This document shows, in pieces, positions 1 to 61,467 of a stretch of 61,467 nt of DNA. Below the pieces are notes generated by a model. The model did not search any database. It saw only the letters and a program-made list of their open reading frames with translations, and was not told the origin of the DNA. Position 1 is the stretch's first letter. The number at the start of each line of letters is the position of its first letter. A program made the position numbers and the translations under genes. The stretch is from Fundidesulfovibrio soli (GTDB lineage Bacteria; Desulfobacterota; Desulfovibrionia; Desulfovibrionales; Desulfovibrionaceae): contig NZ_JAKZKW010000025.1 in NCBI RefSeq assembly GCF_022808695.1, positions 1-61,467 on the forward strand, read 5' to 3'.

Positions 1-88
1 CAGGTAGACTACCTGGTTGATAGGCCGCAAGTGCAAGCATAGTGATATGCTCAGCTAAGCGGTACTAATAGCCCGTTCGGCTTGACTT
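1..88 (+). rRNA. rrl: 23S ribosomal RNA, 3' end (partial)
   Basis: The first ~88 bases match the conserved 3' end of bacterial 23S rRNA, including the GCTCAGCTAAGCGGTACTAA stretch and the closing strand that ends near CTTGAC. The gene enters from outside the window. The exact 3' end is estimated from homology and could be off by a few bases. The 5S gene follows about 50 bases later, so this is the end of an rRNA operon. Confidence 0.95.
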
Positions 89-140
89 ACATAATTCCCT
101 TACGCGTCCGTCCCTTATTTACTTAATATCATCAGGAATT

Positions 141-257
141 TCCTGGTGGCCTTAGAGGAGGGGGTACACCCGATCCCATTCCGAACTCGGAAGTTAAGCC
201 CTCCATCGCCGATGATACTGCCAGGACCGCTGGTGGGAAAGTAGGTCGCTGCCAGGA
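141..257 (+). rRNA. rrf: 5S ribosomal RNA
   Basis: The core CCGAACTCGGAAGTTAAGCC (181-200) is the universally conserved 5S loop. The first bases (CCTGGTGGCC) pair with the last (GCCAGG), closing the terminal stem and giving the usual ~117-nt length. A strong terminator follows directly, as expected for the last gene of an rRNA operon. Ends are accurate to a few bases. Confidence 0.95.
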
Positions 258-271
258 TCCTTTTCCCAAAC

Positions 272-304
272 AGAAAGGCCCGTCTAAACGACGGGCCTTT
301 CTGC
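272..304 (+). terminator. rRNA operon terminator
   Basis: A 13-bp perfect inverted repeat (AGAAAGGCCCGTC at 272-284 and its complement at 290-302) with a 5-nt loop sits 15 bases after the 5S gene. The run of T after it is short, but the position and stem strength make an intrinsic terminator very likely. Confidence 0.85.
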
Positions 305-469
305 GTTGGGGGAGGAAGGATGGGAGAAGGCGGGAGCTTCCATTTCGCTGGGGAGTGTGGGAAATCAGGGCGGATCGCTGAGACTGGCTCCAGCGTTCTA
401 TTGGCTCCGCTCCCATGGCGCGCCCATGTGGCTGGAGGATGGGGCCGAGCCTGCCTCAAGGAGCATGCT

Positions 470-1009
470 GTGCCGACCATTCTGACCCACCCCGCGGTTC
501 CCCTGGCCGTCACCTTCGCCCTGGGCCCAGGGGCCATATCCCGCCCGTTGCTGCTGGCCGGAATCGCGGCCTCAATCCTGCCTGACCTCGACGTCATCGC
601 CTTCCGTATCGGAGTGCCCTACGCCTCGGAGCTGGGCCATCGCGGCTTCAGCCACTCTCTGCTGTTCGCCGTCGGTGTGGCGCTTGCTGGGGCCTGTTTC
701 TGCAAGTTGATGCGCACGACGTTCAGGCGCGCATTCCTGTTTCTGCTCGTTTGCGCGGTGTCTCACGGCCTGCTGGACGCCTTCACCAACGGCGGGCTTG
801 GTGTCGCGTTCTTCTGGCCCTGGTCCGGGCAGAGATATTTCTTCCCCACGACCATGATCGAGGCCGCGCCCCTGAGCCTGGCCCGTTTCGTCTCTCCCCG
901 GGGAGCCGTGGTACTCTGGTCGGAGTTCCTCTGGGTGTGGGCGCCTCTGTTCGTCGCGGCCGCGCTGACGGCGGCCCTACGCCCGTGGCGACGTCAAAGC
1001 AGGGCCTGA
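470..1009 (+). CDS. YdjM/DUF457-like membrane-bound metal-dependent hydrolase
   Basis: This 179-residue integral membrane protein resembles the YdjM (DUF457) family of predicted membrane-bound metal-dependent hydrolases. Family marks seen are the N-terminal PTILTHPAV, the SILPDLDVIAFRIG segment with paired Asp, GHRGFSHS, and SHGLLDAFTNGG, whose His and Asp are the presumed metal ligands. Hydrophobic segments separate them. I chose the GTG at 470 because AAGGAG lies just upstream (458-463) and the family begins here; the in-frame ATG at 320 would add sequence with no family match. E. coli YdjM is LexA-regulated, but no LexA box was seen. The substrate is unknown. The gene stands alone between the rRNA terminator and a convergent cytochrome gene. 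Confidence 0.8.
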   Translation: MPTILTHPAVPLAVTFALGPGAISRPLLLAGIAASILPDLDVIAFRIGVPYASELGHRGFSHSLLFAVGVALAGACFCKLMRTTFRRAFLFLLVCAVSHGLLDAFTNGGLGVAFFWPWSGQRYFFPTTMIEAAPLSLARFVSPRGAVVLWSEFLWVWAPLFVAAALTAALRPWRRQSRA

Positions 1010-1054
1010 CGATACCGCACCGCCCCGAGTATTCTCCTTCCTGGTTCTGCCCCG

Positions 1055-3397
1055 CTATTTCTTCATACCCGCCATTTGGGCCGCGATGCGGCTCTTGGCC
1101 GCCTCGGGTATGGACTTGTTGGCGAGCGCCGAAGCGTACAACTGTCCGGCTTCGGCCGTGCGCCCCTGTTTGCGGTAGATGCCGCCCAGCAGGATGTACG
1201 TATCCGGGTAGAGGGGCTGGCTGGACAGCAGGTTCTCCAGGGTCGCGACGGCTGCGCTCTCGTCGCCAGCCTTGAACTGGATGTAGGCCAGCGTGTAGGC
1301 GAACCTGGGCTCCTGGGGCCTCAGGTCGGCGGCCTTCCTACAGTATGTGGCGGCTTCCTGGATGCGGTCCGGGGCCAGCAGCGCGCAGAGGTTGTAGGCC
1401 GCCGGGGCCAGCTGCGGATCTGCCTGCAAAGCCTTCTTGAGGTTGGCTTCGGCTCCGGCGAGGTCTTTGCGCTCGGCGCGCAGCAGCCCCATGTTGAAGT
1501 TGGCGGCCGCGTTGTCGGGGGCGATCGCCAGGACCTTCTCCAGGGTTTCAAAGGCCTGATCCTGCTTGCCGGTTCGTACCAGAGCCATGGATTCGTTGAT
1601 CATGGCCAGCACGGCTCGCGGCTCCAGGCGCAGGGCGGTCTCGTAGGAGGCGATGGCCTTTTCGGGATCTCCGCGCTGCAGCATGTGGTTGCCCAGGTTG
1701 TAATGGGAGGACCACTGGTCCGGCCTGGCCAGCAGCGAAGCCAGGTATTCCTTTTCAGCCTTGTCCACGGCGGTCTTCTCGGGCGCGGCGAGGTTCAGGT
1801 TGCCGTACCCGGCCAGGGTCGCGGCCGCGCGCACCCGCACCAGGCGGTACTCGTCGGAAGCGGCGGCCACGAGGGCCCGGCCCGCCTCGTCGGACGGGAA
1901 CTGCTGCAGGGCTTCGACCGCCGCCGCGCGAACCAGCGGCGATGCGTCCTTGGCTGCGCGCAGGAGCGCGGGGGCCACGGCCGGGTCCGGGCACGACTGG
2001 ATCAGCCGGATCAGGGAGGCGGCGAACACCTCGTCCCGACCAGGGTCGGCGATGTAGCCCAGCATGCCGTGGAGTTCGCTCCAGTCACGCTTGCGGGCAT
2101 GTTCCACGAGCTTGCCGCGCGCCAGGATGGGGGCCTGGTAGTCGCGGCTGCGCCATTGGCGCACCTGGGCGTCGGCCCATGCCGCGTCCTTGTCGGTGTG
2201 GCAGCCGTTGCAGGCGTTGGGGGAGCCGAAGGCCAGAGTGGCCGCTGGAGAGGGCGGCAGCATGGAGTGGTCCGAGCGGTTCATCCTGGCGAAGCTGGTC
2301 ATGGGCATATGGCAGGAGACGCACTTCCCGGCGGGGCTGTCGGCCTTATGCCGGGTGTGCTCGGGGGCGTTGCGGACGTGATCCTGGTGGCAGGGCATGC
2401 AGGCTTCGTTGGCCTTTTCCGGAGCCTTGAACCTGTAGCGCCCGCTGGAGGTGTGGCAGGTGACGCAGTGGAGCTTCCCGGCCTTGGCGCAGGGGCTCAT
2501 GAGCCAGGATGTGTAGGTGTAGTTCTCGCCCAGGTCGCGGCCGTCCGGGTAATAGTCGGGGTCTTCCAGGGTGGCCAGGCCGTAGTGGTCGAAGAAGCGT
2601 TCGCCGGGGGGATATCCGGCGGTGATGGGCATGGCCTTGGCGTGGCAGCCGGAGCAGGTGGCGTTGTGCTGCTCTGGCGTGAAGGCTTTGACGCTGATGA
2701 TCTTCAGGTCCTTGGGCTGTTTGCCCTTGGGAACGCGCAGCATGGCGGCGTTGTGCTCCGCCGAGGGGCCGTGGCAGGTCTCGCAGTTGATGCCCGGCTC
2801 GGCCCAGGTGGTGGCGTAGGTGTCAGTCTTGAGGTCGTAGTTGGTGGTGAGCTGGCTCACGTGGCAGTTGTGGCAGGACGTGTTGAAGGTGTAGGCCGGG
2901 TCCTTCCAGTGCACGGGCTGGTCCGCCCCGGCGCCGGGCGCGTGTCGGATCCCGCTGGCCGCAGTGTCATACCAGGATTTCTTCTGTACGTCGTAGGCCA
3001 CGGGCAGGGTCTGCAGCCGGCCGCCGTCGAAGGGGGTCAGGAAGTAGTAGACGTTCTTGCCGCCCAGAACGTGCGCGATGGGGTAGCTGGAGGTCTTGCC
3101 GCCGGTTGTCTCGACGACGACGCCCCGGTGGATGTCGGCCCGGTAGGCGGATGCCCCGATGGCCACGTCCTGCTGCTGCGGGAGCAGGTTGGCCCGGGCG
3201 AATTCCGGGGTGTAGGGCTGCATGGCCAGGCCGTGCCTGGACGTGGACCACAGGGAATAGAACTTCTCGTGGCATTGCCTGCAGCTTTGCGAACCGGCAT
3301 AGCCCCCGCCCTTGCCGGTGCTGGGGGGCGCCTTGGCCCAGCAGGTCAGGCCGAGGGAAATCGTCAGCGCCGCGAACGCGAACATCCTGAAGAGCAT
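1055..3397 (-). CDS. Secreted octaheme cytochrome c with HEAT and TPR repeats
   Basis: A 780-residue exported protein with a signal peptide ending near residue 21 (CWAKA). Eight CxxCH heme motifs lie in roughly the first 420 residues: CRQCH, CHNCH, CETCH, CSGCH, CVTCH, CMPCH, CVSCH and CNGCH. The layout recalls cytochrome c-554-type multiheme proteins. An armadillo/HEAT-like Ala-rich helical part follows (about 470-560), then several tetratricopeptide repeats to the C terminus (about 590-780), which usually bind partner proteins. It presumably carries electrons in the periplasm or at the cell surface; donor and acceptor are unknown. Start ATG 3397 is preceded by AGGAGG at good spacing; in-frame sequence upstream belongs to unrelated intergenic DNA. 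Confidence 0.88.
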   Translation of the reverse strand: MLFRMFAFAALTISLGLTCWAKAPPSTGKGGGYAGSQSCRQCHEKFYSLWSTSRHGLAMQPYTPEFARANLLPQQQDVAIGASAYRADIHRGVVVETTGGKTSSYPIAHVLGGKNVYYFLTPFDGGRLQTLPVAYDVQKKSWYDTAASGIRHAPGAGADQPVHWKDPAYTFNTSCHNCHVSQLTTNYDLKTDTYATTWAEPGINCETCHGPSAEHNAAMLRVPKGKQPKDLKIISVKAFTPEQHNATCSGCHAKAMPITAGYPPGERFFDHYGLATLEDPDYYPDGRDLGENYTYTSWLMSPCAKAGKLHCVTCHTSSGRYRFKAPEKANEACMPCHQDHVRNAPEHTRHKADSPAGKCVSCHMPMTSFARMNRSDHSMLPPSPAATLAFGSPNACNGCHTDKDAAWADAQVRQWRSRDYQAPILARGKLVEHARKRDWSELHGMLGYIADPGRDEVFAASLIRLIQSCPDPAVAPALLRAAKDASPLVRAAAVEALQQFPSDEAGRALVAAASDEYRLVRVRAAATLAGYGNLNLAAPEKTAVDKAEKEYLASLLARPDQWSSHYNLGNHMLQRGDPEKAIASYETALRLEPRAVLAMINESMALVRTGKQDQAFETLEKVLAIAPDNAAANFNMGLLRAERKDLAGAEANLKKALQADPQLAPAAYNLCALLAPDRIQEAATYCRKAADLRPQEPRFAYTLAYIQFKAGDESAAVATLENLLSSQPLYPDTYILLGGIYRKQGRTAEAGQLYASALANKSIPEAAKSRIAAQMAGMKK

Positions 3398-3589
3398 TAT
3401 CGAGCCTCCTGCTGGCGAAAGGAGCATCCCCCGGCGGACTCGCCGAGCCGGGGCTTCACCTCTGGGTTTTGCCCAGATGTCATCCGTTCTCCGTCCCTCC
3501 GCTCGGTGAGCAACTTCGCGCGGAGAATTGCCCACGCCGCATCTGGCGGGGCGGTGCGTCCGTCCGATCGCAAGGCGACAAGGAACGAA

Positions 3590-3676
3590 AGCTTGCCAGC
3601 CGCGCCCGGTGCTTTTCGCCCATATCATTCCGTCCATTACCTCCACCAGTTTCCTGAAGATGGCAAGCCCCAGCCC
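3590..3676 (-). pseudogene. Remnant of histidine kinase ATPase domain
   Basis: Read on the minus strand, 29 codons spell GLGLAIFRKLVEVMDGMIWA followed by KSTGRGWQAF. This is a close match to the G2 box and last strands of sensor histidine kinases (consensus GLGLAI..LVE.MgG.I.v.S..G.Gs.F). No other kinase region is visible in any frame nearby, so this is a short relic of a lost kinase, not a working gene. It lies upstream of the cytochrome start, in the 516-bp gap between two minus-strand genes. I see no other feature in that gap. Confidence 0.6.
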
Positions 3677-3913
3677 TGGAGCCGGGCGCGCTTGCGGGCA
3701 TGGCGGATGGAACCCTCGAGCAGGATTGGTGGGTGCGGGGGATGCCTGCATGCGAGCCCCAACCATGCCGGGCCCATTTCCGGAAGGAAACGCCCGCGAA
3801 TTATTGGCCCGTGGCCGGGACAGGCCCACGCGCAAAAACCATTCTCTCGGTTCGGTGAAGCCCGGCCCCGGGGAGGGGCCGGGCTCATTGCGGAAGGTCC
3901 GTTCGGACAGAGG

Positions 3914-4699
3914 CTAGAAGGTGAAGGCCAACGCCAGGATCGGTCCGTTGAGCACGGCGTCGAACTTGAAATAGTCCTTGCCGCTGCCCTCGGTGTGGTT
4001 CGCGCCTACGGCGCGGTAGCCCAGGTACACCGTCCCGTGCTCCCAGAAGGAGTAGCCCACCAGGGCCATGGCGTCCCAGGTGAAGGCCGAGCTGATGCCG
4101 AAGCCGCCCACGCCGCCGCGCAGGGCGATGTCCCACTTCTCGTTGAGCCGCATCCCGATCCTGGCGCCGACCACGGGGTCGACCCAACTCTTCTGCTTGT
4201 AGATGCTCCGGTTGTTGAAGGGCAGGTCCGCTTTCAGGCGCAGGCCCAGGCTCCAGATTCGCGCTCCGGCCAACAGGTCGAGGCTGGTGGGGCAGGCGCC
4301 GTCCTTGCCCAGGGCGGCGGTGCCGACGCGGTAGAATGCCGCCACGTCGGAGAGGAACAGGCCCATCTGCCCGTCGAGCGAGACGCGCTTGCCCGAGGCC
4401 TGGTCGCCCAACTGGGCGTAGTTCAGCTCGCCCAGCAGGCCGAAGGTGTCGAGGTAGACCACATCGGCATGGAGCATGCCCGCGATGTTGAGGTATTTGG
4501 AGAGGTCCGCGAAACTGGCGTTGATGTTGGCCTGCACGCCGCGCACGCCCACCGTGCCGTTGAACCCCGTGAGCCAGGCATAGGGCGCAAGGGTGACTTT
4601 GAGGTCGTCGCCCTGGGTTGCGGCCCGGGCCATCGGGGCCGCCAGGATAACGATGAGCGCGGCCAGGGCCAGGACTGACTTTGCGGCCTTCGATGACAT
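3914..4699 (-). CDS. Outer-membrane beta-barrel-like protein, unknown function
   Basis: A 261-residue protein with a clear signal peptide (hydrophobic core LALAALIVILAAP, cleavage near APMARA-A). The mature part has alternating hydrophobic/polar strands with aromatic residues (YAWLTGFNGTVGV, YVYLGYRAVGANH-like stretches) and a C terminus ending in Phe (LALAFTF), the usual signal for insertion into the outer membrane. It is probably a small porin or receptor barrel; no specific family is recognised. Start ATG 4699 follows AAGGAGAG. It is the third gene downstream of the arylsulfatase on the same strand, so it may serve uptake or processing of sulfated organics, but that is inference from position. 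Confidence 0.7.
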   Translation of the reverse strand: MSSKAAKSVLALAALIVILAAPMARAATQGDDLKVTLAPYAWLTGFNGTVGVRGVQANINASFADLSKYLNIAGMLHADVVYLDTFGLLGELNYAQLGDQASGKRVSLDGQMGLFLSDVAAFYRVGTAALGKDGACPTSLDLLAGARIWSLGLRLKADLPFNNRSIYKQKSWVDPVVGARIGMRLNEKWDIALRGGVGGFGISSAFTWDAMALVGYSFWEHGTVYLGYRAVGANHTEGSGKDYFKFDAVLNGPILALAFTF

Positions 4700-4740
4700 G
4701 AGTCTCTCCTTGATGGATTTTGTTTGATGTTTCGCTGCGG

Positions 4741-5421
4741 TCATGGCGTGGGCACCACCACGTAATAGACGCCGTTCGCCCCGTAGACGGGCCTGAACCA
4801 GGTGTTTCCGCACAGGTAATAGCTCTTCCCGCCCACTTCAGGCAGGATGCACCCGGATGGCAGCCGGGCGTAGCTTCCGCCCATCACGTAACCTGATGCC
4901 CCCGAAGCAGCGGAAGCAGCGGATGCAGCGGATGCAGCGGATGCGGCGTAGGCTGCGGATGCGGCGTAGGCTGCGGATGCGGCGGCGTTGGCGTTGGCGG
5001 CCTCCGCCCCGGCGATGGCAGCGCCCGCGACAGCCGTCCCTGCGATGGCCCCGGCCGCCACGGCGCACCCGGCGCATCCTCCCGCGTAGTAGGGGACGGC
5101 CACTGGCGGGTGGTAGACCGGGACGGGCACCGGCACGGGATAGCCAGGCGGCCGGTAGACCGCGCCCCCGCCGGGGTAGGCGTGCGCCACGCCCGCGCCG
5201 TAAGCGCCGTAGGTTCTGCCGCCGTATACGTTGGTGTGCTCCGTTCCGCCGCCCCAGGCGTGCACGGTGGAGCCCCCGTAGGCATTGATGTGCGCCGTGC
5301 CGACTCCGGGGAGGTGCGCGGTTTCGCCCCCGAAGCGGTTCATGCTGCGCCAGGCGAGGCTGGGCTGGGCCCCTGCCAGCAGGGCCAGCAGACAGGTGAG
5401 CGCCAGGGTGAAGTATTTCAT
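4741..5421 (-). CDS. Secreted Gly/Ala/Pro-rich repeat protein (DUF6515-like C terminus)
   Basis: A 226-residue exported protein. The signal peptide is MKYFTLALTCLLALLAGAQPSLA. Segments in order: a Gly/His/Tyr-rich region with THxNxYGG-like repeats (30-85), a Pro/Val stretch PVPVPVPVYHPP, a paired Cys GGCAGCAV, a low-complexity Ala run built on repeated AAYAAS and AAS units (about 140-175), and a C-terminal domain with Tyr/Cys/Trp (SYYLCGNTWFRPVYGANGVYYVVV) that resembles the DUF6515 pattern. Start ATG 5421 overlaps the stop of the upstream lipoprotein gene by 4 bp, so the two are translationally coupled. The repeat-coding DNA (GCGGATGCA-like units, 4918-4985) may be prone to length changes. 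Function unknown. Confidence 0.75.
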   Translation of the reverse strand: MKYFTLALTCLLALLAGAQPSLAWRSMNRFGGETAHLPGVGTAHINAYGGSTVHAWGGGTEHTNVYGGRTYGAYGAGVAHAYPGGGAVYRPPGYPVPVPVPVYHPPVAVPYYAGGCAGCAVAAGAIAGTAVAGAAIAGAEAANANAAASAAYAASAAYAASAASAASAASAASGASGYVMGGSYARLPSGCILPEVGGKSYYLCGNTWFRPVYGANGVYYVVVPTP

Positions 5422-6308
5422 GGCGCACCTCCCTGCGTCGGTTGCGGTTTTCCGCCCTGCGGCGGCTTGACGCCGGGTTGCCCGGGGCCGGGCTCCGCCC
5501 TCATGCCGGGCGGAAGAGCGGGTTTGGCGAATTCAATGCGCCGGGCTGCGGGTGAAGCGGTCCGCCATTCGCCGCGCGGCCAGGGCTGATCGATCCTCCA
5601 GCCGGTGAGCTCCAGGTCGTGGCGCAGCCGCAGCGGGTCGTCGCGGTATATGGCCCGGAAGCGCCTGGGCAGCTTGTCCTGCGCGCCTATCCAGATCTGC
5701 AGGAAGACGTCGTCGTCGGCCCAGGCCACCACGTCGGTGCGCACCCCGCCCACCACCTCGGACCGGCCCATGACGAAGGCCATCTTGGCCCCATCGGCCA
5801 AAGCCGCATACGGGTCGGAGAGAATCAGGTCCGTGAAGGGGAAGCTGATGGCCGCCGTCTCGAAGGCGGCCTTGAGGGCGGCGTCCATGTCCGGCGGGGC
5901 CGAGGCCACCGCCAGCAGGTTGTCGCCGGGGACGAAGGCGGCCATCTCCTTGCCGTCGTAGGTGAACTCCGACGCGGGGCCATCGCCGGGGATGACCACC
6001 TTCAGCCTGTCCGGCCTGCGCAGGGAGACGTCGTAGCGCACCGTATAGACCACTGGCGGCCCGAGCCTGCTGGGGTGCTCGTAGCTGGCCACGGCCGTGA
6101 AGGACATGCTCCGTGCGGCGGCCAGCCGTTCCGAGGCCTGCTTGAGCACGTCCAAGGCCTTGGGCTCCACAGGCGCGTCCCGCCAGACAGATTCTGCGGG
6201 GGGCGGCGGGGGCGGGGCCTTCTGGGCCGCGACGCAGCCGGCCGCGCCCGCCGCCAGCAGGACCGCCAGGAGCAGCCCCGGCAGGCCTCGCAATCCGTTC
6301 ATTCGCAT
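5418..6308 (-). CDS. DUF2092-like lipoprotein
   Basis: A protein of about 296 residues that begins with a lipoprotein signal (LLLAVLLAAGAAGC; lipobox AAGC) followed by a Pro-rich linker, so it is probably anchored to a periplasmic membrane face. The body resembles DUF2092 proteins: an opening AxxVLKQASERLAAARSMSF, then a beta-rich part with RPDRLKVVIPG, FTYDGKEMA and DDVFLQIWIGAQDKLPRRFRA. DUF2092 proteins are thought to have LolA/LppX-like lipid-carrier folds. The C-terminal tail is Pro/Gly-rich. ATG 6308 is chosen with GGAGG five bases upstream; an in-frame ATG at 6302 is also possible. It lies between the sulfatase and the coupled repeat protein in one apparent operon. Confidence 0.75.
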   Translation of the reverse strand: MRMNGLRGLPGLLLAVLLAAGAAGCVAAQKAPPPPPPAESVWRDAPVEPKALDVLKQASERLAAARSMSFTAVASYEHPSRLGPPVVYTVRYDVSLRRPDRLKVVIPGDGPASEFTYDGKEMAAFVPGDNLLAVASAPPDMDAALKAAFETAAISFPFTDLILSDPYAALADGAKMAFVMGRSEVVGGVRTDVVAWADDDVFLQIWIGAQDKLPRRFRAIYRDDPLRLRHDLELTGWRIDQPWPRGEWRTASPAARRIEFAKPALPPGMRAEPGPGQPGVKPPQGGKPQPTQGGAP

Positions 6309-6372
6309 CACTTCCTCCGTGCGGGTACGCCGCGGCCCCGGCGGGGCCGGGGCCGCGGCAATCTTCTAATCG

Positions 6373-8874
6373 CTATTCGCTCGTCTTGTTGTTGCGCTGG
6401 GCCTCCATCAGCCGCTTTTCGTCGGCGGGAGTGAGCTTGGGCCGGTCGATCTTCACGGTCAGCTTCTTGATCTTGCCGGTGAAGGCGAAGGGCACCTGGT
6501 AGTCCTTGTCGTCCACCGGGGTGCCGGTGTCGGAGCCGATGTCGAAGGTCTCGTCCCACTGGAGGATGACCGGGATGGTGCGTTCCATCTTCTGGCTGGC
6601 CACCACCTTGCCGTCCACCTTGAGCGTGCCCGTGCCGCTGCGGCCCAGCCCGCTCATGTCGTTGAAGGCCAGGGTGGCGAAGCCCAGGCCGTCGTACTTG
6701 AAGTCGAAGGTCAGCGTGTGCTTGCCGGGGGTCAGGGCGTCCTTGCCCTCCCAGCGCACCCGCTCCAGGTCCACCAGGTTCCAGGTGAACACGGGCTTGC
6801 CCTGCATCAGGTAGAAGCCCCATCCGGCGAAGCGGCCGCCCTGGGTGGCCAGGATGCCCTCGCCGCCGCCCTGGGGCACCTCCACCTCGGCGGTGATGGT
6901 GTAGGACGCGGCGATCAGGCTGGGGGCGTCGCCCATGGGGATGCCGGTGAGCGTGCCGGAGTAGGTGAACAGGTTGCGCCCGGCGGTGACGCTGGGGCGC
7001 GGCGTGACCATGCGCGCGGCCAGGGAGTTGTCCAGGGGCAGCACCTGGTACTTCTTGGCCTCATCCATGAAGAGCGCCTGCATCTGCTTGAGCTTTTCCG
7101 GGTTGGCGGCGGCCACGTCACGGTTCTGGGTCCAGTCCTTGGTCAGGTCGTAGAGCTCCCACTTGTAGGCGTGCTCCACGTCCGGGTTGGGGGTGGCCCC
7201 GAGCTTCCACGGCGGGGAGATGGGCGTCGTGTTGGCGTACCAGCCGTCGTTATAGATGCCCCGGTTGCCGAAGATCTCGAAGTACTGGGTCTTGTGCCTG
7301 GAGGGTTCCTTGGCGTTGGCCTTGTCGAAGGTGTAGGCCAGGCTCACGCCTTCGATGGGCTTCTGCTTGATGCCGTCCACGGTCTCGGGCGCCTGGATGC
7401 CCGCGACTTCCAGGATGGTGGGCACGATGTCGATGACGTGGTGGAACTGGTTGCGGATGCCGCCCTTGTCCTTGATGACCTTGGGCCAGGAGATGGCCAT
7501 GCCCTGACGGGTGCCGCCGAAGTGGGAGGCCACCTGCTTGGTCCACTTGTAGGGGGTGTCGAAGGCCCAGGTCCAGCCCACGGCCATGTGGTTGTAGGTC
7601 TTGTCGGAGCCCCAGACGTCGTAGAAGTACTTGAGCTGGGCCTCAACGGGCACTTCCACGCTGTTGAACTGGGCCACCTCGTTGGGGGTGCCGTTGGGGT
7701 TGCCCTCGGCGCTGGAGCCGTTGTCGCCGCTGATGTAGATGATGAGCGTGTCTTCGAGCTTGCCCATATCCTGCACGGCCTGGATCACCCGGCCGATCTC
7801 GTGGTCGGTGTAGGCCAGATAGGCCGCGTAGACCTCAACCTGGCGGGTGAAGAGCTTCTTCTCGTCCGGGGTGAGCGTATCCCAGTCGGCCAGCAGGTCC
7901 TTGGGCCAGGGGGTCAGCTCCGCGTCCTTGGGGATCACGCCGAGCTTCTTCTGGTTGGCGAAGATCTGCTCGCGCAGCTTGTTCCAGCCCATGTCGAACT
8001 TGCCCTTGAACTTCTCGATCCACTCGGGCGGCGCATGGTGCGGCGCGTGGGTGCCGCCGGGCGCGTACTTGACGAAGAACCGCTTGGACGGGTCGACCTC
8101 GTTGAGCATCTTCATGTGCTCGATGGCGTCGTCGGCCATGGCCGTGGTCAGGTTCCACTTGGGGTTGCCCACGTAGGGGTAGATGGGCGTGGTCTGCCTG
8201 AACAGGTTGGGCTGCCACTGGCTGGTGTCGCCGCCCACGAAGCCGTAGAAGTATTCGAAGCCCAGGCCGATGGGCCAGCGGGTGAAAGGCCCAGCCTGGC
8301 TGGCCTCATAGGCCGGGGTGTTGTGGTCCTTGCCGAACCAGGAGGTGGCGTAGCCGTTGTCGCGCAGGATGCGGCCGATGGTGGCGGAATCGGGCTCGAT
8401 CACGCTGTCGTAACCCGGGTAGCCGGTGGAGGCCTCTGAAACCTGGCCGAAGCCCACGGCGTGGTGGTTGCGCCCGGTGATGAGCGCCGCGCGCGTGGGC
8501 GAGCACAGGGCAGTGGAGTGGAACTGCGTGTAGCGCAGGCCCGAGTTGGCGATACGGTCCAGCGCCGGGGTGGGGATCACGCCGCCGAAGGTGCTCGGCG
8601 CGCCGAAGCCGCAGTCGTCGGTGATGATCAGCAGCACGTTGGGGGCGTCCTTGGGCGGCACCACGCGGGGCTGCCACCAAGGCTTGGACTGATAGGCGTT
8701 GTCCTTGATCACGCCCCCGAAGGGAAGGGGCGCCGGGGGCAGTGTTTTGCCGTCGATGGTCCGGGTGGCCGCGGGCGAGCCCGGGGTCCCTGTGATCGTC
8801 TGGGCCTGGGCCGCTCCTCCCGCCGCCAGTGCGGTGAAGGCCAAGGCCAGAACGAAAGCCGCGAAACGGTGCAT
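6373..8874 (-). CDS. Periplasmic arylsulfatase (Cys-type)
   Basis: An 833-residue exported type I sulfatase. After a signal peptide (to about residue 24, AAQAQ) comes LLIITDDCGFG, whose Asp86/Asp87 bind the metal. Next is ALCSPTRAALITGR, where Cys124 of the CxPxR signature becomes formylglycine. FSGHHAVGFG-like and ISGDNGSSAEG segments complete the site. It is longer than classic sulfatases (~550) because of a C-terminal beta-rich domain (about 610-800). The substrate is probably a sulfate ester. Maturation in an anaerobe would need an anSME radical enzyme or FGE, which is not in the window. Start ATG 8874 follows AAAGGAGG. The AraC gene upstream and three exported proteins downstream suggest a regulated sulfatase operon. 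The 294-bp gap upstream shows no other gene. Confidence 0.93.
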   Translation of the reverse strand: MHRFAAFVLALAFTALAAGGAAQAQTITGTPGSPAATRTIDGKTLPPAPLPFGGVIKDNAYQSKPWWQPRVVPPKDAPNVLLIITDDCGFGAPSTFGGVIPTPALDRIANSGLRYTQFHSTALCSPTRAALITGRNHHAVGFGQVSEASTGYPGYDSVIEPDSATIGRILRDNGYATSWFGKDHNTPAYEASQAGPFTRWPIGLGFEYFYGFVGGDTSQWQPNLFRQTTPIYPYVGNPKWNLTTAMADDAIEHMKMLNEVDPSKRFFVKYAPGGTHAPHHAPPEWIEKFKGKFDMGWNKLREQIFANQKKLGVIPKDAELTPWPKDLLADWDTLTPDEKKLFTRQVEVYAAYLAYTDHEIGRVIQAVQDMGKLEDTLIIYISGDNGSSAEGNPNGTPNEVAQFNSVEVPVEAQLKYFYDVWGSDKTYNHMAVGWTWAFDTPYKWTKQVASHFGGTRQGMAISWPKVIKDKGGIRNQFHHVIDIVPTILEVAGIQAPETVDGIKQKPIEGVSLAYTFDKANAKEPSRHKTQYFEIFGNRGIYNDGWYANTTPISPPWKLGATPNPDVEHAYKWELYDLTKDWTQNRDVAAANPEKLKQMQALFMDEAKKYQVLPLDNSLAARMVTPRPSVTAGRNLFTYSGTLTGIPMGDAPSLIAASYTITAEVEVPQGGGEGILATQGGRFAGWGFYLMQGKPVFTWNLVDLERVRWEGKDALTPGKHTLTFDFKYDGLGFATLAFNDMSGLGRSGTGTLKVDGKVVASQKMERTIPVILQWDETFDIGSDTGTPVDDKDYQVPFAFTGKIKKLTVKIDRPKLTPADEKRLMEAQRNNKTSE

Positions 8875-9168
8875 GATGTCCTCCTTTGGCGCTATCCCGA
8901 ATACAACAGCAGGAAAGCTTGTGTCGCCGGTTGTGAACGTCTCTGGCCACATCGGCCGACAGGGCCTAGTGGTCCAGGTATATTCAAGATAGCCCGGGGA
9001 CGGCCCCGCGTCTCCCGCGAATGCGAAGACAATGTAAGGATTGCGAATTACCCTCCCCCCGATGGTTGCGTAGGAGAGCCGCACCGGCCGGTGCCGGTGC
9101 TTCGCCGGCCATCGGTGTTCCTTCCGCGCGGTTTCGGTTGGCCGCGCATGGCGCGGCAAGGCGCCGCA

Positions 9169-10143
9169 TCAGGCCCTCCGCAGTGTCTCGGAGGGTTTTT
9201 CGCCAAAACGCTGCCGGTAGAGCCGGGCGAAAAAACTCTGGGAGGCGAACCCGCAGGCCGTGGCCACCGAGAGCACGCTGACGCCCGGCCCGGCCTGGGC
9301 GAGCTGTTCGCGGGCCTTGGCCAGCCTGCACTCCTGCATGAAGCGGGTGGGCGAGTAGCCCCTGCTCTTCTTGAAGGCCAACTGGAGCGAACGGCAGCCC
9401 GTGCCGGTAACCGCGGCCAGATCAGTCATGCGCACGGGTTTGTGGCAGTTGGCCTGGATGTATGCCTCGGCCAGCTTCACGGCGCGGGGCTCGGCGGCCC
9501 TGGGCTCGCTGGCTATCAGGCTGGAATGGTTGTGCTCCAGGCAGGTCAGCATGGCGGAGAGCAGCAACTCCTCATAGCGGGTTGTCAGCAGGGCGGATTC
9601 GCCCAGCCCCGGATCGCACCCGAAGGCTTCGGCCACCTGCCAGGCGATGCGGGCGAGACGTTGAGGCTTTGGTTGGCCGCAGTCCGCGGGGGGGGCGAAG
9701 ACCAGGGGCGCCCCCGCGGGTCGGCCGCACAGGGCGGCCAAGGCGTCTTCCAGGCCTTGCCGGGTGAAGCGCAGGGTGTAGTTCACGAACCCGGAAGTCT
9801 GCTGGACGGTCGTGGGGCGCGAGAAATCGAGCAGGGCCAGGGGGCCGCCCGGCCGGCAGCGCACGGCGGCACGGCCGGAGCGGATGTCCATCTCGCCCGA
9901 GCACATGAGGATGAGCACGAAGCTGCCGCTGTTGGAGCCAGAACTGATGCGGAAACCCGTAGAGACGGAGGCCCCGTGCAGGGAGACGCGGCCAAGGTCG
10001 ATGGCGTTGTAGGTGGCCCTGAAGGGGGCGCCCCCGTCGATGTCCATGTCGCCGTGGTGAAAGTTGCGGCGCACGGCGTCCACGAAGTCCTGCCCGACAC
10101 GGGTGTCGAATACGGGAAATGCGTTCAAGGGAACAGCTGGCAT
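9169..10143 (-). CDS. AraC family transcriptional regulator
   Basis: A 324-residue regulator. The C-terminal ~100 residues hold the two helix-turn-helix motifs of the AraC/XylS family (MTDLAAVTGTGCRSLQLAFKKSRGYSPTRFMQECRLAKAREQL and VATACGFASQSFFARLYRQRFGEKPSETLRRA regions). The N-terminal ~200 residues form a cupin-like sensor that resembles the AraC-binding-like domain. It lies directly upstream of the arylsulfatase on the same strand, 294 bp away, so it is the likely regulator of the sulfatase cluster. The ligand is unknown. ATG 10143 is preceded by GGAG about 3 bases away and GAGGT farther back. Confidence 0.88.
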   Translation of the reverse strand: MPAVPLNAFPVFDTRVGQDFVDAVRRNFHHGDMDIDGGAPFRATYNAIDLGRVSLHGASVSTGFRISSGSNSGSFVLILMCSGEMDIRSGRAAVRCRPGGPLALLDFSRPTTVQQTSGFVNYTLRFTRQGLEDALAALCGRPAGAPLVFAPPADCGQPKPQRLARIAWQVAEAFGCDPGLGESALLTTRYEELLLSAMLTCLEHNHSSLIASEPRAAEPRAVKLAEAYIQANCHKPVRMTDLAAVTGTGCRSLQLAFKKSRGYSPTRFMQECRLAKAREQLAQAGPGVSVLSVATACGFASQSFFARLYRQRFGEKPSETLRRA

Positions 10144-10595
10144 GGCTCCAGACCTCGCGGCTTGGTGCGCCTGGCGGCAAAACTTCGAGAAGCGGGCGCC
10201 CTATATTCCTGAATGGCATGAAATTACGGAGAATAGTAGCAGTTCCGCTTCTCCCTGGTCAAGGAGAACGCGAATTGCTCGAAAATTGTCCTGGCAGGGT
10301 TTGCCTCCGACAGCTTCAATCCCGGAGTGCCGCAACAAACGGAACGTGATGCCAAGACGGGCCGGGCATGGTGTCATTCGGGGAAAGGGAGGCGCGTCCG
10401 AGGCAGGCACAGGCGGGAAAACGGGCTCTGGTGACCTGAGCGAGCGGGGGAATCGGTTCGGCCATGGTCCGGCGTCTGAAGGGCGGGGGAGACGGCTTGG
10501 CCCGGACTTGCCCTCGGAGCCGCATCCAGTCAGTGCGGTGCGGCAGGCGGGGGGCACGAACCAGCCGCCCGGCGCGCGCATCCCCCGCCAGAGCA
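10144..10595. other. Intergenic region, no gene seen
   Basis: About 450 bp between the terminator of the multicopper oxidase and the AraC start. Open frames here lack family resemblance, plausible starts and ribosome sites. I see no RNA gene. The right side near 10144-10250 is locally AT-richer and probably carries the AraC promoter on the minus strand. Confidence 0.5.
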
Positions 10596-10625
10596 TCAAA
10601 AAGGCCGCCCCGAGGGGCGGCCTTT
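10596..10625 (-). terminator. Intrinsic terminator of the multicopper oxidase gene
   Basis: A perfect 12-bp stem (AAAGGCCGCCCC at 10600-10611, complement at 10614-10625) with a 2-nt loop. Read on the minus strand it is followed by a run of five T, 25 bases after the oxidase stop codon. This is a textbook rho-independent terminator for that gene. Confidence 0.92.
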
Positions 10626-10649
10626 GGTTTGGTGTTGGCTGGTTGCGGC

Positions 10650-13600
10650 CTAGTTGAGCAGCAGCAGCAGGTACTCGGGCGCAAGCACGGGGCCGGTGGC
10701 GGAGGTCACTTCGCCGGATGCGTTGAAGGCGATGACCTTGTAAACGTAGGTCGTATTCGGCGCCACGGTTGTGTCGACGTAGCTGGTCTGGTTGGCTAGG
10801 GCCGTGGCGATCAGGCTGAAGGTGCCCGTTACGCCGTTGCTCACAGGGGCGCGCATGATCTTGAAACCGATCTCGTTGGCGGGGTTGCCCAGGGTGGCGA
10901 CGTTGCTGATCACCGGGCGGGTGCCGTCGGTCCAGTTCAGCTGCACGCCGTTGGCCACCCTGCCGTAGTTGAGCAGCGGCTTGGCCGGCAAGCTGGTTGC
11001 CACGTGGAAGATGGCCGCGTGCATCATGTCGTTCTCCTCATGGCTGAGGATGTGACAGTGCCAGACGTACTCCCAATCGTAGTCGAGCGGATAGTTGGGG
11101 ACGGTCACGCCCCCGCCGGTCAACGGGTCGAGGGTGCTGATGGGCGCGCCCTGGGGCAGGGTCGGGTCGATCAGGCGTACGCTCTTGGGCACGCCGAAGG
11201 GCAGCTTGGGCGCCACCGGGCGCAGGGCCACGATGCAGTCTTCCAGGGGGTTCATGCGCACGGTTTCCTTCCAACCCAGTTCGTTGGGATCGGCGAGTCT
11301 GATCGCGCCGTCCCAGCCCACGCGGTTGAGAACCTGTACGTCATAGAGGTGGAAGTGCACCGGGTGGGTGTCCACGCCGTTGTGGGTGATCTTCCAGATC
11401 TGCGTGCCGTCGCCGGCCTTGGGCACGCCGAAGGTCACGGAGTCGACGTAGCTGTCAGGCGTGGGCTCGGCGTAGCCGATGGGCACCGTGGTCTGGTTCT
11501 GGCCGTTGGTAAAGGGCAGCTCCACGCCGAGCAGGGCGTTCAAGCGGCCGTAGTTGGTCTCGAAGAGCTCCTGGATGGCCTTGGGCGTGAAGTTGATGGT
11601 CAGCGGAGCATTCGCGCCCATGGGGGTGAACGTCAGGGAGTTGGCCTGGATGGGCACGACGTTGGTGGCCGGGAAGCTGGCGTTGTACGCGGAGTTGTAC
11701 TCGGCCTGGGGCACCAGCGGCGGGTGCTGGCTGGCGGCGAAGGCGCCCGGGGTCTGGCCGGTGGTCTTGAAGGCGTTCTGGAGGTTGGCCAGGCTGAAGG
11801 TGGTGTAGGAGCCAGGGCTTGCCTGAGCGCCCACGCGGAACTGCATGATGGTCCGGGTGTTGGGGCCGAAGCCGGCGATGGTCGTGGGAGCGCCGCCGGT
11901 GGCGGTCTGGTCGGGGTCGCCGGTGTAGTAGTCCACGCGGGTTTCGAACGCGGGCACAGGGGCCGGAGCGTCCTGGTACAGGATTATGGTCTGGTTCGCG
12001 AACTGCGAGAAGTCGATGATGACGTCAGCGCGTTCGGCCGGGCCCATGAACAGGTTCTTTTCCAGGACGTTGCCCACGACGATGTTCTTGGGGTTCGTCT
12101 CGAAGCCGATGGGGGTGTTGGTCAGCACCACCGGCGCGGGCAGGAAGCCGCCCTCGTTGCCGATCTGGATCATGTTGGGACCCTTGAGGGTCGGGTCGGG
12201 GATGCCGCTAGCCTTGCCGTAGATCGACTGGCCCAGCGGCACGGGGATCATCTTGACTTCCGTGTTGGTGCGGCCGTCGACGGTGGTCACCGTGGCGTCG
12301 GCCTTGTAGAGTTGGAGGTTCAGCATGCGGTCGTTTGATGCGTTGAGGACGCGGAAGCGGTACGCCCTGGGCTCCACGTTCAGGTAAGGGTAGGCCACGC
12401 CGTTGACCACCGAGGTGTCATGGAAGGCCTCGGGAGTTGTGGACGGGTTGAGGATACCGGGAATCTGGGCCGGCTCCCAAGGGGCGTTGACCGGGTCGTA
12501 GTAGGGGTTCGGGATCGTGCCATGGTTGAGCAGGCCGGTGTAGGGGGGCCAGAACCACAGGGCGTAGTCCCAGCGGCCCATGGCGTTTGCGCCCAGGCCC
12601 ACGGCGCTGCCGGTCTGGTTGGGCATGTACACGTGGGGATACCACAGGCCGCCGGTGTTGCCCCAGACAGTGGTGCTCCAGGTGGGGTCGGTGGCGAGTA
12701 TGGAGTTGACGAAGGCATAGCCTGCGGCGCCGGTACCGGTGGCGTCGGTGATGGTCACCGTCGGGGGGAAGGTGTAGCCGCTACCCTTGTTGGTCAGGGT
12801 CAGGGCGGTGATGCTCCCGGTAATGGGGTCAACCGTAGCCGTGGCCGTGGCCTGCACGCCGCCCTGGGCGGTGGGCGGGGCGATGGTCACAGTGGGCGTT
12901 GCGGAATAGGCCGCGCCCCCAGCGATAAGCGCAATGCTGTAGACAGGCTTGGGCTGAGCGCTATCCACGAAGGTGCGGTCCTGGATGATGATGGGGATGT
13001 TGTCGGTCACCGGCGGGATGACGCCGGCGTTCTCGAGGGCGATCTCGGTGTTGTCGCGCACCAGGTAGCCGGCGGCCTCGCCCACGTACACGTTCAGGCG
13101 CGTGATGCCCAGAGCGTGGTCATGGTAGAACATCAAGCGCGCGCTCTGCTGGTTGGTGTAGTAGAAGGTGGTGCTGCCGCCGCCCGGGGGGGGCATGTCG
13201 GGCACTTCCTGGGTGGAGACGCCGCGGGTGTAGGGGCCGGGTTCGGCGGCGGGCGTGATCCACTGGTGGGGCGTGCCGTCGCTGATCCAGGGGTTCATGC
13301 CGCCGTGCAGGTGCAGGGTGCCGCGGTTCTGGGGGTAGGAGTTGGTGCCGTTGGGCCCCATGCCCGCGCCCATCATGGTCAGGTCCGTAGGCACGAACAG
13401 GTTGCCGCCGGCGGCGGTCACGGGCAGGTTGTTGGTCAGCTTGACGCGCACGGGGCGGTCCTTGGCGGCGACGATGACCGGCCCAAGGTAGCTGTAAGCG
13501 GGCGGGGCAACAGTGTTCAGACCTGTCTGCGGATTGGTGCCGTTGTTGGTCTGGCGGTAGGTGCGCAGCTTGGTCGGGGGCAGATCCTGGTGGAAGGTGT

Positions 13601-14114
13601 AGTTCACCTCTTCCAGGGAGATTTCGTAATAGTCGGTGCCCGGGTAGGTTATGGTGTCCGCAACGCCCATGGACAGTTTCTTGTTCATGCCATCGGTGGT
13701 GGTGGCGAACAAGGTGGGCAGCTGGTTCACGAACTTGCGGATGCCGGTGCCGGGTATGTAAGTACCAGCGAAGTTGCCGTTGGTGAACTCAGGCAGGGGG
13801 CTCCAGGCCCAGTTGGGGTACGGCCCGAACAGGTCGGCCTGGCCGAGAGGCTGCGGGACGACAGCCGCCGGCGCCGCCGCGCTCTTGGCGCCGGAGGCGA
13901 TGGCAGCGGCGCTGGGAGTGCTGGCCTGCTGACGGGCTTTCTCCAAAGCAGCCGCACTGCGTTGCGCCGCGGTAGTTTTGCCCATTTGCCGCATTTTTTC
14001 TACCGGCATCCCCGCATCGTCCATCGCCGCGGTCGCGGAGAGCGCGGCGAATAGTATGGCCGAGCAGCATGCCAAGCCGCATAGCACAGTTAAAAACCGC
14101 TTGCCGTGATACAT
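10650..14114 (-). CDS. Large secreted multicopper oxidase with fibronectin III-like C terminus
   Basis: A 1154-residue exported copper protein, far longer than typical three-domain oxidases (~500). The signal peptide ends near residue 30 (LSATAA). Copper ligands are complete: HLHGG (~266), HDH (~329), HPVHFH (~915) and HCHILSHEENDM (~1021) with the axial Met. An insertion at about 390-468 holds two beta repeats of the form GxxYxxxPTVTI. The last ~105 residues (from LLNYGRVANGVQLNW to YVYKVIAFNASGEVTS) look like a fibronectin III domain. Likely roles are copper or metal oxidation or oxygen removal at the cell surface; the substrate is unknown. ATG 14114 is preceded by GGGAGG at 8 bases; a TTG two codons earlier is less likely. 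The gene is monocistronic with its own terminator. Confidence 0.9.
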   Translation of the reverse strand: MYHGKRFLTVLCGLACCSAILFAALSATAAMDDAGMPVEKMRQMGKTTAAQRSAAALEKARQQASTPSAAAIASGAKSAAAPAAVVPQPLGQADLFGPYPNWAWSPLPEFTNGNFAGTYIPGTGIRKFVNQLPTLFATTTDGMNKKLSMGVADTITYPGTDYYEISLEEVNYTFHQDLPPTKLRTYRQTNNGTNPQTGLNTVAPPAYSYLGPVIVAAKDRPVRVKLTNNLPVTAAGGNLFVPTDLTMMGAGMGPNGTNSYPQNRGTLHLHGGMNPWISDGTPHQWITPAAEPGPYTRGVSTQEVPDMPPPGGGSTTFYYTNQQSARLMFYHDHALGITRLNVYVGEAAGYLVRDNTEIALENAGVIPPVTDNIPIIIQDRTFVDSAQPKPVYSIALIAGGAAYSATPTVTIAPPTAQGGVQATATATVDPITGSITALTLTNKGSGYTFPPTVTITDATGTGAAGYAFVNSILATDPTWSTTVWGNTGGLWYPHVYMPNQTGSAVGLGANAMGRWDYALWFWPPYTGLLNHGTIPNPYYDPVNAPWEPAQIPGILNPSTTPEAFHDTSVVNGVAYPYLNVEPRAYRFRVLNASNDRMLNLQLYKADATVTTVDGRTNTEVKMIPVPLGQSIYGKASGIPDPTLKGPNMIQIGNEGGFLPAPVVLTNTPIGFETNPKNIVVGNVLEKNLFMGPAERADVIIDFSQFANQTIILYQDAPAPVPAFETRVDYYTGDPDQTATGGAPTTIAGFGPNTRTIMQFRVGAQASPGSYTTFSLANLQNAFKTTGQTPGAFAASQHPPLVPQAEYNSAYNASFPATNVVPIQANSLTFTPMGANAPLTINFTPKAIQELFETNYGRLNALLGVELPFTNGQNQTTVPIGYAEPTPDSYVDSVTFGVPKAGDGTQIWKITHNGVDTHPVHFHLYDVQVLNRVGWDGAIRLADPNELGWKETVRMNPLEDCIVALRPVAPKLPFGVPKSVRLIDPTLPQGAPISTLDPLTGGGVTVPNYPLDYDWEYVWHCHILSHEENDMMHAAIFHVATSLPAKPLLNYGRVANGVQLNWTDGTRPVISNVATLGNPANEIGFKIMRAPVSNGVTGTFSLIATALANQTSYVDTTVAPNTTYVYKVIAFNASGEVTSATGPVLAPEYLLLLLN

Positions 14115-14927
14115 GTTCAAAGCCTCCCTTGTCGTTCCTTAAAATTCCTGACGAATTGTATGCTCATCCGCGATAAGAACTCGCGGTGCCGTAGAGCGTG
14201 TCTCCGGAGCGAATCCTTCAAAACCCAACATGGTGTTCGATATCGACGTCCGCCGCATTTCAGTCCAAGGTTTCTAGGCCGGTTTCTATCTCCACCCATT
14301 TTTCTACCGACATATCAAGATGATGCCTCATGGTGATAAAAAATGAAGGAGTACTTTGTTCCCTTCTTAGCTCAGTTCTAGTCTTGTGACAACGCGAATA
14401 TTGAAAACAGGCATTGCTCTCAAATTTTTTTAGCTACACCTACTAATAATTATTAAGAAGTTCTTCAGCAACAAATTTCTTAAAAAAATGGGGTCGATGA
14501 GGTTAAAATGTGCAATGAGAAATTGTTTACATGGCGAAATGACACGAATTTAATATTTTGAAAGGTTGCCCTCCCGGGCAGGATGCCGCCGTTGCTGATC
14601 TGGGCAAGCGGGACGGATGGAAAAGCTTGGCGGACGCCAGCCGTGAACCGGGAGGACTCGAATTGTCGAAACCCCTCCTGGTTATAGGGCTTTGCATGGC
14701 GATGACCGGGAATGGAGCGTCGGCTCATGGGCCAGGCCCCGGAGTAGCCCTGGGCGCGCCCGGAGGCGGCAGAGCCATCCCGCGCGTGTTCGACGGAAGC
14801 CTCTCTCGCGCTTGACTTCCTCCCCAAGGACAATCACCGTCCCGCCAGCGTTCCGGCCGAACCCCATAGCCTGCGAGCCAGGCTTCAGCGCGGCGGCCAG
14901 GCTTATGGAGATGGAAAGGTTCCGAGC
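14115..14927. other. Long AT-rich intergenic region
   Basis: About 800 bp separate the divergent oxidase and membrane-protein genes. Bases 14330-14565 are far richer in A+T than the surrounding DNA, with runs such as AAATTTTTTTAG and CTTAAAAAAATGG. Short open frames here have no recognisable family, poor ribosome sites and odd composition, so I do not call them genes. The region could hold promoters, an unrecognised small RNA, or the scar of a transferred segment. Confidence 0.45.
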
Positions 14928-17150
14928 ATGACCGAACGATCTACCGCCCATGGACCGGCGGGCCTGGCGTTGCCCGTATTCTGGGCTGTGGCCATGGCCT
15001 GCGCCGCGAAGCTCGATATCTGGGGGGCCGGGTTTTCAAGCCTCGGCGCGCCGGTCGTTCTGTCTGGCGCGCTCAAGCTGTGCGTCGTCGCGGCCGGGTT
15101 CGTGTGGGTGTGCGCCCTGGGCGCGGCCTTTCTGGAGACCGCCGGTGCGGGCGGGGACGGCTCGCCGGACTCGGGGAGGCTGGCCGCCAGCGGCATCTGC
15201 GGCCTGGGGCTCGTCTCGCTGGCGAATTTCACCCTGGGGGCGCTGGGGCTGTATTCGGCCTGGATGTACGGCCCTGCCCTGCTGGCGGGCTCGTGGCTGC
15301 TGCGCGGTCAGGCGGCCTGGGTCGTGCGCTGTCTGGGAGCGGGCCTTGGGGCCGTGTTCAGGCGCGGAGGCCCTCGCGGCGCTGACTGGACCCCGGCGCT
15401 GGTCCTGTTTTTCCCGGTCGCCGCCGTCCTGGCCCTCTATGTGCTGTTCGCCAAGGGGGTCTACCCGGACTTCGGCGGGGACGTGTTCTACTACTTCAAG
15501 TACCTGGCAGACTGCGCGCGCAGCGGCAGCATCTTCCCGGCCCAGTACGACCAGCTGGTCTACTTCCCCACCAAGTTCTCCGGCATCCACTACCTGCTGA
15601 GCGTCGTGTTCGACCCGTCCTACGCGGCCCTGGGCACGGTGATCTACTGCCTGGTGCTGCTGGTGTGCCTGTGCGACTTCGTGCTGGCCTGCACGGGCAG
15701 CGCGCTCTACGCCCTGGTGGCCCAGAGCGCGTTCCTGGCGGGCGCGCCGCTGCTGGTGTTCACCAACAATTTCAGCAAGGCCAACTTCCCCGCCTCGGCT
15801 TCGGTGGCCTGCTTCGCCTACCTGCTCTGGAAGCATGCGGCCCGGCCCGGCTCCAGGGAGTACCGGGTGGCGCTCCACGTCCAGGCCGTGGCGGTGTCCC
15901 TGGCCACCACCATCGTGGTGGGCTTCGCCGTGCTCTATGGATTCATGGCCGCCGTCCTGGCCGCCTTCCGGCGCAGGCCCTGGCGCACCGCCCTGGGGGC
16001 TGCCCTGGTCTGCCTGGCGGCCTACGGGGCCGTGGCGGCGGTGAACTTCCACATCCTGGGCGTGGCGGACATCGGGCTGATGGACAAGCAGGTGCGCTAC
16101 GGCGTCCTCCCCGCCGCCTCCGCCTACCTGCCGGACAGCGCCTGCGTGTTCTTCCTGAATTTCTTCGCCGGGACCTTCGCCCTGGCCCAAGGCGTTTCCG
16201 CTTACGCCGGGAACCTGGGCCAGCTCCTGCTCCAGGACATCGCCCGCCAGAACGCCTACTCTCCCTGGCTCTGGGCCGTGGCCGCGCTGGGGCTCGCGGC
16301 TGGGGCCATGATCCCACGGCTGCGGCGCGAGGCCGCCCCGGCCTGGGGCGCTGCCGCCCTGCTGCTCACCCAGGTGGGCCTGTGCGCGGTGCTCACCTCG
16401 CGGGCCATCATGGCCCACAGCACCTTCCTGTTCGGCATGGTGTTCGCGGCGGCGATCCATGCCGTGGGCCTGCATCTGGCTGCGCGTACCCTGTCCGGCG
16501 AGCGCGCGGGCCTCAAGAAGGCCCTGGACGCGGCGGCGGCCGCCTTGGCCCTGGGCGTGGCGCTGCACGGCCTGCCGCACAACCTGGCGGACGACGTGCG
16601 CGAGCGTGTCGAGTTCCTCAGGGGCCTCAAATCCTACCATACCGTCTATGCCGGGTATTACCCCGAGCTGCCCGCGTGCGACAAAATCGTTGCCCTGGCC
16701 GGGCGCGAGCACAAGGTCCTGCCGCTGTCGCCCTTTTCGCCCTGTTCGCCATACACCGGCGAACATGTTGTGGACCTGGTGACGTCCCTCTTCGGGCGCG
16801 ACGGCAGGCCCCTGGCCCTGGCCGCCCCGGACGATGCGGCGGAGATCCTGCTGCGCCACGGGGTCGGCCGCGTGATCGTGGATTTCGACGACCAGGCCGC
16901 CTGGTACGCCTTCCTCTCGCCGTTCCACCCGGACGTGATCGCGGCGTACTGCTCCGGCGCGGTGAGCCTTGGCGGGCGCAAATACATGCTCACGTTCGGG
17001 AGGGCCAACGCCTCCGGCGGGCTGGACCCGGCCTTCCTGGAGCAGTACCGGGCCTTCTACGACAAGGCGAAGAGCCAGCCCGCGCACGAGCTGCACGAAC
17101 GCATCCTGGACAACATCGTGGCGGACCGCTGCGTGGCCAAGGGGAGGTAG
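14928..17150 (+). CDS. Polytopic membrane protein, GT-C glycosyltransferase-like
   Basis: A 740-residue integral membrane protein with roughly a dozen hydrophobic segments through residue ~560 and a soluble C-terminal ~180 residues. A loop after an early membrane segment holds FAKGVYPDFGGDVFYYFKYLA, with acidic residues placed as in GT-C enzymes that use lipid-linked sugars. Later, LPLSPFSPCSPYTGEH and VGRVIVDFDDQAAWYAFLSP lie in the soluble tail. No exact family is recognised; a dolichyl- or polyprenyl-phosphate-sugar transferase for glycan or protein glycosylation is the best guess. ATG 14928 follows GGAAAGG. It appears monocistronic. A 185-bp gap with AraC-site repeats follows. Confidence 0.65.
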   Translation: MTERSTAHGPAGLALPVFWAVAMACAAKLDIWGAGFSSLGAPVVLSGALKLCVVAAGFVWVCALGAAFLETAGAGGDGSPDSGRLAASGICGLGLVSLANFTLGALGLYSAWMYGPALLAGSWLLRGQAAWVVRCLGAGLGAVFRRGGPRGADWTPALVLFFPVAAVLALYVLFAKGVYPDFGGDVFYYFKYLADCARSGSIFPAQYDQLVYFPTKFSGIHYLLSVVFDPSYAALGTVIYCLVLLVCLCDFVLACTGSALYALVAQSAFLAGAPLLVFTNNFSKANFPASASVACFAYLLWKHAARPGSREYRVALHVQAVAVSLATTIVVGFAVLYGFMAAVLAAFRRRPWRTALGAALVCLAAYGAVAAVNFHILGVADIGLMDKQVRYGVLPAASAYLPDSACVFFLNFFAGTFALAQGVSAYAGNLGQLLLQDIARQNAYSPWLWAVAALGLAAGAMIPRLRREAAPAWGAAALLLTQVGLCAVLTSRAIMAHSTFLFGMVFAAAIHAVGLHLAARTLSGERAGLKKALDAAAAALALGVALHGLPHNLADDVRERVEFLRGLKSYHTVYAGYYPELPACDKIVALAGREHKVLPLSPFSPCSPYTGEHVVDLVTSLFGRDGRPLALAAPDDAAEILLRHGVGRVIVDFDDQAAWYAFLSPFHPDVIAAYCSGAVSLGGRKYMLTFGRANASGGLDPAFLEQYRAFYDKAKSQPAHELHERILDNIVADRCVAKGR

Positions 17151-17235
17151 CCCCCTCGCGCCGGTCGAACAACCATGACCCGCATGAGGACGGTTGAGGC
17201 CCCAAGCCGCTCAAGCGAGCACGGTTGAACGATTC

Positions 17236-17260
17236 TGCCTGATTTTTGCCTGATCCTGGC
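17236..17260 (+). promoter_or_regulatory. AraC-type operator, copy 1 (upstream of araC gene)
   Basis: TGCCTGATTTT and TGCCTGATCCT form a direct repeat with an 11-bp period, the layout bound by AraC proteins on one face of DNA. A 25-bp copy, identical at 21 positions, occurs in reverse orientation at 18503-18527 upstream of the aldo/keto reductase. This copy ends 75 bp before the AraC start codon, which fits autoregulation. Confidence 0.6.
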
Positions 17261-17335
17261 GGAGGTGGCGTTGGCGTGTTGCGCGCCGGGGTGGAATGGA
17301 TAGTATCGCCGTATCCGCCCTCGAGAGGCATTCCC

Positions 17336-18271
17336 ATGTTGAATCAAAAACTTAGTCCAGAAGACGAATCCGCCGAACTCAGGGCCGCTTCCGAGACGCT
17401 GGCCGAGGGAATTGCCCGATGGACCGCGCAGGCCGAGAGGCTGGATACGCCCATCCAGGCCCTGACCCTGGTCCGGCGGGAGAGCCCCACCGAGCAGACC
17501 AGCTACATGCACGAGCCCAGCCTCTGCCTGATCGCCCAGGGCTCCAAGCGCGTGCTGCTCGGCAAGGAGCTCTACACCTACGACGCGCGGCATTTCCTCA
17601 TCACCTCGGTCAACCTGCCGGTGGTGGCCCAGGTCACCCAGGCCAGCAGGGAGAAGCCCTACCTGGGCCTGGTGCTCCGGCTGGACCAGCGCGCCATCAC
17701 CCAGATGATGGTGGACAGCGACCTGCCCGCCCCCCGCAGCCAGACCGCGGGACGCGGCATGGCCGTGGGGGTGGTTAACCTGCCGCTCATCGGGGCCATC
17801 AACCGCCTGCTGGGGCTGCTGGACGAGCCCGAGTCCATCCCCATCATGGCCCCGATCATCCAGAAGGAGATCCTCTACCGCCTGCTCGTGGGCGACCAGG
17901 GGCCCCGCCTGAGGCAGATCGCCGCCGCTGGGACCCAGAGCCACCAGATCGCCCAGGCCATCGACTGGCTGAAGGACAACTACGCCCGGCACCTGCGCGT
18001 GGAGGACCTGGCGGCCCAGGCCAGCATGAGCCCCTCCACCTTTCACCGCCATTTCCGGGCCCTCACCGCCATGAGCCCGCTGCAGTTCCAGAAATGGCTG
18101 CGGCTGCACGAGGCCAGGCGGATGATGCTGACGGACAGCATGGACGCCTCCAGCGCGGCCTTCCAGGTGGGCTACGAGAGCCACTCCCAGTTCAACCGCG
18201 AATACAGCCGCATGTTCGGCGCGCCCCCCCTGCGCGACATCAAGAGCCTGCGCAGCATGGCCGGGCGCTAG
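17336..18271 (+). CDS. AraC family regulator (AraC_N type)
   Basis: A 311-residue regulator. Residues ~25-185 resemble the AraC_N sensor domain (PSLCLIAQGSKRVLLGKELYTYDARHFLITSVNLPV). Residues ~205-305 hold the two helix-turn-helix units (VEDLAAQASMSPSTFHRHFRALTAMSPLQFQKWLRLHEARRMM and AAFQVGYESHSQFNREYSRMFGAPPLRD). Regulators of this type commonly sit beside oxidoreductase genes such as alcohol dehydrogenases and aldo/keto reductases. Here an aldo/keto reductase follows, and both genes have the same 25-bp direct-repeat site upstream. ATG 17336 follows GAGAGG at 8 bases. The inducer is unknown; small aldehydes or alcohols are plausible. Confidence 0.9.
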   Translation: MLNQKLSPEDESAELRAASETLAEGIARWTAQAERLDTPIQALTLVRRESPTEQTSYMHEPSLCLIAQGSKRVLLGKELYTYDARHFLITSVNLPVVAQVTQASREKPYLGLVLRLDQRAITQMMVDSDLPAPRSQTAGRGMAVGVVNLPLIGAINRLLGLLDEPESIPIMAPIIQKEILYRLLVGDQGPRLRQIAAAGTQSHQIAQAIDWLKDNYARHLRVEDLAAQASMSPSTFHRHFRALTAMSPLQFQKWLRLHEARRMMLTDSMDASSAAFQVGYESHSQFNREYSRMFGAPPLRDIKSLRSMAGR

Positions 18272-18502
18272 CGGCTTGGCCCCGCCGCCGGGCGCGGAGG
18301 CCGTCGGGATCGACACAACGGCGTCGCGCCGGAACGCCGCCGAAGGCAGCGCCGGGGCGGAACCGGCCACGGCCTCACCCCGTAACGACTCCACGCCGTC
18401 CTCGTGCGTCCGCGCACCTCGATCCGGCGGGCCTGCACGAATCCTCCCTCGCATAGACCGGCGCCGCCGGCCCGCCCCGCCCTGCGCGTTCGTCCCGGGC
18501 GC

Positions 18503-18527
18503 GGCAGGATCGGGCAAGAATCGGGCA
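18503..18527 (-). promoter_or_regulatory. AraC-type operator, copy 2 (upstream of aldo/keto reductase)
   Basis: On the minus strand this reads TGCCCGATTCT then TGCCCGATCCTGCC, the same 11-bp-period direct repeat as at 17236-17260 with 4 of 25 positions changed. It lies 109 bp before the reductase start. The rest of the 365-bp gap (18272-18636) shows no gene. Confidence 0.6.
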
Positions 18528-18636
18528 GGAATGGGCGTTCAACCCTGGCGGCCCTGCGCGTATTGAGTGAACCGCCGCGCAAGGGCGGCGGGAACATCCA
18601 ACGAAAAGCGTGTCCGCAAGGACGAGGAGGCTTTCG

Positions 18637-19842
18637 ATGCTCTACAGAAAAATGCCCAAGACGGGGGACGAGCTCTCCATTCTCGGCTTCGGGTGCATGC
18701 GTCTGCCCATGAACGGCGGCGCCATCGATGAACCCAGGGCCATCGACCAGATCCGGGGGGCCATCGACCAGGGCGTCAACTACGTGGACACGGCCTGGCC
18801 CTACCACGGCGGGGAGAGCGAGACCCTGCTGGGCAAGGCCCTGAAGGACGGCTACCGGGACAAGGTCAAGGTGGCCACCAAGCTGCCCACCTGGCTCATC
18901 GACACCCGGCAGGACATGGACCGCTACCTGAACGCCCAGTTGGAGAAGCTGGGCACGGACCACATCGACTACTACCTGGTGCACGCCTTGGAAGGCGTCT
19001 CCTGGGACAGGCTGGAGGCCCTGGGCGTGGGCGGGTTCCTGGACCAGGCCAAGCGCGACGGCCGCATCGTCAACGCCGGGTTCTCCTTCCATGGCCTGGG
19101 GGAGGACTTTGCGCGCATCGTGGACGGCTACCCCTGGGAGTTCTGCCAGATCCAGTACAACTACCTGGACAAGCAGTTCCAGGCGGGCCTGGAGGGTCTG
19201 GAGTACGCGGCCTCCAAGGGGCTCGGCGTGGTCGTCATGGAGCCGCTGCGGGGCGGCAACCTGGGCCTGCCCACCCCGCCCCCGGCCGTGGCCGCCATCT
19301 GGAACGAAGCCCCGGTCAGACGCACCCCGGTGGAGTGGGCCCTGCGCTGGGTCTGGAACCACCCAGGGGTCACGGTGCTGCTTTCGGGCATGAACGAGGA
19401 GGCCCACATCGTAGAGAACCTGGCCGTTGCCGACGTGGCCCACGCTGGCTCCCTCAGCGCGCGGGAAATGGACCTTGTGGACAGGGCGGGTCGCACATAC
19501 AAGGAACTGATGCAGGTGGGCTGCACGGGCTGCGGCTACTGCATGCCCTGTCCGGCGGGAGTCCAGATCCCCAAGTGCTTCGACTTCTTCAACAAGATGC
19601 ACATGTTCGGGAACGAGGACGAGGCTCGGTTCATGTACACCGCCTTCGGCAGCGGCATGACCGGCAGCGGCCAGCCCGGGTTCGCCTCCCAGTGCGTGGC
19701 CTGCGGCGAGTGCCTGGAGAAATGCCCGCAGCACATCGCCATCCCGGACGAACTGGCCCGCGTGGCCGCCGAGATGGAGGGGCCGGACTTCCAGCAGCGG
19801 GTGGAGGTCATTAAAGGCCACTTCAAGAGCGGACTTGAATAA
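18637..19842 (+). CDS. Aldo/keto reductase with C-terminal 2x[4Fe-4S] domain
   Basis: A 401-residue cytoplasmic oxidoreductase. Residues 1-280 form the aldo/keto reductase barrel: GFGCMRLPMNG at the start, and YVDTAWPYHGGESE with catalytic Tyr, followed by the Lys and His strands (KVKVATKLPTW, DYYLVHALEG). The last ~100 residues hold two ferredoxin-like cluster motifs, CTGCGYCMPCPAGVQIPKC and CVACGECLEKCP. This fused type is common in anaerobes. It probably passes electrons between an Fe-S donor and a carbonyl substrate, with NAD(P)H use uncertain. ATG 18637 follows GAGGAGG. It is probably controlled by the AraC protein at 17336. Confidence 0.92.
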   Translation: MLYRKMPKTGDELSILGFGCMRLPMNGGAIDEPRAIDQIRGAIDQGVNYVDTAWPYHGGESETLLGKALKDGYRDKVKVATKLPTWLIDTRQDMDRYLNAQLEKLGTDHIDYYLVHALEGVSWDRLEALGVGGFLDQAKRDGRIVNAGFSFHGLGEDFARIVDGYPWEFCQIQYNYLDKQFQAGLEGLEYAASKGLGVVVMEPLRGGNLGLPTPPPAVAAIWNEAPVRRTPVEWALRWVWNHPGVTVLLSGMNEEAHIVENLAVADVAHAGSLSAREMDLVDRAGRTYKELMQVGCTGCGYCMPCPAGVQIPKCFDFFNKMHMFGNEDEARFMYTAFGSGMTGSGQPGFASQCVACGECLEKCPQHIAIPDELARVAAEMEGPDFQQRVEVIKGHFKSGLE

Positions 19843-19915
19843 GCCCCGTGGACGCCGGGCCTCCCCGCGAGGCCCGGCGGACGGACCGGAAACCCGCGCG
19901 CAGGCGCATGAGACC

Positions 19916-21319
19916 ATGAAGATACTCTATTACGACTGTTTCGCAGGCTTGAGCGGGGACATGAACCTGGCCGCCATGATCGGCCTGGGCGTGGACCCGG
20001 ATTATCTGCGGGCCGAGCTCTCCAAGCTGGGGCTGGACCACGAGTTCGAGCTGGTTGTTTCCGAGGGTGCGCGGCACGGCATCCACGGCGTCCGGGTGGA
20101 TGTCGCCCTCAAGAACCAGGGGGGCCACGGGCACGGGCACGAGCATCTCCACGAGCACGAGCAGGGAGAAGAGTCCGGCCATGGGCACGGACATTCCCAC
20201 GAGCACGAGGGGCACGCGCACCATCACGGCCATCCGCACGAGCATGGGCATAGCCACACCCACGCTCACGACCACGATCACGGGCGTTCCCACGAACACG
20301 GCGGGAGCGAACCCGGCCATCATCACGAGCACGGGCACCCGCATCACGGCCACGCCCCCAACCGCAACCTGGCGGACATCGAGGCCATCATCACGGGCAG
20401 CGCCCTTTCCGAGGCGGTGAAGCGCACCAGCCTGGCCATCTTCCGCAAGGTGGCAGAGGCCGAGGCCAAGGTGCACGGCAAGCCCTTGGGCGAGGTTCAC
20501 TTCCACGAGGTGGGCGCCACGGACTCCATCGTGGACATCGTGGGCGCGGCCGTCTGCCTGCACAGCCTGGGCGTGGACGCGGTGTGGTCCTCCCCGGTGG
20601 AGCTGGGCGGCGGCTTCGTGCGCTGCGCCCACGGGCTCATCCCCGTCCCGGCCCCGGCCACGGCGGAGATCCTCCAGGGCGCGCCCACAACGCGCGGGGC
20701 CGCCAGGCACGAGGCCACCACCCCCACGGGCGCGGCCATCATCGCCGCGTTGGCGGACCAGTTCACCGCCACCCCCGCCCTGGTGGTGGAGAAGACGGCC
20801 TACGGCATCGGCCACCGCGAGGCGGAGATCCCCAACGTGCTGCGGGTGCAACTGGCCCGGGCGGCGGCCTCTGAAAAGGCGGGGCGCGTCCAGGATGCGC
20901 GCCTGCTCCAGTGCAACATCGACGACATGACCGCCGAGGCCCTTGGCGTGGCCATGGACCTGCTCATGGAGGCCGGGGCCATGGACGTACACTTCACACC
21001 CATCCTGATGAAGAAGAACCGGCCCGCCACCTGCGTCTCCCTGCTGTGCTCCGCAGGCGACGAGGAGCGCTTCAAGGAGCTGCTCTTCCGCCACACCACC
21101 ACCCTGGGGGTGAAGAGCTTCCCGCTGGAGAAGACCGTGCTGGACATCTCCTTCGAGCGCCTGGAGACGCCTCTGGGGCCCGTGACCATCAAGAACGCCC
21201 TGCAAGGCGGTAAAGTGCTGCGCTCCAAGCCCGAGCTGGAGGACTGCCGGGAGCTGGCCCGCCGCCACGGCCTGACCCTGGCCGAGGTCTACGCGGCCAT
21301 CGCCGTGTGCCGGAAGTGA
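19916..21319 (+). CDS. larC: LarC, nickel insertion for nickel-pincer cofactor
   Basis: A 467-residue LarC (DUF111). LarC inserts nickel into the thiolated pyridinium cofactor (NPN) used by lactate racemase-family enzymes, using CTP. Family marks are MKILYYDCFAGLSGDMNLAA, GEVHFHEVGATDSIVDIVGA, PVPAPATAEIL and LQCNIDDMTAEALG. Between the N- and C-terminal domains (about 70-148) is a linker with about 34 His, likely for nickel storage or delivery. In some bacteria LarC is made by a programmed frameshift from two frames; here it is one continuous frame. ATG 19916 is chosen because the family start MKILYYD falls there; the ribosome site is weak. larE follows 11 bp later and larB after that. Confidence 0.95.
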   Translation: MKILYYDCFAGLSGDMNLAAMIGLGVDPDYLRAELSKLGLDHEFELVVSEGARHGIHGVRVDVALKNQGGHGHGHEHLHEHEQGEESGHGHGHSHEHEGHAHHHGHPHEHGHSHTHAHDHDHGRSHEHGGSEPGHHHEHGHPHHGHAPNRNLADIEAIITGSALSEAVKRTSLAIFRKVAEAEAKVHGKPLGEVHFHEVGATDSIVDIVGAAVCLHSLGVDAVWSSPVELGGGFVRCAHGLIPVPAPATAEILQGAPTTRGAARHEATTPTGAAIIAALADQFTATPALVVEKTAYGIGHREAEIPNVLRVQLARAAASEKAGRVQDARLLQCNIDDMTAEALGVAMDLLMEAGAMDVHFTPILMKKNRPATCVSLLCSAGDEERFKELLFRHTTTLGVKSFPLEKTVLDISFERLETPLGPVTIKNALQGGKVLRSKPELEDCRELARRHGLTLAEVYAAIAVCRK

Positions 21320-21330
21320 GCGGAGGGGCC

Positions 21331-22143
21331 ATGAAGCACGCCATCCCGAAAGAGGAGAAGCTTAGCAATCTGCTCCGCACCCTTGCGGGCATGGGCCGGG
21401 CCCTGGTGGCCTTCTCCGGCGGGCTGGACAGCACCTTCCTGCTGCACGCCGCCCGCGAAGCCTTGGGCGACGGCGCGCTGGCCGCGACCATCGTCACGTC
21501 CTACATGCCCGAGGCCGAGCGGGAGGACGCCGTCAGGGCCGCCCGGGAGATGGGCGCGCGCCATCTGCTGCTGGAGGTCGCCTTTCCGGAAATTCTGCGC
21601 CACAACCCGCCGGAGCGCTGCTACCTCTGCAAGCGCACCCTTTTCGGCCTGCTCCGGGAGGCGGCCGCCGCCGAGGGCATCGCCCACGTGCTGGACGGCA
21701 CCAACCTGGACGACCTGGACGACTACCGCCCGGGCATGAAGGCCCTGGGCGAACTGGGCATCGAAAGCCCGCTGCTGGCCGAGGGCCTGACCAAGCGCGA
21801 CATCCGCGAGCTTTCACGGGAGCGGGGCCTGCCCACCTGGGACAAACCCGCCGGGGCCTGCCTGCTCTCGCGCATCCCCCACGGTGTCGTGGTGGAGGAC
21901 GCGGAGCTCAGGCGCATCGACCAGGCCGAGAGCTTCCTCAAGGGACTGGGCTTCCCGGCCGTGCGCCTGCGCAGCCACGGGGACCTGGCCCGCATCGAGG
22001 TGTCGCGCGAGCTGGTGGGCGAATTGGTGGAGGCCGACAGGCTCCACGGCATCGACGCCCGGCTCAAAACCCTGGGCTACCGACACGTGGCCGTTGACCT
22101 GGGCGGCTACCGCATGGGCAGCCTCAACGAAAAAACGCCGTAG
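21331..22143 (+). CDS. larE: LarE, sulfur transferase for nickel-pincer cofactor (three-Cys type)
   Basis: A 270-residue PP-loop enzyme (SGGLDST at 29-35) that activates pyridinium dicarboxylate mononucleotide with ATP and adds sulfur to its carboxylates. Cys177 in AGACLLSR is the sulfur-carrying residue of single-Cys LarE proteins. This protein also has Cys97 and Cys100 in ERCYLCKR, the three-Cys arrangement that in related LarE proteins binds a [4Fe-4S] cluster and allows catalytic sulfur transfer. ATG 21331 follows GGAGGGG. Part of larC-larE-larB. Confidence 0.94.
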   Translation: MKHAIPKEEKLSNLLRTLAGMGRALVAFSGGLDSTFLLHAAREALGDGALAATIVTSYMPEAEREDAVRAAREMGARHLLLEVAFPEILRHNPPERCYLCKRTLFGLLREAAAAEGIAHVLDGTNLDDLDDYRPGMKALGELGIESPLLAEGLTKRDIRELSRERGLPTWDKPAGACLLSRIPHGVVVEDAELRRIDQAESFLKGLGFPAVRLRSHGDLARIEVSRELVGELVEADRLHGIDARLKTLGYRHVAVDLGGYRMGSLNEKTP

Positions 22144-22161
22144 GCTGGAAATACAGAGAAT

Positions 22162-22917
22162 ATGGACAAGCACGAGAATCTGAGGCGGCTTCTGGCCAGC
22201 ATCAAGGACGGCAGCCTGGACGTGGAGCAGGGCCTGGAGCGCCTGCGCGACCTGCCCTTTCTGGACATGGGCCACACCAAGATCGACCTGCACCGCGCCC
22301 TGCGCAACGGCTTCCCCGAGGTGATCTACGGCGAGGGCAAGACCCCGCAGCAGGTGGGCGAGATCTTCCAGCGCATGGGGGAGCACGCCAACGTGCTGGC
22401 CACGCGCGTCTCGCCGGAGATGGCGGAGCATGTGCGCGCGGTCTGCCCCGAGGCCCGCTACAACCCCCTGGGCCGGACCCTGACCCTGGTGCGCGGCGAA
22501 ATACATTATAAGGAAGGCGAGGTGGCCATCGTCACCGCGGGCACCTCGGACCTCCCCGTGGCCGAAGAGGCCCGGGAGACCTGCGAGATGCTCGGCAGCC
22601 ACGCCACCGTGATCTCGGACGTGGGCGTGGCGGGCATCCACCGCCTGCTGGACCGCCTGGGGCACATCCGCAAGGCGCGGGTCATCATCGTGGTGGCGGG
22701 CATGGAGGGGGCCTTGGCCAGCGTGGTGGGCGGGCTGGTGCAGCAGCCCATCGTGGCGGTGCCGACCTCCGTGGGCTACGGCGCGGCCCTGGGCGGGCTC
22801 TCGGCGCTCTTGGGCATGCTCACCTCCTGCGCCAGCGGCGTGACCGTGGTGAACATCGACAACGGTTTCGGCGCGGCCTGCGCGGCCTGCAAGATCAACA
22901 ACCTCTTCCCGGCCTGA
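22162..22917 (+). CDS. larB: LarB, nicotinate adenine dinucleotide carboxylase/hydrolase
   Basis: A 251-residue LarB, which carboxylates the pyridinium ring of nicotinic acid adenine dinucleotide and cleaves it, the first step of nickel-pincer cofactor synthesis. The C-terminal half resembles the PurE fold (VAIVTAGTSDLPVAEEA, GVAGIHRLL, VVAGMEGALASVVGGLV, PVIAVPTSVGYG-like). It follows larE by 18 bp. The client enzyme LarA is not in the window, so the cofactor serves a racemase or epimerase elsewhere. The strong terminator at 23029 ends the operon. Confidence 0.95.
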   Translation: MDKHENLRRLLASIKDGSLDVEQGLERLRDLPFLDMGHTKIDLHRALRNGFPEVIYGEGKTPQQVGEIFQRMGEHANVLATRVSPEMAEHVRAVCPEARYNPLGRTLTLVRGEIHYKEGEVAIVTAGTSDLPVAEEARETCEMLGSHATVISDVGVAGIHRLLDRLGHIRKARVIIVVAGMEGALASVVGGLVQQPIVAVPTSVGYGAALGGLSALLGMLTSCASGVTVVNIDNGFGAACAACKINNLFPA

Positions 22918-23028
22918 GCGGGCGGGCGGGCGTTTCAGCCGCAGGGGACGGGTCGCAAGACGGGAGCCCGGCAACGGGTCCGGTGCCCGCGACCCGGCGA
23001 TTACAACGCTGGCAAGGCGTTAGAGAAA

Positions 23029-23071
23029 GCCTGGCCCGGCGCGGGGGTGGCCCGCGCCGGGCCAGGCTTTT
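23029..23071 (+). terminator. Intrinsic terminator after the lar operon
   Basis: A perfect 17-bp stem (23029-23045 with 23051-23067), a 5-nt loop, then TTTT. It lies 111 bp after the larB stop. Apart from it and the promoter at 23189, the 325-bp gap shows nothing else. Confidence 0.9.
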
Positions 23072-23188
23072 GCCATTGGAGAGCCATCCTCCCCTCCGGC
23101 CGCAATCCGCCCTGAGCCTGGCAAACCCTTGGCCCAGGCGGCGAGAGGGCAATTTTCATCGCGGTGAAGTATTTTGCCTCATCCGCGC

Positions 23189-23231
23189 TTGACGTCCGAA
23201 AAAACCGAGCATATAGCCAAATGCAAATATG
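23189..23231 (+). promoter_or_regulatory. Promoter and probable ArsR operator of the arsenic cluster
   Basis: TTGACG (23189-23194) and TATAGC (23212-23217) are spaced by 17 bp, a good sigma-70 promoter. CATAT (23210-23214) and ATATG (23227-23231) form an inverted repeat with a 12-bp spacer that overlaps the -10 element, where an ArsR repressor would block initiation. The repeat is short, so the operator call is tentative. Confidence 0.55.
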
Positions 23232-23242
23232 GAGATACACGC

Positions 23243-23596
23243 ATGAAGTCATTCCTTCGCCTCATGAAGGCCCTGTCCGACGCCAACCGGGTCAAGATCG
23301 TCAAGATGCTCAAGCGCAGGCCCATGTGCGTCTGCGAGCTGCAGGCGGCGCTCGGCGTGGCGCAGCCCACCGTCTCCAACCACCTCAAGGTGCTGGAGGA
23401 CGCCGGGCTGGTGCAGAGCGCCAAGGCGGGCCAGTGGGTGAACTATTCGCTTGCCGAAGGGGAGAGCGCCCACGCGCGCACGCTCCTTACGCACCTGGAT
23501 ACCTGGCTGGAGGACGACCCCGAGATCGCCCGGCTGCTGTTCGGGCTGGACGACATCCGGCGCGAGAACATTTGCTCCGTGAAGCCCGCCAAGTAG
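23243..23596 (+). CDS. arsR: ArsR family repressor (arsenic cluster)
   Basis: A 117-residue winged-helix repressor. The metal-binding helix carries MCVCELQAAL, the CVC motif that binds As(III) in E. coli-type ArsR. The recognition helix is AQPTVSNHLKVLEDAGLV and the wing AKAGQWVNYSL. Arsenite binding is expected to release it from the operator just upstream. ATG 23243 follows GGAGA. It is the first gene of a tightly packed run ending with arsC. Confidence 0.92.
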   Translation: MKSFLRLMKALSDANRVKIVKMLKRRPMCVCELQAALGVAQPTVSNHLKVLEDAGLVQSAKAGQWVNYSLAEGESAHARTLLTHLDTWLEDDPEIARLLFGLDDIRRENICSVKPAK

Positions 23597-23618
23597 GCGG
23601 CAAGGCGGGGAGGGAAAC

Positions 23619-24746
23619 ATGAACGACCTGAGAGAACTTCGCATCGACGCCCCGGGCGGAGGCATCGCCCCCCCGGAGGCGGCCCCTTCGCCGCCCGCGC
23701 CAGACAAGGCGCCCGGGCAGGCCGGACGGGGAGAAATAAAGCGCATCCTGGCCCTGGGCGTCCCGGCGCTGGCCCTGTGGATCGCCGTATACATGCACCT
23801 GGAAGCCTGGGCCGACGCCGCGACCTACGGCCTGCTCGGGCTGGACAGGGGGTCGGCCTTCGCCAGCGCCCTGGCCTTCTTTCTCTACGACGGCCCCAAG
23901 GTGCTGCTCCTTTTGACCCTGGTGGTGTTCGGGGTGGGCATCATCCGCTCCTTCTTCACCCCGGCCAGGGCCCGCAGGCTGCTGGCCGGGCGCGGCGAAG
24001 CCTGGGGCAACGTTATGGCCGCGCTGCTGGGCACGGTCACCCCGTTCTGCTCCTGCTCGGCCGTGCCGCTCTTCGTGGGCTTCGTCACGGCGGGAGTGCC
24101 CCTGGGCGTGACCTTCTCCTTCCTGGTGAGCGCGCCCATGGTCAACGAGGTGGCCTTGGTGCTGCTTCTGGGGCTCACGGGCTGGAAGGTGGCCGGGTTG
24201 TATCTGGTCACGGGCCTGCTGGTGGCCGTGGCCAGCGGCTGGGTCATCGGGCGGCTGAAGATGGAGGGGCACCTGGAGGAATGGGTGCGCCTGATCCACG
24301 CCGGGCAGGACCAGCCCGAGGCCGAGCCGGGCTGGCCGGGCAGGGTGCGCGCGGGCCTCGACGCCGTGAGGGACATCGTGGGCCGGACCTGGCCGTGGGT
24401 CCTGGCGGGCATCGCCGTGGGCGCGTGCATCCACGGCTGGGTGCCTGAGGGGTTCATGGCCTCCATCATGGGCCGCGACGCCTGGTGGTCAGTGCTGGCG
24501 GCGGTGGGCCTGGGCATCCCCATGTACTCCAACGCGGCGGGCATCATCCCCGTGGCGCAGGCCCTGCTGGAGAAGGGGGCCGCCCTGGGCACGGTGCTGG
24601 CCTTCATGATGAGCGTCATCGCGCTCTCGCTGCCGGAGATGGTCATCCTGCGCAAGGTGCTCAAGCCGCGCCTGCTGGGAGTGTTCGTCGGGGTCGTGGG
24701 TCTGGGCATCCTGCTGGTGGGCTATCTGTTCAACATCATCCTGTAG
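23619..24746 (+). CDS. Permease (DUF318/YraQ, ArsP-like)
   Basis: A 375-residue membrane protein with about eight to ten segments after a ~35-residue Pro-rich cytoplasmic start. The hallmark TPFCSCSAVPLFVGFVTAGVPLGVTFSFLVSAPMVNEVAL is present, and the second half repeats the pattern (GIPMYSNAAGIIPVAQALL). The family includes ArsP, an exporter of trivalent methyl- and aryl-arsenicals, but many members of unknown substrate sit in arsenic or mercury clusters with small thioredoxin-like proteins. Here the CSC motif and the Trx-like gene 13 bp downstream fit that group. ATG 23619 follows GGGGAGGG. Confidence 0.85.
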   Translation: MNDLRELRIDAPGGGIAPPEAAPSPPAPDKAPGQAGRGEIKRILALGVPALALWIAVYMHLEAWADAATYGLLGLDRGSAFASALAFFLYDGPKVLLLLTLVVFGVGIIRSFFTPARARRLLAGRGEAWGNVMAALLGTVTPFCSCSAVPLFVGFVTAGVPLGVTFSFLVSAPMVNEVALVLLLGLTGWKVAGLYLVTGLLVAVASGWVIGRLKMEGHLEEWVRLIHAGQDQPEAEPGWPGRVRAGLDAVRDIVGRTWPWVLAGIAVGACIHGWVPEGFMASIMGRDAWWSVLAAVGLGIPMYSNAAGIIPVAQALLEKGAALGTVLAFMMSVIALSLPEMVILRKVLKPRLLGVFVGVVGLGILLVGYLFNIIL

Positions 24747-24759
24747 CCCTGGAGGACGC

Positions 24760-24993
24760 ATGGATATTCAGGTGTTGGGTCCCGGCTGCCCCAAGTGCCG
24801 CGAGGTCGAGAAGCTCGTCCGGACCGTCGCTGCCGAACTGGGGGCGGATGTCACCGTGGTCAAGGTCGAGGATTTTCAGGAAATCGCGCGGATGGGGGTG
24901 TTCGCTACGCCAGCCGTGGCCGTCGATGGCGAGGTGAAGTGCGTCGGCAAGGTGCCGTCCAAGGCGGAAATCGCCGGGTGGATCAACGGATAA
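24760..24993 (+). CDS. Small thioredoxin-like redox disulfide protein
   Basis: A 77-residue minimal thioredoxin fold with active site GPGCPKCREVEKLV (CPKC), cis-Pro at ATPAV and a short C-terminal helix. Such proteins (TIGR00412-type) are usually adjacent to DUF318 permeases, as here (13 bp after the permease, GGAGG at the start). It may reduce disulfides or arsenicals for the permease; that role is inferred from neighbourhood. Confidence 0.9.
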   Translation: MDIQVLGPGCPKCREVEKLVRTVAAELGADVTVVKVEDFQEIARMGVFATPAVAVDGEVKCVGKVPSKAEIAGWING

Positions 24994-25009
24994 GACGCTG
25001 GAGGCGACA

Positions 25010-25402
25010 ATGAACGCTACGTGCTGCTCGAAAGAGCGTGAAATCATGATTCTGGCCTGCTCAGGGGGCTCCAATGTGGGGCAGTTGACGAACCAGGCCG
25101 CCGTGGAACTCACGCGCGAAGGTTTCGGGAAGATGTTCTGCCTGGCCGGCATCGGCGGGGGGCTCGGCGGGTTCATCAAGTCCGCCAAGGACACGCCCCA
25201 GGTCATGGTCCTGGACGGGTGCCAGGTCGGCTGCGCCAAGGCCATCATGGAGCGCGAGGGAATACCCTTGAACCATCACGTCATCGTCACCGACCTGGGC
25301 ATAGAGAAGGTCAAGGACAGGCAACTCGCCCTGGAGCGGGAGGACGTGCTCACGGTCATGCGGGCCGGGAAGGCCTCCGTGGGCGAGAGGGCGGGGCTGT
25401 GA
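25010..25402 (+). CDS. DGC-domain putative metal-binding protein
   Basis: A 130-residue cytoplasmic protein with an N-terminal CCSKE, a CSGGSNVGQLTNQAAVEL segment and the family motif DGCQVGCAKAI. This fits the DGC family (predicted zinc/metal-binding), which occurs in arsenic and mercury clusters. Four well-placed Cys suggest soft-metal binding, perhaps arsenite buffering. ATG 25010 follows GGAGG. Its stop overlaps the GTG start of the next gene (GTGA). Confidence 0.8.
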   Translation: MNATCCSKEREIMILACSGGSNVGQLTNQAAVELTREGFGKMFCLAGIGGGLGGFIKSAKDTPQVMVLDGCQVGCAKAIMEREGIPLNHHVIVTDLGIEKVKDRQLALEREDVLTVMRAGKASVGERAGL

Positions 25403-25788
25403 GGGGAGGTTTCGTCGGCACGGCGGCCGCGCTGGTTTTGGCGGCGTGCATCGCCGTGCCGGTCCTTGCCACACAGGCCCTGGCCGCGCCTCTGCCCGAG
25501 GTGCCAGCCAAGGGCACGGTGACCATGGTGGACCTGGGGGCCAAGTCCTGCATCCCGTGCAAGATGATGATCCCGGTCATGGACGCGCTGGAGAAGGATT
25601 ACGCGGGCAAGGCCGCCATCATCTTCATCGACGTCTGGGAGAACCCCGAGCAGGGCAAGAAGTACGGGCTCCGCGCCATCCCCACGCAGATATTCTACGA
25701 CAGGGACGGCAAGGAGACGTACCGGCACGAGGGCTTCTTCGACAGGAAATCCATCGCTGAAATCCTGGACAGGCTCCTGGCCCAATAA
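25399..25788 (+). CDS. Exported thioredoxin-family protein
   Basis: A 129-residue protein with a signal peptide (hydrophobic TAAALVLAACIAVPVLA, cleavage near QALA-APLP) and a thioredoxin domain with KSCIPCKMMIP (CIPC) and cis-Pro at RAIPTQIF. It probably works in the periplasm as a disulfide reductase fed by the CcdA-like membrane protein that follows 10 bp later. GTG 25399 is used because it overlaps the previous stop and starts the signal peptide; upstream in-frame sequence is out of keeping with the family. Confidence 0.85.
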   Translation: MRGGFVGTAAALVLAACIAVPVLATQALAAPLPEVPAKGTVTMVDLGAKSCIPCKMMIPVMDALEKDYAGKAAIIFIDVWENPEQGKKYGLRAIPTQIFYDRDGKETYRHEGFFDRKSIAEILDRLLAQ

Positions 25789-25798
25789 GGAACCCACG

Positions 25799-26506
25799 GT
25801 GCTCGACCACATCTTCATGACGATCAACGCCTGGATGGTGGACAGCTTCGCGGTCGCCGCCGTGGGCTGCTTCCTCTGGGGCGTGGTGAGCGTGCTGTTC
25901 AGCCCGTGCCACCTGGCCTCCATCCCGCTCATCGTGGGCTACGTGGCGGGGCAGGGGCAACTGATACGTGGGCGGGAGGCCGTCAAATACGCCCTGGCGT
26001 TCACGTCCGGGCTGTTCCTGACCATCGCCGCCGTGGGCGTGGCCTGCTCCCTGCTGGGGCGGATGCTCGGGGACATCGGCCCGTACTGGACCATCGCCGT
26101 GGGCGCGGCCCTGGTGTGGGTCGCCCTGGACATGCTCGGGGTGGCCAGGTGCTCCCTGTCCGGGGGGCTGATGGGGCGCCTGAAGGTCAGGGGCATGAGC
26201 GGGGCGTTCCTGCTCGGCCTGGCGTACGGGGTCCTGTCCGGCTCCTGCACGTTCGGCTTCATCGCCCCGATCCTGGCCATCATCACCATCCAGCAGAAGA
26301 TCATGACGGGCGTCGCGCTGATCGTCCTGTTCGCCGTGGGGCACTGCGCGCCCATCGTCGCGGCGGGCAGTTCCACGGCCCTGGTGCGGCACTGGCTGGA
26401 GAACAGGGCCGTGCGCACCGGCGGGGACTGGTTCCGCAAGGGCGCGGGCGGCATGATCGCGCTGCTGGGCATCTATTTCATCGCGAGACCTTTTTGGGAC
26501 GCCTGA
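25799..26506 (+). CDS. CcdA/DsbD-like transmembrane electron carrier
   Basis: A 235-residue membrane protein with six predicted segments. The paired half-site cysteines typical of CcdA are present: SPCHLASIPLIVGY in the first half and GSCTFGFIAPILAI in the second. CcdA moves reducing equivalents from cytoplasmic thioredoxin to periplasmic thiol proteins, here most likely the exported thioredoxin just upstream. The start is GTG 25799, with AAGGAA upstream. The use of such a pair in arsenic resistance suggests reduction of an exported arsenical or of a transporter. Confidence 0.88.
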   Translation: MLDHIFMTINAWMVDSFAVAAVGCFLWGVVSVLFSPCHLASIPLIVGYVAGQGQLIRGREAVKYALAFTSGLFLTIAAVGVACSLLGRMLGDIGPYWTIAVGAALVWVALDMLGVARCSLSGGLMGRLKVRGMSGAFLLGLAYGVLSGSCTFGFIAPILAIITIQQKIMTGVALIVLFAVGHCAPIVAAGSSTALVRHWLENRAVRTGGDWFRKGAGGMIALLGIYFIARPFWDA

Positions 26507-26566
26507 ACCCGGATGCCCCGTCATGCGGGGTGTCATGAACGCCAACCAGTGGCCTGGAGGCCGTAT

Positions 26567-27658
26567 ATGACGGAAAGCATCACGAAAAAGCTCTCCTTTC
26601 TGGACCGCTACCTGACCCTGTGGATCTTCGCGGCCATGTTCGCGGGCGTGCTCATCGGCTGGGCCATGCCCGGCGTGCGCGGCGTGGTGGAGTTCTTCCA
26701 GGTGGGCACCACCAACATCCCCATCGCCATCGGGCTCATCCTGATGATGTACCCGCCCCTGGCCAAGGTGAAGTACGAGAAGCTGGGCCAGGTGTTCGGC
26801 AACGCGCGGGTGCTGGGGCTCTCCCTGGTGCAGAACTGGGTCATCGGGCCGGTGCTCATGTTCCTGCTGGCCATCGCCTTCCTCTCCGGCCATCACGAGT
26901 ACATGGTGGGGCTCATCCTCATCGGGCTGGCCCGCTGCATCGCCATGGTCATCGTCTGGAACGACCTGGCCTCGGGGGACCGCGAGTACTGCGCGGGGCT
27001 GGTGGCCTTCAACTCCATCTTCCAGGTGCTGTTCTTTTCGGTGTACGCGTGGCTGTTCATCACCTACCTGCCCGGCGTCCTGGGCCTGAAGGGCGTGGCG
27101 GTGGACATCTCCATGGGCCAGATCGCCCAGAGCGTGTTCATCTACCTGGGCATCCCCTTCCTGGCGGGCATGGCCTCCAGGTTCCTGGGCCTGAAACTGA
27201 AGGGCCAGCAGTGGTACGAGGAGGTTTTCCTGCCCAGGATCAGCCCCATCACGCTTACGGCGCTGCTTTTCACCATCCTGGTGATGTTCTCGCTCAAGGG
27301 CGAGTACATCGTGCGCCTGCCCTTCGACGTGGTGCGGGTGGCCATCCCCCTGTGCGTGTACTTCCTGGCCATGTTCGCGGCCTCGTTCTGGCTCTCCTGG
27401 AAGGCCGGGGCCACCTACGAGCAGTCGGCCACGCTCTCCTTCACGGCGGCCTCCAACAACTTCGAGCTGGCCATCGCCGTGGCCGTGGCCGTGTTCGGCA
27501 TCGACTCCGGCCAGGCCTTCGCCGCGGTGATCGGGCCCCTGGTGGAGGTCCCCGTGCTCATCGCCCTGGTGAACGTGGCCCTGTGGATCAAACGCAGGTG
27601 GTTCCCCCACGCGGTTGAGACGCCGCTGGGCGTGTGCCATGTCTCCTGCAAACCCTAG
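26567..27658 (+). CDS. acr3: Arsenite efflux permease ACR3
   Basis: A 363-residue transporter of the ACR3 (BART) family that exports As(III) by proton antiport. About ten membrane segments; family marks include [40 protein letters not shown] with the essential Cys, [17 protein letters not shown] and [24 protein letters not shown] 26567 lies after TGGAGG. A 60-bp gap separates it from the CcdA-like gene. arsC follows 10 bp later. Confidence 0.96.
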
Positions 27659-27668
27659 AGGTTAGGTC

Positions 27669-28103
27669 ATGCCTTTCAAGACGAAGATTCTGTTCCTGTG
27701 CACGGGCAACTCCTGCCGCAGCCAGATGGCGGAGGGGTTCGCCCGGGCGCTGCGCTCCGGCGACATGGAGGCCTATTCGGCGGGGGTGGTCCGGCACGGA
27801 ATGAACCCGCTGGCCGTGAAGGCCATGGCCGAGGCCGGGGTGGACATCTCCGGCCAGAGCTCCAAGACCGTCGATGACCTGGCCACGAAAGAGTTCGACT
27901 GGATCATCACCCTCTGCGGCCACGCCAACGAGAACTGCCCGTACTTCCCCGGCAAGGCCCGGCGCATCCACGCGGGCTTCGACGACCCCCCGGCCCTGGC
28001 CAAGGCCGCCGCCACCGAGGAGGAAGCCCTGGCCCACTACCGGCGGGTGCGCGACGAGATCAAGGCCTTCGTGCAAGGGTTCGACATCAACGCGGCAGGC
28101 TAG
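27669..28103 (+). CDS. arsC: Arsenate reductase ArsC (thioredoxin-coupled, LMW-PTP type)
   Basis: A 144-residue enzyme that reduces As(V) to As(III) for export by ACR3. The active site CTGNSCRSQMAE holds the nucleophile Cys in the CX5R loop. The relay pair is in TLCGHANENCP, with the two Cys seven residues apart as in Staphylococcus ArsC (Cys82/Cys89). Regeneration is by thioredoxin. ATG 27669 follows AGAGG. The stop codon overlaps the convergent LysR gene by 4 bp. Confidence 0.96.
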   Translation: MPFKTKILFLCTGNSCRSQMAEGFARALRSGDMEAYSAGVVRHGMNPLAVKAMAEAGVDISGQSSKTVDDLATKEFDWIITLCGHANENCPYFPGKARRIHAGFDDPPALAKAAATEEEALAHYRRVRDEIKAFVQGFDINAAG

Positions 28104-29101
28104 CAGCAGCGCCCCTCCGACCCAGACCTTGGCCCCGGCTCATGCTCTGATTCCGGGGGGGCGAACAGGTTCTCCAAAATGGTGCGCGCCCCGCTCATGG
28201 AGTGAGCCTTGGCCCCCTCCATGAGCTTGGCGCGCACCATGTCCATGAACGCGGCCAGGGGCGGGGAGAGCCATTTGTCCTTGTGGCGCACCATGAGCAC
28301 GGCCGTCTCCAACTCCCCCTCGGCCCAGTCCAGCACGGCCAGCCGCCCGGCGGCCACGTCGCGGCGCACCGCCAGCTCCGGCAGGATGCTGACGCCCACC
28401 CCGTCCATCACGCACCCGCGCAAAGCCGCCGCGCTGGAGAAGGCCACCCCGGCGGCCGTCGCCACGCCCCTGTCTGAGAGCAGGCTCTCGAACATCTTCC
28501 GGTAGGAGCAGTCCGCCGTGGAGAGCACCAGGGTCTCGCCCTTGAGGTCGTCCGGGCCGATGGCCCCGCGCCCGGCCAGCCGGTGCCCGGGCGCGGCCAC
28601 CAGCACCAGGCGTTCGACCCCCAGCAGCTCAACCACAAGGTCGCCCCCGCGCACCGAATCCGCCATGAGAAAGGCCAGGTCCGTCACGCCCTGGCGCAGG
28701 TCCTTCTCCAGGCCCTCCAGGGTGCAGGCCGTGAAACCCAGGCGGACGTTGGGGAAACGTTCCCTGAAGGGCCGGATCACCCCGCCCATCCTGTACGCGC
28801 ACAAGGATTCGGGCACCCGCACCGTGAGCGCGCCCCGGGCCTCGGCCTCGCCGGAGACCCAGGCCCGGGCCTCGTCCTCCAGGTCGAGGATCTTGCGGGC
28901 GTAGTCCAGCAGGCGTTCGCCCGCCTCGGTCAGGGCCACGCGCCTGCCCAGGCGCTCGAACAGCTTGACCCCCAGGTCGGCCTCGATGGCCGCGATGCGC
29001 GCGGATACCGTGGACTGCGCGGCGTGCAGGGCCTCCCCCGCGCGGTTGAAGCTGAGCAGCCCGGCCACGGCCACGAACGTCCTCAAATCGCGAAGTTCCA
29101 T
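28100..29101 (-). CDS. LysR family transcriptional regulator
   Basis: A 333-residue regulator. The N-terminal helix-turn-helix is typical (MELRDLRTFVAVAGLLSFNRAGEALHAAQSTVSARIAAIEADLGVKLFER region); residues ~90-300 form the periplasmic-binding-like effector domain. The C-terminal tail is Cys/Glu-rich (ends EGRCC), longer than usual. It is divergent from the Cys-rich gene pair at 29249, with a perfect inverted repeat between them, so it probably controls that pair. The effector is unknown. Confidence 0.92.
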   Translation of the reverse strand: MELRDLRTFVAVAGLLSFNRAGEALHAAQSTVSARIAAIEADLGVKLFERLGRRVALTEAGERLLDYARKILDLEDEARAWVSGEAEARGALTVRVPESLCAYRMGGVIRPFRERFPNVRLGFTACTLEGLEKDLRQGVTDLAFLMADSVRGGDLVVELLGVERLVLVAAPGHRLAGRGAIGPDDLKGETLVLSTADCSYRKMFESLLSDRGVATAAGVAFSSAAALRGCVMDGVGVSILPELAVRRDVAAGRLAVLDWAEGELETAVLMVRHKDKWLSPPLAAFMDMVRAKLMEGAKAHSMSGARTILENLFAPPESEHEPGPRSGSEGRCC

Positions 29102-29168
29102 TTCAGCCCACTATTGTTCGGTGTTCCCGATCAGCCATATCAAATATAATCGTTAGAATTGATCGTTG

Positions 29169-29187
29169 ATAGCTTGTAAACAGCTAT
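29169..29187. promoter_or_regulatory. Inverted repeat, probable LysR binding site
   Basis: ATAGCT-N7-AGCTAT is a perfect dyad in the 147-bp divergent region between the LysR gene and the gene at 29249. It contains a T-N11-A core, the usual LysR-box geometry. The surrounding sequence is AT-rich, as expected for a divergent promoter. Confidence 0.5.
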
Positions 29188-29248
29188 TCAGATCAAACGG
29201 CGTTGTCAACCGGGCTGCGGCCCGGCCGCAAACACAAGGAGAACGAAG

Positions 29249-29707
29249 ATGGACAAGATTCAGGTGGAGCAAAGGACATACGAGCTGTTCCAGGGGGGAT
29301 TCCACTGCGCGGAATCCGTGCTCGCGGCGTTGCTCGAAGCCTCCGGGGCGGAGGCGGGCGAGTTCGCGACGAAGGCCGCCACGGCGTTCGGCGGCGGCAT
29401 GGGCCGCAGCAAGGAGGAGACGTGCGGCGCCATCACCGGTGGCATGTTGGCGCTGGGCGTGCTGCAGGGGCGCACCGGCCCCGGCCAGTGCTGGGACAAC
29501 ATCGCCGCCCGGGCCGCCGAATTCCGCGAGAAGGTGCGCGCCATCACCGGGCACACCAGATGCCGCGACGTGCTCGAAGCCCTCGGCCCCCAGGAGAACA
29601 TGGAGAAGTGCAAACGCCTGACGGCCAGCTCGGCGGGCATCCTGCACGAGCTGCTCGAAAAGCCCGGCCCGTGCATCCCGGCGGGCACATGCGGCTGCCG
29701 TCCCTAG
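29249..29707 (+). CDS. C-GCAxxG-C-C family protein
   Basis: A 152-residue redox-active-Cys protein of the C_GCAxxG_C_C family. Conserved cysteines lie in GGFHCAESV, ETCGAITGG, GQCWDN and TRCRDV, with a further Cys-rich tail (PCIPAGTCGCRP). Family members often sit beside molybdoenzyme or metal-related genes, and their exact role is not known. ATG 29249 follows AAGGAG. The next gene is 33 bp downstream, and LysR is divergent. Confidence 0.9.
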   Translation: MDKIQVEQRTYELFQGGFHCAESVLAALLEASGAEAGEFATKAATAFGGGMGRSKEETCGAITGGMLALGVLQGRTGPGQCWDNIAARAAEFREKVRAITGHTRCRDVLEALGPQENMEKCKRLTASSAGILHELLEKPGPCIPAGTCGCRP

Positions 29708-29740
29708 TCACAACGAAACCGGAAAACGGAGGAATACGCC

Positions 29741-30298
29741 ATGAGTTGCGAAAAGAACGCTGCTGCCGAGTGCGCGTCCGCCTGCGGGAACCAGTACGAA
29801 ACCGTGAACATCCGCAAGCCTGCCGGCGTCTGCCAGCTCTGCGAGGATTTCTCTCAGAGGCAGTCCGCCAAGCCCGTGGCCGTCATGTGCTGCGAGGGCT
29901 CGTGCCTGCGGGGCGAGATCGCGCGGCAGGCCTCGAACATCCTCTGCCATTCGCTCCTGCCGGAGCGGACCGTGCGCGTCTGCCTGGGCGGGGCGTTCAC
30001 CAAGAACACGGGCCAGCGCGCCCTGGTGCGCAACGCCCCCCTGGTGGTCGCCATGGAGGGCTGCTTCCTGAAGTGCGCCACGCGGATGATGCAGGGCGTG
30101 CTGGAGGGGCTGGAGCCCGACGTGATCATCGCGGATTCGCTCATCGACTTCGACAGGAACCTCTTCAGCGCCGACGAGATGCCCGAGGTCGAGATCATGG
30201 GCCATGCCCTCAGCATCGCCGAGCGGATGGCCGCGAAGCTGGGCGGGCTCCGTCCGGCCGCCGCGCCCGCCGAGTCCGGCTGCGCCTGCACGGGCTAG
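29741..30298 (+). CDS. Putative zinc/metal-binding protein (DGC-like)
   Basis: A 185-residue cytoplasmic protein with many Cys: an N-terminal CEKNAAAECASACG, CQLCEDF, VMCCEGSCLRGEIARQA, and MEGCFLKCATRMM, which resembles the DGCxxxC motif of the DGC family and of the smaller protein at 25010. A C-terminal ESGCACTG adds two more. Soft-metal binding is likely; the target is unknown. It follows the C-GCAxxG-C-C gene in the same orientation and is closed by the terminator at 30328. Confidence 0.75.
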   Translation: MSCEKNAAAECASACGNQYETVNIRKPAGVCQLCEDFSQRQSAKPVAVMCCEGSCLRGEIARQASNILCHSLLPERTVRVCLGGAFTKNTGQRALVRNAPLVVAMEGCFLKCATRMMQGVLEGLEPDVIIADSLIDFDRNLFSADEMPEVEIMGHALSIAERMAAKLGGLRPAAAPAESGCACTG

Positions 30299-30327
30299 CC
30301 GCCACTGGCGGCTGGCCCCCGGTAAGG

Positions 30328-30356
30328 AGTGAGGCCCCTGACGGGGCCTCACTTTT
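30328..30356 (+). terminator. Intrinsic terminator after the Cys-rich pair
   Basis: An 11-bp perfect stem (AGTGAGGCCCC with GGGGCCTCACT), a 4-nt loop and a following TTTT. It lies 30 bp after the plus-strand stop and also separates this unit from the convergent molybdoenzyme gene. Confidence 0.9.
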
Positions 30357-30364
30357 CATGTCGA

Positions 30365-33300
30365 TTACGCCTTCACGAGTTTCACCGACGATTGGTAGAA
30401 CACCGCGCTCGCTCCGATCTTGTCCACCAGTCCGGTGTTCTTCAGCACCGGGTCCAGGCGCATGGCCGCGTTGGCGTGGATGCCCGTGCCGCGCCTGGCG
30501 TCAGGGACGATCTTCTTGCCGTCGATCTCCCACGCGCCTGCCCCTTGAGCCCAGTGGCCATGCCCAAGCGAGAAGCTGACGACTCCGGGCCGGAGCCCTT
30601 CCAGCACCTTCACCTTGCCCACCACCGGCTTCTTGCCGAGCGGCCCGAGATCCCAGACGCCCTCGGGGTTGGAGGCGGAGAGCACCTTGACCGCGTCGCC
30701 GTCCTTGAGGCCCAGCCTGGCCGCGTCGGCCGCCGAAACCTCCACGAAGTTCTCGGGATACGGGGCCTGGAGCCAGTAGTTGCCCGAGGTGCGGGATTTC
30801 GTCTGCGTCACGGCCTTGTAGGTGATGAGCGTCAGGTCGTAGCCTTCCCTGGTGTCGGGCAGGGGATTGCCCGCCACGTCCAGGGGGCCGGGCACGAACC
30901 CCGCGAAGGGCAGGTAGGGCTTCCCGGTGATGGAGTCCTTGGCCTTGTAGAGGTTATCGAAGTAGATGCCCACCATCTTGCCGTATTTGTTGGTCAGCTG
31001 CCCGTCCTTATATGCCTGGGCGTATTCCTGGAAGCGCCCGCCCTTGTTCAGGATGGTCACCACGCTGGGCCACAGCTCGGGGCCGGCCAGCGCCTCCCAG
31101 CGCTTGGCGTCGAACACGGAGGGCGGCAGGTGCGCGCGGGCCTTGAGGAAGATGTCCATGTCCTCCCTGGTGGCCGGGGGCAGCTTCTCCGTCCCGTCCG
31201 CCTTGTCGCCGAAGGCCAGGTTGGCGACCATGCGCAGGTACATGTCGTCCTGGTGCTTGAAGTGCAGGCCCTTGCCGAAGGCGTCCTCGCCGAACCCGGC
31301 GAGTTTGAGCTTCTCGGCCAGGCCGAGCAGCATGGCCTCCAGGCTGATGGGCATCTGCTGGCCGTAGACCGTGCAGGTCTCGGTCATGGGTTTGGCCGCG
31401 GGCTGGCGGAACGCGCCCACCTTGGGGGCCATGGACGGATGCGAGCCCACGAACTCCCAGCGCTCCAGGTAAGTCAGGTCCGGGAAGACGTAGTCGGCGA
31501 ACACGCTGGTCTCGCCCACGGTGATGTCCGAGGTGATGAACAGCGGAATCTTCTTCGGGTCCGCCAGGATGGCCGCCAGGGCGTGCCCGGCCGGGAGCGA
31601 ATACACGGGCGTGCCCATGTAGAGCATCAGGCATTTGAGCGGATACGGGTACATTTCGCCCGCGCTGGGGATGACCTCCTGGTAGATGTCCGAGGCGAAG
31701 GGGTACCACACCCGCTTGGCCGGGTAGCCAGTGAACAACGAAGACTTTTCGTAGCTCGTCTGGTGGCGGATGATGGAGATGCCCCAGCCCCTCATCTTGG
31801 CCGGATGCTTCGTGAGGTTGAAGGGCTTTCCCTCGCGCTCGCCGTCGTGGTTGAAGGTGGTGGCCTTGGCCAGGCCGCCCATCCAGTCGTGGTTGCCGAT
31901 CAGCACGTTCACCAGCATCCAGGAGACCACGTTGGAGAACCCGGCCGTATGCTGTGAGACGCCCCGGTGCAGGTCGCACACCGCCCGCTTGCCGTGGGAG
32001 GTGAACTCCTCCGCGATGGCGGCCACATCCGCGGACTCCACCCCGGCCAGCTTGCACCACTCGTCGAAGCTCTTGGAGGCGGCCTCGTCGGCGTAGATCT
32101 GGAGCGCGGTCTTCACCTTGATCCCGTTCAGCTCGCCGGAGAAGAACACCTGCCCCTCGGCGACGGCCTTGTCGTCGTTGGGGTCGAAGGGCACGGGCTC
32201 ACCCTTGTCGTTGACCGCGATGAACGGGTCGAAGCTCCACTCGGACTTCCCGTCCTTGGTGGGGCGCTTCTGGACCTCCATGCCCAGGTCCGAGCCGCGC
32301 AGGAACACCGTGGGCTTGCCCTCGGGGGAGAGCTTCACCAGCCAGCAGGCCTGGGTCCAGGTGGGCTCCTTGTCGGCCTTGGCGGCGGCCTGGTTGGCGT
32401 TGGCCAGGTATCTGGCGTCGAAGCGCTTGTTCTCGATGATCCAGCGGATCATGGCCTGGGCCAGCGCGCCGATGCCCTCGGGCCGCACAGGCAGCCACTT
32501 CCAGGCCCGGGCGGCGGTCTTGGAGCAGCGCGGGTCGGCCACGGCGATCTTCACGCCGTCCGCCGTGAGCTGGCTGATCTTGCTGGCGCGCAGCGGCGGG
32601 CCGTAGTTGGCCTCGAAGGGGTTCGCGCCCACGAAGAAGATGAACCGGGCATTGCCGGTGTCCGCCTGCCAGTAGAACTTGGAGCCGTCGGTGAACCTGC
32701 CCTCCACGAACTGGTCGGACATGGCCTTGCAGGAGAAGTACAGCGAGCCCTGGCACACGGTGGTGTGGCCGTGGTAGTTGTAGGAGCCTCCCGAAAAATC
32801 CGTGAAGCGGCGGATGAGCTCGCTGCGCCCGCCCTTGAGGCGGCCCCAGTTCAGGCAGAACTGGTTGTTCTTGAGCCCGAAGTCGGGGTGGTCCGGGTCG
32901 ATGAGGTACTTGAGGTTGTCCGCGTGCTTGGCCTTGAACTCCTCGAGGGTCATCTTCTTGTTGGAGACCTCGGCGGCGTCCTTCATCAGGGCGTCGGAGA
33001 CCTTGGGGTCGCGGCAGACCAGGATGTCCTTGAGGCCGTCCACTTTGCCCTCGCCGAAGAGGTCTCCGCCGTCCACGATTTCACTGACGGCCTGCTCGAA
33101 GGGTATGGCCTTCCACCTGTTCTCGCCGCGCTTTCCGGCCCGCTTGAGCACCTTCACGATGCGGTAGGGGTCGTACAGGGTCTGGATGCCCGCGTAGCCC
33201 TTGGGGCACAGGGGGGCGTCCATGAGCGCGGCCTCGGCAAGCGAGGTCTTGTAGGGGAGCTGCGGGGTCAGGGTCCAGGGCGAGAGCGGGCTGCCGTCGA

Positions 33301-33511
33301 TCTTGACCACGTTGCCGTTCTCGATCTTCACCTTGATGCCGCACTGGGTGTTGCACTGCTGGCAGGCCGAAAAGATCATGCCTTCCGGTTTGTAGCCCTG
33401 GTAGGGCGTCTGGAGGGGCGCGGCCGCTCCGGCCGGCTGGGCCAGCCCCTCGCCCGCGGCCAGGGCGCAACCGAGCAGCGCGGAGGATTTCAGGAAATCT
33501 CTGCGATCCAT
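30365..33511 (-). CDS. Tat-exported molybdopterin oxidoreductase, TtrA/PsrA-like catalytic subunit
   Basis: A 1048-residue catalytic subunit of the DMSO reductase superfamily. The Tat leader is MDRRDFLKSSALLG. An N-terminal [4Fe-4S] motif CQQCNTQCGIKV ... PLCPKG is followed by the molybdopterin domains, and TTVCQGSLYFSCKA probably carries the Mo-ligating Cys. The length matches tetrathionate reductase TtrA (~1020) better than arsenate reductase ArrA (~850). It is the last gene of an operon arsR, FeS subunit, NrfD subunit, catalytic subunit. Substrates to consider are tetrathionate, polysulfide or another sulfur oxyanion, or arsenic oxyanions, given the ArsR gene at the head. The family is sure; the substrate is not. 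ATG 33511 follows GAGGAGG. Confidence 0.88.
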   Translation of the reverse strand: MDRRDFLKSSALLGCALAAGEGLAQPAGAAAPLQTPYQGYKPEGMIFSACQQCNTQCGIKVKIENGNVVKIDGSPLSPWTLTPQLPYKTSLAEAALMDAPLCPKGYAGIQTLYDPYRIVKVLKRAGKRGENRWKAIPFEQAVSEIVDGGDLFGEGKVDGLKDILVCRDPKVSDALMKDAAEVSNKKMTLEEFKAKHADNLKYLIDPDHPDFGLKNNQFCLNWGRLKGGRSELIRRFTDFSGGSYNYHGHTTVCQGSLYFSCKAMSDQFVEGRFTDGSKFYWQADTGNARFIFFVGANPFEANYGPPLRASKISQLTADGVKIAVADPRCSKTAARAWKWLPVRPEGIGALAQAMIRWIIENKRFDARYLANANQAAAKADKEPTWTQACWLVKLSPEGKPTVFLRGSDLGMEVQKRPTKDGKSEWSFDPFIAVNDKGEPVPFDPNDDKAVAEGQVFFSGELNGIKVKTALQIYADEAASKSFDEWCKLAGVESADVAAIAEEFTSHGKRAVCDLHRGVSQHTAGFSNVVSWMLVNVLIGNHDWMGGLAKATTFNHDGEREGKPFNLTKHPAKMRGWGISIIRHQTSYEKSSLFTGYPAKRVWYPFASDIYQEVIPSAGEMYPYPLKCLMLYMGTPVYSLPAGHALAAILADPKKIPLFITSDITVGETSVFADYVFPDLTYLERWEFVGSHPSMAPKVGAFRQPAAKPMTETCTVYGQQMPISLEAMLLGLAEKLKLAGFGEDAFGKGLHFKHQDDMYLRMVANLAFGDKADGTEKLPPATREDMDIFLKARAHLPPSVFDAKRWEALAGPELWPSVVTILNKGGRFQEYAQAYKDGQLTNKYGKMVGIYFDNLYKAKDSITGKPYLPFAGFVPGPLDVAGNPLPDTREGYDLTLITYKAVTQTKSRTSGNYWLQAPYPENFVEVSAADAARLGLKDGDAVKVLSASNPEGVWDLGPLGKKPVVGKVKVLEGLRPGVVSFSLGHGHWAQGAGAWEIDGKKIVPDARRGTGIHANAAMRLDPVLKNTGLVDKIGASAVFYQSSVKLVKA

Positions 33512-33523
33512 ATGCTTGCCTCC

Positions 33524-34654
33524 TCAACTGGCCTTGGTGGTTTGCGGGCCGCTGCCGTAAAGCCCCGGGAAGAACCGGGGCCCCATGAGGAACCCGAACA
33601 GCGCCAGTCCGCTCACTCCAGCGGCCATGCTCCATTCGGCCAGGCTCGGCAGGTACGAAAGCATCAGGCGCGGATGCTGCCAGGCGGTATCCAGGCCGGG
33701 CAGCATGGGCACGCTCTGGGCCGGGACCACGAAGGCCCAGCGCGCTCCGGCGAACCCGACCAGGATCAGGAGGCATGCCCAGGCCGCCAGGCCGGGGTTG
33801 TCCTCGGTCTGGGGCAGCAGGAACAGCGGCAGGGCCATGCCGGCGAACACGTGCAGGCCCCAGAAGGCCCAGGCCCCGGGCCCGGCGGAGAGGTTGCGCA
33901 TGGCGGCGAGGGTCTCGACGCGCCCGCCCTGCCAGCCGATCCAGAGCCAAAGCCCCTCGAGCACAACGAACGCCACCAGAAGCAGCTGCACGACGCAGCC
34001 GAGCCGTATGACTCCCTCCCGGTTCGTCATGCTCCACCAGGCCAGGGCGGTGACCAGCGCGCCGCCGCACAGCAGCGCGGCGCAGACGAACAGGAGCGGA
34101 ACGACGGGGCCGCTCCACAGGCCGTGGCCGGTGAGCACCGAGAAGAAGAAGCCGTTGGTGAAGTAGAAGCACAGCCCCACGGGGATGGACACCCAGCTCC
34201 AGAAGGCCACCAGGCCGTCGTCGCGTTTGGCGAAGGCCCAGGCCTTCATGAATGAGACGAAGAGCACCGCCGAGAAGAAGAGGAACATCCACCACATGGG
34301 GGATGTCAGGCTCGGCGAGAGCAGGAAATTGAACATGCGTTCGAAGCGGCCCAGGTCCGAGGCGATGGCGATGCCCGCGCAGACCTCGGCCACGAGGGCG
34401 GCGTAGGTGGCCAGGCCGCCCAGGGGCTTGAGCTCCCTCACGCCGAACATCTGGGTCAGGGCCGAGACCAGGAGCCCGCCCGCCGAAAAGCCCACGAACA
34501 GCAGGTACATCACCACGCCCATGCCCCAGGGCACGTACGAGCCCAGGTGCGTCCCGCCGGTGCGGTGGATGAAGACGTCCACCACGGAGTAGGCCAGGGC
34601 GGCCAGGCCGATGAAACTCAGGTACAGAAGAGGCTTGTTGACGCGTGCATTCAT
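33524..34654 (-). CDS. NrfD/PsrC/TtrC-like quinone-interacting membrane subunit
   Basis: A 376-residue membrane protein with about nine to ten segments, of the polysulfide reductase NrfD family. Typical stretches are VPWGMGVVMYLLFVGFSAGGLLVSAL and PTSPMWWMFLFFSAVLF-like. It should anchor the exported FeS and molybdenum subunits and exchange electrons with menaquinol. ATG 34654 follows AGGAGG. It lies between the FeS gene (10-bp gap) and the catalytic gene (12-bp gap). Confidence 0.92.
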   Translation of the reverse strand: MNARVNKPLLYLSFIGLAALAYSVVDVFIHRTGGTHLGSYVPWGMGVVMYLLFVGFSAGGLLVSALTQMFGVRELKPLGGLATYAALVAEVCAGIAIASDLGRFERMFNFLLSPSLTSPMWWMFLFFSAVLFVSFMKAWAFAKRDDGLVAFWSWVSIPVGLCFYFTNGFFFSVLTGHGLWSGPVVPLLFVCAALLCGGALVTALAWWSMTNREGVIRLGCVVQLLLVAFVVLEGLWLWIGWQGGRVETLAAMRNLSAGPGAWAFWGLHVFAGMALPLFLLPQTEDNPGLAAWACLLILVGFAGARWAFVVPAQSVPMLPGLDTAWQHPRLMLSYLPSLAEWSMAAGVSGLALFGFLMGPRFFPGLYGSGPQTTKAS

Positions 34655-34664
34655 GGTGAGCCTC

Positions 34665-35423
34665 CTATCCCAGGTAGAATACGGCCGGGCGGGTGCCCAG
34701 TTCCGGCTTGAGCGTGTAGGCGCGGGCCGAGCCGATGAGCCCGCTCACCAGGGCGGCGGGATCGGTGCGGTCGCCGAAGTAGGTGGCGCGGCCGACGCAG
34801 CTGGTCACGCAGGAGGGCAGCTGTCCCACCTCCAGCCTGTGCAGGCAGAAGTGGCACTTGCGCGCGTTGCCCACGGGCGAGCCCTTGCCGCGCTCGCCCC
34901 ACGGCTGGCCGTACTCGGGGGCGTTCTGTTTCTCATAGGCGCGGGCGGCGTAGCGGCCCTGGACGAGGCCCGGCTCCTCGGCGGTCCGGGTGGTGTAGAA
35001 GCCCCCGAAGTCCGAGCAACGGGCTCCGTAAGGGCATGCGGCGAGGCAGTAGCGGCAGCCGATGCAGCGGTTGTAGTCGATGACGGTCACGCCCTGGGCG
35101 TTCTTCCAGGTGGCCGTGACCGGGCAGACGGAGACGCAGGGGGGATTCTCGCACTGCATGCAGGGGCGCGGCAGGAAGCGGCGTCCGACGTTGGGGTAGG
35201 TCCCGGTTTCCTGCTCGATCACGGGGCGGTAGATCACGCCTGGCCCGAGGCGGTTCTCTGAGGCGCAGGCCACGGCGCAGGCATGGCAGCCGATGCACTT
35301 CGCCTGGTCGATGACCATGGCCCATTTCACCTGACTTTGATCCTTGGCCAGCGCCCGCTTGAGTTCGCGGTACATCCTGATCAAGGGGTCTTCAGTGGGC
35401 AGACTCCCGCTCATGACCTTCAC
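34665..35423 (-). CDS. Four-cluster ferredoxin subunit (TtrB/NrfC-like)
   Basis: A ~252-residue electron-transfer subunit with four [4Fe-4S] motifs: [37 protein letters not shown] and [20 protein letters not shown]. It links the NrfD membrane subunit to the molybdoenzyme. No Tat leader is visible, so it may be exported together with the catalytic subunit. The GTG start at 35423 overlaps the arsR stop (GTGA), indicating translational coupling; an ATG at 35414 is the alternative. Confidence 0.92.
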
Positions 35424-35782
35424 CCCCGTTTTGGTGGTTGCTCACAGTTCCTCTCCGGGCTGCAACGGTATTTCCCCAAGGCCGCGAGGTCCTCGCGCGC
35501 CTGATCCGAATCCGCCAGGTGCTTGCCGAGCGCCGCCAGAATGACGCGGGCGAAGGGCAGCGCATCATCCGAGAGGCGGTAGTACGCCCAGGTCTTGCAC
35601 CTGCGGCCGGTGATGATGTTTGCATGCTTCAGAAGCGCCAGATGGCGGGAAACGGTGGATTGGGGCATCCCGAGGGCGTGGGTCAGGTCGCACACGCACA
35701 ATTCACCATCGAAGAGCAGATGGACTATGCGCAGGCGCGTCTCGTCTCCCAACGCTTTGAACAACTGGGAAATGGATTTCAT
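35420..35782 (-). CDS. arsR: ArsR family repressor heading the molybdoenzyme operon
   Basis: A 120-residue repressor close to E. coli ArsR in key places: [31 protein letters not shown], with the As(III)-binding CVC in the metal helix, and wing [13 protein letters not shown]. Two more Cys are in the C-terminal YRCSPERNC. It is the first gene of the FeS-NrfD-molybdoenzyme operon and is coupled to the FeS gene by a 4-bp overlap. A perfect 8-6-8 inverted repeat lies 10 bp upstream of the ATG. I see no good ribosome site, and a promoter may sit so close that the mRNA is leaderless. Arsenite is the natural ligand to expect; sulfur-species sensing cannot be excluded. Confidence 0.93.
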
Positions 35783-35792
35783 GGTTCATTCT

Positions 35793-35814
35793 TTAATCCG
35801 AATATCCGGATTAA
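35793..35814 (-). promoter_or_regulatory. ArsR operator and possible promoter
   Basis: TTAATCCG-N6-CGGATTAA is a perfect dyad, similar to ArsR sites built around CGAATAT..CG. On the minus strand TTGCCT and TTAAAG are separated by 17 bp with most of the dyad as the spacer, so bound ArsR would sit on the promoter. The promoter elements are weak matches. Confidence 0.65.
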
Positions 35815-36223
35815 GGCAAGGAGAAGTATCACGTTCTGCAGCGCTTACGTGTGGTTTCAGGCGGGGGCGGCCGGCTCTGCCCGGCGCGGGAGGCGAACCC
35901 GGGGTTGCCAACGGCGCTTCTACCGCCGAGGCGATGTTCCGAATTGCCGCCGGACCCAGTATGAGCGCGCCTGGAATCGGAAGCCGCCCGCCAGGCCAGT
36001 GGCTTTCATCATGCCATGCCGTCGCTGTGACGTGGCCTGAGGCACAGGGCTGGACCCTCTCAGGATGCGGCCAGGCAGGGCGGTTGCGCGGGGCAATACC
36101 GTGATCGCAGACAACGTTACGCGGGCGCCGGTGCGGCGCAATGCGGCGAGCCGCACGCGGCAACCGCACCGGACCCTTGTCTGTCCATCTGGAGCGCAAA
36201 CCTCCCTGCCTGGCATGTCACGG
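35815..36223. other. Intergenic region with a GC-rich inverted repeat
   Basis: About 410 bp between the AOR stop and the arsR operator, with no credible gene. CCGGTGCGG (36128-36136) and CCGCACCGG (36164-36172) form a perfect 9-bp dyad with a 27-nt loop, 51 bp after the AOR stop. It may end or stabilise the AOR mRNA, though no T run follows. Confidence 0.45.
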
Positions 36224-38056
36224 TCAGCTCTTACCTATGGTGAATCCAAGGCCAAGGGCGATCAATTTCTCATCGCTTGGCTTTGTCGTGGCCTGGTCCC
36301 AGCCTCGGGTCTTGTAGAACTGGTCCAGGACGCCGGTGAACTCGTCCCTCTTCAGGACCGCGCCCTTCTTGGGCCCAACCGTCAGGGGTTCGGTGAAGAA
36401 CCGCTCCGGCAGCCAGTCGTCTGCGCGGGTGAATCCCTCGCGCAGGTTGAACATCTTTTCGAGGTTGAAGGCGCGTTCCCCAATCCTTACGAAGTCCTCG
36501 GCCGAGCACTCACGGCCGGTGATGGCCGAATAGAGGCTCGCGTAATGCGCGTTGGTCATGAATTCCCCCGGGCCCGCGGTACCGGCCGAGAAGAAGCATC
36601 CGCCCAGGCAGTCGAGCGCCGCCCTGGAGTTTTGCTGGTCGATGCTGCGCCCCGACAGGTGGTCCGCCCCCCGGTTGGACGTGGCGTAGGACATGCCCAT
36701 CGGCGGGTTCACATGCACGTTATGCCCCGCGCACTCCTGCCCTTTCACATGGATGGCGTAGAAGTCGCTGTCCTTGCCGATGGCTTTGGCCAGCGCCTTG
36801 ACCCCTCGCGAGGCCAGGTCGCCCACACCTTCGCGGTAGGTGATTTTCCTCAGCATCTGGCGCGTCGACTCCACATCGCCCCATTTGAGGTCGATGCCGT
36901 CCAGGAACGTGCTGTCGATGTGGCCTTTTTCTTTTGCTTCCATGAGGAAGCCGATGACGTTGCCGGCCGAGATGAAGTCCACCCCGTAGTCGTCGGACTC
37001 GTAGATGGTTTTCAACAGCCCGGGCAGATCCTTGATGAGGAGGTTGGCGCCGAGCAGGGCGCCGGACTCGTACTCAGGCCCGTCGTGCGAGACGCCCTTG
37101 AAGGGGCCGCTCTTGACCATGCCGGATTTCTTGCAATGGATGGGGCAGCCGAAGCAGGAGTAGTTGCGCACCCAGTACTCTTTTTCCGAGGCAACCCCGC
37201 CGATGGCTTCGATGCCCTCCATGGTGCCTTCACGGTAATTGCGCACGGACTCGGCGCCGCGCTCGCTGTTGGCGGTGATCCCGGCGGCGGTTCCGTAGCG
37301 CGCCCGGCCCGGAAAATCGGGGTTGGTCATCATGGCCTTCATGCTTTGCTCGTAGGCGGCCATGAAGGCTTCGCGGTTCGAGGCCACCGGGGCTCCCTTG
37401 CCCCGGACGCAGACGGCCTTGAGCATCTTGGAGCCCATGACGCAGCCCGTGCCGGACCTTCCGGCCGCGCGGGAGGCCGTATGCATGATGCAGGCGTAGC
37501 GCACCTGCTTCTCTCCGGCGGGGCCGATGTAGAGCGACTGGAAGCGGTGGTCGCCGAGTTCCTTGGGCAGCAGCTTGTCCAGCTCGTCAGTGCCCTTGCC
37601 CCAGAACTTTTGGGCATCGCGCAATTCGGCTTTGTCGCCGTTGACGGCCAGATACACCGGGCTCGACGCCTTGCCGGTGATGACGATCCCGTCGTAGCCG
37701 GCGAACTTGAGCTCCGGCGCGAAGAACCCGCCGACATTGGAGTAGGCGAGCGTTGAAGCGTTGGCATGTTTCGACTTGAGCGCCGAAGTGGTCGGCGATT
37801 TGGTCACCACGCATGTGCGGGACGCGCACGGCACGGGGAACCCCGAGTAGGCCCCCGTGAGAAACATCAGCGGGGTGTCCGGGCCCAATGCATCGGCGCC
37901 AGGGGCAAGCCGGTCCCAGAGCATCTTCGCCCCGAGGCCACGGCCGCCGCCAAAGGCAATGACATCCGCTTCGTTCAGGGGCTTCTTCTCGATTTTTCCC
38001 GTTGTCAGGTTCACTTCAAGAAGCGCTCCGCAGTAGCCGGGCAGGCTCTTGGTCAT
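36224..38056 (-). CDS. Aldehyde:ferredoxin oxidoreductase (tungsten, AOR family)
   Basis: A 610-residue AOR-family enzyme, the usual length. It starts GYCGALLEVNLTTGKIEKKPL and has GGGRGLGAKMLWDRL and PTTSALKSKHANAS-like cofactor contacts. The [4Fe-4S] ligands are in SCFGCPIHCKK (~297-307), with the fourth Cys in the CLGGCFF region (~480). AOR enzymes oxidise aldehydes to acids, or the reverse, with ferredoxin. ATG 38056 follows GGAGGT. It is the last gene of a four-gene operon with a Tat ferredoxin, an E1-like enzyme and an acyltransferase, all overlapping or nearly so, which suggests that this AOR has a specific partner set. Confidence 0.93.
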   Translation of the reverse strand: MTKSLPGYCGALLEVNLTTGKIEKKPLNEADVIAFGGGRGLGAKMLWDRLAPGADALGPDTPLMFLTGAYSGFPVPCASRTCVVTKSPTTSALKSKHANASTLAYSNVGGFFAPELKFAGYDGIVITGKASSPVYLAVNGDKAELRDAQKFWGKGTDELDKLLPKELGDHRFQSLYIGPAGEKQVRYACIMHTASRAAGRSGTGCVMGSKMLKAVCVRGKGAPVASNREAFMAAYEQSMKAMMTNPDFPGRARYGTAAGITANSERGAESVRNYREGTMEGIEAIGGVASEKEYWVRNYSCFGCPIHCKKSGMVKSGPFKGVSHDGPEYESGALLGANLLIKDLPGLLKTIYESDDYGVDFISAGNVIGFLMEAKEKGHIDSTFLDGIDLKWGDVESTRQMLRKITYREGVGDLASRGVKALAKAIGKDSDFYAIHVKGQECAGHNVHVNPPMGMSYATSNRGADHLSGRSIDQQNSRAALDCLGGCFFSAGTAGPGEFMTNAHYASLYSAITGRECSAEDFVRIGERAFNLEKMFNLREGFTRADDWLPERFFTEPLTVGPKKGAVLKRDEFTGVLDQFYKTRGWDQATTKPSDEKLIALGLGFTIGKS

Positions 38057-38057
38057 G

Positions 38058-38735
38058 TCATATACCTCCATACCAGCGTTGGGCCATGGTCTTGAACACG
38101 GCATCGGCCCTCTGTCCGTAGAACTCCCGGTTGACGTCCACCGGCACCAGCGAGAGGGCCTCGGCAGGGCACCGTTTGACGCACTGGGGGTCGCCGCCGC
38201 ACAGAGAGCACATGCCGACGGGCTGCTTCAGGCCCATGTCCAGACTGATGACGCCCGTCACGCAGGCGGCTTCGCAGCTTCCGCAGGTGGTGCAGCGCGA
38301 GGCGTCGGCCTTGATGGTCCCGGTGGCCTGGTCGCGGAAGATGGCCTTTCTGCCCGTGGCCGGATCGGGGGTCACGGGGCAGGCATCCACGCAAGGCGGT
38401 TTGGGGCACATGGCGCACACCACGGGAACGTCGATATCCGGGTTGAAGTTGGCGACTTTGATTCTGGCGTACGTCGGGTTGCCAAGCGTCGCGGGCAGGC
38501 CGTCGGCCGCCGCATTGTACGAGGAGCAGAACATCTCGCATAAGCGGCAGCCCGTGCACTTGGAGAGGTCGGCCAGTATCGCCTTCGCGCCCTGCCCGCC
38601 CTGGGCCCAGGCCACGATCCTGAACGGCCCCGCGATGCCGCCAGCCAGCGCGACGAGGCCGCCAGCCATCGCGCCCTTCAAGAACAGCCTCCGGTCGATG
38701 TTCGACTGTTTTTGACCGTTGCACTCCTTACTCAT
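38058..38735 (-). CDS. Ferredoxin-like Fe-S protein with Tat-like leader
   Basis: A 225-residue protein. Near the start is DRRLFLKGAMAGGLVALAGGIAG, a twin-arginine-like leader. Four cluster motifs follow: CTGCRLCEMFC, CAMCPKPPCVDACP, CTTCGSCEAAC and CSLCGGDPQCVKRCP. It is the likely electron partner of the AOR encoded 1 bp downstream; if truly exported, it would place that electron path across the membrane, which is unusual because AOR itself has no leader. The start ATG 38735 overlaps the end of the E1-like gene. Confidence 0.88.
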   Translation of the reverse strand: MSKECNGQKQSNIDRRLFLKGAMAGGLVALAGGIAGPFRIVAWAQGGQGAKAILADLSKCTGCRLCEMFCSSYNAAADGLPATLGNPTYARIKVANFNPDIDVPVVCAMCPKPPCVDACPVTPDPATGRKAIFRDQATGTIKADASRCTTCGSCEAACVTGVISLDMGLKQPVGMCSLCGGDPQCVKRCPAEALSLVPVDVNREFYGQRADAVFKTMAQRWYGGI

Positions 38736-39702
38736 GGCTTCCCCTTGGTTCGTGGTTCTCCGCCTCATTGCGGCATCCCGCCGCTTGCCGTGTCTCGCCG
38801 TCGTCCGGGGCTTCGTACCGTTGCCAACGGACAGCGCCCGTGATCCAGTCGGGAATTCCTATCTCGCCCGTTTGCGCGTTGTGGTAGTATGAGCACCCCG
38901 AATAGGGATCGAAGACATGGAATACCGGCATCGCCGTGACCGCGGACCCGCGAAAGGGCAGCCCGCGAAGTGCCGCCGTGTTCTTCACCGCCTCGAAGGC
39001 CATGGCGGCATTTGTGAGCGACACGAACACCTTGCAGGACCGCGCGGGGAGATCACCCCGGAACATGGCCTCCACCACGCCCGGAGCGTATTTCCCTTCC
39101 CGGCCCGGATAGAAGGTCAGGTCCCGGAATTTCCTGGCCGCCGCGGCGTAGTCGATCTCCGTGAGGCGCTGCCCTTCCGTGCCCAGCCTTGCCGCCGCTT
39201 CGAGCGTCATTCCTCCCTCGTGGGTGAAGGTCGAGACGACCCAGGCCCCCGAAGAGGCCGGTCCGACGATCATGCGTTTGCCGAGCTCCGCGCATATCCG
39301 GCCGACCACGATGTTCGCCTCGACGTCGGTCGTTCCCGCGAACACCAGGTCCGCCCCGGAGAGAACTTCCCTCAACCACGGAGCGAGGTCGCGATCGATG
39401 CTCATCTCGTGCGGGATGACCTTGGAGGCCGGATTGACGGAGAGAAGATAGTCCCGCCAAGCGGCCACCTTGGGCAATCCGATCTTGTCCGTGCCGAATG
39501 GGAGGCGGTTCAGATTGGTGGGCTCCACCACGTCCGGGTCGATGATGGTGAAGCGTTCGAATCCGAGGCGGACCAGATGCTCCATCACCGCGCCGTTGCC
39601 GCCGGCCCCGATCACGGCGAGTTCCATGCCGCGCATGGCGCTCATGAGTTCAGGCGTGAAGTTCGCATAACCGGTCTGGCGGTCTACAAGAGCGTTCCAC
39701 AT
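38728..39702 (-). CDS. ThiF/MoeB/E1-like adenylyltransferase
   Basis: A 324-residue protein of the E1-like superfamily. The nucleotide-binding AVIGAGGNGAVMEHLVRLGF (GxGGNG), the IIDPDVVEPTNLNRLPFG segment with the conserved Asp and Asn/Arg, and GTTDVEANIVVGRICAELG are clear. ThiF and MoeB activate a C-terminal Gly-Gly of a small sulfur carrier, but no ubiquitin-like partner is seen nearby, and the zinc CxxC pairs of MoeB are absent. The C-terminal ~100 residues are not recognised. It overlaps the acyltransferase gene by 19 bp and the ferredoxin gene by 8 bp. Confidence 0.85.
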   Translation of the reverse strand: MWNALVDRQTGYANFTPELMSAMRGMELAVIGAGGNGAVMEHLVRLGFERFTIIDPDVVEPTNLNRLPFGTDKIGLPKVAAWRDYLLSVNPASKVIPHEMSIDRDLAPWLREVLSGADLVFAGTTDVEANIVVGRICAELGKRMIVGPASSGAWVVSTFTHEGGMTLEAAARLGTEGQRLTEIDYAAAARKFRDLTFYPGREGKYAPGVVEAMFRGDLPARSCKVFVSLTNAAMAFEAVKNTAALRGLPFRGSAVTAMPVFHVFDPYSGCSYYHNAQTGEIGIPDWITGAVRWQRYEAPDDGETRQAAGCRNEAENHEPRGSHE

Positions 39703-40340
39703 GTTGTCGCGTCCTGATGCGGTAAGTGCGTGGATACGAGCGCCCCGTCATGCTCCCGGAGGTCGCGGAGATTGATCATCATGGGGATGCGCACGAGGCC
39801 CGGCACTATCTCGAAAGGCTTGTGCCACTGCCTGTGCCCGAGGGATTCATACCGGGGCGCAAGGGCCGGGTCGCAATAATGCAGCGCGTGCCGGAATCCG
39901 ATCTCGCGGCAGCGCAACAGCACATTGAAGCGGAAAGAGCCGAAGAACGCCGTGCCCCGCACATCCGGATGGAGGACCATGCGCGTGTTCACCACGGAAC
40001 GGGAAAGGTCTTCATCGTTGAGAGAGGAGAAGCCGAACCATTCCGGCCATTCGTCCGGAATGCGGGGGAGCGATGCCTGCACGGAGGTGCTTACGGCCAG
40101 GAGCGCTCCGTCCGTGCCGAATGCGCACATGTGCGTTGACTCAAAATCATGCGGCTCGACGACCAGACGCCTGCGGTGGTCTACTCCGGGGAACCCGTCC
40201 GCCATGTGCTTGAAATGGAAGTCATAGCGGAATCGAAAGACTGCAGCGAGTTCATCACCTCCGCTTCCGGAAAGAAGGCGCAGCGGGGCGATGTCCCTTT
40301 GGATTGATTCGACTCGCTGTCGATTCCGCCGCCCTCTCAT
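39684..40340 (-). CDS. GNAT/N-acyl amino acid synthase-like acyltransferase
   Basis: A 218-residue protein that resembles the FeeM/LuxI-like branch of GNAT acyltransferases. Seen are VFRFRYDFHFKHM (the conserved Arg and Tyr of the N-terminal part), the HDFESTHMCAFG strand, VNTRMVLHPDVRGTAFFGSFRFNVLL (acyl-CoA/ACP-binding RG loop) and the ALAPRYESLGHRQW segment matching lYerlGFr. FeeM enzymes join an acyl chain from ACP to an amino acid. Here the acceptor is unknown. It is the first gene of the operon with E1-like enzyme, ferredoxin and AOR. ATG 40340 has only a weak ribosome site (GGGGTG). Confidence 0.65.
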   Translation of the reverse strand: MRGRRNRQRVESIQRDIAPLRLLSGSGGDELAAVFRFRYDFHFKHMADGFPGVDHRRRLVVEPHDFESTHMCAFGTDGALLAVSTSVQASLPRIPDEWPEWFGFSSLNDEDLSRSVVNTRMVLHPDVRGTAFFGSFRFNVLLRCREIGFRHALHYCDPALAPRYESLGHRQWHKPFEIVPGLVRIPMMINLRDLREHDGALVSTHLPHQDATTCGTLL

Positions 40341-40665
40341 GGCTCACCCCGCCCTATCGTCATATCAAGGAGGTAAGTGGTTAACTCCTCGATATTGTGT
40401 CATTATTCCTTCGTGACTGTGACTCCTTTGGCCCTGAAAGAAAATACACTTTCCTGCTCGATTATTGCCCGATCCTGCGCCCTCGGCGTGCAACCGGGCA
40501 CTTGGGGGAGCCCCCCGAAAGGTTGTTCCGAAGAGTTGCATTCGTCGTAAACCCAGGCGAGGAGATTGTACATAATGACATCCCGCGACTGACCTGCCTC
40601 CCCCAAAACCTGAGCCAGGACGCCCTTCCCAGGAAGTGAGAGGTCCGAAGAAACCCGGCGGGTCA

Positions 40666-40910
40666 AGCCTTCGCCTGCAAGCTTGGTGGGAGAAGAACAA
40701 GATCCGGATCGACTCCATTCAGTCAGGCCAGCCGCGGCAAAGCGCTTGCCTGGAGCGAGGCAATCGTCCGGTGCGCCGCGGCTGGCTGGGGCGGCACCTG
40801 TTTGAGGACATGGAGGAGGTCGGAGACTACGCCGCCAGGTGGCTCTAAACATGCAGCAACGAAAGGCCCGACATGGGCATGGGCGGCATCACCCCGAGGT
40901 AAGAACTGGG
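40666..40910 (+). pseudogene. IS3-family transposase remnant (OrfB C terminus)
   Basis: The plus strand encodes IRIDSIQSGQPRQSACLERG and then NRPVRRGWLGRHLFEDMEEV with DYAARWL. This matches the end of IS3-family OrfB (consensus ..I.f.QPGkP.QNa.iER.NrtvR..wL..y.F.s.eE...f...W). A TAA then replaces the expected Trp codon, after which the frame continues with NERPDMGMGGITP, the NNERPN..LGG.TP ending. So this is a dead fragment with a nonsense mutation. Only the 3' part survives; the 625-bp gap 40341-40965 holds nothing else I can support. Confidence 0.85.
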
Positions 40911-40965
40911 GTCGGCCGCATAGTCGCTCCTTTTCGGACTGCCTGAAAGGGGGAGAGTTACCGGG

Positions 40966-41661
40966 CTATTCGGGTTGGATTCCGAGGCTGGTGACAGCAA
41001 ACTCGTTACGCACTTCATGGTTGAGGGCATGCAGCACGGGCTTGCCGTTGCCGAAGCGCAGCACGTTCAGGCAGCCGTGATCCTGGCCGAGGCTGAACAG
41101 ACCCTCCAGGGGGAAGCCCAGCAGGTCGCAGATGAGCACGCGGTTCACCCCGGCATGGGCCACCAACAGAATGTTGGCGTTGTCCGCGCCGGGCAGGGCT
41201 TCATGCGTGTTTTCGAGGGAGCGGACCGGGCGGCCTGTGGCCTGACGCAGGATATCCTTCAGGGCTTGGCCGGCCCTTTGCGCTAGGTCGGCGAAGCTCT
41301 CGCCGCCGGGGGGCCTGAAACCGGCGATGTCCGCGCCGCGCGCCTCATAGAGGCCGGGGTAGCTGCGGCGCACCTCCTCGACGCTCAGGCCGTCCCACTC
41401 CCCAAGCGAAATTTCCCGCAACCCGGCCATGGGTATGGCGGTGAGGCCATGGCCCGCCAGCACCAGTTCGGCGCTCTCCCGGCAGCGCGTCAGGTCAGAG
41501 CACCAGGCCCCGGCGAAGTCCAGGCTCGCGAGTTCCTTGCGCCACCAGCGCATCTGGTCGCGCCCGGCATCCGAGAGGGGGGCGTCGCGCTGGCCCAGGA
41601 ACCGCCAGGGATCCTCCCGGGCGGTCCGGCCGTGGCGCAGCAGGTAGACGGTCAGGCTCAT
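40966..41661 (-). CDS. Histidine phosphatase family protein
   Basis: A 231-residue phosphatase of the phosphoglycerate-mutase-like superfamily. The catalytic LLRHGRTAREDPWRFLGQRDAPLS (RHG) starts at residue 7, the second Arg is in CSDLTRCRESAELV, and the second His is in LLVAHAGVNRVLICDLLG. It resembles CobC-type alpha-ribazole phosphatases, but in Desulfovibrio such genes sit with XdhC and an AMP-ligase in molybdenum-hydroxylase maturation clusters, as here. Stop and start spacing to xdhC is 52 bp. The substrate is not known. Confidence 0.85.
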   Translation of the reverse strand: MSLTVYLLRHGRTAREDPWRFLGQRDAPLSDAGRDQMRWWRKELASLDFAGAWCSDLTRCRESAELVLAGHGLTAIPMAGLREISLGEWDGLSVEEVRRSYPGLYEARGADIAGFRPPGGESFADLAQRAGQALKDILRQATGRPVRSLENTHEALPGADNANILLVAHAGVNRVLICDLLGFPLEGLFSLGQDHGCLNVLRFGNGKPVLHALNHEVRNEFAVTSLGIQPE

Positions 41662-41713
41662 GATCTTGAGGTGAGCGCGGAGGAGCCCAGCGCTCCGGGG
41701 GTCGTAGGCCTTG

Positions 41714-42736
41714 TCATGCGGCTCCTCTGGCGGCCCTGGCCTGGATGAGCTCGGCCAGGATGCTCACGGCGATCTCCTCCGGGGTTTCGGCCCCGATGTC
41801 CAGCCCGATGGGGCAACGCACGCGATCGAAATCGGCGTCCGTGAAGCCTTGGGCGCGCAGCTTGCCGTACACGCTGTCGCGCTTGCGGCGGCTGCCGATC
41901 ATGCCGATGTAGCCCGCCTGGGTGCGCAGGGCCTGGGCCAGCACGTCGGCGTCGCCCGCATGCCCGCGCGTGACGATGACCACGGAGGCGTCCGGCCCGA
42001 TCGGCTTGTCCTGTAGGCAGGCGCGCATGTCCTCCACGATGATCTCGTGGGCCTCGGGGAAGCGGTTCCGGTTGGCGAACTCCGGCCTGTCGTCCATGAC
42101 CGTGACGCGAAACCCGGTCATGGACGCCACCCTGGCCGTGGGGCGCGAAACGTGCCCGGCTCCGGCGATGTAGAGCGGCGACGGCCCGGCCCAGGGCTCC
42201 AGGAACCAGCGCTCCTCCAGGGCCTCGAAGACCACCGGGGCGCGGATGTCCTTCCCGGCCTGGAGCGCGCCCTCCAGCAGCCCCTGGGGCAACCGGGCGC
42301 CCAGGGCGTCTCCGCGCGCGGGAATCAAGGCGCGCGGGCCGCCGCCCATGGGCACGGCCAGCAGCACGCGCTCGCCTTGCTCCACCCGGCGCAGCAGCTC
42401 GGCGTAGAGCGCGGCTTCGGCACCTGGCTCGATGCGCTCCAGGAAAACGCGCAGCTTGCCCCCGCAGACCATATCCGCCCCGGCCGCAAGCTCTCCGGTG
42501 AGGTCGAAATCCATGATCACGGGCACGCCGTCGCCCAGCACCCGGGCCGCGGCCTGGAGCACCCTGGCCTCCACCAGGCCGCCGCCCACGGTGCCGAACA
42601 TCTCCCCGCCTGGGCGCACGATCATCTTGCTCCCGGCGGAGCGGGGAGTGGAGCCCTCATGGGTGACGATGGTGGCCGATGCGACGGGCTTGCCTTCCGA
42701 AAGCCAGAGGCCGAGCGTCTTGAGCAGGTCTGTCAT
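41714..42736 (-). CDS. XdhC/CoxI family molybdenum-enzyme maturation protein
   Basis: A 340-residue XdhC-type protein that binds or sulfurates the molybdenum cofactor before insertion into xanthine or aldehyde dehydrogenases. The N-terminal XdhC/CoxI domain has ATIVTHEGSTPRSAGSKMIV and GTVGGGLVEARV. The C-terminal Rossmann part has LYIAGAGHVSRPTARVASMTGFRVTVMDDR and GYIGMIGSRRKRDSV. The AMP-ligase pseudogene upstream would have ended over its start codon (ATGA). No molybdenum hydroxylase is in the window. Confidence 0.93.
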   Translation of the reverse strand: MTDLLKTLGLWLSEGKPVASATIVTHEGSTPRSAGSKMIVRPGGEMFGTVGGGLVEARVLQAAARVLGDGVPVIMDFDLTGELAAGADMVCGGKLRVFLERIEPGAEAALYAELLRRVEQGERVLLAVPMGGGPRALIPARGDALGARLPQGLLEGALQAGKDIRAPVVFEALEERWFLEPWAGPSPLYIAGAGHVSRPTARVASMTGFRVTVMDDRPEFANRNRFPEAHEIIVEDMRACLQDKPIGPDASVVIVTRGHAGDADVLAQALRTQAGYIGMIGSRRKRDSVYGKLRAQGFTDADFDRVRCPIGLDIGAETPEEIAVSILAELIQARAARGAA

Positions 42737-43575
42737 GGCGTGTTCGCTGTTCCCTTTTCCGGAGTGAGCACCTGGATGGCCCCCCGTCGGTTACGATCCG
42801 CCCGGCCACGGGGCCGAGCGTCCTGAGCGGGCTGCCGCAGGCGCAGGGGCCGGGCAACATGCGGCCCATGTCCCCGGTGCGGTAACGCAGCAGGGGCCTT
42901 CCCCTGCGGGCGAGGGTGCTGACCATAACCTCGCCCTCGAGGCCGTCGGCCAAGGACCCGCCGCTAAGCGGGTCGATCACTTCCACCGGCAGGTCGGCCT
43001 CGCGCAGATGGTACCCCTGGTGCGCCCCACATTCAACGCCGCCGCCGAAGCAGGTCTCCGTGAGCCCGTAGTGGGCGAAAATCTCGATCCCGGCCTTGGC
43101 GGCGGCGTGGCGCAGGCCGTCATCAACGGGCTCGCCGGAGAGAAGGGCCCGGTCCAGCGCAGGGGGCCAGGCCGGGGCCGCGGGGGAGAGCTCCAACAGG
43201 GCCCGCAGCTGGGAAGGCAGGGCTGCCAGGTAGGTCACGCCCTCCTCCGCGATGAGCCGGACGGCCTCCTCCGGTGGGCAGGGCTGCGGGGCGAGCACCG
43301 GGCGTACGCCGATCTCCGCCAGGGCTCTGGCCAGCAGCGGCGCGGCCCCGTGCTCCCGGCGGCCGGGCAGCAGGATGGGCACCGCGTCCCCCCCCGCCGG
43401 TGACGCTGGTCATGCCCACGCGGAAGAAGTCCAGCGTGGCCTCGAGGTCCTCCCCGGTGAAGAAGAGACGCTTGGGTTTGCCCGTGGTGCCCGAGGTGTT
43501 CAGCGACGAGGGCAAGGCCGTGGAGTTTTCCAGGGCCTTGTACCGGGGGGACAAGTACACCTTCAAATGCTCCAT
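42733..43575 (-). pseudogene. AMP-dependent CoA ligase (phenylacetate-CoA ligase-like), truncated and frameshifted
   Basis: The pieces encode an adenylating ligase: LNTSGTTGKPKRLFFTGEDL (ATP loop), then in another frame LAALPSQLRALLELSP, IEIFAHYGLTETCFGGGVEC and LLRYRTGDMGRML. The first shift lies in a run of eight C at 43391-43398; seven would rejoin the frames. The second lies in six C near 42780-42785; seven would restore the ending AIQVLTPEKGTANTP, whose stop overlaps the xdhC start. About 90-100 N-terminal residues before the SGTTG motif are missing. The two homopolymer shifts could be sequencing errors; the missing 5' end cannot. Related ligases belong to the XdhC/phosphatase cluster of Desulfovibrio. 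Confidence 0.8.
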
Positions 43576-43648
43576 CGGGAAGTACGTGTGCGAGGATATC
43601 GCCCCGTCGTGAACCCGTCGATGCCTTTCAGGGCGCCGTGAAATACGA

Positions 43649-43682
43649 GAAGGCTGCTCCCCTGTGCGGGGGGGCAGCCTTC
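43649..43682 (-). terminator. Hairpin downstream of islB
   Basis: GAAGGCTGC (43649-43657) and GCAGCCTTC (43674-43682) form a 9-bp stem, extended by C/G pairing in the loop. It begins 20 bp after the islB stop. Downstream on the minus strand the T-rich tract is poor (TCTCGTATTTC), so termination may be partial. The plus-strand side has TCTTTCTG. Confidence 0.65.
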
Positions 43683-43701
43683 TTTCTGTTTTCGGCTTGG
43701 C

Positions 43702-44673
43702 TCAGCTGTTCTGGGCGCTGGCGGGCTGCTCGACTTCTGGCTTCTGGCTTGGCGTCCAAAACGCCTCCCGCGCCACCTGTTCAAGCTCGGCGAACCGTTC
43801 CTGCGGCAGGGTCTTGTCGCCCATGGGGGCTTCCCTGTTCAGGAAGGTGTATTTCTGCGTGCCCAGCCGGTGGTAGGGCAGGACCTCGTAGCTGACGTTG
43901 GCGTGGCCCGACACGAACTCAGCGATGTTGCGGATGTCCGTTTCCATGTCGTTGAAACCGGGGATCACGGGGGTGCGCACGTGCACGGGCAGGTCCGGGA
44001 ACTCCGCCACAAGGCGCTGGAAGTTGTCCAGGATGCGTGTGTTGGGCGCCCCGGTGAAGGTCTTGTGCAGCTCGTTGTCCAGGCTCTTGATGTCGAACAT
44101 CACCGAATCGAGCAGCGGGGCCGCCTGGCGCAGCACCTCCCAGGGAACCTGGGCGCAGGTCTCCATGGAGGTGTTCAGGCGGCGTCGGCGGGCTTCGCGC
44201 AGCAGGGCCAGGGCGAACTCGGGCTGGGCCAGGGGCTCCCCGCCCGAAAGGGTGAGCCCGCCGCCCGAGCGCGTGTAGAACATGGCGTCCTGCTCCACCA
44301 CGCGCAGCACCTCGTCCACGCTCTTGCGCTGGCCGTAGGCGATCACGCCCGAGGCCGGGCAAGCCTCCACGCAGGGCCGCGCGCAGTCCTTGCAGGTTTC
44401 CCGGTTGAACACCGGCTTGTCATCCATCCGGGCGATGGCCTGGCTGGGGCAGGCCTTGAGGCAGCGCACGCACTGGGAAAAGCCCAGGCAGCGGCCGTCG
44501 TTGAAGGCCAGCTCCGCCTGGAAAGCCTGAGATTCCGGGTTGCTGCACCACAGGCAGGACAGGGGGCAGCCCTTGAAGAACACGATGGTGCGGATGCCCG
44601 GACCATCGTGAACGGAATACTTCTGGATGTTGAATATCGTTCCGCTCGTGTCCTTGTCCTGCTGGGTTGTCAT
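43702..44673 (-). CDS. islB: IslB, radical SAM activase of isethionate sulfite-lyase
   Basis: A 323-residue glycyl-radical-enzyme activating enzyme. After YSVHDGPGIRTIVFFKGCPLSC, the radical SAM motif GCPLSCLWCSNPE binds the catalytic [4Fe-4S]. A ferredoxin-like insert follows with CVRCLKACP and CKDCARPCVEACP, and then LTLSGGEPLAQ, the SAM-binding GGE motif. It installs the glycyl radical on Gly806 of IslA, encoded 109 bp upstream. The start ATG 44673 has no strong ribosome site, so lower expression than IslA is likely. The long hairpin between the two genes fits that. Confidence 0.95.
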   Translation of the reverse strand: MTTQQDKDTSGTIFNIQKYSVHDGPGIRTIVFFKGCPLSCLWCSNPESQAFQAELAFNDGRCLGFSQCVRCLKACPSQAIARMDDKPVFNRETCKDCARPCVEACPASGVIAYGQRKSVDEVLRVVEQDAMFYTRSGGGLTLSGGEPLAQPEFALALLREARRRRLNTSMETCAQVPWEVLRQAAPLLDSVMFDIKSLDNELHKTFTGAPNTRILDNFQRLVAEFPDLPVHVRTPVIPGFNDMETDIRNIAEFVSGHANVSYEVLPYHRLGTQKYTFLNREAPMGDKTLPQERFAELEQVAREAFWTPSQKPEVEQPASAQNS

Positions 44674-44713
44674 GGCGCGCGTTCCGTTCGGCCCGGGGCC
44701 GGGCTGGGGTTTG

Positions 44714-44765
44714 GCCGAAACAGGGCGGAGACGCCCCGTGGCCGGGGCGTCTCCGAGGTTTCGGC
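44714..44765 (-). other. Long two-part RNA hairpin between islA and islB
   Basis: A perfect 12-bp stem (GGAGACGCCCCG at 44727-44738, complement 44743-44754) with a 4-nt loop is enclosed by a second 8-bp stem (GCCGAAAC 44714-44721, GTTTCGGC 44758-44765). No T run follows. It probably acts as a 3' stabiliser of islA mRNA or a partial attenuator that lowers activase synthesis. Confidence 0.7.
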
Positions 44766-44782
44766 GCGAATGCGTAAGGCCT

Positions 44783-47278
44783 CTAGCAGGTCTCGTGCAC
44801 CGTGCGCGCGATCAGGTCGTTCTGCAGGTCCGGGGACAGGTCCACGAAGTAGGCGCTGTACCCGGCGATGCGCACGATGAGGTTGCGGTACTTTTCCGGG
44901 TCCTTCTGGGCTGCGATCAGGGTCTCGCGGTTGATCACGTTGAACTGCACGTGCCAGAGCTTCAGGTCGCAGAAGGTGCGGATGAAGGAGATCAGCTTGC
45001 GGGTGCCGTCGTCGCCCGCCAGGCACTTGGGCGTGAACTTGATGTTGAGCATCCTGGCCGCGCGCTCGCGGTAGCCGTAGTTCTTGGAGGTGTAGTTGGA
45101 GAGCAGCACCGCCGTGGGGCCGTTGACGTCCGCCCCGTGGGAGGCCGAGGAGCCGTCGGAGAGCGGCGTCCAGGAGCGGCGCCCGTTGGGCGTGGCGCTG
45201 ACCACCTTGCCGAAGGGCACATGGGAGGTGAAGGGCACGTAGCGCACGTCGTTGTTCATGCCCAGCTCCGGGGAGTACTTCTTGGCGTACTCCAGGGAGA
45301 GCAGGTCGATGTCCTTGGCGATGGAGTCGGCGAACTCGTCGTTGTTGCCGTAGCAGGGGGCGCTCTTGAGCAGGTGGCGCACATCCTCGCGGCCCTCGAA
45401 GTCGTTGTCCAGGGCTTCGAGCAGCTCGTCCATGCTCAGCTTACGGTCCTCGAAGACCAGCTTCTTGATGGCGGACAGGGAGTCCACCACGGTGCCGTAG
45501 CCGATGTATTCGAAGTAGCCGAAGTTCAGGCCCTCGGGGATCTGCGGGGTGTGCAGGTCCAGGCAGTGCTTCATGCACAGGTCGTGCAGCACGGAGCCCA
45601 TGGGCTGGGCGAAGTGCTGGGCGCGCAGGTTGATGATCACGTGCTGCTGGTAGAAGGCCGTCTTCAGGAACAGCTCATGCTGCCGGACGTAGGCGTTCCA
45701 GAACTCGTCCCAGGTCTTGAAGGAGCGCGGGTCGCCGGTCTCCACGCCCAGGGTCCTGTCTCCGTACTTCTTCATGCGCCCGTTGCGCAGGGCCATCTCC
45801 AGGGCTGCGGCGAAGTTGATGTAGGCTCCGCCCGAGGTGTAGGTGTCGCGGTTGGGCATTCGCGCCTCGGTGCAGCCGGACACGGCGTAGTCGTAGGCCT
45901 CCTCGAATGTCGCGCCCTTGGACACGTAGAGGGGGATGACCTCCTCGTCGTTGATCAGCTTGGGGAAGCCAGCGCCGTCCTTGATTGTCTCGGCCACTTC
46001 CCAGAGGTAGCGCTCGGGCGAGCGGGAGTGGATGCGCGCCGCAAGGTCCGGGTAGTGCAGCGGGAACTCGCGCTTGGACTTCAGGAACAGGTAGGTCAGC
46101 TCGTTGGTGGCGTCGCGCCCGTCGGGGGTCTGGCCTCCGATGGTCACGGCCTCCCAGTGGGCGTAGCCTTCGTTGAACGCGCCGCCCGTGGGGGAGATGT
46201 AGAGGTCGATGAACTGGGCCATGCCCACCCACATGCACTCCAGGAGCTCCACGGCCTTTTCCTCGGTGAGCAAACCCTCGGCCATGTCCTTCTGGTAGAA
46301 GGGGTAGAAATACTGGTCCATGCGCCCGTTGGAGATGATGGTGCCGGTCTTCTGCTCGATGCGCGAGAACATCTGGGTGAACCACTGGGACTGCACGGCC
46401 TCGTGGAAGGTGCGGGCCGGGTGCTCGGGCACGCGCTCGCAGATTTCGGCCATGGTCAGCAGCTCCTGCTTGCGCACGGGGTCGGACTCGGCGGCGGCGA
46501 CCTCGCGGGCCAGGGCCGCATGGCGGTTGGCCCAGTGCACGATGGCGTCGCACACGATGACCATGGCCTCCAGGAAGGGGCGCTTCTCCACATTGTCCAC
46601 GGGGCTCAGGGGGTCGAGCGTCTGGAGCTTGGCCAGGGCCTCGGCCTTGAGGCCGCCGAAACCGCGCTTGAGCACCTTGTCGTAGTCATGCACCCACTGG
46701 ATAGAGGAGCGGAAGGAGGCCGTCTCGTTGACCACGAAGCGGGAGGCCAGACCCTCGGGGTCGTCGTAGGTCAGCTTGTGCACGTCCGGGGGCAGGGCCT
46801 TGGCCAGCGCCTCGTGGAAGGTCTTGCCCTTCCAGTAGGGGGCGATCTCCTCGATGACCACCCTGGCGTCCTCCGGGGTGATGTAGGAGGGGGACTCCTT
46901 GCGCTTGGGCAGCTCCTCGATGGCCAGGCCCAGGAAGTCGCCGTCCAGTTCGGGGTAAAGGATGCCGTAGCGGCCCTGGCACCCGGCGCGCCCGGCCAGG
47001 AGCTGGTGGTCGTCGATGTAGACGGTCATGTTCTCGGCGATGTGCTTGAGAGCCTTGGCCCAGCGCAGCACCAGGGCCTGGCCCTCGGTCTGGCGCATGG
47101 ACTCGGTGAAGTACCGGGCCCTCTCCACGTCGATACGGGGCTTCAGGCCGTCGAAGCTCTCTAGGATGGTGAACACCCGGGGGTGGGTTGCGCGGAACTT
47201 GTCTTCCTTGCCTTCCATTCTGTCCTGGAGGCGCTGTTCGTGCGAGCTGTAGGCTTCGCAGCAGACGGGTTGCAACAT
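44783..47278 (-). CDS. islA: IslA, isethionate sulfite-lyase (glycyl radical enzyme)
   Basis: An 831-residue glycyl radical enzyme that cleaves isethionate to sulfite and acetaldehyde. Key residues described for Bilophila IslA are all present, each one position later: Arg190, Gln194 (189, 193), Trp375 (374), radical Cys469 in SGCTE (468), base Glu471 (470), Arg679 and Phe683 in RYVPF (678, 682). The glycyl loop [10 protein letters not shown] carries Gly806. No long N-terminal extension is seen, so targeting to the microcompartment must use another route or a short signal. ATG 47278 follows GGGAAG and gives the family length. A sigma-54 promoter lies ~100 bp upstream, and two palindromic activator sites farther up. 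Confidence 0.96.
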
Positions 47279-47373
47279 GGTTCTTCCCTCGTGTCGACGT
47301 GTTGGTTTCGCTCGGGTCTGGATCGCCGGGGGGCAGCATCCAGGCGGTGCGTGTTCGGCTCGAGCGGGGGATA

Positions 47374-47387
47374 GCAACGCGTATGCC
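47374..47387 (-). promoter_or_regulatory. Sigma-54 promoter of islAB
   Basis: On the minus strand GGCATACGCGTTGC has GG and GC separated by exactly 10 bases, within CCGGCATACGCGTTGCTAT, close to the TGGCAC-N5-TTGCT consensus. The start would be near 47362, giving an ~84-nt leader. The activator gene and two upstream palindromes lie on the far side. The 498-bp gap to the activator stop holds no gene; AATCAA at 47533-47538 is a weak IHF candidate between palindromes and promoter. Confidence 0.8.
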
Positions 47388-47644
47388 GGAACCGCGACCA
47401 GGCGGGCGGCTGGAGGGCCGTTTTTGCTTGTTTGCCCTGTGATTGCAGATTGTTAAGTATCTGCACGATCTTTTCGGGGCATTTTTCTGGTCGGACGGGG
47501 GAGGGTGGGCCGAAGCGGGGTGGCCCAGGATTAATCAAATCATACCAAGACGTTAAGATGTTGGGGTGGATTGGGGGTGCCCCCCGCGCACGCGGAGCCC
47601 GGGCTGCTCCGGCGCGCCCCCAGGCGGGGTGACGCACCCGAGGT

Positions 47645-47660
47645 GCTGCATAATTGCAAC
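47645..47660. promoter_or_regulatory. Activator-binding palindrome, islA side (distal copy 1)
   Basis: GCTGCA-TAAT-TGCAAC matches the GTTGCA-N4-TGCAAC palindrome with one mismatch. It is about 270-285 bp upstream of the predicted islA start of transcription, a normal place for a sigma-54 enhancer. Confidence 0.7.
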
Positions 47661-47711
47661 CTCAGGAGGTCGTTGTTGGCGAATATAAACTATTCTAGCG
47701 TGTTAGAGAAT

Positions 47712-47727
47712 GTTGCAAAAATGCAAC
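47712..47727. promoter_or_regulatory. Activator-binding palindrome, islA side (copy 2)
   Basis: GTTGCA-AAAA-TGCAAC is a perfect 6-4-6 palindrome, 52 bp from the end of copy 1, or 67 bp centre to centre. It is one of three perfect copies in this locus. Confidence 0.8.
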
Positions 47728-47776
47728 ATGGTGCATTTATCAACCACTTCATTCTGTGACGCGCCAGGGGACCCGC

Positions 47777-49198
47777 TCAGCCTGGTTGCTCGTCGTTCAT
47801 GTGCAGCTTGCGGAAGATGGTGGTCCTGTTGACCCCGAACATCCTGGCCACCTTGGTCACGGAGCCGTGGGCCTCCAGGGCGTCCCGGATCAGGCCGCGC
47901 TCGATTTCGGCCATGATCTCCTTGAGGGGCCTGCCCGCGGCGTTGTCGATGTGGCAGGCCAGTGAGGCGGCCAGCACCGTGGGTTTCTGGTCGTCCAGCA
48001 TGGCTCCGGGCAGGTCGCCCAACTCCACCACGTCTTTCTCGCAGGTGATGACCAGGCTCTGGATCATGTTCTCCAGTTCGCGCACGTTGCCCGGCCAGCG
48101 GTAGTTCTTCATGGCCTCCTCCACGGCGTGGGACAGCACCAGGCGCTTGCGGTAGCGGGCCGTGAACCGCTCCAGGAAGGTGCGCGTCAGGGGCAGGATG
48201 TCCTCTGGGCGGTCGCGCAGGGGCGGGATGTTCAGCACGGCAACCCGCAGCCGGTAGTAGAGGTCGCTGCGGAAGGTGCCTTTGCGCACCTCCTCGGCCA
48301 GGTCCCGGTTGGTGGCGGCCACGATGCGCACGTCCACCTTCTTGGCCTGGGTGGAGCCCACCCGGACCACCTCCTGGTCCTGGAGCACGCGCAAAAGCTT
48401 GGACTGCATGATCTGGGGCAGCTCCCCGATCTCGTCCAGGAAGATGGTCCCTTTGTCGGCCAACTCGAAAAAGCCGATCTTGCCCTTGGTCAGCGCGCCT
48501 GAAAAGGCCCCGGGCACATAGCCGAACAGCTCGGACTCGATCAGGTTCTCGGGGATCGAGGCGCAGTCCACCTTGAAGAACGGCCTGTCGTGCCGGGAGG
48601 ACAGGCCGTGCATCTTACGCGCGACCACGTCCTTGCCGACGCCGGTTTCCCCGAGCAGCAGCACGGTGGCGTCGGTCGGCGCGATGCGCTGGATCTGTTC
48701 CACCAGGCGGGTCATCACCGCGCTCGTGACGACGATGGGCGTCTGCTGGGTCTTGGCTTTGTTGAAATAGTCGAAATTCTTATGGTATTTTTCGATGAGT
48801 TCGCGCTGCTCCGCGATCTGGTCCTTCATTTGCGACATCATGGTGATGTCGCGGGCGTAGGTGACCACCAGGGTGACGGCTCCCTCCTCGTCGAAGATCG
48901 GATAGCCGCTGAGCACCATGCGCCGGTCGTGCATGTTGGTCTGCACGCGGGTCACGGGCTTGCCCGTGGCCACGATCTCCGGGTTCAGGGCCGTGTTGTA
49001 CACCCCGCTCTTCTTGAGCTCGCGCACGTTGCGCCCGAGGATGTCCTCGCGTTTGAGGCCCGTGAGCTTCTCGTACATGGTGTTGACCTTGAGGGTCACC
49101 CCGTCCCTGTCCGTGATGTAGACCCCATCCCCCAGAGTATCGAGAATGCTGTCCATGTGCGCGCTCAGCAGCGTGTCTATGAAGTCGTCCTTGCTCAT
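47777..49198 (-). CDS. Sigma-54-dependent activator with PAS sensor
   Basis: A 473-residue enhancer-binding protein. A PAS domain (about 12-118, ILDTLGDGVYITDRDGVTLKVN) is followed by a short coiled segment (120-150) and the AAA+ domain: Walker A GETGVGKD (183-190), the sigma-54 contact loop GAFSGA (230-235, Ser where Thr is usual), Walker B FLDEIGEL (253-260), and the Arg-finger region SDLYYRLRVAVL. A Fis-type helix-turn-helix ends the protein (VTKVARMFGVNRTTIFRKL). It lies between islA and the transporter/BMC operon; both arms have sigma-54 promoters and the same palindromes, so it is the likely activator of both. The inducer may be the sulfonate itself or a product sensed by the PAS domain. 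Confidence 0.94.
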   Translation of the reverse strand: MSKDDFIDTLLSAHMDSILDTLGDGVYITDRDGVTLKVNTMYEKLTGLKREDILGRNVRELKKSGVYNTALNPEIVATGKPVTRVQTNMHDRRMVLSGYPIFDEEGAVTLVVTYARDITMMSQMKDQIAEQRELIEKYHKNFDYFNKAKTQQTPIVVTSAVMTRLVEQIQRIAPTDATVLLLGETGVGKDVVARKMHGLSSRHDRPFFKVDCASIPENLIESELFGYVPGAFSGALTKGKIGFFELADKGTIFLDEIGELPQIMQSKLLRVLQDQEVVRVGSTQAKKVDVRIVAATNRDLAEEVRKGTFRSDLYYRLRVAVLNIPPLRDRPEDILPLTRTFLERFTARYRKRLVLSHAVEEAMKNYRWPGNVRELENMIQSLVITCEKDVVELGDLPGAMLDDQKPTVLAASLACHIDNAAGRPLKEIMAEIERGLIRDALEAHGSVTKVARMFGVNRTTIFRKLHMNDEQPG

Positions 49199-49412
49199 GT
49201 CGGGCGTCCCTCGCGATCTATGGCGAAAACGGTTGCGGACCCGTAACGCGCATTGGGTCCTTGCAAGGCCCGTGCGCCGGGGAACGGGCGGGCCGGAGGG
49301 CCGCCTGGCTTTTCAGCGGCCTGGAATCACGTGATTAAAATCGCGCAGCTTTTGGATGGGCCCTTCTCCCGGTTGGGACACTCACCCAAGGCCGTTGCAG
49401 TATCGCATCATT

Positions 49413-49428
49413 GTTGCACTTGTGCAAC
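49413..49428. promoter_or_regulatory. Activator-binding palindrome, transporter side (copy 1)
   Basis: GTTGCA-CTTG-TGCAAC is a perfect 6-4-6 palindrome about 220 bp upstream of the predicted transporter transcription start. A degenerate copy (GTTGCA-GTAT-CGCATC) lies directly before it at 49394-49409. The intergenic gap 49199-49824 (626 bp) holds no gene. Confidence 0.8.
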
Positions 49429-49494
49429 CTGGCGCAGTCGCGAGGACCGGGCTTGTGAAAAATGCTACAATAAGAAAAGTACTGAACAGCAGCC

Positions 49495-49510
49495 GTTGCA
49501 AGTATGCAAC
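49495..49510. promoter_or_regulatory. Activator-binding palindrome, transporter side (copy 2)
   Basis: GTTGCA-AGTA-TGCAAC is a perfect 6-4-6 palindrome about 140 bp upstream of the predicted start. The 82-bp centre spacing from copy 1 is close to eight helical turns. Confidence 0.8.
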
Positions 49511-49618
49511 ACCTGGGCCTGAGGGGCTCATAGGCTTATCCAAAACTAGGGGGCGGAGTGCCCGGCAATCCAGCATCCGTGCGCATTGAGTCGAGATTCC
49601 TGAACTGTTGTGGGAGTT

Positions 49619-49632
49619 GGTATCAGATTTGC
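49619..49632 (+). promoter_or_regulatory. Sigma-54 promoter of the transporter/BMC operon
   Basis: GGTATCAGATTTGC, within TTGGTATCAGATTTGCT, has GG and GC separated by exactly 10 bases. Transcription should begin near 49644, about 180 bases before the first start codon. No other -24/-12 match was seen in this gap. Confidence 0.8.
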
Positions 49633-49824
49633 TCTCCTGGTTTTCGTCGCAACAGGCCTGGGCGTCGATAGGCGCTCATTCTGGTGGCGGAGTAACAGCA
49701 TAAAACAGGAGATTGCTCCTGCATTGTGAGTGTGAGGGCGCTCCGAACCTCATCCGGCGCAAGCCGGAGGGCCGGAGCAGAGCGGCCCGCGCAGCGGGTC
49801 TGGCCGTGTACCGAAGGAGGCATC

Positions 49825-50937
49825 ATGCACGTGTATCGTCGTATCTTCGGCTTTTTGGCTTTGCTCATGTTTCTGGTATCCACCCCGTCTTACGCGGAGA
49901 AGTTCGTCGTAGGCTACCAGCCCTACGACACAATCTCTTACCAGGCGATCATCAACTCCGAGCTCGGCCTTTGGAAGCAGTACGTGCCCAAGGGCACCGA
50001 AATCGAGTTCCAGGGCGCGCTGCAGGGCACGGTGGTGGCCAACAACATGTTGGCCGACAAGGCCCACATCGGCTACATGAGCGTGATGCCCGCCACCATC
50101 CTCTGCTCCAAGCCGGAGCAGGCCGAGATCAAGATGGTCGCCACCGCGGGCATGTCCGAAGGCACCCGCTGCTCCCTGGTGCTGGTGCGCAAGGACGCCC
50201 CCCAGTTCAAGAGCAACGAGGAGCTGGCCCGCTGGCTGGACGGCAAGGTCGTGGCCGCGCCCAAGGGCAGCGCCTCGGACCAATACCTGCTCAAGTTCTT
50301 CGAGAAGTACAACGTCAAGCCCGCTGAGTATCTGAACCAGTCCATCGAGGTCATCGGCACCAACTTCCGCATCGGCAAGCTCGACGCCGCCTCCCTGTGG
50401 GAGCCCACGCTCTCCCGCGTGGCCACGGACGTGGGCGAAGGCGTCGCGCGCATCGTGGCCGACGGCCGCGCCTGCGACAACCCGGACCTGGGCATGGTGG
50501 TGATGCGCAAGGACTTCATGGAGAAGCACCCCGAAGTGGCCAAGGGCTACCTGCGCTCCGAACTGGAAGCCCAGCGCTATCTGCTCGACCCCAAGAACTG
50601 GTCGAACGTCATCGACATGGTCTCCAAGCACGCCACCGGCGTGCCCAAGCGGGTGCTCTGGTACTCGATCTACGGCCAGGTTCCCTCCGACTCCAAGGAG
50701 CCGGTGCGCGAGTGGAAGTCCTTCTACTTCAACGAGCGCGAGAAGCTGAACATCGCCGAAGTGGCCCCCTTCCTGCTCAAGGACAAGCGCATCAAGGAAG
50801 TCCCCAAGCCCGGCACCGTGGATGATTCCCTGGCCCGGCAGGTGTTCAAGGAAGCCGGATACACCCCGGTGAGCGCCACCGTCACCCTGGGAGACATCAA
50901 GGGCGCCCCCGCCAGCGCCTGCCCCTTCAAGGATTAG
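49825..50937 (+). CDS. ABC transporter substrate-binding protein (sulfonate/taurine-like)
   Basis: A 370-residue periplasmic binding protein of the SsuA/TauA/NMT1-like class. The signal peptide is MHVYRRIFGFLALLMFLVSTPSYA. The fold starts KFVVGYQPYDTISYQAIINS, and LADKAHIGYMSVMPATILC and GKVVAAPKGSASDQYLLKFFEKYNV are typical ligand-pocket strands. It is larger than TauA (~320) because of a C-terminal extension ending in ACPFKD. It is the only binding protein for the two permeases and two ATPases that follow. Given islA next door, isethionate or another C2 sulfonate is the likely ligand. ATG 49825 follows AAGGAGG. The 162-bp gap to the next gene shows no other feature. Confidence 0.88.
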   Translation: MHVYRRIFGFLALLMFLVSTPSYAEKFVVGYQPYDTISYQAIINSELGLWKQYVPKGTEIEFQGALQGTVVANNMLADKAHIGYMSVMPATILCSKPEQAEIKMVATAGMSEGTRCSLVLVRKDAPQFKSNEELARWLDGKVVAAPKGSASDQYLLKFFEKYNVKPAEYLNQSIEVIGTNFRIGKLDAASLWEPTLSRVATDVGEGVARIVADGRACDNPDLGMVVMRKDFMEKHPEVAKGYLRSELEAQRYLLDPKNWSNVIDMVSKHATGVPKRVLWYSIYGQVPSDSKEPVREWKSFYFNEREKLNIAEVAPFLLKDKRIKEVPKPGTVDDSLARQVFKEAGYTPVSATVTLGDIKGAPASACPFKD

Positions 50938-51099
50938 CCCCTGGGCCGCGAGGCCCTGACATGTCCGCCCCGGTGCGCGCGGCCCGAGCCGCGCCCACCA
51001 GGGCAGGGCCACCGTCTCTTGCGGCGCGAGCCACAGCGGCCACGGCACAGGAAACAGCCCCGGACCGATTCCGGGCAACGACAAGGTGGAGGCTCTTCC

Positions 51100-52002
51100 G
51101 TGACCAACGCAACAGCTACAACAGCGGCAACCCCGACCACTGTGACCGCGCCGGCGGAGCAGGGCGGCGCGCCGAGCTCCTGGCAGATCACCCTGTTCAG
51201 CCTCAAGCAGTGGCTCAAGAGCCCGAGCCCGTATCTGAACGTCCTGGGCATCGTCGGCTTCATCGTTTTCTGGTACCTGGCCACGGAGCGCTTCAAGCTG
51301 CCCTGGTTCAACAAGCTGCCCGGACCGGTGGCCGTCTTCCAGGAGTGGGTCTCCCGCGATCCGTCCTACGGCATCTCCATCTACTCCCCGGAGTACTACC
51401 ACCACATCTTCACCAGCATCTGGCGCGTGCTCCAGGCCTTCATCCTGGCCACGGTGCTGGGCGTGCCCATCGGGCTGTTCATGGGCTGGAAGAAGACCTT
51501 CAAGGACTACACCTTCCCCCTGCTGGAGACCCTGCGCCCCATCCCCATGCTGGCCTGGGTGCCGCTCTCCATCCTGATGTGGCCGGGGCGCGAGGCCTCG
51601 ATCATCTTCCTGACCTTCCTGGGCTCCTTCTTCGCCACGGTGCTGAACACCCTGCTGGGCGTGGAGTCCATCGACGAGGTCTACTTCCGGGCGGCCAGCT
51701 CGCTCGGGGCCAAGCCGCGCCAGGTATTCTTCAAGGTCATCCTGCCGGGCTCGCTGCCCTTCATCTTCACGGGCCTGCAGATCAGCATGGGCTTCGCCTG
51801 GTTCTCCCTGGTGGCCGGCGAGATGCTGGCCGGCGAATACGGGCTCGGCTACCTGATCTGGAACTCGTTCATCATGGTGCAGTACCCGGTCATCGTCATC
51901 GCCATGGTCACCCTGGGGGTGATCGGCGGATTCTCCAGCTCGCTCATCCGCATGGTGGGCGACAGGCTGATGCAATGGAAAGTCAGGGAGGCCGCGCGAT
52001 GA
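51100..52002 (+). CDS. ABC transporter permease 1 (SsuC/TauC-like)
   Basis: A 300-residue permease with about six membrane segments. The cytoplasmic coupling loop FRAASSLGAKPRQVFFKVILPGSLPFI is the EAA motif. The Thr/Ala-rich first 25 residues are probably cytoplasmic. GTG 51100 is chosen because GGAGG lies upstream and the family begins after it. Its stop overlaps the start of ATPase 1 (ATGA), showing coupling. Confidence 0.92.
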   Translation: MTNATATTAATPTTVTAPAEQGGAPSSWQITLFSLKQWLKSPSPYLNVLGIVGFIVFWYLATERFKLPWFNKLPGPVAVFQEWVSRDPSYGISIYSPEYYHHIFTSIWRVLQAFILATVLGVPIGLFMGWKKTFKDYTFPLLETLRPIPMLAWVPLSILMWPGREASIIFLTFLGSFFATVLNTLLGVESIDEVYFRAASSLGAKPRQVFFKVILPGSLPFIFTGLQISMGFAWFSLVAGEMLAGEYGLGYLIWNSFIMVQYPVIVIAMVTLGVIGGFSSSLIRMVGDRLMQWKVREAAR

Positions 52003-52847
52003 ACACCGCCGAAAAGATTGCGACGGATGAGCGGGGGCGCATCAGCATCCGCAACGTGACCAAGGTGTACGACCCCGACGGGGCCAAGGTCCTGGCCGTG
52101 GACAACTGCTCCATGGAGATCGAGGCGGGCGAGTTCTGCGTGGTCGTCGGGCCTTCGGGCTGCGGCAAGACCACCCTTCTGAACGCCATCGCCGGGTTCC
52201 ACGGCATCAGCTCCGGCGAGATCCTCCTGGACGGCGAGCTGCTCTGCAGCGGCCAGAAGCGGGCCCAGCCCGGCTCGGACAGGATCGTGGTCTTTCAGAA
52301 CGGGGCGCTCTTCCCCTGGTACACCGTGCTCGAGAACGTGACCTTCGGCCCGGTGGTCCAGGGCGGCGTGAACGAGAAGGACGCCAAGGACAAGGCCCGT
52401 GCCATGCTCGGCCAGATGGGCCTGGAGGGCATCGAGAACAACTACCCCAGCGAGATCTCCTCCGGCATGCGCCGGCGCGTGGAGATCGCCCGGGCCATGA
52501 TGAACGACCCCAGTGTCCTGCTGCTGGACGAGCCCTTCCGGGCCATGGACGCCCTGACCAAGACGGTGGTCCACCAGTTCCTGCTCGACGTCTACGACAA
52601 GAGCAAGAAGACCGTGTTCTTCATCACCCACGATCTGGAGGAGGCCATCTTCCTGGGCTCCAAGGTCTACATCATGACCACCCGCCCGGCGCAGATCAAG
52701 ACCGTCCTCAACGTGGACATCCCCCGTCCCCGCGACTTCCGCGCTCTCTCCTCGGCCACCTACATCAGGCTGAAGAAGGAGTGCATCGAGGCCGTGCACG
52801 AGGAGGCCCTCAAGGCCTTCAAGGCCGGCGAGCGGGAAATGGCCTGA
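51999..52847 (+). CDS. ABC transporter ATPase 1 (degenerate signature)
   Basis: A 282-residue nucleotide-binding subunit of the SsuB/TauB group. Walker A GPSGCGKTT, Q-loop VVFQNGALFPW, Walker B LLLDEP and H-loop ITHDLEEA (His211) are normal. The signature is ISSGMRRR (residues 153-157 ISSGM) in place of LSGGM. ATPase 2 has the complementary defect, so together they would form one good and one poor ATP site. It overlaps permease 1 by 4 bp. Confidence 0.93.
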   Translation: MNTAEKIATDERGRISIRNVTKVYDPDGAKVLAVDNCSMEIEAGEFCVVVGPSGCGKTTLLNAIAGFHGISSGEILLDGELLCSGQKRAQPGSDRIVVFQNGALFPWYTVLENVTFGPVVQGGVNEKDAKDKARAMLGQMGLEGIENNYPSEISSGMRRRVEIARAMMNDPSVLLLDEPFRAMDALTKTVVHQFLLDVYDKSKKTVFFITHDLEEAIFLGSKVYIMTTRPAQIKTVLNVDIPRPRDFRALSSATYIRLKKECIEAVHEEALKAFKAGEREMA

Positions 52848-52881
52848 CGGATCGGTCCTTTTCACATCGGAGACAGTCGCC

Positions 52882-53688
52882 ATGGCAACAGCCAGCAGCC
52901 AGCAGTTCAATTGGGTGAAATTCAGGAAGAGTGTCTTCAGCCTGACCACGGGGCGAGGCATCGCGGCCATCATCATCTTCACGGTGCTCTGGGAAATGTG
53001 TTCGCGGCTCGGCGTGCCGATCATCGGCAACGTGCCCCCGCCCTCCGCGGTCCTGGCGGCCCTGGGCAAGCAACTGGTCAGCCCGGCCTACTGGATGTCC
53101 TGGCTGGACAGCTTCGTGCGCATCCTCACCGGCTTCGCCATCGCCCAGGTGCTTGGCATCCCGCTGGGGCTGCTGCTGGGCGTGAACCGCACCGCGCGCG
53201 AACTGATCTACCCGATCTTCGAGATCATGCGCCCCATACCTCCCCTGGCCTGGGTGCCCATCGCGGTGATCTTCTGGCCCACCACGGAGCTCTCCATGAT
53301 GTTCGTGACCTTCCTGGGGGCCTTCTTCACCGTGGTGCTGAACATCGTTGGCGGCGCCAGCAGCATCGACCTGCGCTACATCCGCGCGGCCCATTCCCTG
53401 GGCTCCTCGCGCTCGGACATCTTCTGGCGGGTGATGCTCCCGGCCACCCTGCCCAGCATCGTGGTGGGCATGACCGTGGGCATGGGCATCACCTGGGCGG
53501 TGGTGGTGGCGGCGGAGATGATCGCCAGCCGCTCGGGCCTGGGCTTCCTGACCTGGCGGGCCTACGTGGCGGGCGAATATCCCCTGATCATCATCGGCAT
53601 GATGAGCATCGGCATCGCGGGCTACGTGTCCTCGGCCCTCATCCGCATGATCGGCAGCCGCCTGACCCCCTGGCTGCGGACCTTCTAA
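52882..53688 (+). CDS. ABC transporter permease 2 (SsuC/TauC-like)
   Basis: A 268-residue permease with about six membrane segments and the coupling loop IRAAHSLGSSRSDIFWRVMLPATLPSI. It is related to permease 1 in layout but clearly different in sequence, so it is a distinct subunit, not a recent copy. ATG 52882 follows GGAGA. Confidence 0.92.
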   Translation: MATASSQQFNWVKFRKSVFSLTTGRGIAAIIIFTVLWEMCSRLGVPIIGNVPPPSAVLAALGKQLVSPAYWMSWLDSFVRILTGFAIAQVLGIPLGLLLGVNRTARELIYPIFEIMRPIPPLAWVPIAVIFWPTTELSMMFVTFLGAFFTVVLNIVGGASSIDLRYIRAAHSLGSSRSDIFWRVMLPATLPSIVVGMTVGMGITWAVVVAAEMIASRSGLGFLTWRAYVAGEYPLIIIGMMSIGIAGYVSSALIRMIGSRLTPWLRTF

Positions 53689-53700
53689 GGAGCACCATCC

Positions 53701-54615
53701 ATGAGCCAGACGCAACTGACCCCCGGCATGGGCGCCGGAGAGATGACCGTAACCGGCGTGGCCAAGGGCTTCGGGCTCGGGCCGCTGCACAAGCAGGTGC
53801 TCTGCGACTGCTCCTTCACCCTGGAGAAGGGCAAGCTCACGGTGCTCATCGGCCCCTCGGGCTGCGGCAAGAGCACCCTGGTCAACGTGCTGGCGGGCTA
53901 CGAGGCCCCCGACGCCGGAAGCGTCCTCCTGGACGGCAAGCCCGTCTGCGAGCCGGGCCCCGACCGCCTGGTGGTCTTCCAGGAGACGGCCCTGTTCCCC
54001 TGGATGACCACCTACGAGAACGTGAGCTACGGCCCCCGCGTGCAACGCAAGATGCCCGAGGCGGAGTTCCGGCAGGAGACCATGAAGCTCCTGGATCTGG
54101 TGGGCCTGCGGGATTTCAAGGACAAGTACCCCTCGCAGCTCTCGGGCGGCATGCAGCGCCGGGCGGAGCTGGTGCGGGCCATGATCAACCAGCCCAAGGT
54201 CATGCTCATGGACGAGCCCTTCCGGGGCCTGGACGCCATGACCAGGGCCCTCATGCAGGAATACTACGTGCGCCTGTTCGAGGAGCATCGGGGCACCAAC
54301 CTCTTCGTCACCTCCGAGCTGGAGGAGGCCATCTTCCTGGCCGACAAGCTGCTCATCCTGACCAACAGGCCCGCGCGGGTGAAGAAGGTCATCGAGGTGG
54401 ACCTGCCCAGGCCGCGCGAGTTCGCCATGCTCACCTCCAAGGCCTACCAGGACTGCAAGATGGAGGCGCTGGAGCTTCTGCACGAGGAGGCCATGAAGTC
54501 CTTCGCGGCGGGGGCGGTCAACGCGGCCGACTTCCTGGAGGCCTGCTCCCAGATGGGGCAGGACCAGGCCGTGCCCTCCTGCAAGGAAGGCGCGGGCGGG
54601 GAAACCAGGCAGTAG
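53701..54615 (+). CDS. ABC transporter ATPase 2 (H-loop His replaced)
   Basis: A 304-residue nucleotide-binding subunit. Walker A GPSGCGKST, Q-loop VVFQETALFPW, signature LSGGMQRR (147-151) and Walker B LMDEP are intact, but the H-loop reads VTSELEEA with Ser205 where ATPase 1 has His. Hydrolysis at its own site should be poor. The C-terminal ~45 residues extend beyond the usual end (SQMGQDQAVPSCKEG). ATG 53701 follows AAGGAG, 12 bp after permease 2. A 90-bp gap with small GC-rich repeats precedes the BMC genes; no promoter was seen there, so read-through is likely. Confidence 0.93.
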   Translation: MSQTQLTPGMGAGEMTVTGVAKGFGLGPLHKQVLCDCSFTLEKGKLTVLIGPSGCGKSTLVNVLAGYEAPDAGSVLLDGKPVCEPGPDRLVVFQETALFPWMTTYENVSYGPRVQRKMPEAEFRQETMKLLDLVGLRDFKDKYPSQLSGGMQRRAELVRAMINQPKVMLMDEPFRGLDAMTRALMQEYYVRLFEEHRGTNLFVTSELEEAIFLADKLLILTNRPARVKKVIEVDLPRPREFAMLTSKAYQDCKMEALELLHEEAMKSFAAGAVNAADFLEACSQMGQDQAVPSCKEGAGGETRQ

Positions 54616-54704
54616 GCTCGGTAAGCCTCGCCCCACGGCTCCGCTGCGCAACGCGGGAAGCCTGAGGGGCCTCAACGCTTCGCAACCCGCCCCGGGAGGC
54701 AGCA

Positions 54705-55445
54705 ATGGCGAAATGCATCATCACCGAGGCCGACATCCTCCAGGCTGCCGCGACCGGCCGGAAACTCCTTGTCGCGCAGGGCTGCGAGTGCATCGTCACG
54801 GACCAGGCCCGCGACCGGGCCCTGGAGCTTGGCGTGGCCCTGCCCGGAGAGTGCGACGCCAGAGCCCCGGCCGCTTCGGCCGCGCAGGCTGCGGCTCCGG
54901 GCGTGGCCGAGGCTTCGTCCGGCGCGGGCATGGGTCCTCTGGTCAGCCAGCTGGTGCGGGCTGTGTGCGCCAAGCTGCCCCCGGGTTCGGACGCGGCGGA
55001 GGTGGAGCGGCTGGTGCGCGGCGCGGTGGCCGCGCGCATGCCGTCCCATCCAGGCGGGGCGGGCGGGGCGGCCGCTCCCGAACCGGCCGGGCAGAGCGCG
55101 GCCACATTCTGCGAGGGTGGGGTCCGCTTCATTGAGGCCGCCAGGCTCGTCCGGCAGGGCGGCAAGGCGGCGGACGTTCCCGGCCAGGCCCTGCTGGCCG
55201 AGGCCCTGGGCTCCCCGGGCGAGGCCGCGCTGGCCGCGGGCTATCTGGCCTGGGAGCGGGCCTCGTTCAGCCGCGAGGTGGACGCGGCCGAGCTGGGCGT
55301 GGTCATCGAGGGCGAGCTGCACCTGACAGTTGGCGGCAGAACCATCATCGGCAAGCCCGGGGACATGGTCTATCTGCCCAAGGGCGCGAAAGTCCTCTAC
55401 AGCACGCCGTCGCGGGTGATGATGGCCTGCGTCAACGCGCACTGA
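54705..55445 (+). CDS. eutQ: EutQ-like protein (acetate kinase/cupin)
   Basis: A 246-residue EutQ homolog. Residues 1-45 ([20 protein letters not shown] ... [12 protein letters not shown]) match the N-terminal segment found in several microcompartment proteins. An Ala/Gly-rich linker follows, and the C-terminal cupin (about 185-246) has [20 protein letters not shown] and [16 protein letters not shown]. EutQ of Salmonella has acetate kinase activity and helps shell assembly. As no AckA is in the window, EutQ could make ATP from acetyl phosphate here. ATG 54705 follows GGGAGG. Confidence 0.87.
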
Positions 55446-55462
55446 CAGGCCGGGCCGCAACC

Positions 55463-56464
55463 ATGAACATCCTCGACCGCTGCATCCGCGCCTGCCGGGA
55501 GAACCCCGGGGTGGTCGCCTTCCCGGACAGCCTGGACCAGCGCGTGCTGGCCGCCGCCGCCCGCCTGAAGGAGGAGGGCCTGGCCGAGCCGGTGCTCATG
55601 CACTCCCCCTTCGCGGTGCGCGAGAAGCTGCGCAAGGCCCGCCTGAACCCCGCCGGCCTGACCGTGGTGGACCACGCCGGTCCCGAACTGCTGCGGCGCA
55701 ACACCGAGGAATTCCTGGCAATCCGTGAGCAAAAGGGCAAGCCCGTGAGCCCCGAGGTCGCGGAGGCGGCCATGCGCTGCCCCCTGGCCGCGTCGGCCAT
55801 GATGGTGCGCCGGGGCGAGGTGGAGGTCGGCGTGGGCGGGAACCTCTCCTCCACGGCGGACATGCTCCGGGCCGGGCTGGCCATCCTGCCCAGAAAACCC
55901 GGCATCAAGACCGTCTCCAGCTTTTTCCTGATGATCTCGCCGGACGGCGAGCGCCGCTTCGTCTTCGCGGACTGCGCCGTGGTGCCCGAGCCCACGGCCG
56001 AGATCCTGGCTGACATCGCCGTATCCTCGGCGGGCATGGCCCGCACGCTGCTCGGCGAAGACCCCAGGGTGGCCATGCTCTCCTTCTCCACCAAGGGCAG
56101 CGCCGAGCATCCCCGCGCGGCCATGGTGCGCGAGGCCGTTGAGCTGGCCAGCCAGCGCGCCCCGGACGTGGCCATCGACGGCGAGCTGCAGTTCGACGCG
56201 GCCTCCCTGCCCGAGGTGGCGGCCCTCAAGGCCCCGGGAAGCATCCTGGGCGGGCGGGCCAACGTGTTCGTGTTCCCGTCCCTGGAGGCCGGGAACATTG
56301 GCTACAAGCTGGTGGAGCGGCTGGCGGGCTATACCGCGCTGGGCCCGTTCCTCCAGGGATTCGAGGGCGGCTGGCACGACCTCTCCCGAGGGTGCAGCGC
56401 CAAGGACATCTACACTGTCGCGGTGATCGGGCTGTGCCTGCGCAGAGGGACCCTGCCCCAATAG
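55463..56464 (+). CDS. eutD: Phosphate acetyltransferase (EutD/Pta)
   Basis: A 333-residue PTA_PTB-family enzyme, the usual single-domain length, converting acetyl-CoA and phosphate to acetyl phosphate and CoA. Marks are [20 protein letters not shown], the [18 protein letters not shown] region, [29 protein letters not shown] and [10 protein letters not shown]. It takes the place of PduL used by many microcompartments. It starts 17 bp after eutQ with a weak ribosome site. Confidence 0.94.
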
Positions 56465-56512
56465 GGAACGCGGAAGGGCTGCGCCAAACCAGTTGCATCA
56501 AGGAGGCTTCGC

Positions 56513-56797
56513 ATGGATTCGATGGACGCATTGGGCATGATCGAGACACGGGGGCTGACCGCGCTCATCGAGGCGGCGGACGCCATGGTCAAGGCGGCGA
56601 GGGTGCAGTTGGTGGGCTACCAGCAGATCGGCGGCGGCCTGGTGACCGCGCTGGTGCGCGGCGACGTGGCCGCCTGCAAGGCAGCCACCGACGCCGGGGC
56701 CGCGGCGGCCAAGCGCGTGGGCGAGGTGATCGCGGTGCATGTGATCCCGCGTCCCCACGGCGACCTGGAAGACATCTTCCCCCTGAAGCGCAAATAG
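56513..56797 (+). CDS. eutM: BMC hexameric shell protein, EutM-like (copy 1)
   Basis: A 94-residue single-domain BMC shell protein, very close to Eut[41 protein letters not shown], and [12 protein letters not shown]. Hexamers tile the shell facets; the loop QIGGG lines the central pore for small molecules. ATG 56513 follows AAGGAGG; an internal ATG at 56522 aligns with the start of copy 2. About 88% identical to the protein at 59206. Confidence 0.96.
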
Positions 56798-56818
56798 CGG
56801 GCCGGAGCGGGAGACAGC

Positions 56819-58177
56819 ATGGGCATGCCACCAACCAGCGGCGTCATGGGCACGCTGCTCGACGCGGTCCGCGGGGCCGGTGTCGTGGGCGAGGGCGGGG
56901 CCGGGTTTCCGGCCCACGTCAAGTACGACACGCGCGCGGGGGTGGTGATCGCCAACGGCTGCGAATGTGAGCCCCTGCTCTACACGGACCAGCACCTGAT
57001 GCGCACCCGCGCCGGGGAGATAGCCCGGGCGCTGCGGGAGGTCATGGCCGCCGTGGGCGCGGAGCGCGGCGTGGTGGCCATCAAGGCCAAGTACGCGGAC
57101 GTGGCCCGCGCCCTGGAAGGCCCCTGCTCCGGGGCGGGGCTGGAGCTGGCCCTGCTGGATAACTTCTACCCCGCCGGGGACGAGCACATCCTGGTGCACG
57201 AGGTCACGGGCAGGACCATCCCGCCCCTGGGCCTGCCCAAGGACGTGGACGCCCTGGTGGCCAATGTGGGCACGCTGGCCTCGGTGAGCCAGGCCCTGGA
57301 CGGGCTGCCGGTCACGCGCAAGGCGCTCACGGTTACGGGCGAGGTGGCTCGGCCCTGCGTGCTGGAAGCGCCGCTCGGAACCAGCCTGGCCGAGATCCTG
57401 GACTTTTGCGGCGGCCCGGCCACGGGCGACCCCGTGTTCCTGCTGGGCGGGCCCATGATGGGCCGCTTCCTGGAGGACCGGGGGGCCCTGGCCGAGGCGG
57501 TGGTCACCAAAACCTCGGGCGGGCTGATCGTGCTGCCGCGCGGCCACTTCCTGCACGAGGCCGCCACGCTCACGCCCGAGGTCATGCGCAGGCGGGCGGC
57601 CACGGCCTGCATCCAGTGCCGCTACTGCACGGACCTCTGCCCCCGCTATCTGGTGGGCCACTCCTTCGAGACCCACCGGGTGATGAAGGCCTTCGGCGCG
57701 GGTCTGGAGTCGGCCCAGGGCGCGGAGCAGGCCCTGCTCTGCTGCGAGTGCGGGGTCTGCGAGTTGTTCAGCTGTCCCATGCGGCTCTCGCCAAGGCGCA
57801 TCAACGCCCTGTTCAAGGCGGCCTTCCGGGAGCGCGGCGTGAGCTATCAGGGCCCGCGCGAGGTCCGCCCGGCGCAGGCCGCTCTGCGCCCCTACCGCAA
57901 GATACCGGCCTCGCGCCTGGCCTCCAAGACCGGCCTGGCCCCCTACATGGACATTCACCCGGAGTTCGCGGGCCTGTTCACGCCCGGCGAGGTGCGCATC
58001 CCCCTGCGCCAGCACATCGGCGCACCGGCCGTGGCCGTGGTCGCGCCCGGCGACAGGGTGGCCGTGGGCGACCTGCTGGGCGAGATCCCCGAGGGCGCGC
58101 TGGGCGCCCGCATCCACGCCTCCATCGGCGGGGTGGTCACGGAAACCGGCACATCCGTCGTGGTCAAAGGAGCCTGA
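56819..58177 (+). CDS. pduS: PduS-like RnfC-domain Fe-S flavoprotein
   Basis: A 452-residue protein of the PduS/RnfC-like family. The N-terminal half has GVVGEGGAGFPAHVKYDTRA and VIANGCECEPLLYTDQHLM (flavin/NADH-binding RnfC region). Two [4Fe-4S] motifs follow: CIQCRYCTDLCPRY and CCECGVCELFSCP. The C-terminal part has a SLBB/biotinyl-like region. In Pdu compartments PduS reduces cobalamin; here the lyase is a radical enzyme without B12, so the role is more likely NADH reoxidation or electron passage across the shell. It ends 1 bp before the PduT-like gene. Confidence 0.92.
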   Translation: MGMPPTSGVMGTLLDAVRGAGVVGEGGAGFPAHVKYDTRAGVVIANGCECEPLLYTDQHLMRTRAGEIARALREVMAAVGAERGVVAIKAKYADVARALEGPCSGAGLELALLDNFYPAGDEHILVHEVTGRTIPPLGLPKDVDALVANVGTLASVSQALDGLPVTRKALTVTGEVARPCVLEAPLGTSLAEILDFCGGPATGDPVFLLGGPMMGRFLEDRGALAEAVVTKTSGGLIVLPRGHFLHEAATLTPEVMRRRAATACIQCRYCTDLCPRYLVGHSFETHRVMKAFGAGLESAQGAEQALLCCECGVCELFSCPMRLSPRRINALFKAAFRERGVSYQGPREVRPAQAALRPYRKIPASRLASKTGLAPYMDIHPEFAGLFTPGEVRIPLRQHIGAPAVAVVAPGDRVAVGDLLGEIPEGALGARIHASIGGVVTETGTSVVVKGA

Positions 58178-58178
58178 A

Positions 58179-58736
58179 GTGAAGCCGAATCTCCAGGCCG
58201 TGGGCATGATCGAGTTCAACTCCATCGCTGCGGGCATCGAGGCGGCCGACGCCATGCTCAAGGCGGCCAGCGTCTCGCCGCTTTTGATGAAGACCATCTG
58301 CCCGGGCAAGTTCGTGGCCTCGGTGCACGCGGACGTGGCCTCGGTGCGGGCCTCGGTGGAGGCCGGGCTGGCCATGGGCGCGGACTCGGCCGTGGACCAC
58401 TTCGTGATCCCGAACATCGCCCCGGAGGTGGTCCTGGCCCTGTCCTGCTCCGTGGAGATCGCCCACGGCACCGCCCTGGGGATCATCGAGACCTTTTCGG
58501 CGGCCTCGGCCATCGTGGCGGCGGACACCGCCGTGAAGGCCGCCGGGGTGCACCTGCTGGAGGTGCGCCTGGCCATGGGCCTGGGCGGCAAGGCCCTGTG
58601 TCTGTTCACCGGCTCCGTGGCCGAGGTGCAGGCCTCCGCCTCCGCCGGGTCGGCGGCCGTGTCGGCTTCGGGGCTGCTGGTGCGCAGCGTGGTCATCCCC
58701 GGGCTGTCCCCCGAACTTCTGCCCTACATCCTGTGA
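58179..58736 (+). CDS. pduT: Tandem-domain BMC-T shell protein, PduT-like
   Basis: A 185-residue protein with two BMC domains (about 6-95 and 98-183) that forms pseudo-hexameric trimers. It shares TICPGKF and the overall pattern of PduT. The Cys that binds the [4Fe-4S] cluster in the pore of PduT (Cys108, after ETWSVAA) is Ala111 here in ETFSAASA. The remaining Cys (41, 90, 141) are elsewhere. The start is GTG 58179 with AAAGGAG. Adjacent to the PduS-like gene, as in Pdu loci. Confidence 0.9.
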   Translation: MKPNLQAVGMIEFNSIAAGIEAADAMLKAASVSPLLMKTICPGKFVASVHADVASVRASVEAGLAMGADSAVDHFVIPNIAPEVVLALSCSVEIAHGTALGIIETFSAASAIVAADTAVKAAGVHLLEVRLAMGLGGKALCLFTGSVAEVQASASAGSAAVSASGLLVRSVVIPGLSPELLPYIL

Positions 58737-58747
58737 GGAGGCTGCCA

Positions 58748-59146
58748 GTGGCATCAGATGATCGCGAGAGCTTGAACGGCGACGCCCTGGGTTTCGTGGA
58801 GACCTTCGGCCTGATCGCCGCCGTGGAGGTGGCCGACGCAATGGGCAAGGCGGCCAGGGTGCGGGTGAAGTCCGTGTGCAACGCGGACGCCGGGCTGCTG
58901 TGCGTGGTCTGCGAGGGCGACCTCGCGGCCTGCAGGGCGGCGGTGGACGCGGGCCGGGCCTCCGCCGAGCGCCTGGGGGGCTACGTGACCAGCAACCTCA
59001 TCGCCCGGCCCTGGGACGACACCGGGGAGCTCATCACCCGGCATGTGGGCTCCATGTTCAGGCAGGCCGCGAAGCAGGCATCATCCGGGAAAACCGCGAA
59101 GCAGGCCCCGGCCGTGAAGGGCAAACCCGGGGGCAAGGCGCGCTAG
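58748..59146 (+). CDS. EutK-like BMC shell protein with basic C-terminal tail
   Basis: A 132-residue protein with one BMC domain (about 10-98) most like Eut[29 protein letters not shown] and [12 protein letters not shown]. EutK has a C-terminal helix-turn-helix domain; here there is only a Lys/Ala/Gly-rich tail ([13 protein letters not shown] ... KGKPGGKAR). GTG 58748 is chosen because GAGGAGG lies directly upstream and the BMC domain begins shortly after. Confidence 0.85.
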
Positions 59147-59205
59147 GGCCGGGGACCGCCCGGAGTCCCTTCCGCAGTGACCGCAACCCAGCAAGGAGAA
59201 CGACC

Positions 59206-59481
59206 ATGGACGCACTGGGCATGATCGAGACCAAGGGCATGACCGCGCTCATCGAAGCGGCCGACGCCATGACCAAGGCCGCCCGCGTGGAGCTGGTGGG
59301 CTACGAGCGCATCGGCGGCGGCCTGGTGACCGCGCTGGTGCGCGGCGACGTGGCCGCCTGCAAGGCCGCCACGGACGCAGGGGCCGCCGCCGCGCAGCGC
59401 GTGGGCGAGGTGGTCGCCGTGCACGTGATCCCGCGTCCCCACGGCGACCTCGAGGGCATCTTCCCCATAACCCGGAAATAA
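59206..59481 (+). CDS. eutM: BMC hexameric shell protein, EutM-like (copy 2)
   Basis: A 91-residue EutM-like hexamer former ([20 protein letters not shown]; pore loop RIGGG in place of QIGGG). It is about 88% identical to the protein at 56513, and the charged Arg next to the pore may tune selectivity for anions. ATG 59206 follows AAGGAG. Confidence 0.96.
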
Positions 59482-59525
59482 CCAGGCAGGCCGCCGGGCA
59501 CGTGCCGGCGCGCGGGAGAAATCGC

Positions 59526-59810
59526 ATGGAACTGGGCAAGGTGGTCGGACAGGTGGTGTCCACGGTGCGCGATCCGGGTTTGCCGAACCTGACGTTCCTG
59601 CTGGTGGACGTGATGGACGCCCAGGGCAAGGTCACCCGGCCCGCCCAGGTGGCGGCTGACGTCCTGGGGGCGGGCGAGGGCGAGGTGGTGCTGCTGGTCC
59701 GGGGCAGTTCGGCCCGGATGGTGGTGGACGCCAGAACGCCGCTGGACCTCTCGGTGATCGGCATCGTGGACCAGGTCTGCTCGCGCGAGACAATGTTCTA
59801 CAAAAAGTAA
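59526..59810 (+). CDS. eutN: BMC pentameric vertex protein (EutN/CcmL family)
   Basis: A 94-residue EutN/CcmL protein that forms the pentamers capping shell vertices: MELGKVVGQVVSTVRDPGL, the central AADVLGAGEGEVVLLVRGSSAR, and IVDQV near the C terminus. Only one vertex gene is seen in the window. ATG 59526 follows GGGAGAA. Confidence 0.95.
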   Translation: MELGKVVGQVVSTVRDPGLPNLTFLLVDVMDAQGKVTRPAQVAADVLGAGEGEVVLLVRGSSARMVVDARTPLDLSVIGIVDQVCSRETMFYKK

Positions 59811-59831
59811 TCCCAGCTGAAGGCGGTGGCC

Positions 59832-61250
59832 ATGCGCAGCGAAGAGATAGAACGGATTGTCGACGAGGTGCTCAGGCAGCTCGGCCGGACTGCGGCGGCG
59901 GTGGAGCCCCGCGCCCCGAAGCCGGGCGACTGGGGCGTGTTCGAGCGCCTGGAGGACGCGGTGGCCGCGGCCGAGGCGGCCCACCTGCGCCTGGATTCCC
60001 TGGCCCTGCGCGAGCGCGTGGTGCTGGCCGTGCGCCGCGCCGCCCGCTCCAACGCGCGGCGCCTGGCGGAGATGGCCGTGGACGAGACCGGCATGGGCCG
60101 CATCGAGGACAAGGTCAAAAAGAACCTCCTGGTGGCTGACCGCACCCCCGGCCCCGAGATCCTCTCGCCCAGCGCCATCACCGGAGACATGGGCCTGACC
60201 CTGGTGGAGAACGCGGCCTGGGGCGTGATCGCCTCGGTGACGCCCTCCACCAACCCGGCGGCCACCGTCATCAACAACTCCATCAGCATGATCTCGGGCG
60301 GCAACGCCGTGGTCTTCGCCCCGCATCCCGGAGCCAAGCGCACCACGCAGGAGGCCATCCGGATACTCAACCGGGCCGTGCACGAGGAAACCGGGATCGA
60401 CAACCTGATGACCTGCGTCAAGGAGCCCACCATCGACGCCGCGCGCCAGCTGTTCACCTGGCCGGGCATCGACCTGCTGGTGGTCACCGGGGGCGAGGCC
60501 GTGGTCGAGGCGGCCCGCAAGACCACCAACAAGCGCCTGATCGCCGCCGGGGCGGGCAACCCCCCCGTAGTGGTGGACGAGACGGCGGACCTGGCCCGCG
60601 CGGCAAGGGGCATCTACGACGGGGCCTCCTTCGACAACAACATCGTCTGCGCCGACGAGAAGGAGATCATCGTGGTGGAGGCCGTGGCCGAGGCCCTCAA
60701 GCGCGAGCTGGCGGGCGTGGGCGCGGTGGAGATCAGCCGGGAGCAGGCCGAGGCCGTGGCCAGGGCCGTGATGCTCGACTACCCCGGCCCCAAGTGCCGC
60801 CCCAACCCCAAGTGGGTGGGCCGCGACGCGGCGGAGCTGGCCAGGGCCGGAGGCTTCTCCGTACCGGACTCCTGCCGCCTGCTGTTCGTTGATGTGGGCA
60901 GGGAGGTGGACCACGTGTTCGCCCGCGTGGAGCAGATGATGCCGCTCTTGCCGCTCCTGCGCGCTCGCGACTTCGCCGAGGCCATGGAGTGGTCCGTGCT
61001 GCTGGAGCGGGGCCTGCGGCACACGGCGGGCTTGTATTCCCGTGACATCGAGCACATGGACGCCCTGGCCCGGCGCATGAACACCAGCCTGTTCGTGAAG
61101 AACGGGCCCCACGTGGCGGGCCTGGGCGCTGGCGGCGAGGGGTGGACCTCCATGACCATCTCCACCCCCACCGGCGAGGGCGTCACCAACGCCCGGACCT
61201 TCGTGCGCCTGCGCCGCTGCACGCTGGTGGGCAGCTTCAGGATAGTGTGA
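59832..61250 (+). CDS. CoA-acylating aldehyde dehydrogenase (PduP/EutE-like)
   Basis: A 472-residue enzyme converting acetaldehyde, CoA and NAD+ to acetyl-CoA. The first 19 residues (MRSEEIERIVDEVLRQLGR) form an amphipathic helix typical of encapsulation peptides, followed by a flexible Pro/Ala linker. The catalytic Cys273 is in SFDNNIVCADEKEII. The NAD site is marked by VTPSTNPAATVINN and ISGGNAVVFAPHPGAK. It would consume the acetaldehyde made by IslA within the shell. ATG 59832 is chosen over the in-frame GTG at 59826 because GAAGG sits 8 bases away. Confidence 0.95.
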   Translation: MRSEEIERIVDEVLRQLGRTAAAVEPRAPKPGDWGVFERLEDAVAAAEAAHLRLDSLALRERVVLAVRRAARSNARRLAEMAVDETGMGRIEDKVKKNLLVADRTPGPEILSPSAITGDMGLTLVENAAWGVIASVTPSTNPAATVINNSISMISGGNAVVFAPHPGAKRTTQEAIRILNRAVHEETGIDNLMTCVKEPTIDAARQLFTWPGIDLLVVTGGEAVVEAARKTTNKRLIAAGAGNPPVVVDETADLARAARGIYDGASFDNNIVCADEKEIIVVEAVAEALKRELAGVGAVEISREQAEAVARAVMLDYPGPKCRPNPKWVGRDAAELARAGGFSVPDSCRLLFVDVGREVDHVFARVEQMMPLLPLLRARDFAEAMEWSVLLERGLRHTAGLYSRDIEHMDALARRMNTSLFVKNGPHVAGLGAGGEGWTSMTISTPTGEGVTNARTFVRLRRCTLVGSFRIV

Positions 61251-61253
61251 GCC

Positions 61254-61467
61254 ATGACTCTCGACTGGGACCAACTCCAGGCGCGCCTTGACGCCGCCGC
61301 CGCCATCCTGAACCGGGAGGAGCCGGTTACGGTGAGCGGTCCCCTGAGCGTGGGCGTGGACCTGGGCACCGCCGACGTGGTGCTCATGGTCCTGGACGCC
61401 TCCGGGGAGCCGGTGGCCGCGTTCCTGGAGTGGGCCGAGGTGGTGCGCGACGGCGTGGTGGTGGACT
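61254..61467 (+). CDS. eutJ: EutJ-like chaperone (partial, runs off the window)
   Basis: The first 71 codons of a protein with the actin/Hsp70-like ATP-binding start SVGVDLGTADVVLMVLDASG preceded by a ~30-residue N-terminal helix, as in EutJ. EutJ is a predicted chaperone of ethanolamine-type compartments. It starts 3 bp after the dehydrogenase stop. The operon clearly continues beyond the window. Confidence 0.85.
   Translation, partial: MTLDWDQLQARLDAAAAILNREEPVTVSGPLSVGVDLGTADVVLMVLDASGEPVAAFLEWAEVVRDGVVVD

Follow-up and report, generated by a model that had tools for sequence, protein, structure and literature searches.

The window, i.e. the whole 61,467-nucleotide stretch analysed here, is an entire contig (C25) of the Fundidesulfovibrio soli genome (41 contigs, 3,996,106 bases). 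It carries genes for a predicted isethionate sulfite-lyase and its activase (islAB), a putative σ54-dependent activator, an ABC transporter and microcompartment proteins (Table 1). From gene order and strand, the transporter genes and the microcompartment row presumably form one operon. The row ends at the contig end in the window; it continues in another islA locus, L115, where an amidohydrolase and a TauE-type exporter close it. In genome G135, whose IslA is 98% identical to that of the window, the ORFs tested in the same gene row encode three BMC-domain proteins, a EutN-type shell protein, a PduS-like protein, an aldehyde dehydrogenase, an amidohydrolase, a TauE/SafE exporter and an actin-fold ATPase, which we read as EutJ-like.

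Table 1. Features of the locus in window coordinates; invariance refers to the specified bases in four aligned genomes.
Feature	Coordinates	Strand	Sequence	Remarks
islB, glycyl radical enzyme activase	43702..44673	-		
islA, predicted isethionate sulfite-lyase, glycyl radical enzyme	44783..47278	-		assigned from nearest solved relatives
σ54 -24/-12 element of islAB	47374..47387	-	GGCATACGCGTTGC (CGGCATACGCGTTGCT)	extended consensus; 8/8 invariant
Palindrome with 1 mismatch, islA side	47645..47660	.	GCTGCATAATTGCAAC	10/12 invariant
Perfect palindrome, islA side	47712..47727	.	GTTGCAAAAATGCAAC	67 bp from 47645 site; 8/12 invariant
Activator gene, DVU2827/IslR-like	47777..49198	-		473 aa; PAS, σ54-interaction AAA+, Fis-type HTH
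Degenerate fifth palindrome, 2 mismatches	49394..49409	.	GTTGCAGTATCGCATC	10/12 invariant
Perfect palindrome, transporter side	49413..49428	.	GTTGCACTTGTGCAAC	9/12 invariant
Perfect palindrome, transporter side	49495..49510	.	GTTGCAAGTATGCAAC	82 bp from 49413 site; only 6/12 invariant
σ54 -24/-12 element, transporter/microcompartment operon	49619..49632	+	GGTATCAGATTTGC (TGGTATCAGATTTGCT)	extended consensus; 8/8 invariant
ABC transporter: sulfonate/taurine-type binding protein, permease, ATPase, second permease, second ATPase	49825..54615	+		
Microcompartment part: EutQ-like, PTA, PduS-like, BMC shell protein, CoA-type aldehyde dehydrogenase	54705..61250	+		

A domain search with the activator gave PF00158 at 228.5 bits, with HTH_50 and HTH_8 above cut-off; the AAA+ domain carries the GAFSGA loop variant. 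The genome also encodes σ54 itself (rpoN; TIGR02395, 462.3 bits, cut-off 277.35).

The pattern searched was the 6-4-6 palindrome GTTGCA-N4-TGCAAC (16 bp, 12 specified bases). Three perfect and one near-perfect copies had been reported on both sides of the activator gene in a first-pass annotation. All four were recovered at their positions, and the three perfect ones are the only perfect sites in the 4.0-Mb genome (3/3). The degenerate fifth site described in the same annotation was confirmed too; it is the first half of a doublet, the 49413 site following 19 bp on. All five sites lie in the two intergenic regions either side of the activator gene. Genome-wide there are two one-mismatch sites, the 47645 site and one at C5:36999. 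The latter is found within a 119-aa ORF, in a stretch with short ORFs only. Looser matching gives chance numbers: up to three mismatches yielded 21 matches in the window (22.7 expected), and up to two yielded 98 per strand in the genome, compared to 119 for the reversed pattern. Palindrome counts at two to three mismatches were therefore rejected as evidence. On sequence alone only near-perfect, clustered sites carry meaning, and the case rests on sites that are near-perfect, clustered and conserved. The activator leader has a further candidate with three mismatches, at 49232; it was dropped, as it is missing in genomes G150 and G005.

Conservation was assessed in an alignment of the window genome with G135, G150 and G005. 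Since G135 is nearly identical to the window, most of the divergence is due to G150 and G005. Every specified base of both -24/-12 elements is invariant, compared to 84 of 451 and 99 of 564 other (background) columns in the same four genomes. The degenerate fifth site is among the best conserved of the palindromes, while the 49495 site is degraded in G005.

The first-pass annotation had drawn attention to the exact GG-N10-GC spacing of the two promoter elements. That spacing by itself is no evidence for a promoter and was rejected as such, since the window contains 1609 matches with 1591 expected. What holds are the elements themselves, both of which are present with an extended consensus and a cross-species footprint. 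The σ54 consensus is TGGCACG-N4-TTGCW, and a score based on our own weighting of it (maximum 14.9) reaches 12.7 or more at only 5 of 122,904 window positions, the two elements included. Counting against the islA element, its -24 part reads CGGCAT instead of TGGCAC. The islA-side palindromes are located unusually far, 257-339 bp, above the -24 element; in locus L035 of Fundidesulfovibrio agrisoli, a close relative, the corresponding distances are 272 and 339 bp, as in the window. For a possible σ54 promoter of the activator gene itself, the best minus-strand scores were 12.4, at a position overlapping the 49495 palindrome, and 11.9.

Genome contigs were scanned with IslA, which confirmed 192 stretches; the best 80 of the 192 were used below. 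D. vulgaris Hildenborough lies outside this comparison set of loci and genomes. The islA start could be placed in 79 of the best 80 loci (L113 excepted), and 48 of these 79 contain an activator ortholog, called by tblastn at E ≤1e-100 within the fetched flank. Lack of conservation at orthologous loci had been named beforehand as one result that would speak against the operator, and the comparison did not show it. Within 700 bp upstream of islA, 78 sites with at most two mismatches were found in 38 of the 48 activator loci (best 80 of 192), compared to 1.95 in shuffles, none in a coding control and one for the reversed pattern. When the spacer was slid from 0 to 20, every spacing gave 1-11 sites except 4, which stands out. 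The strict form is rare outside the window: one mismatch at most was seen at 40 sites in 22 of the 48 loci and a perfect match at 4 sites in 3 of them (best 80 of 192). The pooled 78 sites read G(T/A)(T/C)GCA-WWWW-TGC(A/G)(A/T)C, a consensus that is partly circular, as the sites were picked by likeness to the pattern.

Exact dyads were also counted in the same 700-bp regions. Of the exact 4-mer dyads, TGCA-N4-TGCA is the most frequent, being present in 22 of 48 loci (best 80 of 192). When half-sites of 5 or 6 exact bases are required, some dyads do as well as or better than GTTGC/GTTGCA (GCAAA at gap 0 in 10 loci, TGATGC at gap 6 in 5, GATGCA at gap 4 in 4, GTTGCA at gap 4 in 3, of 48). In the coding control unrelated exact dyads occur in up to 44 of 48 loci because the coding sequence itself is common to the loci. 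The exact dyad counts are thus useful in part, and the argument is carried by the spacing scan and the shuffles.

Ten of the 48 activator loci from the best 80 of 192 have no site within 700 bp of islA. Two loci with the lowest activator identity (L087 and L112, 43-44%) have no site anywhere in the locus, and Desulfovibrio piger ATCC 29098, with a 50% identical activator near islA, has one site only, with two mismatches. Among the same 48 loci (best 80 of 192), the best σ54-like element in 400 bp exceeded the 95% shuffle level in 38 islA regions, and in 12 loci the nearest palindrome starts 90-101 bp before that element, closer than the islA-side sites of the window are to theirs. The gene neighbourhood of the window is not unique, since a BMC shell protein match, an ABC binding protein and an amidohydrolase were found near islA in 16, 9 and 44 loci, respectively, of the best 80 of 192.

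The sites are arranged in arrays. In the 79 loci from the best 80 of 192, distances between sites with at most two mismatches peak at 19-20, 52-54 and 65-67 bp, and no pair within 200 bp was obtained with the reversed pattern. In 16 of these 79 loci two sites form a doublet with a distance of 18-21 bp, and in five loci (L043, L053, L099, L101 and L108) a third site follows 62-68 bp beyond the doublet. In the window, the 49394/49413 pair has this form, and its third site comes after 82 bp. In L036 and in L037 (Desulfovibrio sp. A2), the same ABC transporter is found behind a doublet of 19 bp and the element TGGTATCGTACTTGCT, which resembles the window element TGGTATCAGATTTGCT; the amidohydrolase has an element of its own, CGGCATGCCTCTTGCT. 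In Desulfosporosinus (L100, L101), such sites and a TGGTA-type element precede amidohydrolase, PduS-like and BMC genes whose orientation is opposite to that of the activator gene.

We consider it very probable that the palindromes are upstream activating sequences of a DVU2827/IslR-type σ54 activator that controls isethionate respiration; the sites, promoter elements, conservation, co-occurrence, domains and rpoN gene on which this reading is based were obtained here. The locus and the genome together contain the components of a σ54 enhancer-binding-protein regulon, that is, an AAA+/HTH activator, -24/-12 promoters on the predicted targets and rpoN. The regulon is best read as covering islAB and the ABC-transporter/microcompartment operon. 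Activator dimers would bind the GTTGCA-N4-TGCAAC sites through the Fis-type HTH, and the bound array would contact σ54-RNA polymerase at the -24/-12 elements by DNA looping. When the PAS domain senses its signal, which is probably isethionate or a sulfonate related to it, the activator would remodel σ54-RNA polymerase and turn on both gene sets: islAB, whose products would split the C-S bond to give acetaldehyde and sulfite, and the operon, which would serve to import the sulfonate and to process acetaldehyde inside the microcompartment.

We lean slightly towards a wider reading, in which a single σ54 activator acting through a single palindrome controls every step of isethionate respiration, including uptake, the C-S lyase, the microcompartment, conversion of acetaldehyde to acetate and possibly sulfite export. 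The palindrome often forms a doublet of 19-20 bp that is followed by a third site after about 62-82 bp. On this reading the pairing of activator and site would have persisted across Desulfovibrionaceae, Desulfosporosinus, Desulforamulus, Sporomusaceae and Nitrospiraceae, and the palindrome could therefore be used as a DNA tag to locate isethionate genes, a new isethionate importer of the ABC type among them.

The regulon may be real and respond to another signal, for instance a different sulfonate, a metabolite derived from taurine or stress caused by acetaldehyde, with isethionate being just one substrate. In NCBIfam the lyase scores best with the model for sulfopropanediol dehydratase HpsG (1584 bits, cut-off 1000), which fits such a view. 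So does the ABC transporter, whose family matches are all below curated NCBIfam cut-offs, those of the binding protein (49825-50937) to sulfonate/taurine models among them. The solved structures nearest to the lyase are, however, two isethionate sulfite-lyases, 5ymr (1581 bits) and 7kq3 (1459 bits), followed by 6lon (1244 bits), which we take to be HpsG, and by the best choline lyase CutC (538 bits). The HpsG identity was rejected on this ground; the lyase is closer to characterised IslA/IseG than to HpsG or CutC, and catalysis with isethionate is predicted. Genetic data also point to isethionate: according to the available text of Peck 2019 (PMC6386719), loss of islR, a predicted regulator of Desulfovibrio alaskensis G20, abolishes growth with isethionate and not with sulfite, and isethionate raises the levels of the islAB proteins. 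We regard a different signal as unlikely and isethionate or a related sulfonate as the probable inducer.

The palindromes could also be operators of a different transcription factor, e.g. a repressor of the same genes, with the activator binding elsewhere. The position of the sites bears on this. Five loci titled Desulfosporosinus, Desulforamulus, Sporomusaceae and Nitrospiraceae (L100, L101, L104, L105 and L108) have their sites around the activator gene. Eighteen sites are less than 400 bp from the activator gene (4,000 bp) in these loci, compared to 6 in 101,161 bp elsewhere. In three of the five (L101, L105 and L108) the sites come after the activator gene and none is found in the 700 bp preceding islA, which argues against a separate factor. 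In the other 43 activator loci (best 80 of 192) the usual position is the islA side; only 4 have sites less than 400 bp from the activator (13 in 32,748 bp), and the remaining 39 speak for a separate factor, as do L087 and L112, in which a divergent activator is present without a site. The sites are at enhancer distances from σ54 elements, as expected for an activator of this type rather than another factor. The recognition-helix motif R(T/S)T-x-FRK is found in 45 of the 46 activator rows that reach it, the exception being L104.

Site and activator also tend to be present or absent together. Four same-genus genomes (G137, G183, G202 and G300) have no lyase match at 1e-60 and no activator ortholog, full-length matches being 37-38% identical, with none in the 66%-complete G300. 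They have no perfect palindrome either, only scattered one-mismatch sites (3, 4, 0 and 4, respectively). This joint absence in sister genomes is at odds with an independent factor. Among the 31 loci without a local activator (best 80 of 192), a site precedes islA in 17 and is missing in 14; a genome-wide search for orthologs, with at least 47% identity and a match reaching into the PAS domain, found one in 13 of the 17 and 4 of the 14. The 4 of 17 genomes with a site in which no ortholog was found by this search favour a different factor. Overall, 51 of the 66 genomes or loci that have an ortholog carry the site, compared to 4 of the 13 that lack one (best 80 of 192; Fisher p = 0.0019, to be read with the caveats that the criterion was fixed after the table was seen, that the sequences are related, that L042 and L043 are one genome and that many assemblies are drafts). 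The 66 comprise the 48 loci, those from the genome search and L103, where an activator fragment is located at the contig edge. With L103 counted the other way, the contrast is stronger. We judge a separate factor to be highly improbable and the activator to be the probable binder of the sites. Chance palindromes are virtually excluded: the counts at two to three mismatches are what chance predicts, while all perfect sites are clustered, their footprint is conserved and they recur at orthologous loci. The single regulon with a defined operator put forward by the first-pass annotation is thereby backed by conservation, co-occurrence, absence from sister genomes and architecture, and as a whole that interpretation is partly supported.

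Fis-type enhancer-binding proteins of the PrdR, NorR and NtrC families combine AAA+ and HTH domains with an N-terminal sensor part and act from dyad sites upstream of -24/-12 promoters. The activator described here resembles them in domain layout and site arrangement. It differs in scoring below the cut-offs of all three family models (PrdR 404.7/795, NorR 338.5/476 and NtrC 293.8/558.6 bits) and is therefore not a member of these families by those models.

A closer counterpart is DVU2827 of D. vulgaris Hildenborough. As described in the accessible part of Kazakov 2015 (PMC4641369), it is a one-component σ54 activator with a GAFSGA loop near a 'PFL' operon, with sites and σ54 promoters predicted before PFL and the neighbouring amidohydrolase gene, and with sites predicted in five Desulfovibrionales genomes; the regulon was interpreted as one for pyruvate metabolism, together with a C4-dicarboxylate transporter. 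Both systems have a σ54 activator with this loop and predicted sites and σ54 promoters before neighbouring genes. In contrast to that description, the enzyme here is of the isethionate-lyase type and is accompanied by ABC transporter and microcompartment genes, with the amidohydrolase and TauE-type exporter added in L115. We infer that the 'pyruvate formate-lyase' beside DVU2827 is this lyase. The structure 5YMR is IseG, which was produced from D. vulgaris Hildenborough (PMC6453916, text available in part), and DVU2824 would be this IseG, judging from its transporter neighbourhood as described. In neighbourhood, GAFSGA loop and HTH the activator is compatible with a place in the DVU2827/IslR group. 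IslR itself may be an ortholog of the activator, and its reported growth phenotype on isethionate is what a required activator would give; domains, a binding site and a σ factor of IslR are not described in the available text of Peck 2019.

In Bilophila wadsworthia, islAB, an acetylating acetaldehyde dehydrogenase, shell proteins and a PAS-domain transcriptional regulator form one cluster according to the text available from Burrichter 2021 (PMC8667426), an arrangement like that of the window; that text describes no regulatory site. The islAB clusters of two Desulfovibrio strains are stated there to lack co-encoded shell proteins; unlike in that statement, a BMC-T match was found near islA in 16 of the best 80 of 192 loci here. 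The available portion of PMC12125255 contains no match for 'regulator'. In the literature text searched, the site is not spelled out and the facts on DVU2827 and islR are not joined.

Isethionate and taurine respiration leads to hydrogen sulfide in guts and sediments, and we found little literature on its control. The kind of regulon and, in outline, the regulator family are known from the DVU2827 prediction, and the requirement for islR is known from genetics. The present analysis joins this computed 'pyruvate' regulon with the genetic islR and names a concrete candidate site, compared with the DVU2827 regulon as described in the text of that study. To what is known it adds that explicit site, the geometry of the arrays, the reach into Firmicutes and Nitrospiraceae, and the ABC-transporter/microcompartment operon, which is placed under the same predicted control as islAB.

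A single genome, that of Desulfosediminicola flagellatus, was found to carry two islA copies. At one of them (locus L043) the activator gene is located downstream of islA, with palindromes ~3.5 kb upstream of islA. At the other (L042) palindromes lie immediately upstream of islA and the activator is absent from the stretch fetched around the gene. This arrangement suggests control in trans. A related genome, G150, encodes a second activator, and a palindrome with one mismatch is found at G150:C8:260997, ~270 bp upstream of it; a paralogous regulon may exist there.

Among the best 80 of 192 islA loci, relatives of IslA with 76-78% identity were present at L056, L063, L071, L073, L075, L081 and L097, the records being titled Telmatospirillum, Rhodospirillaceae, Planctomycetaceae and Acetobacteraceae. 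The palindrome was absent within 700 bp upstream at these loci, and no activator ortholog was found in their genomes. These islA genes were perhaps transferred and are perhaps differently controlled.

The isethionate-lyase-type enzyme encoded at 44783-47278 scores far over the cut-off of NCBIfam NF048011 (HpsG), and automatic annotation may therefore label IslA as sulfopropanediol dehydratase.

Features located past islB and in the related genome.
Feature	Coordinates	Strand or source	Basis
Aldehyde oxidoreductase cluster, past islB	36224-43382	-	domain/family matches
Second activator, 50%-identical	G150:C8:259368-260729	related genome	sequence match

The aldehyde oxidoreductase cluster adjoins genes of the acetaldehyde-producing pathway and encodes an aldehyde:ferredoxin oxidoreductase, a multi-4Fe-4S protein, a ThiF-family protein, a histidine phosphatase, an XdhC-type protein and an AMP-binding protein. 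On the other side, the contig end (61250-61467) interrupts the microcompartment gene row; in the F. agrisoli relative (L115) the row goes on to an actin-fold ATPase, an amidohydrolase and a TauE/SafE exporter.
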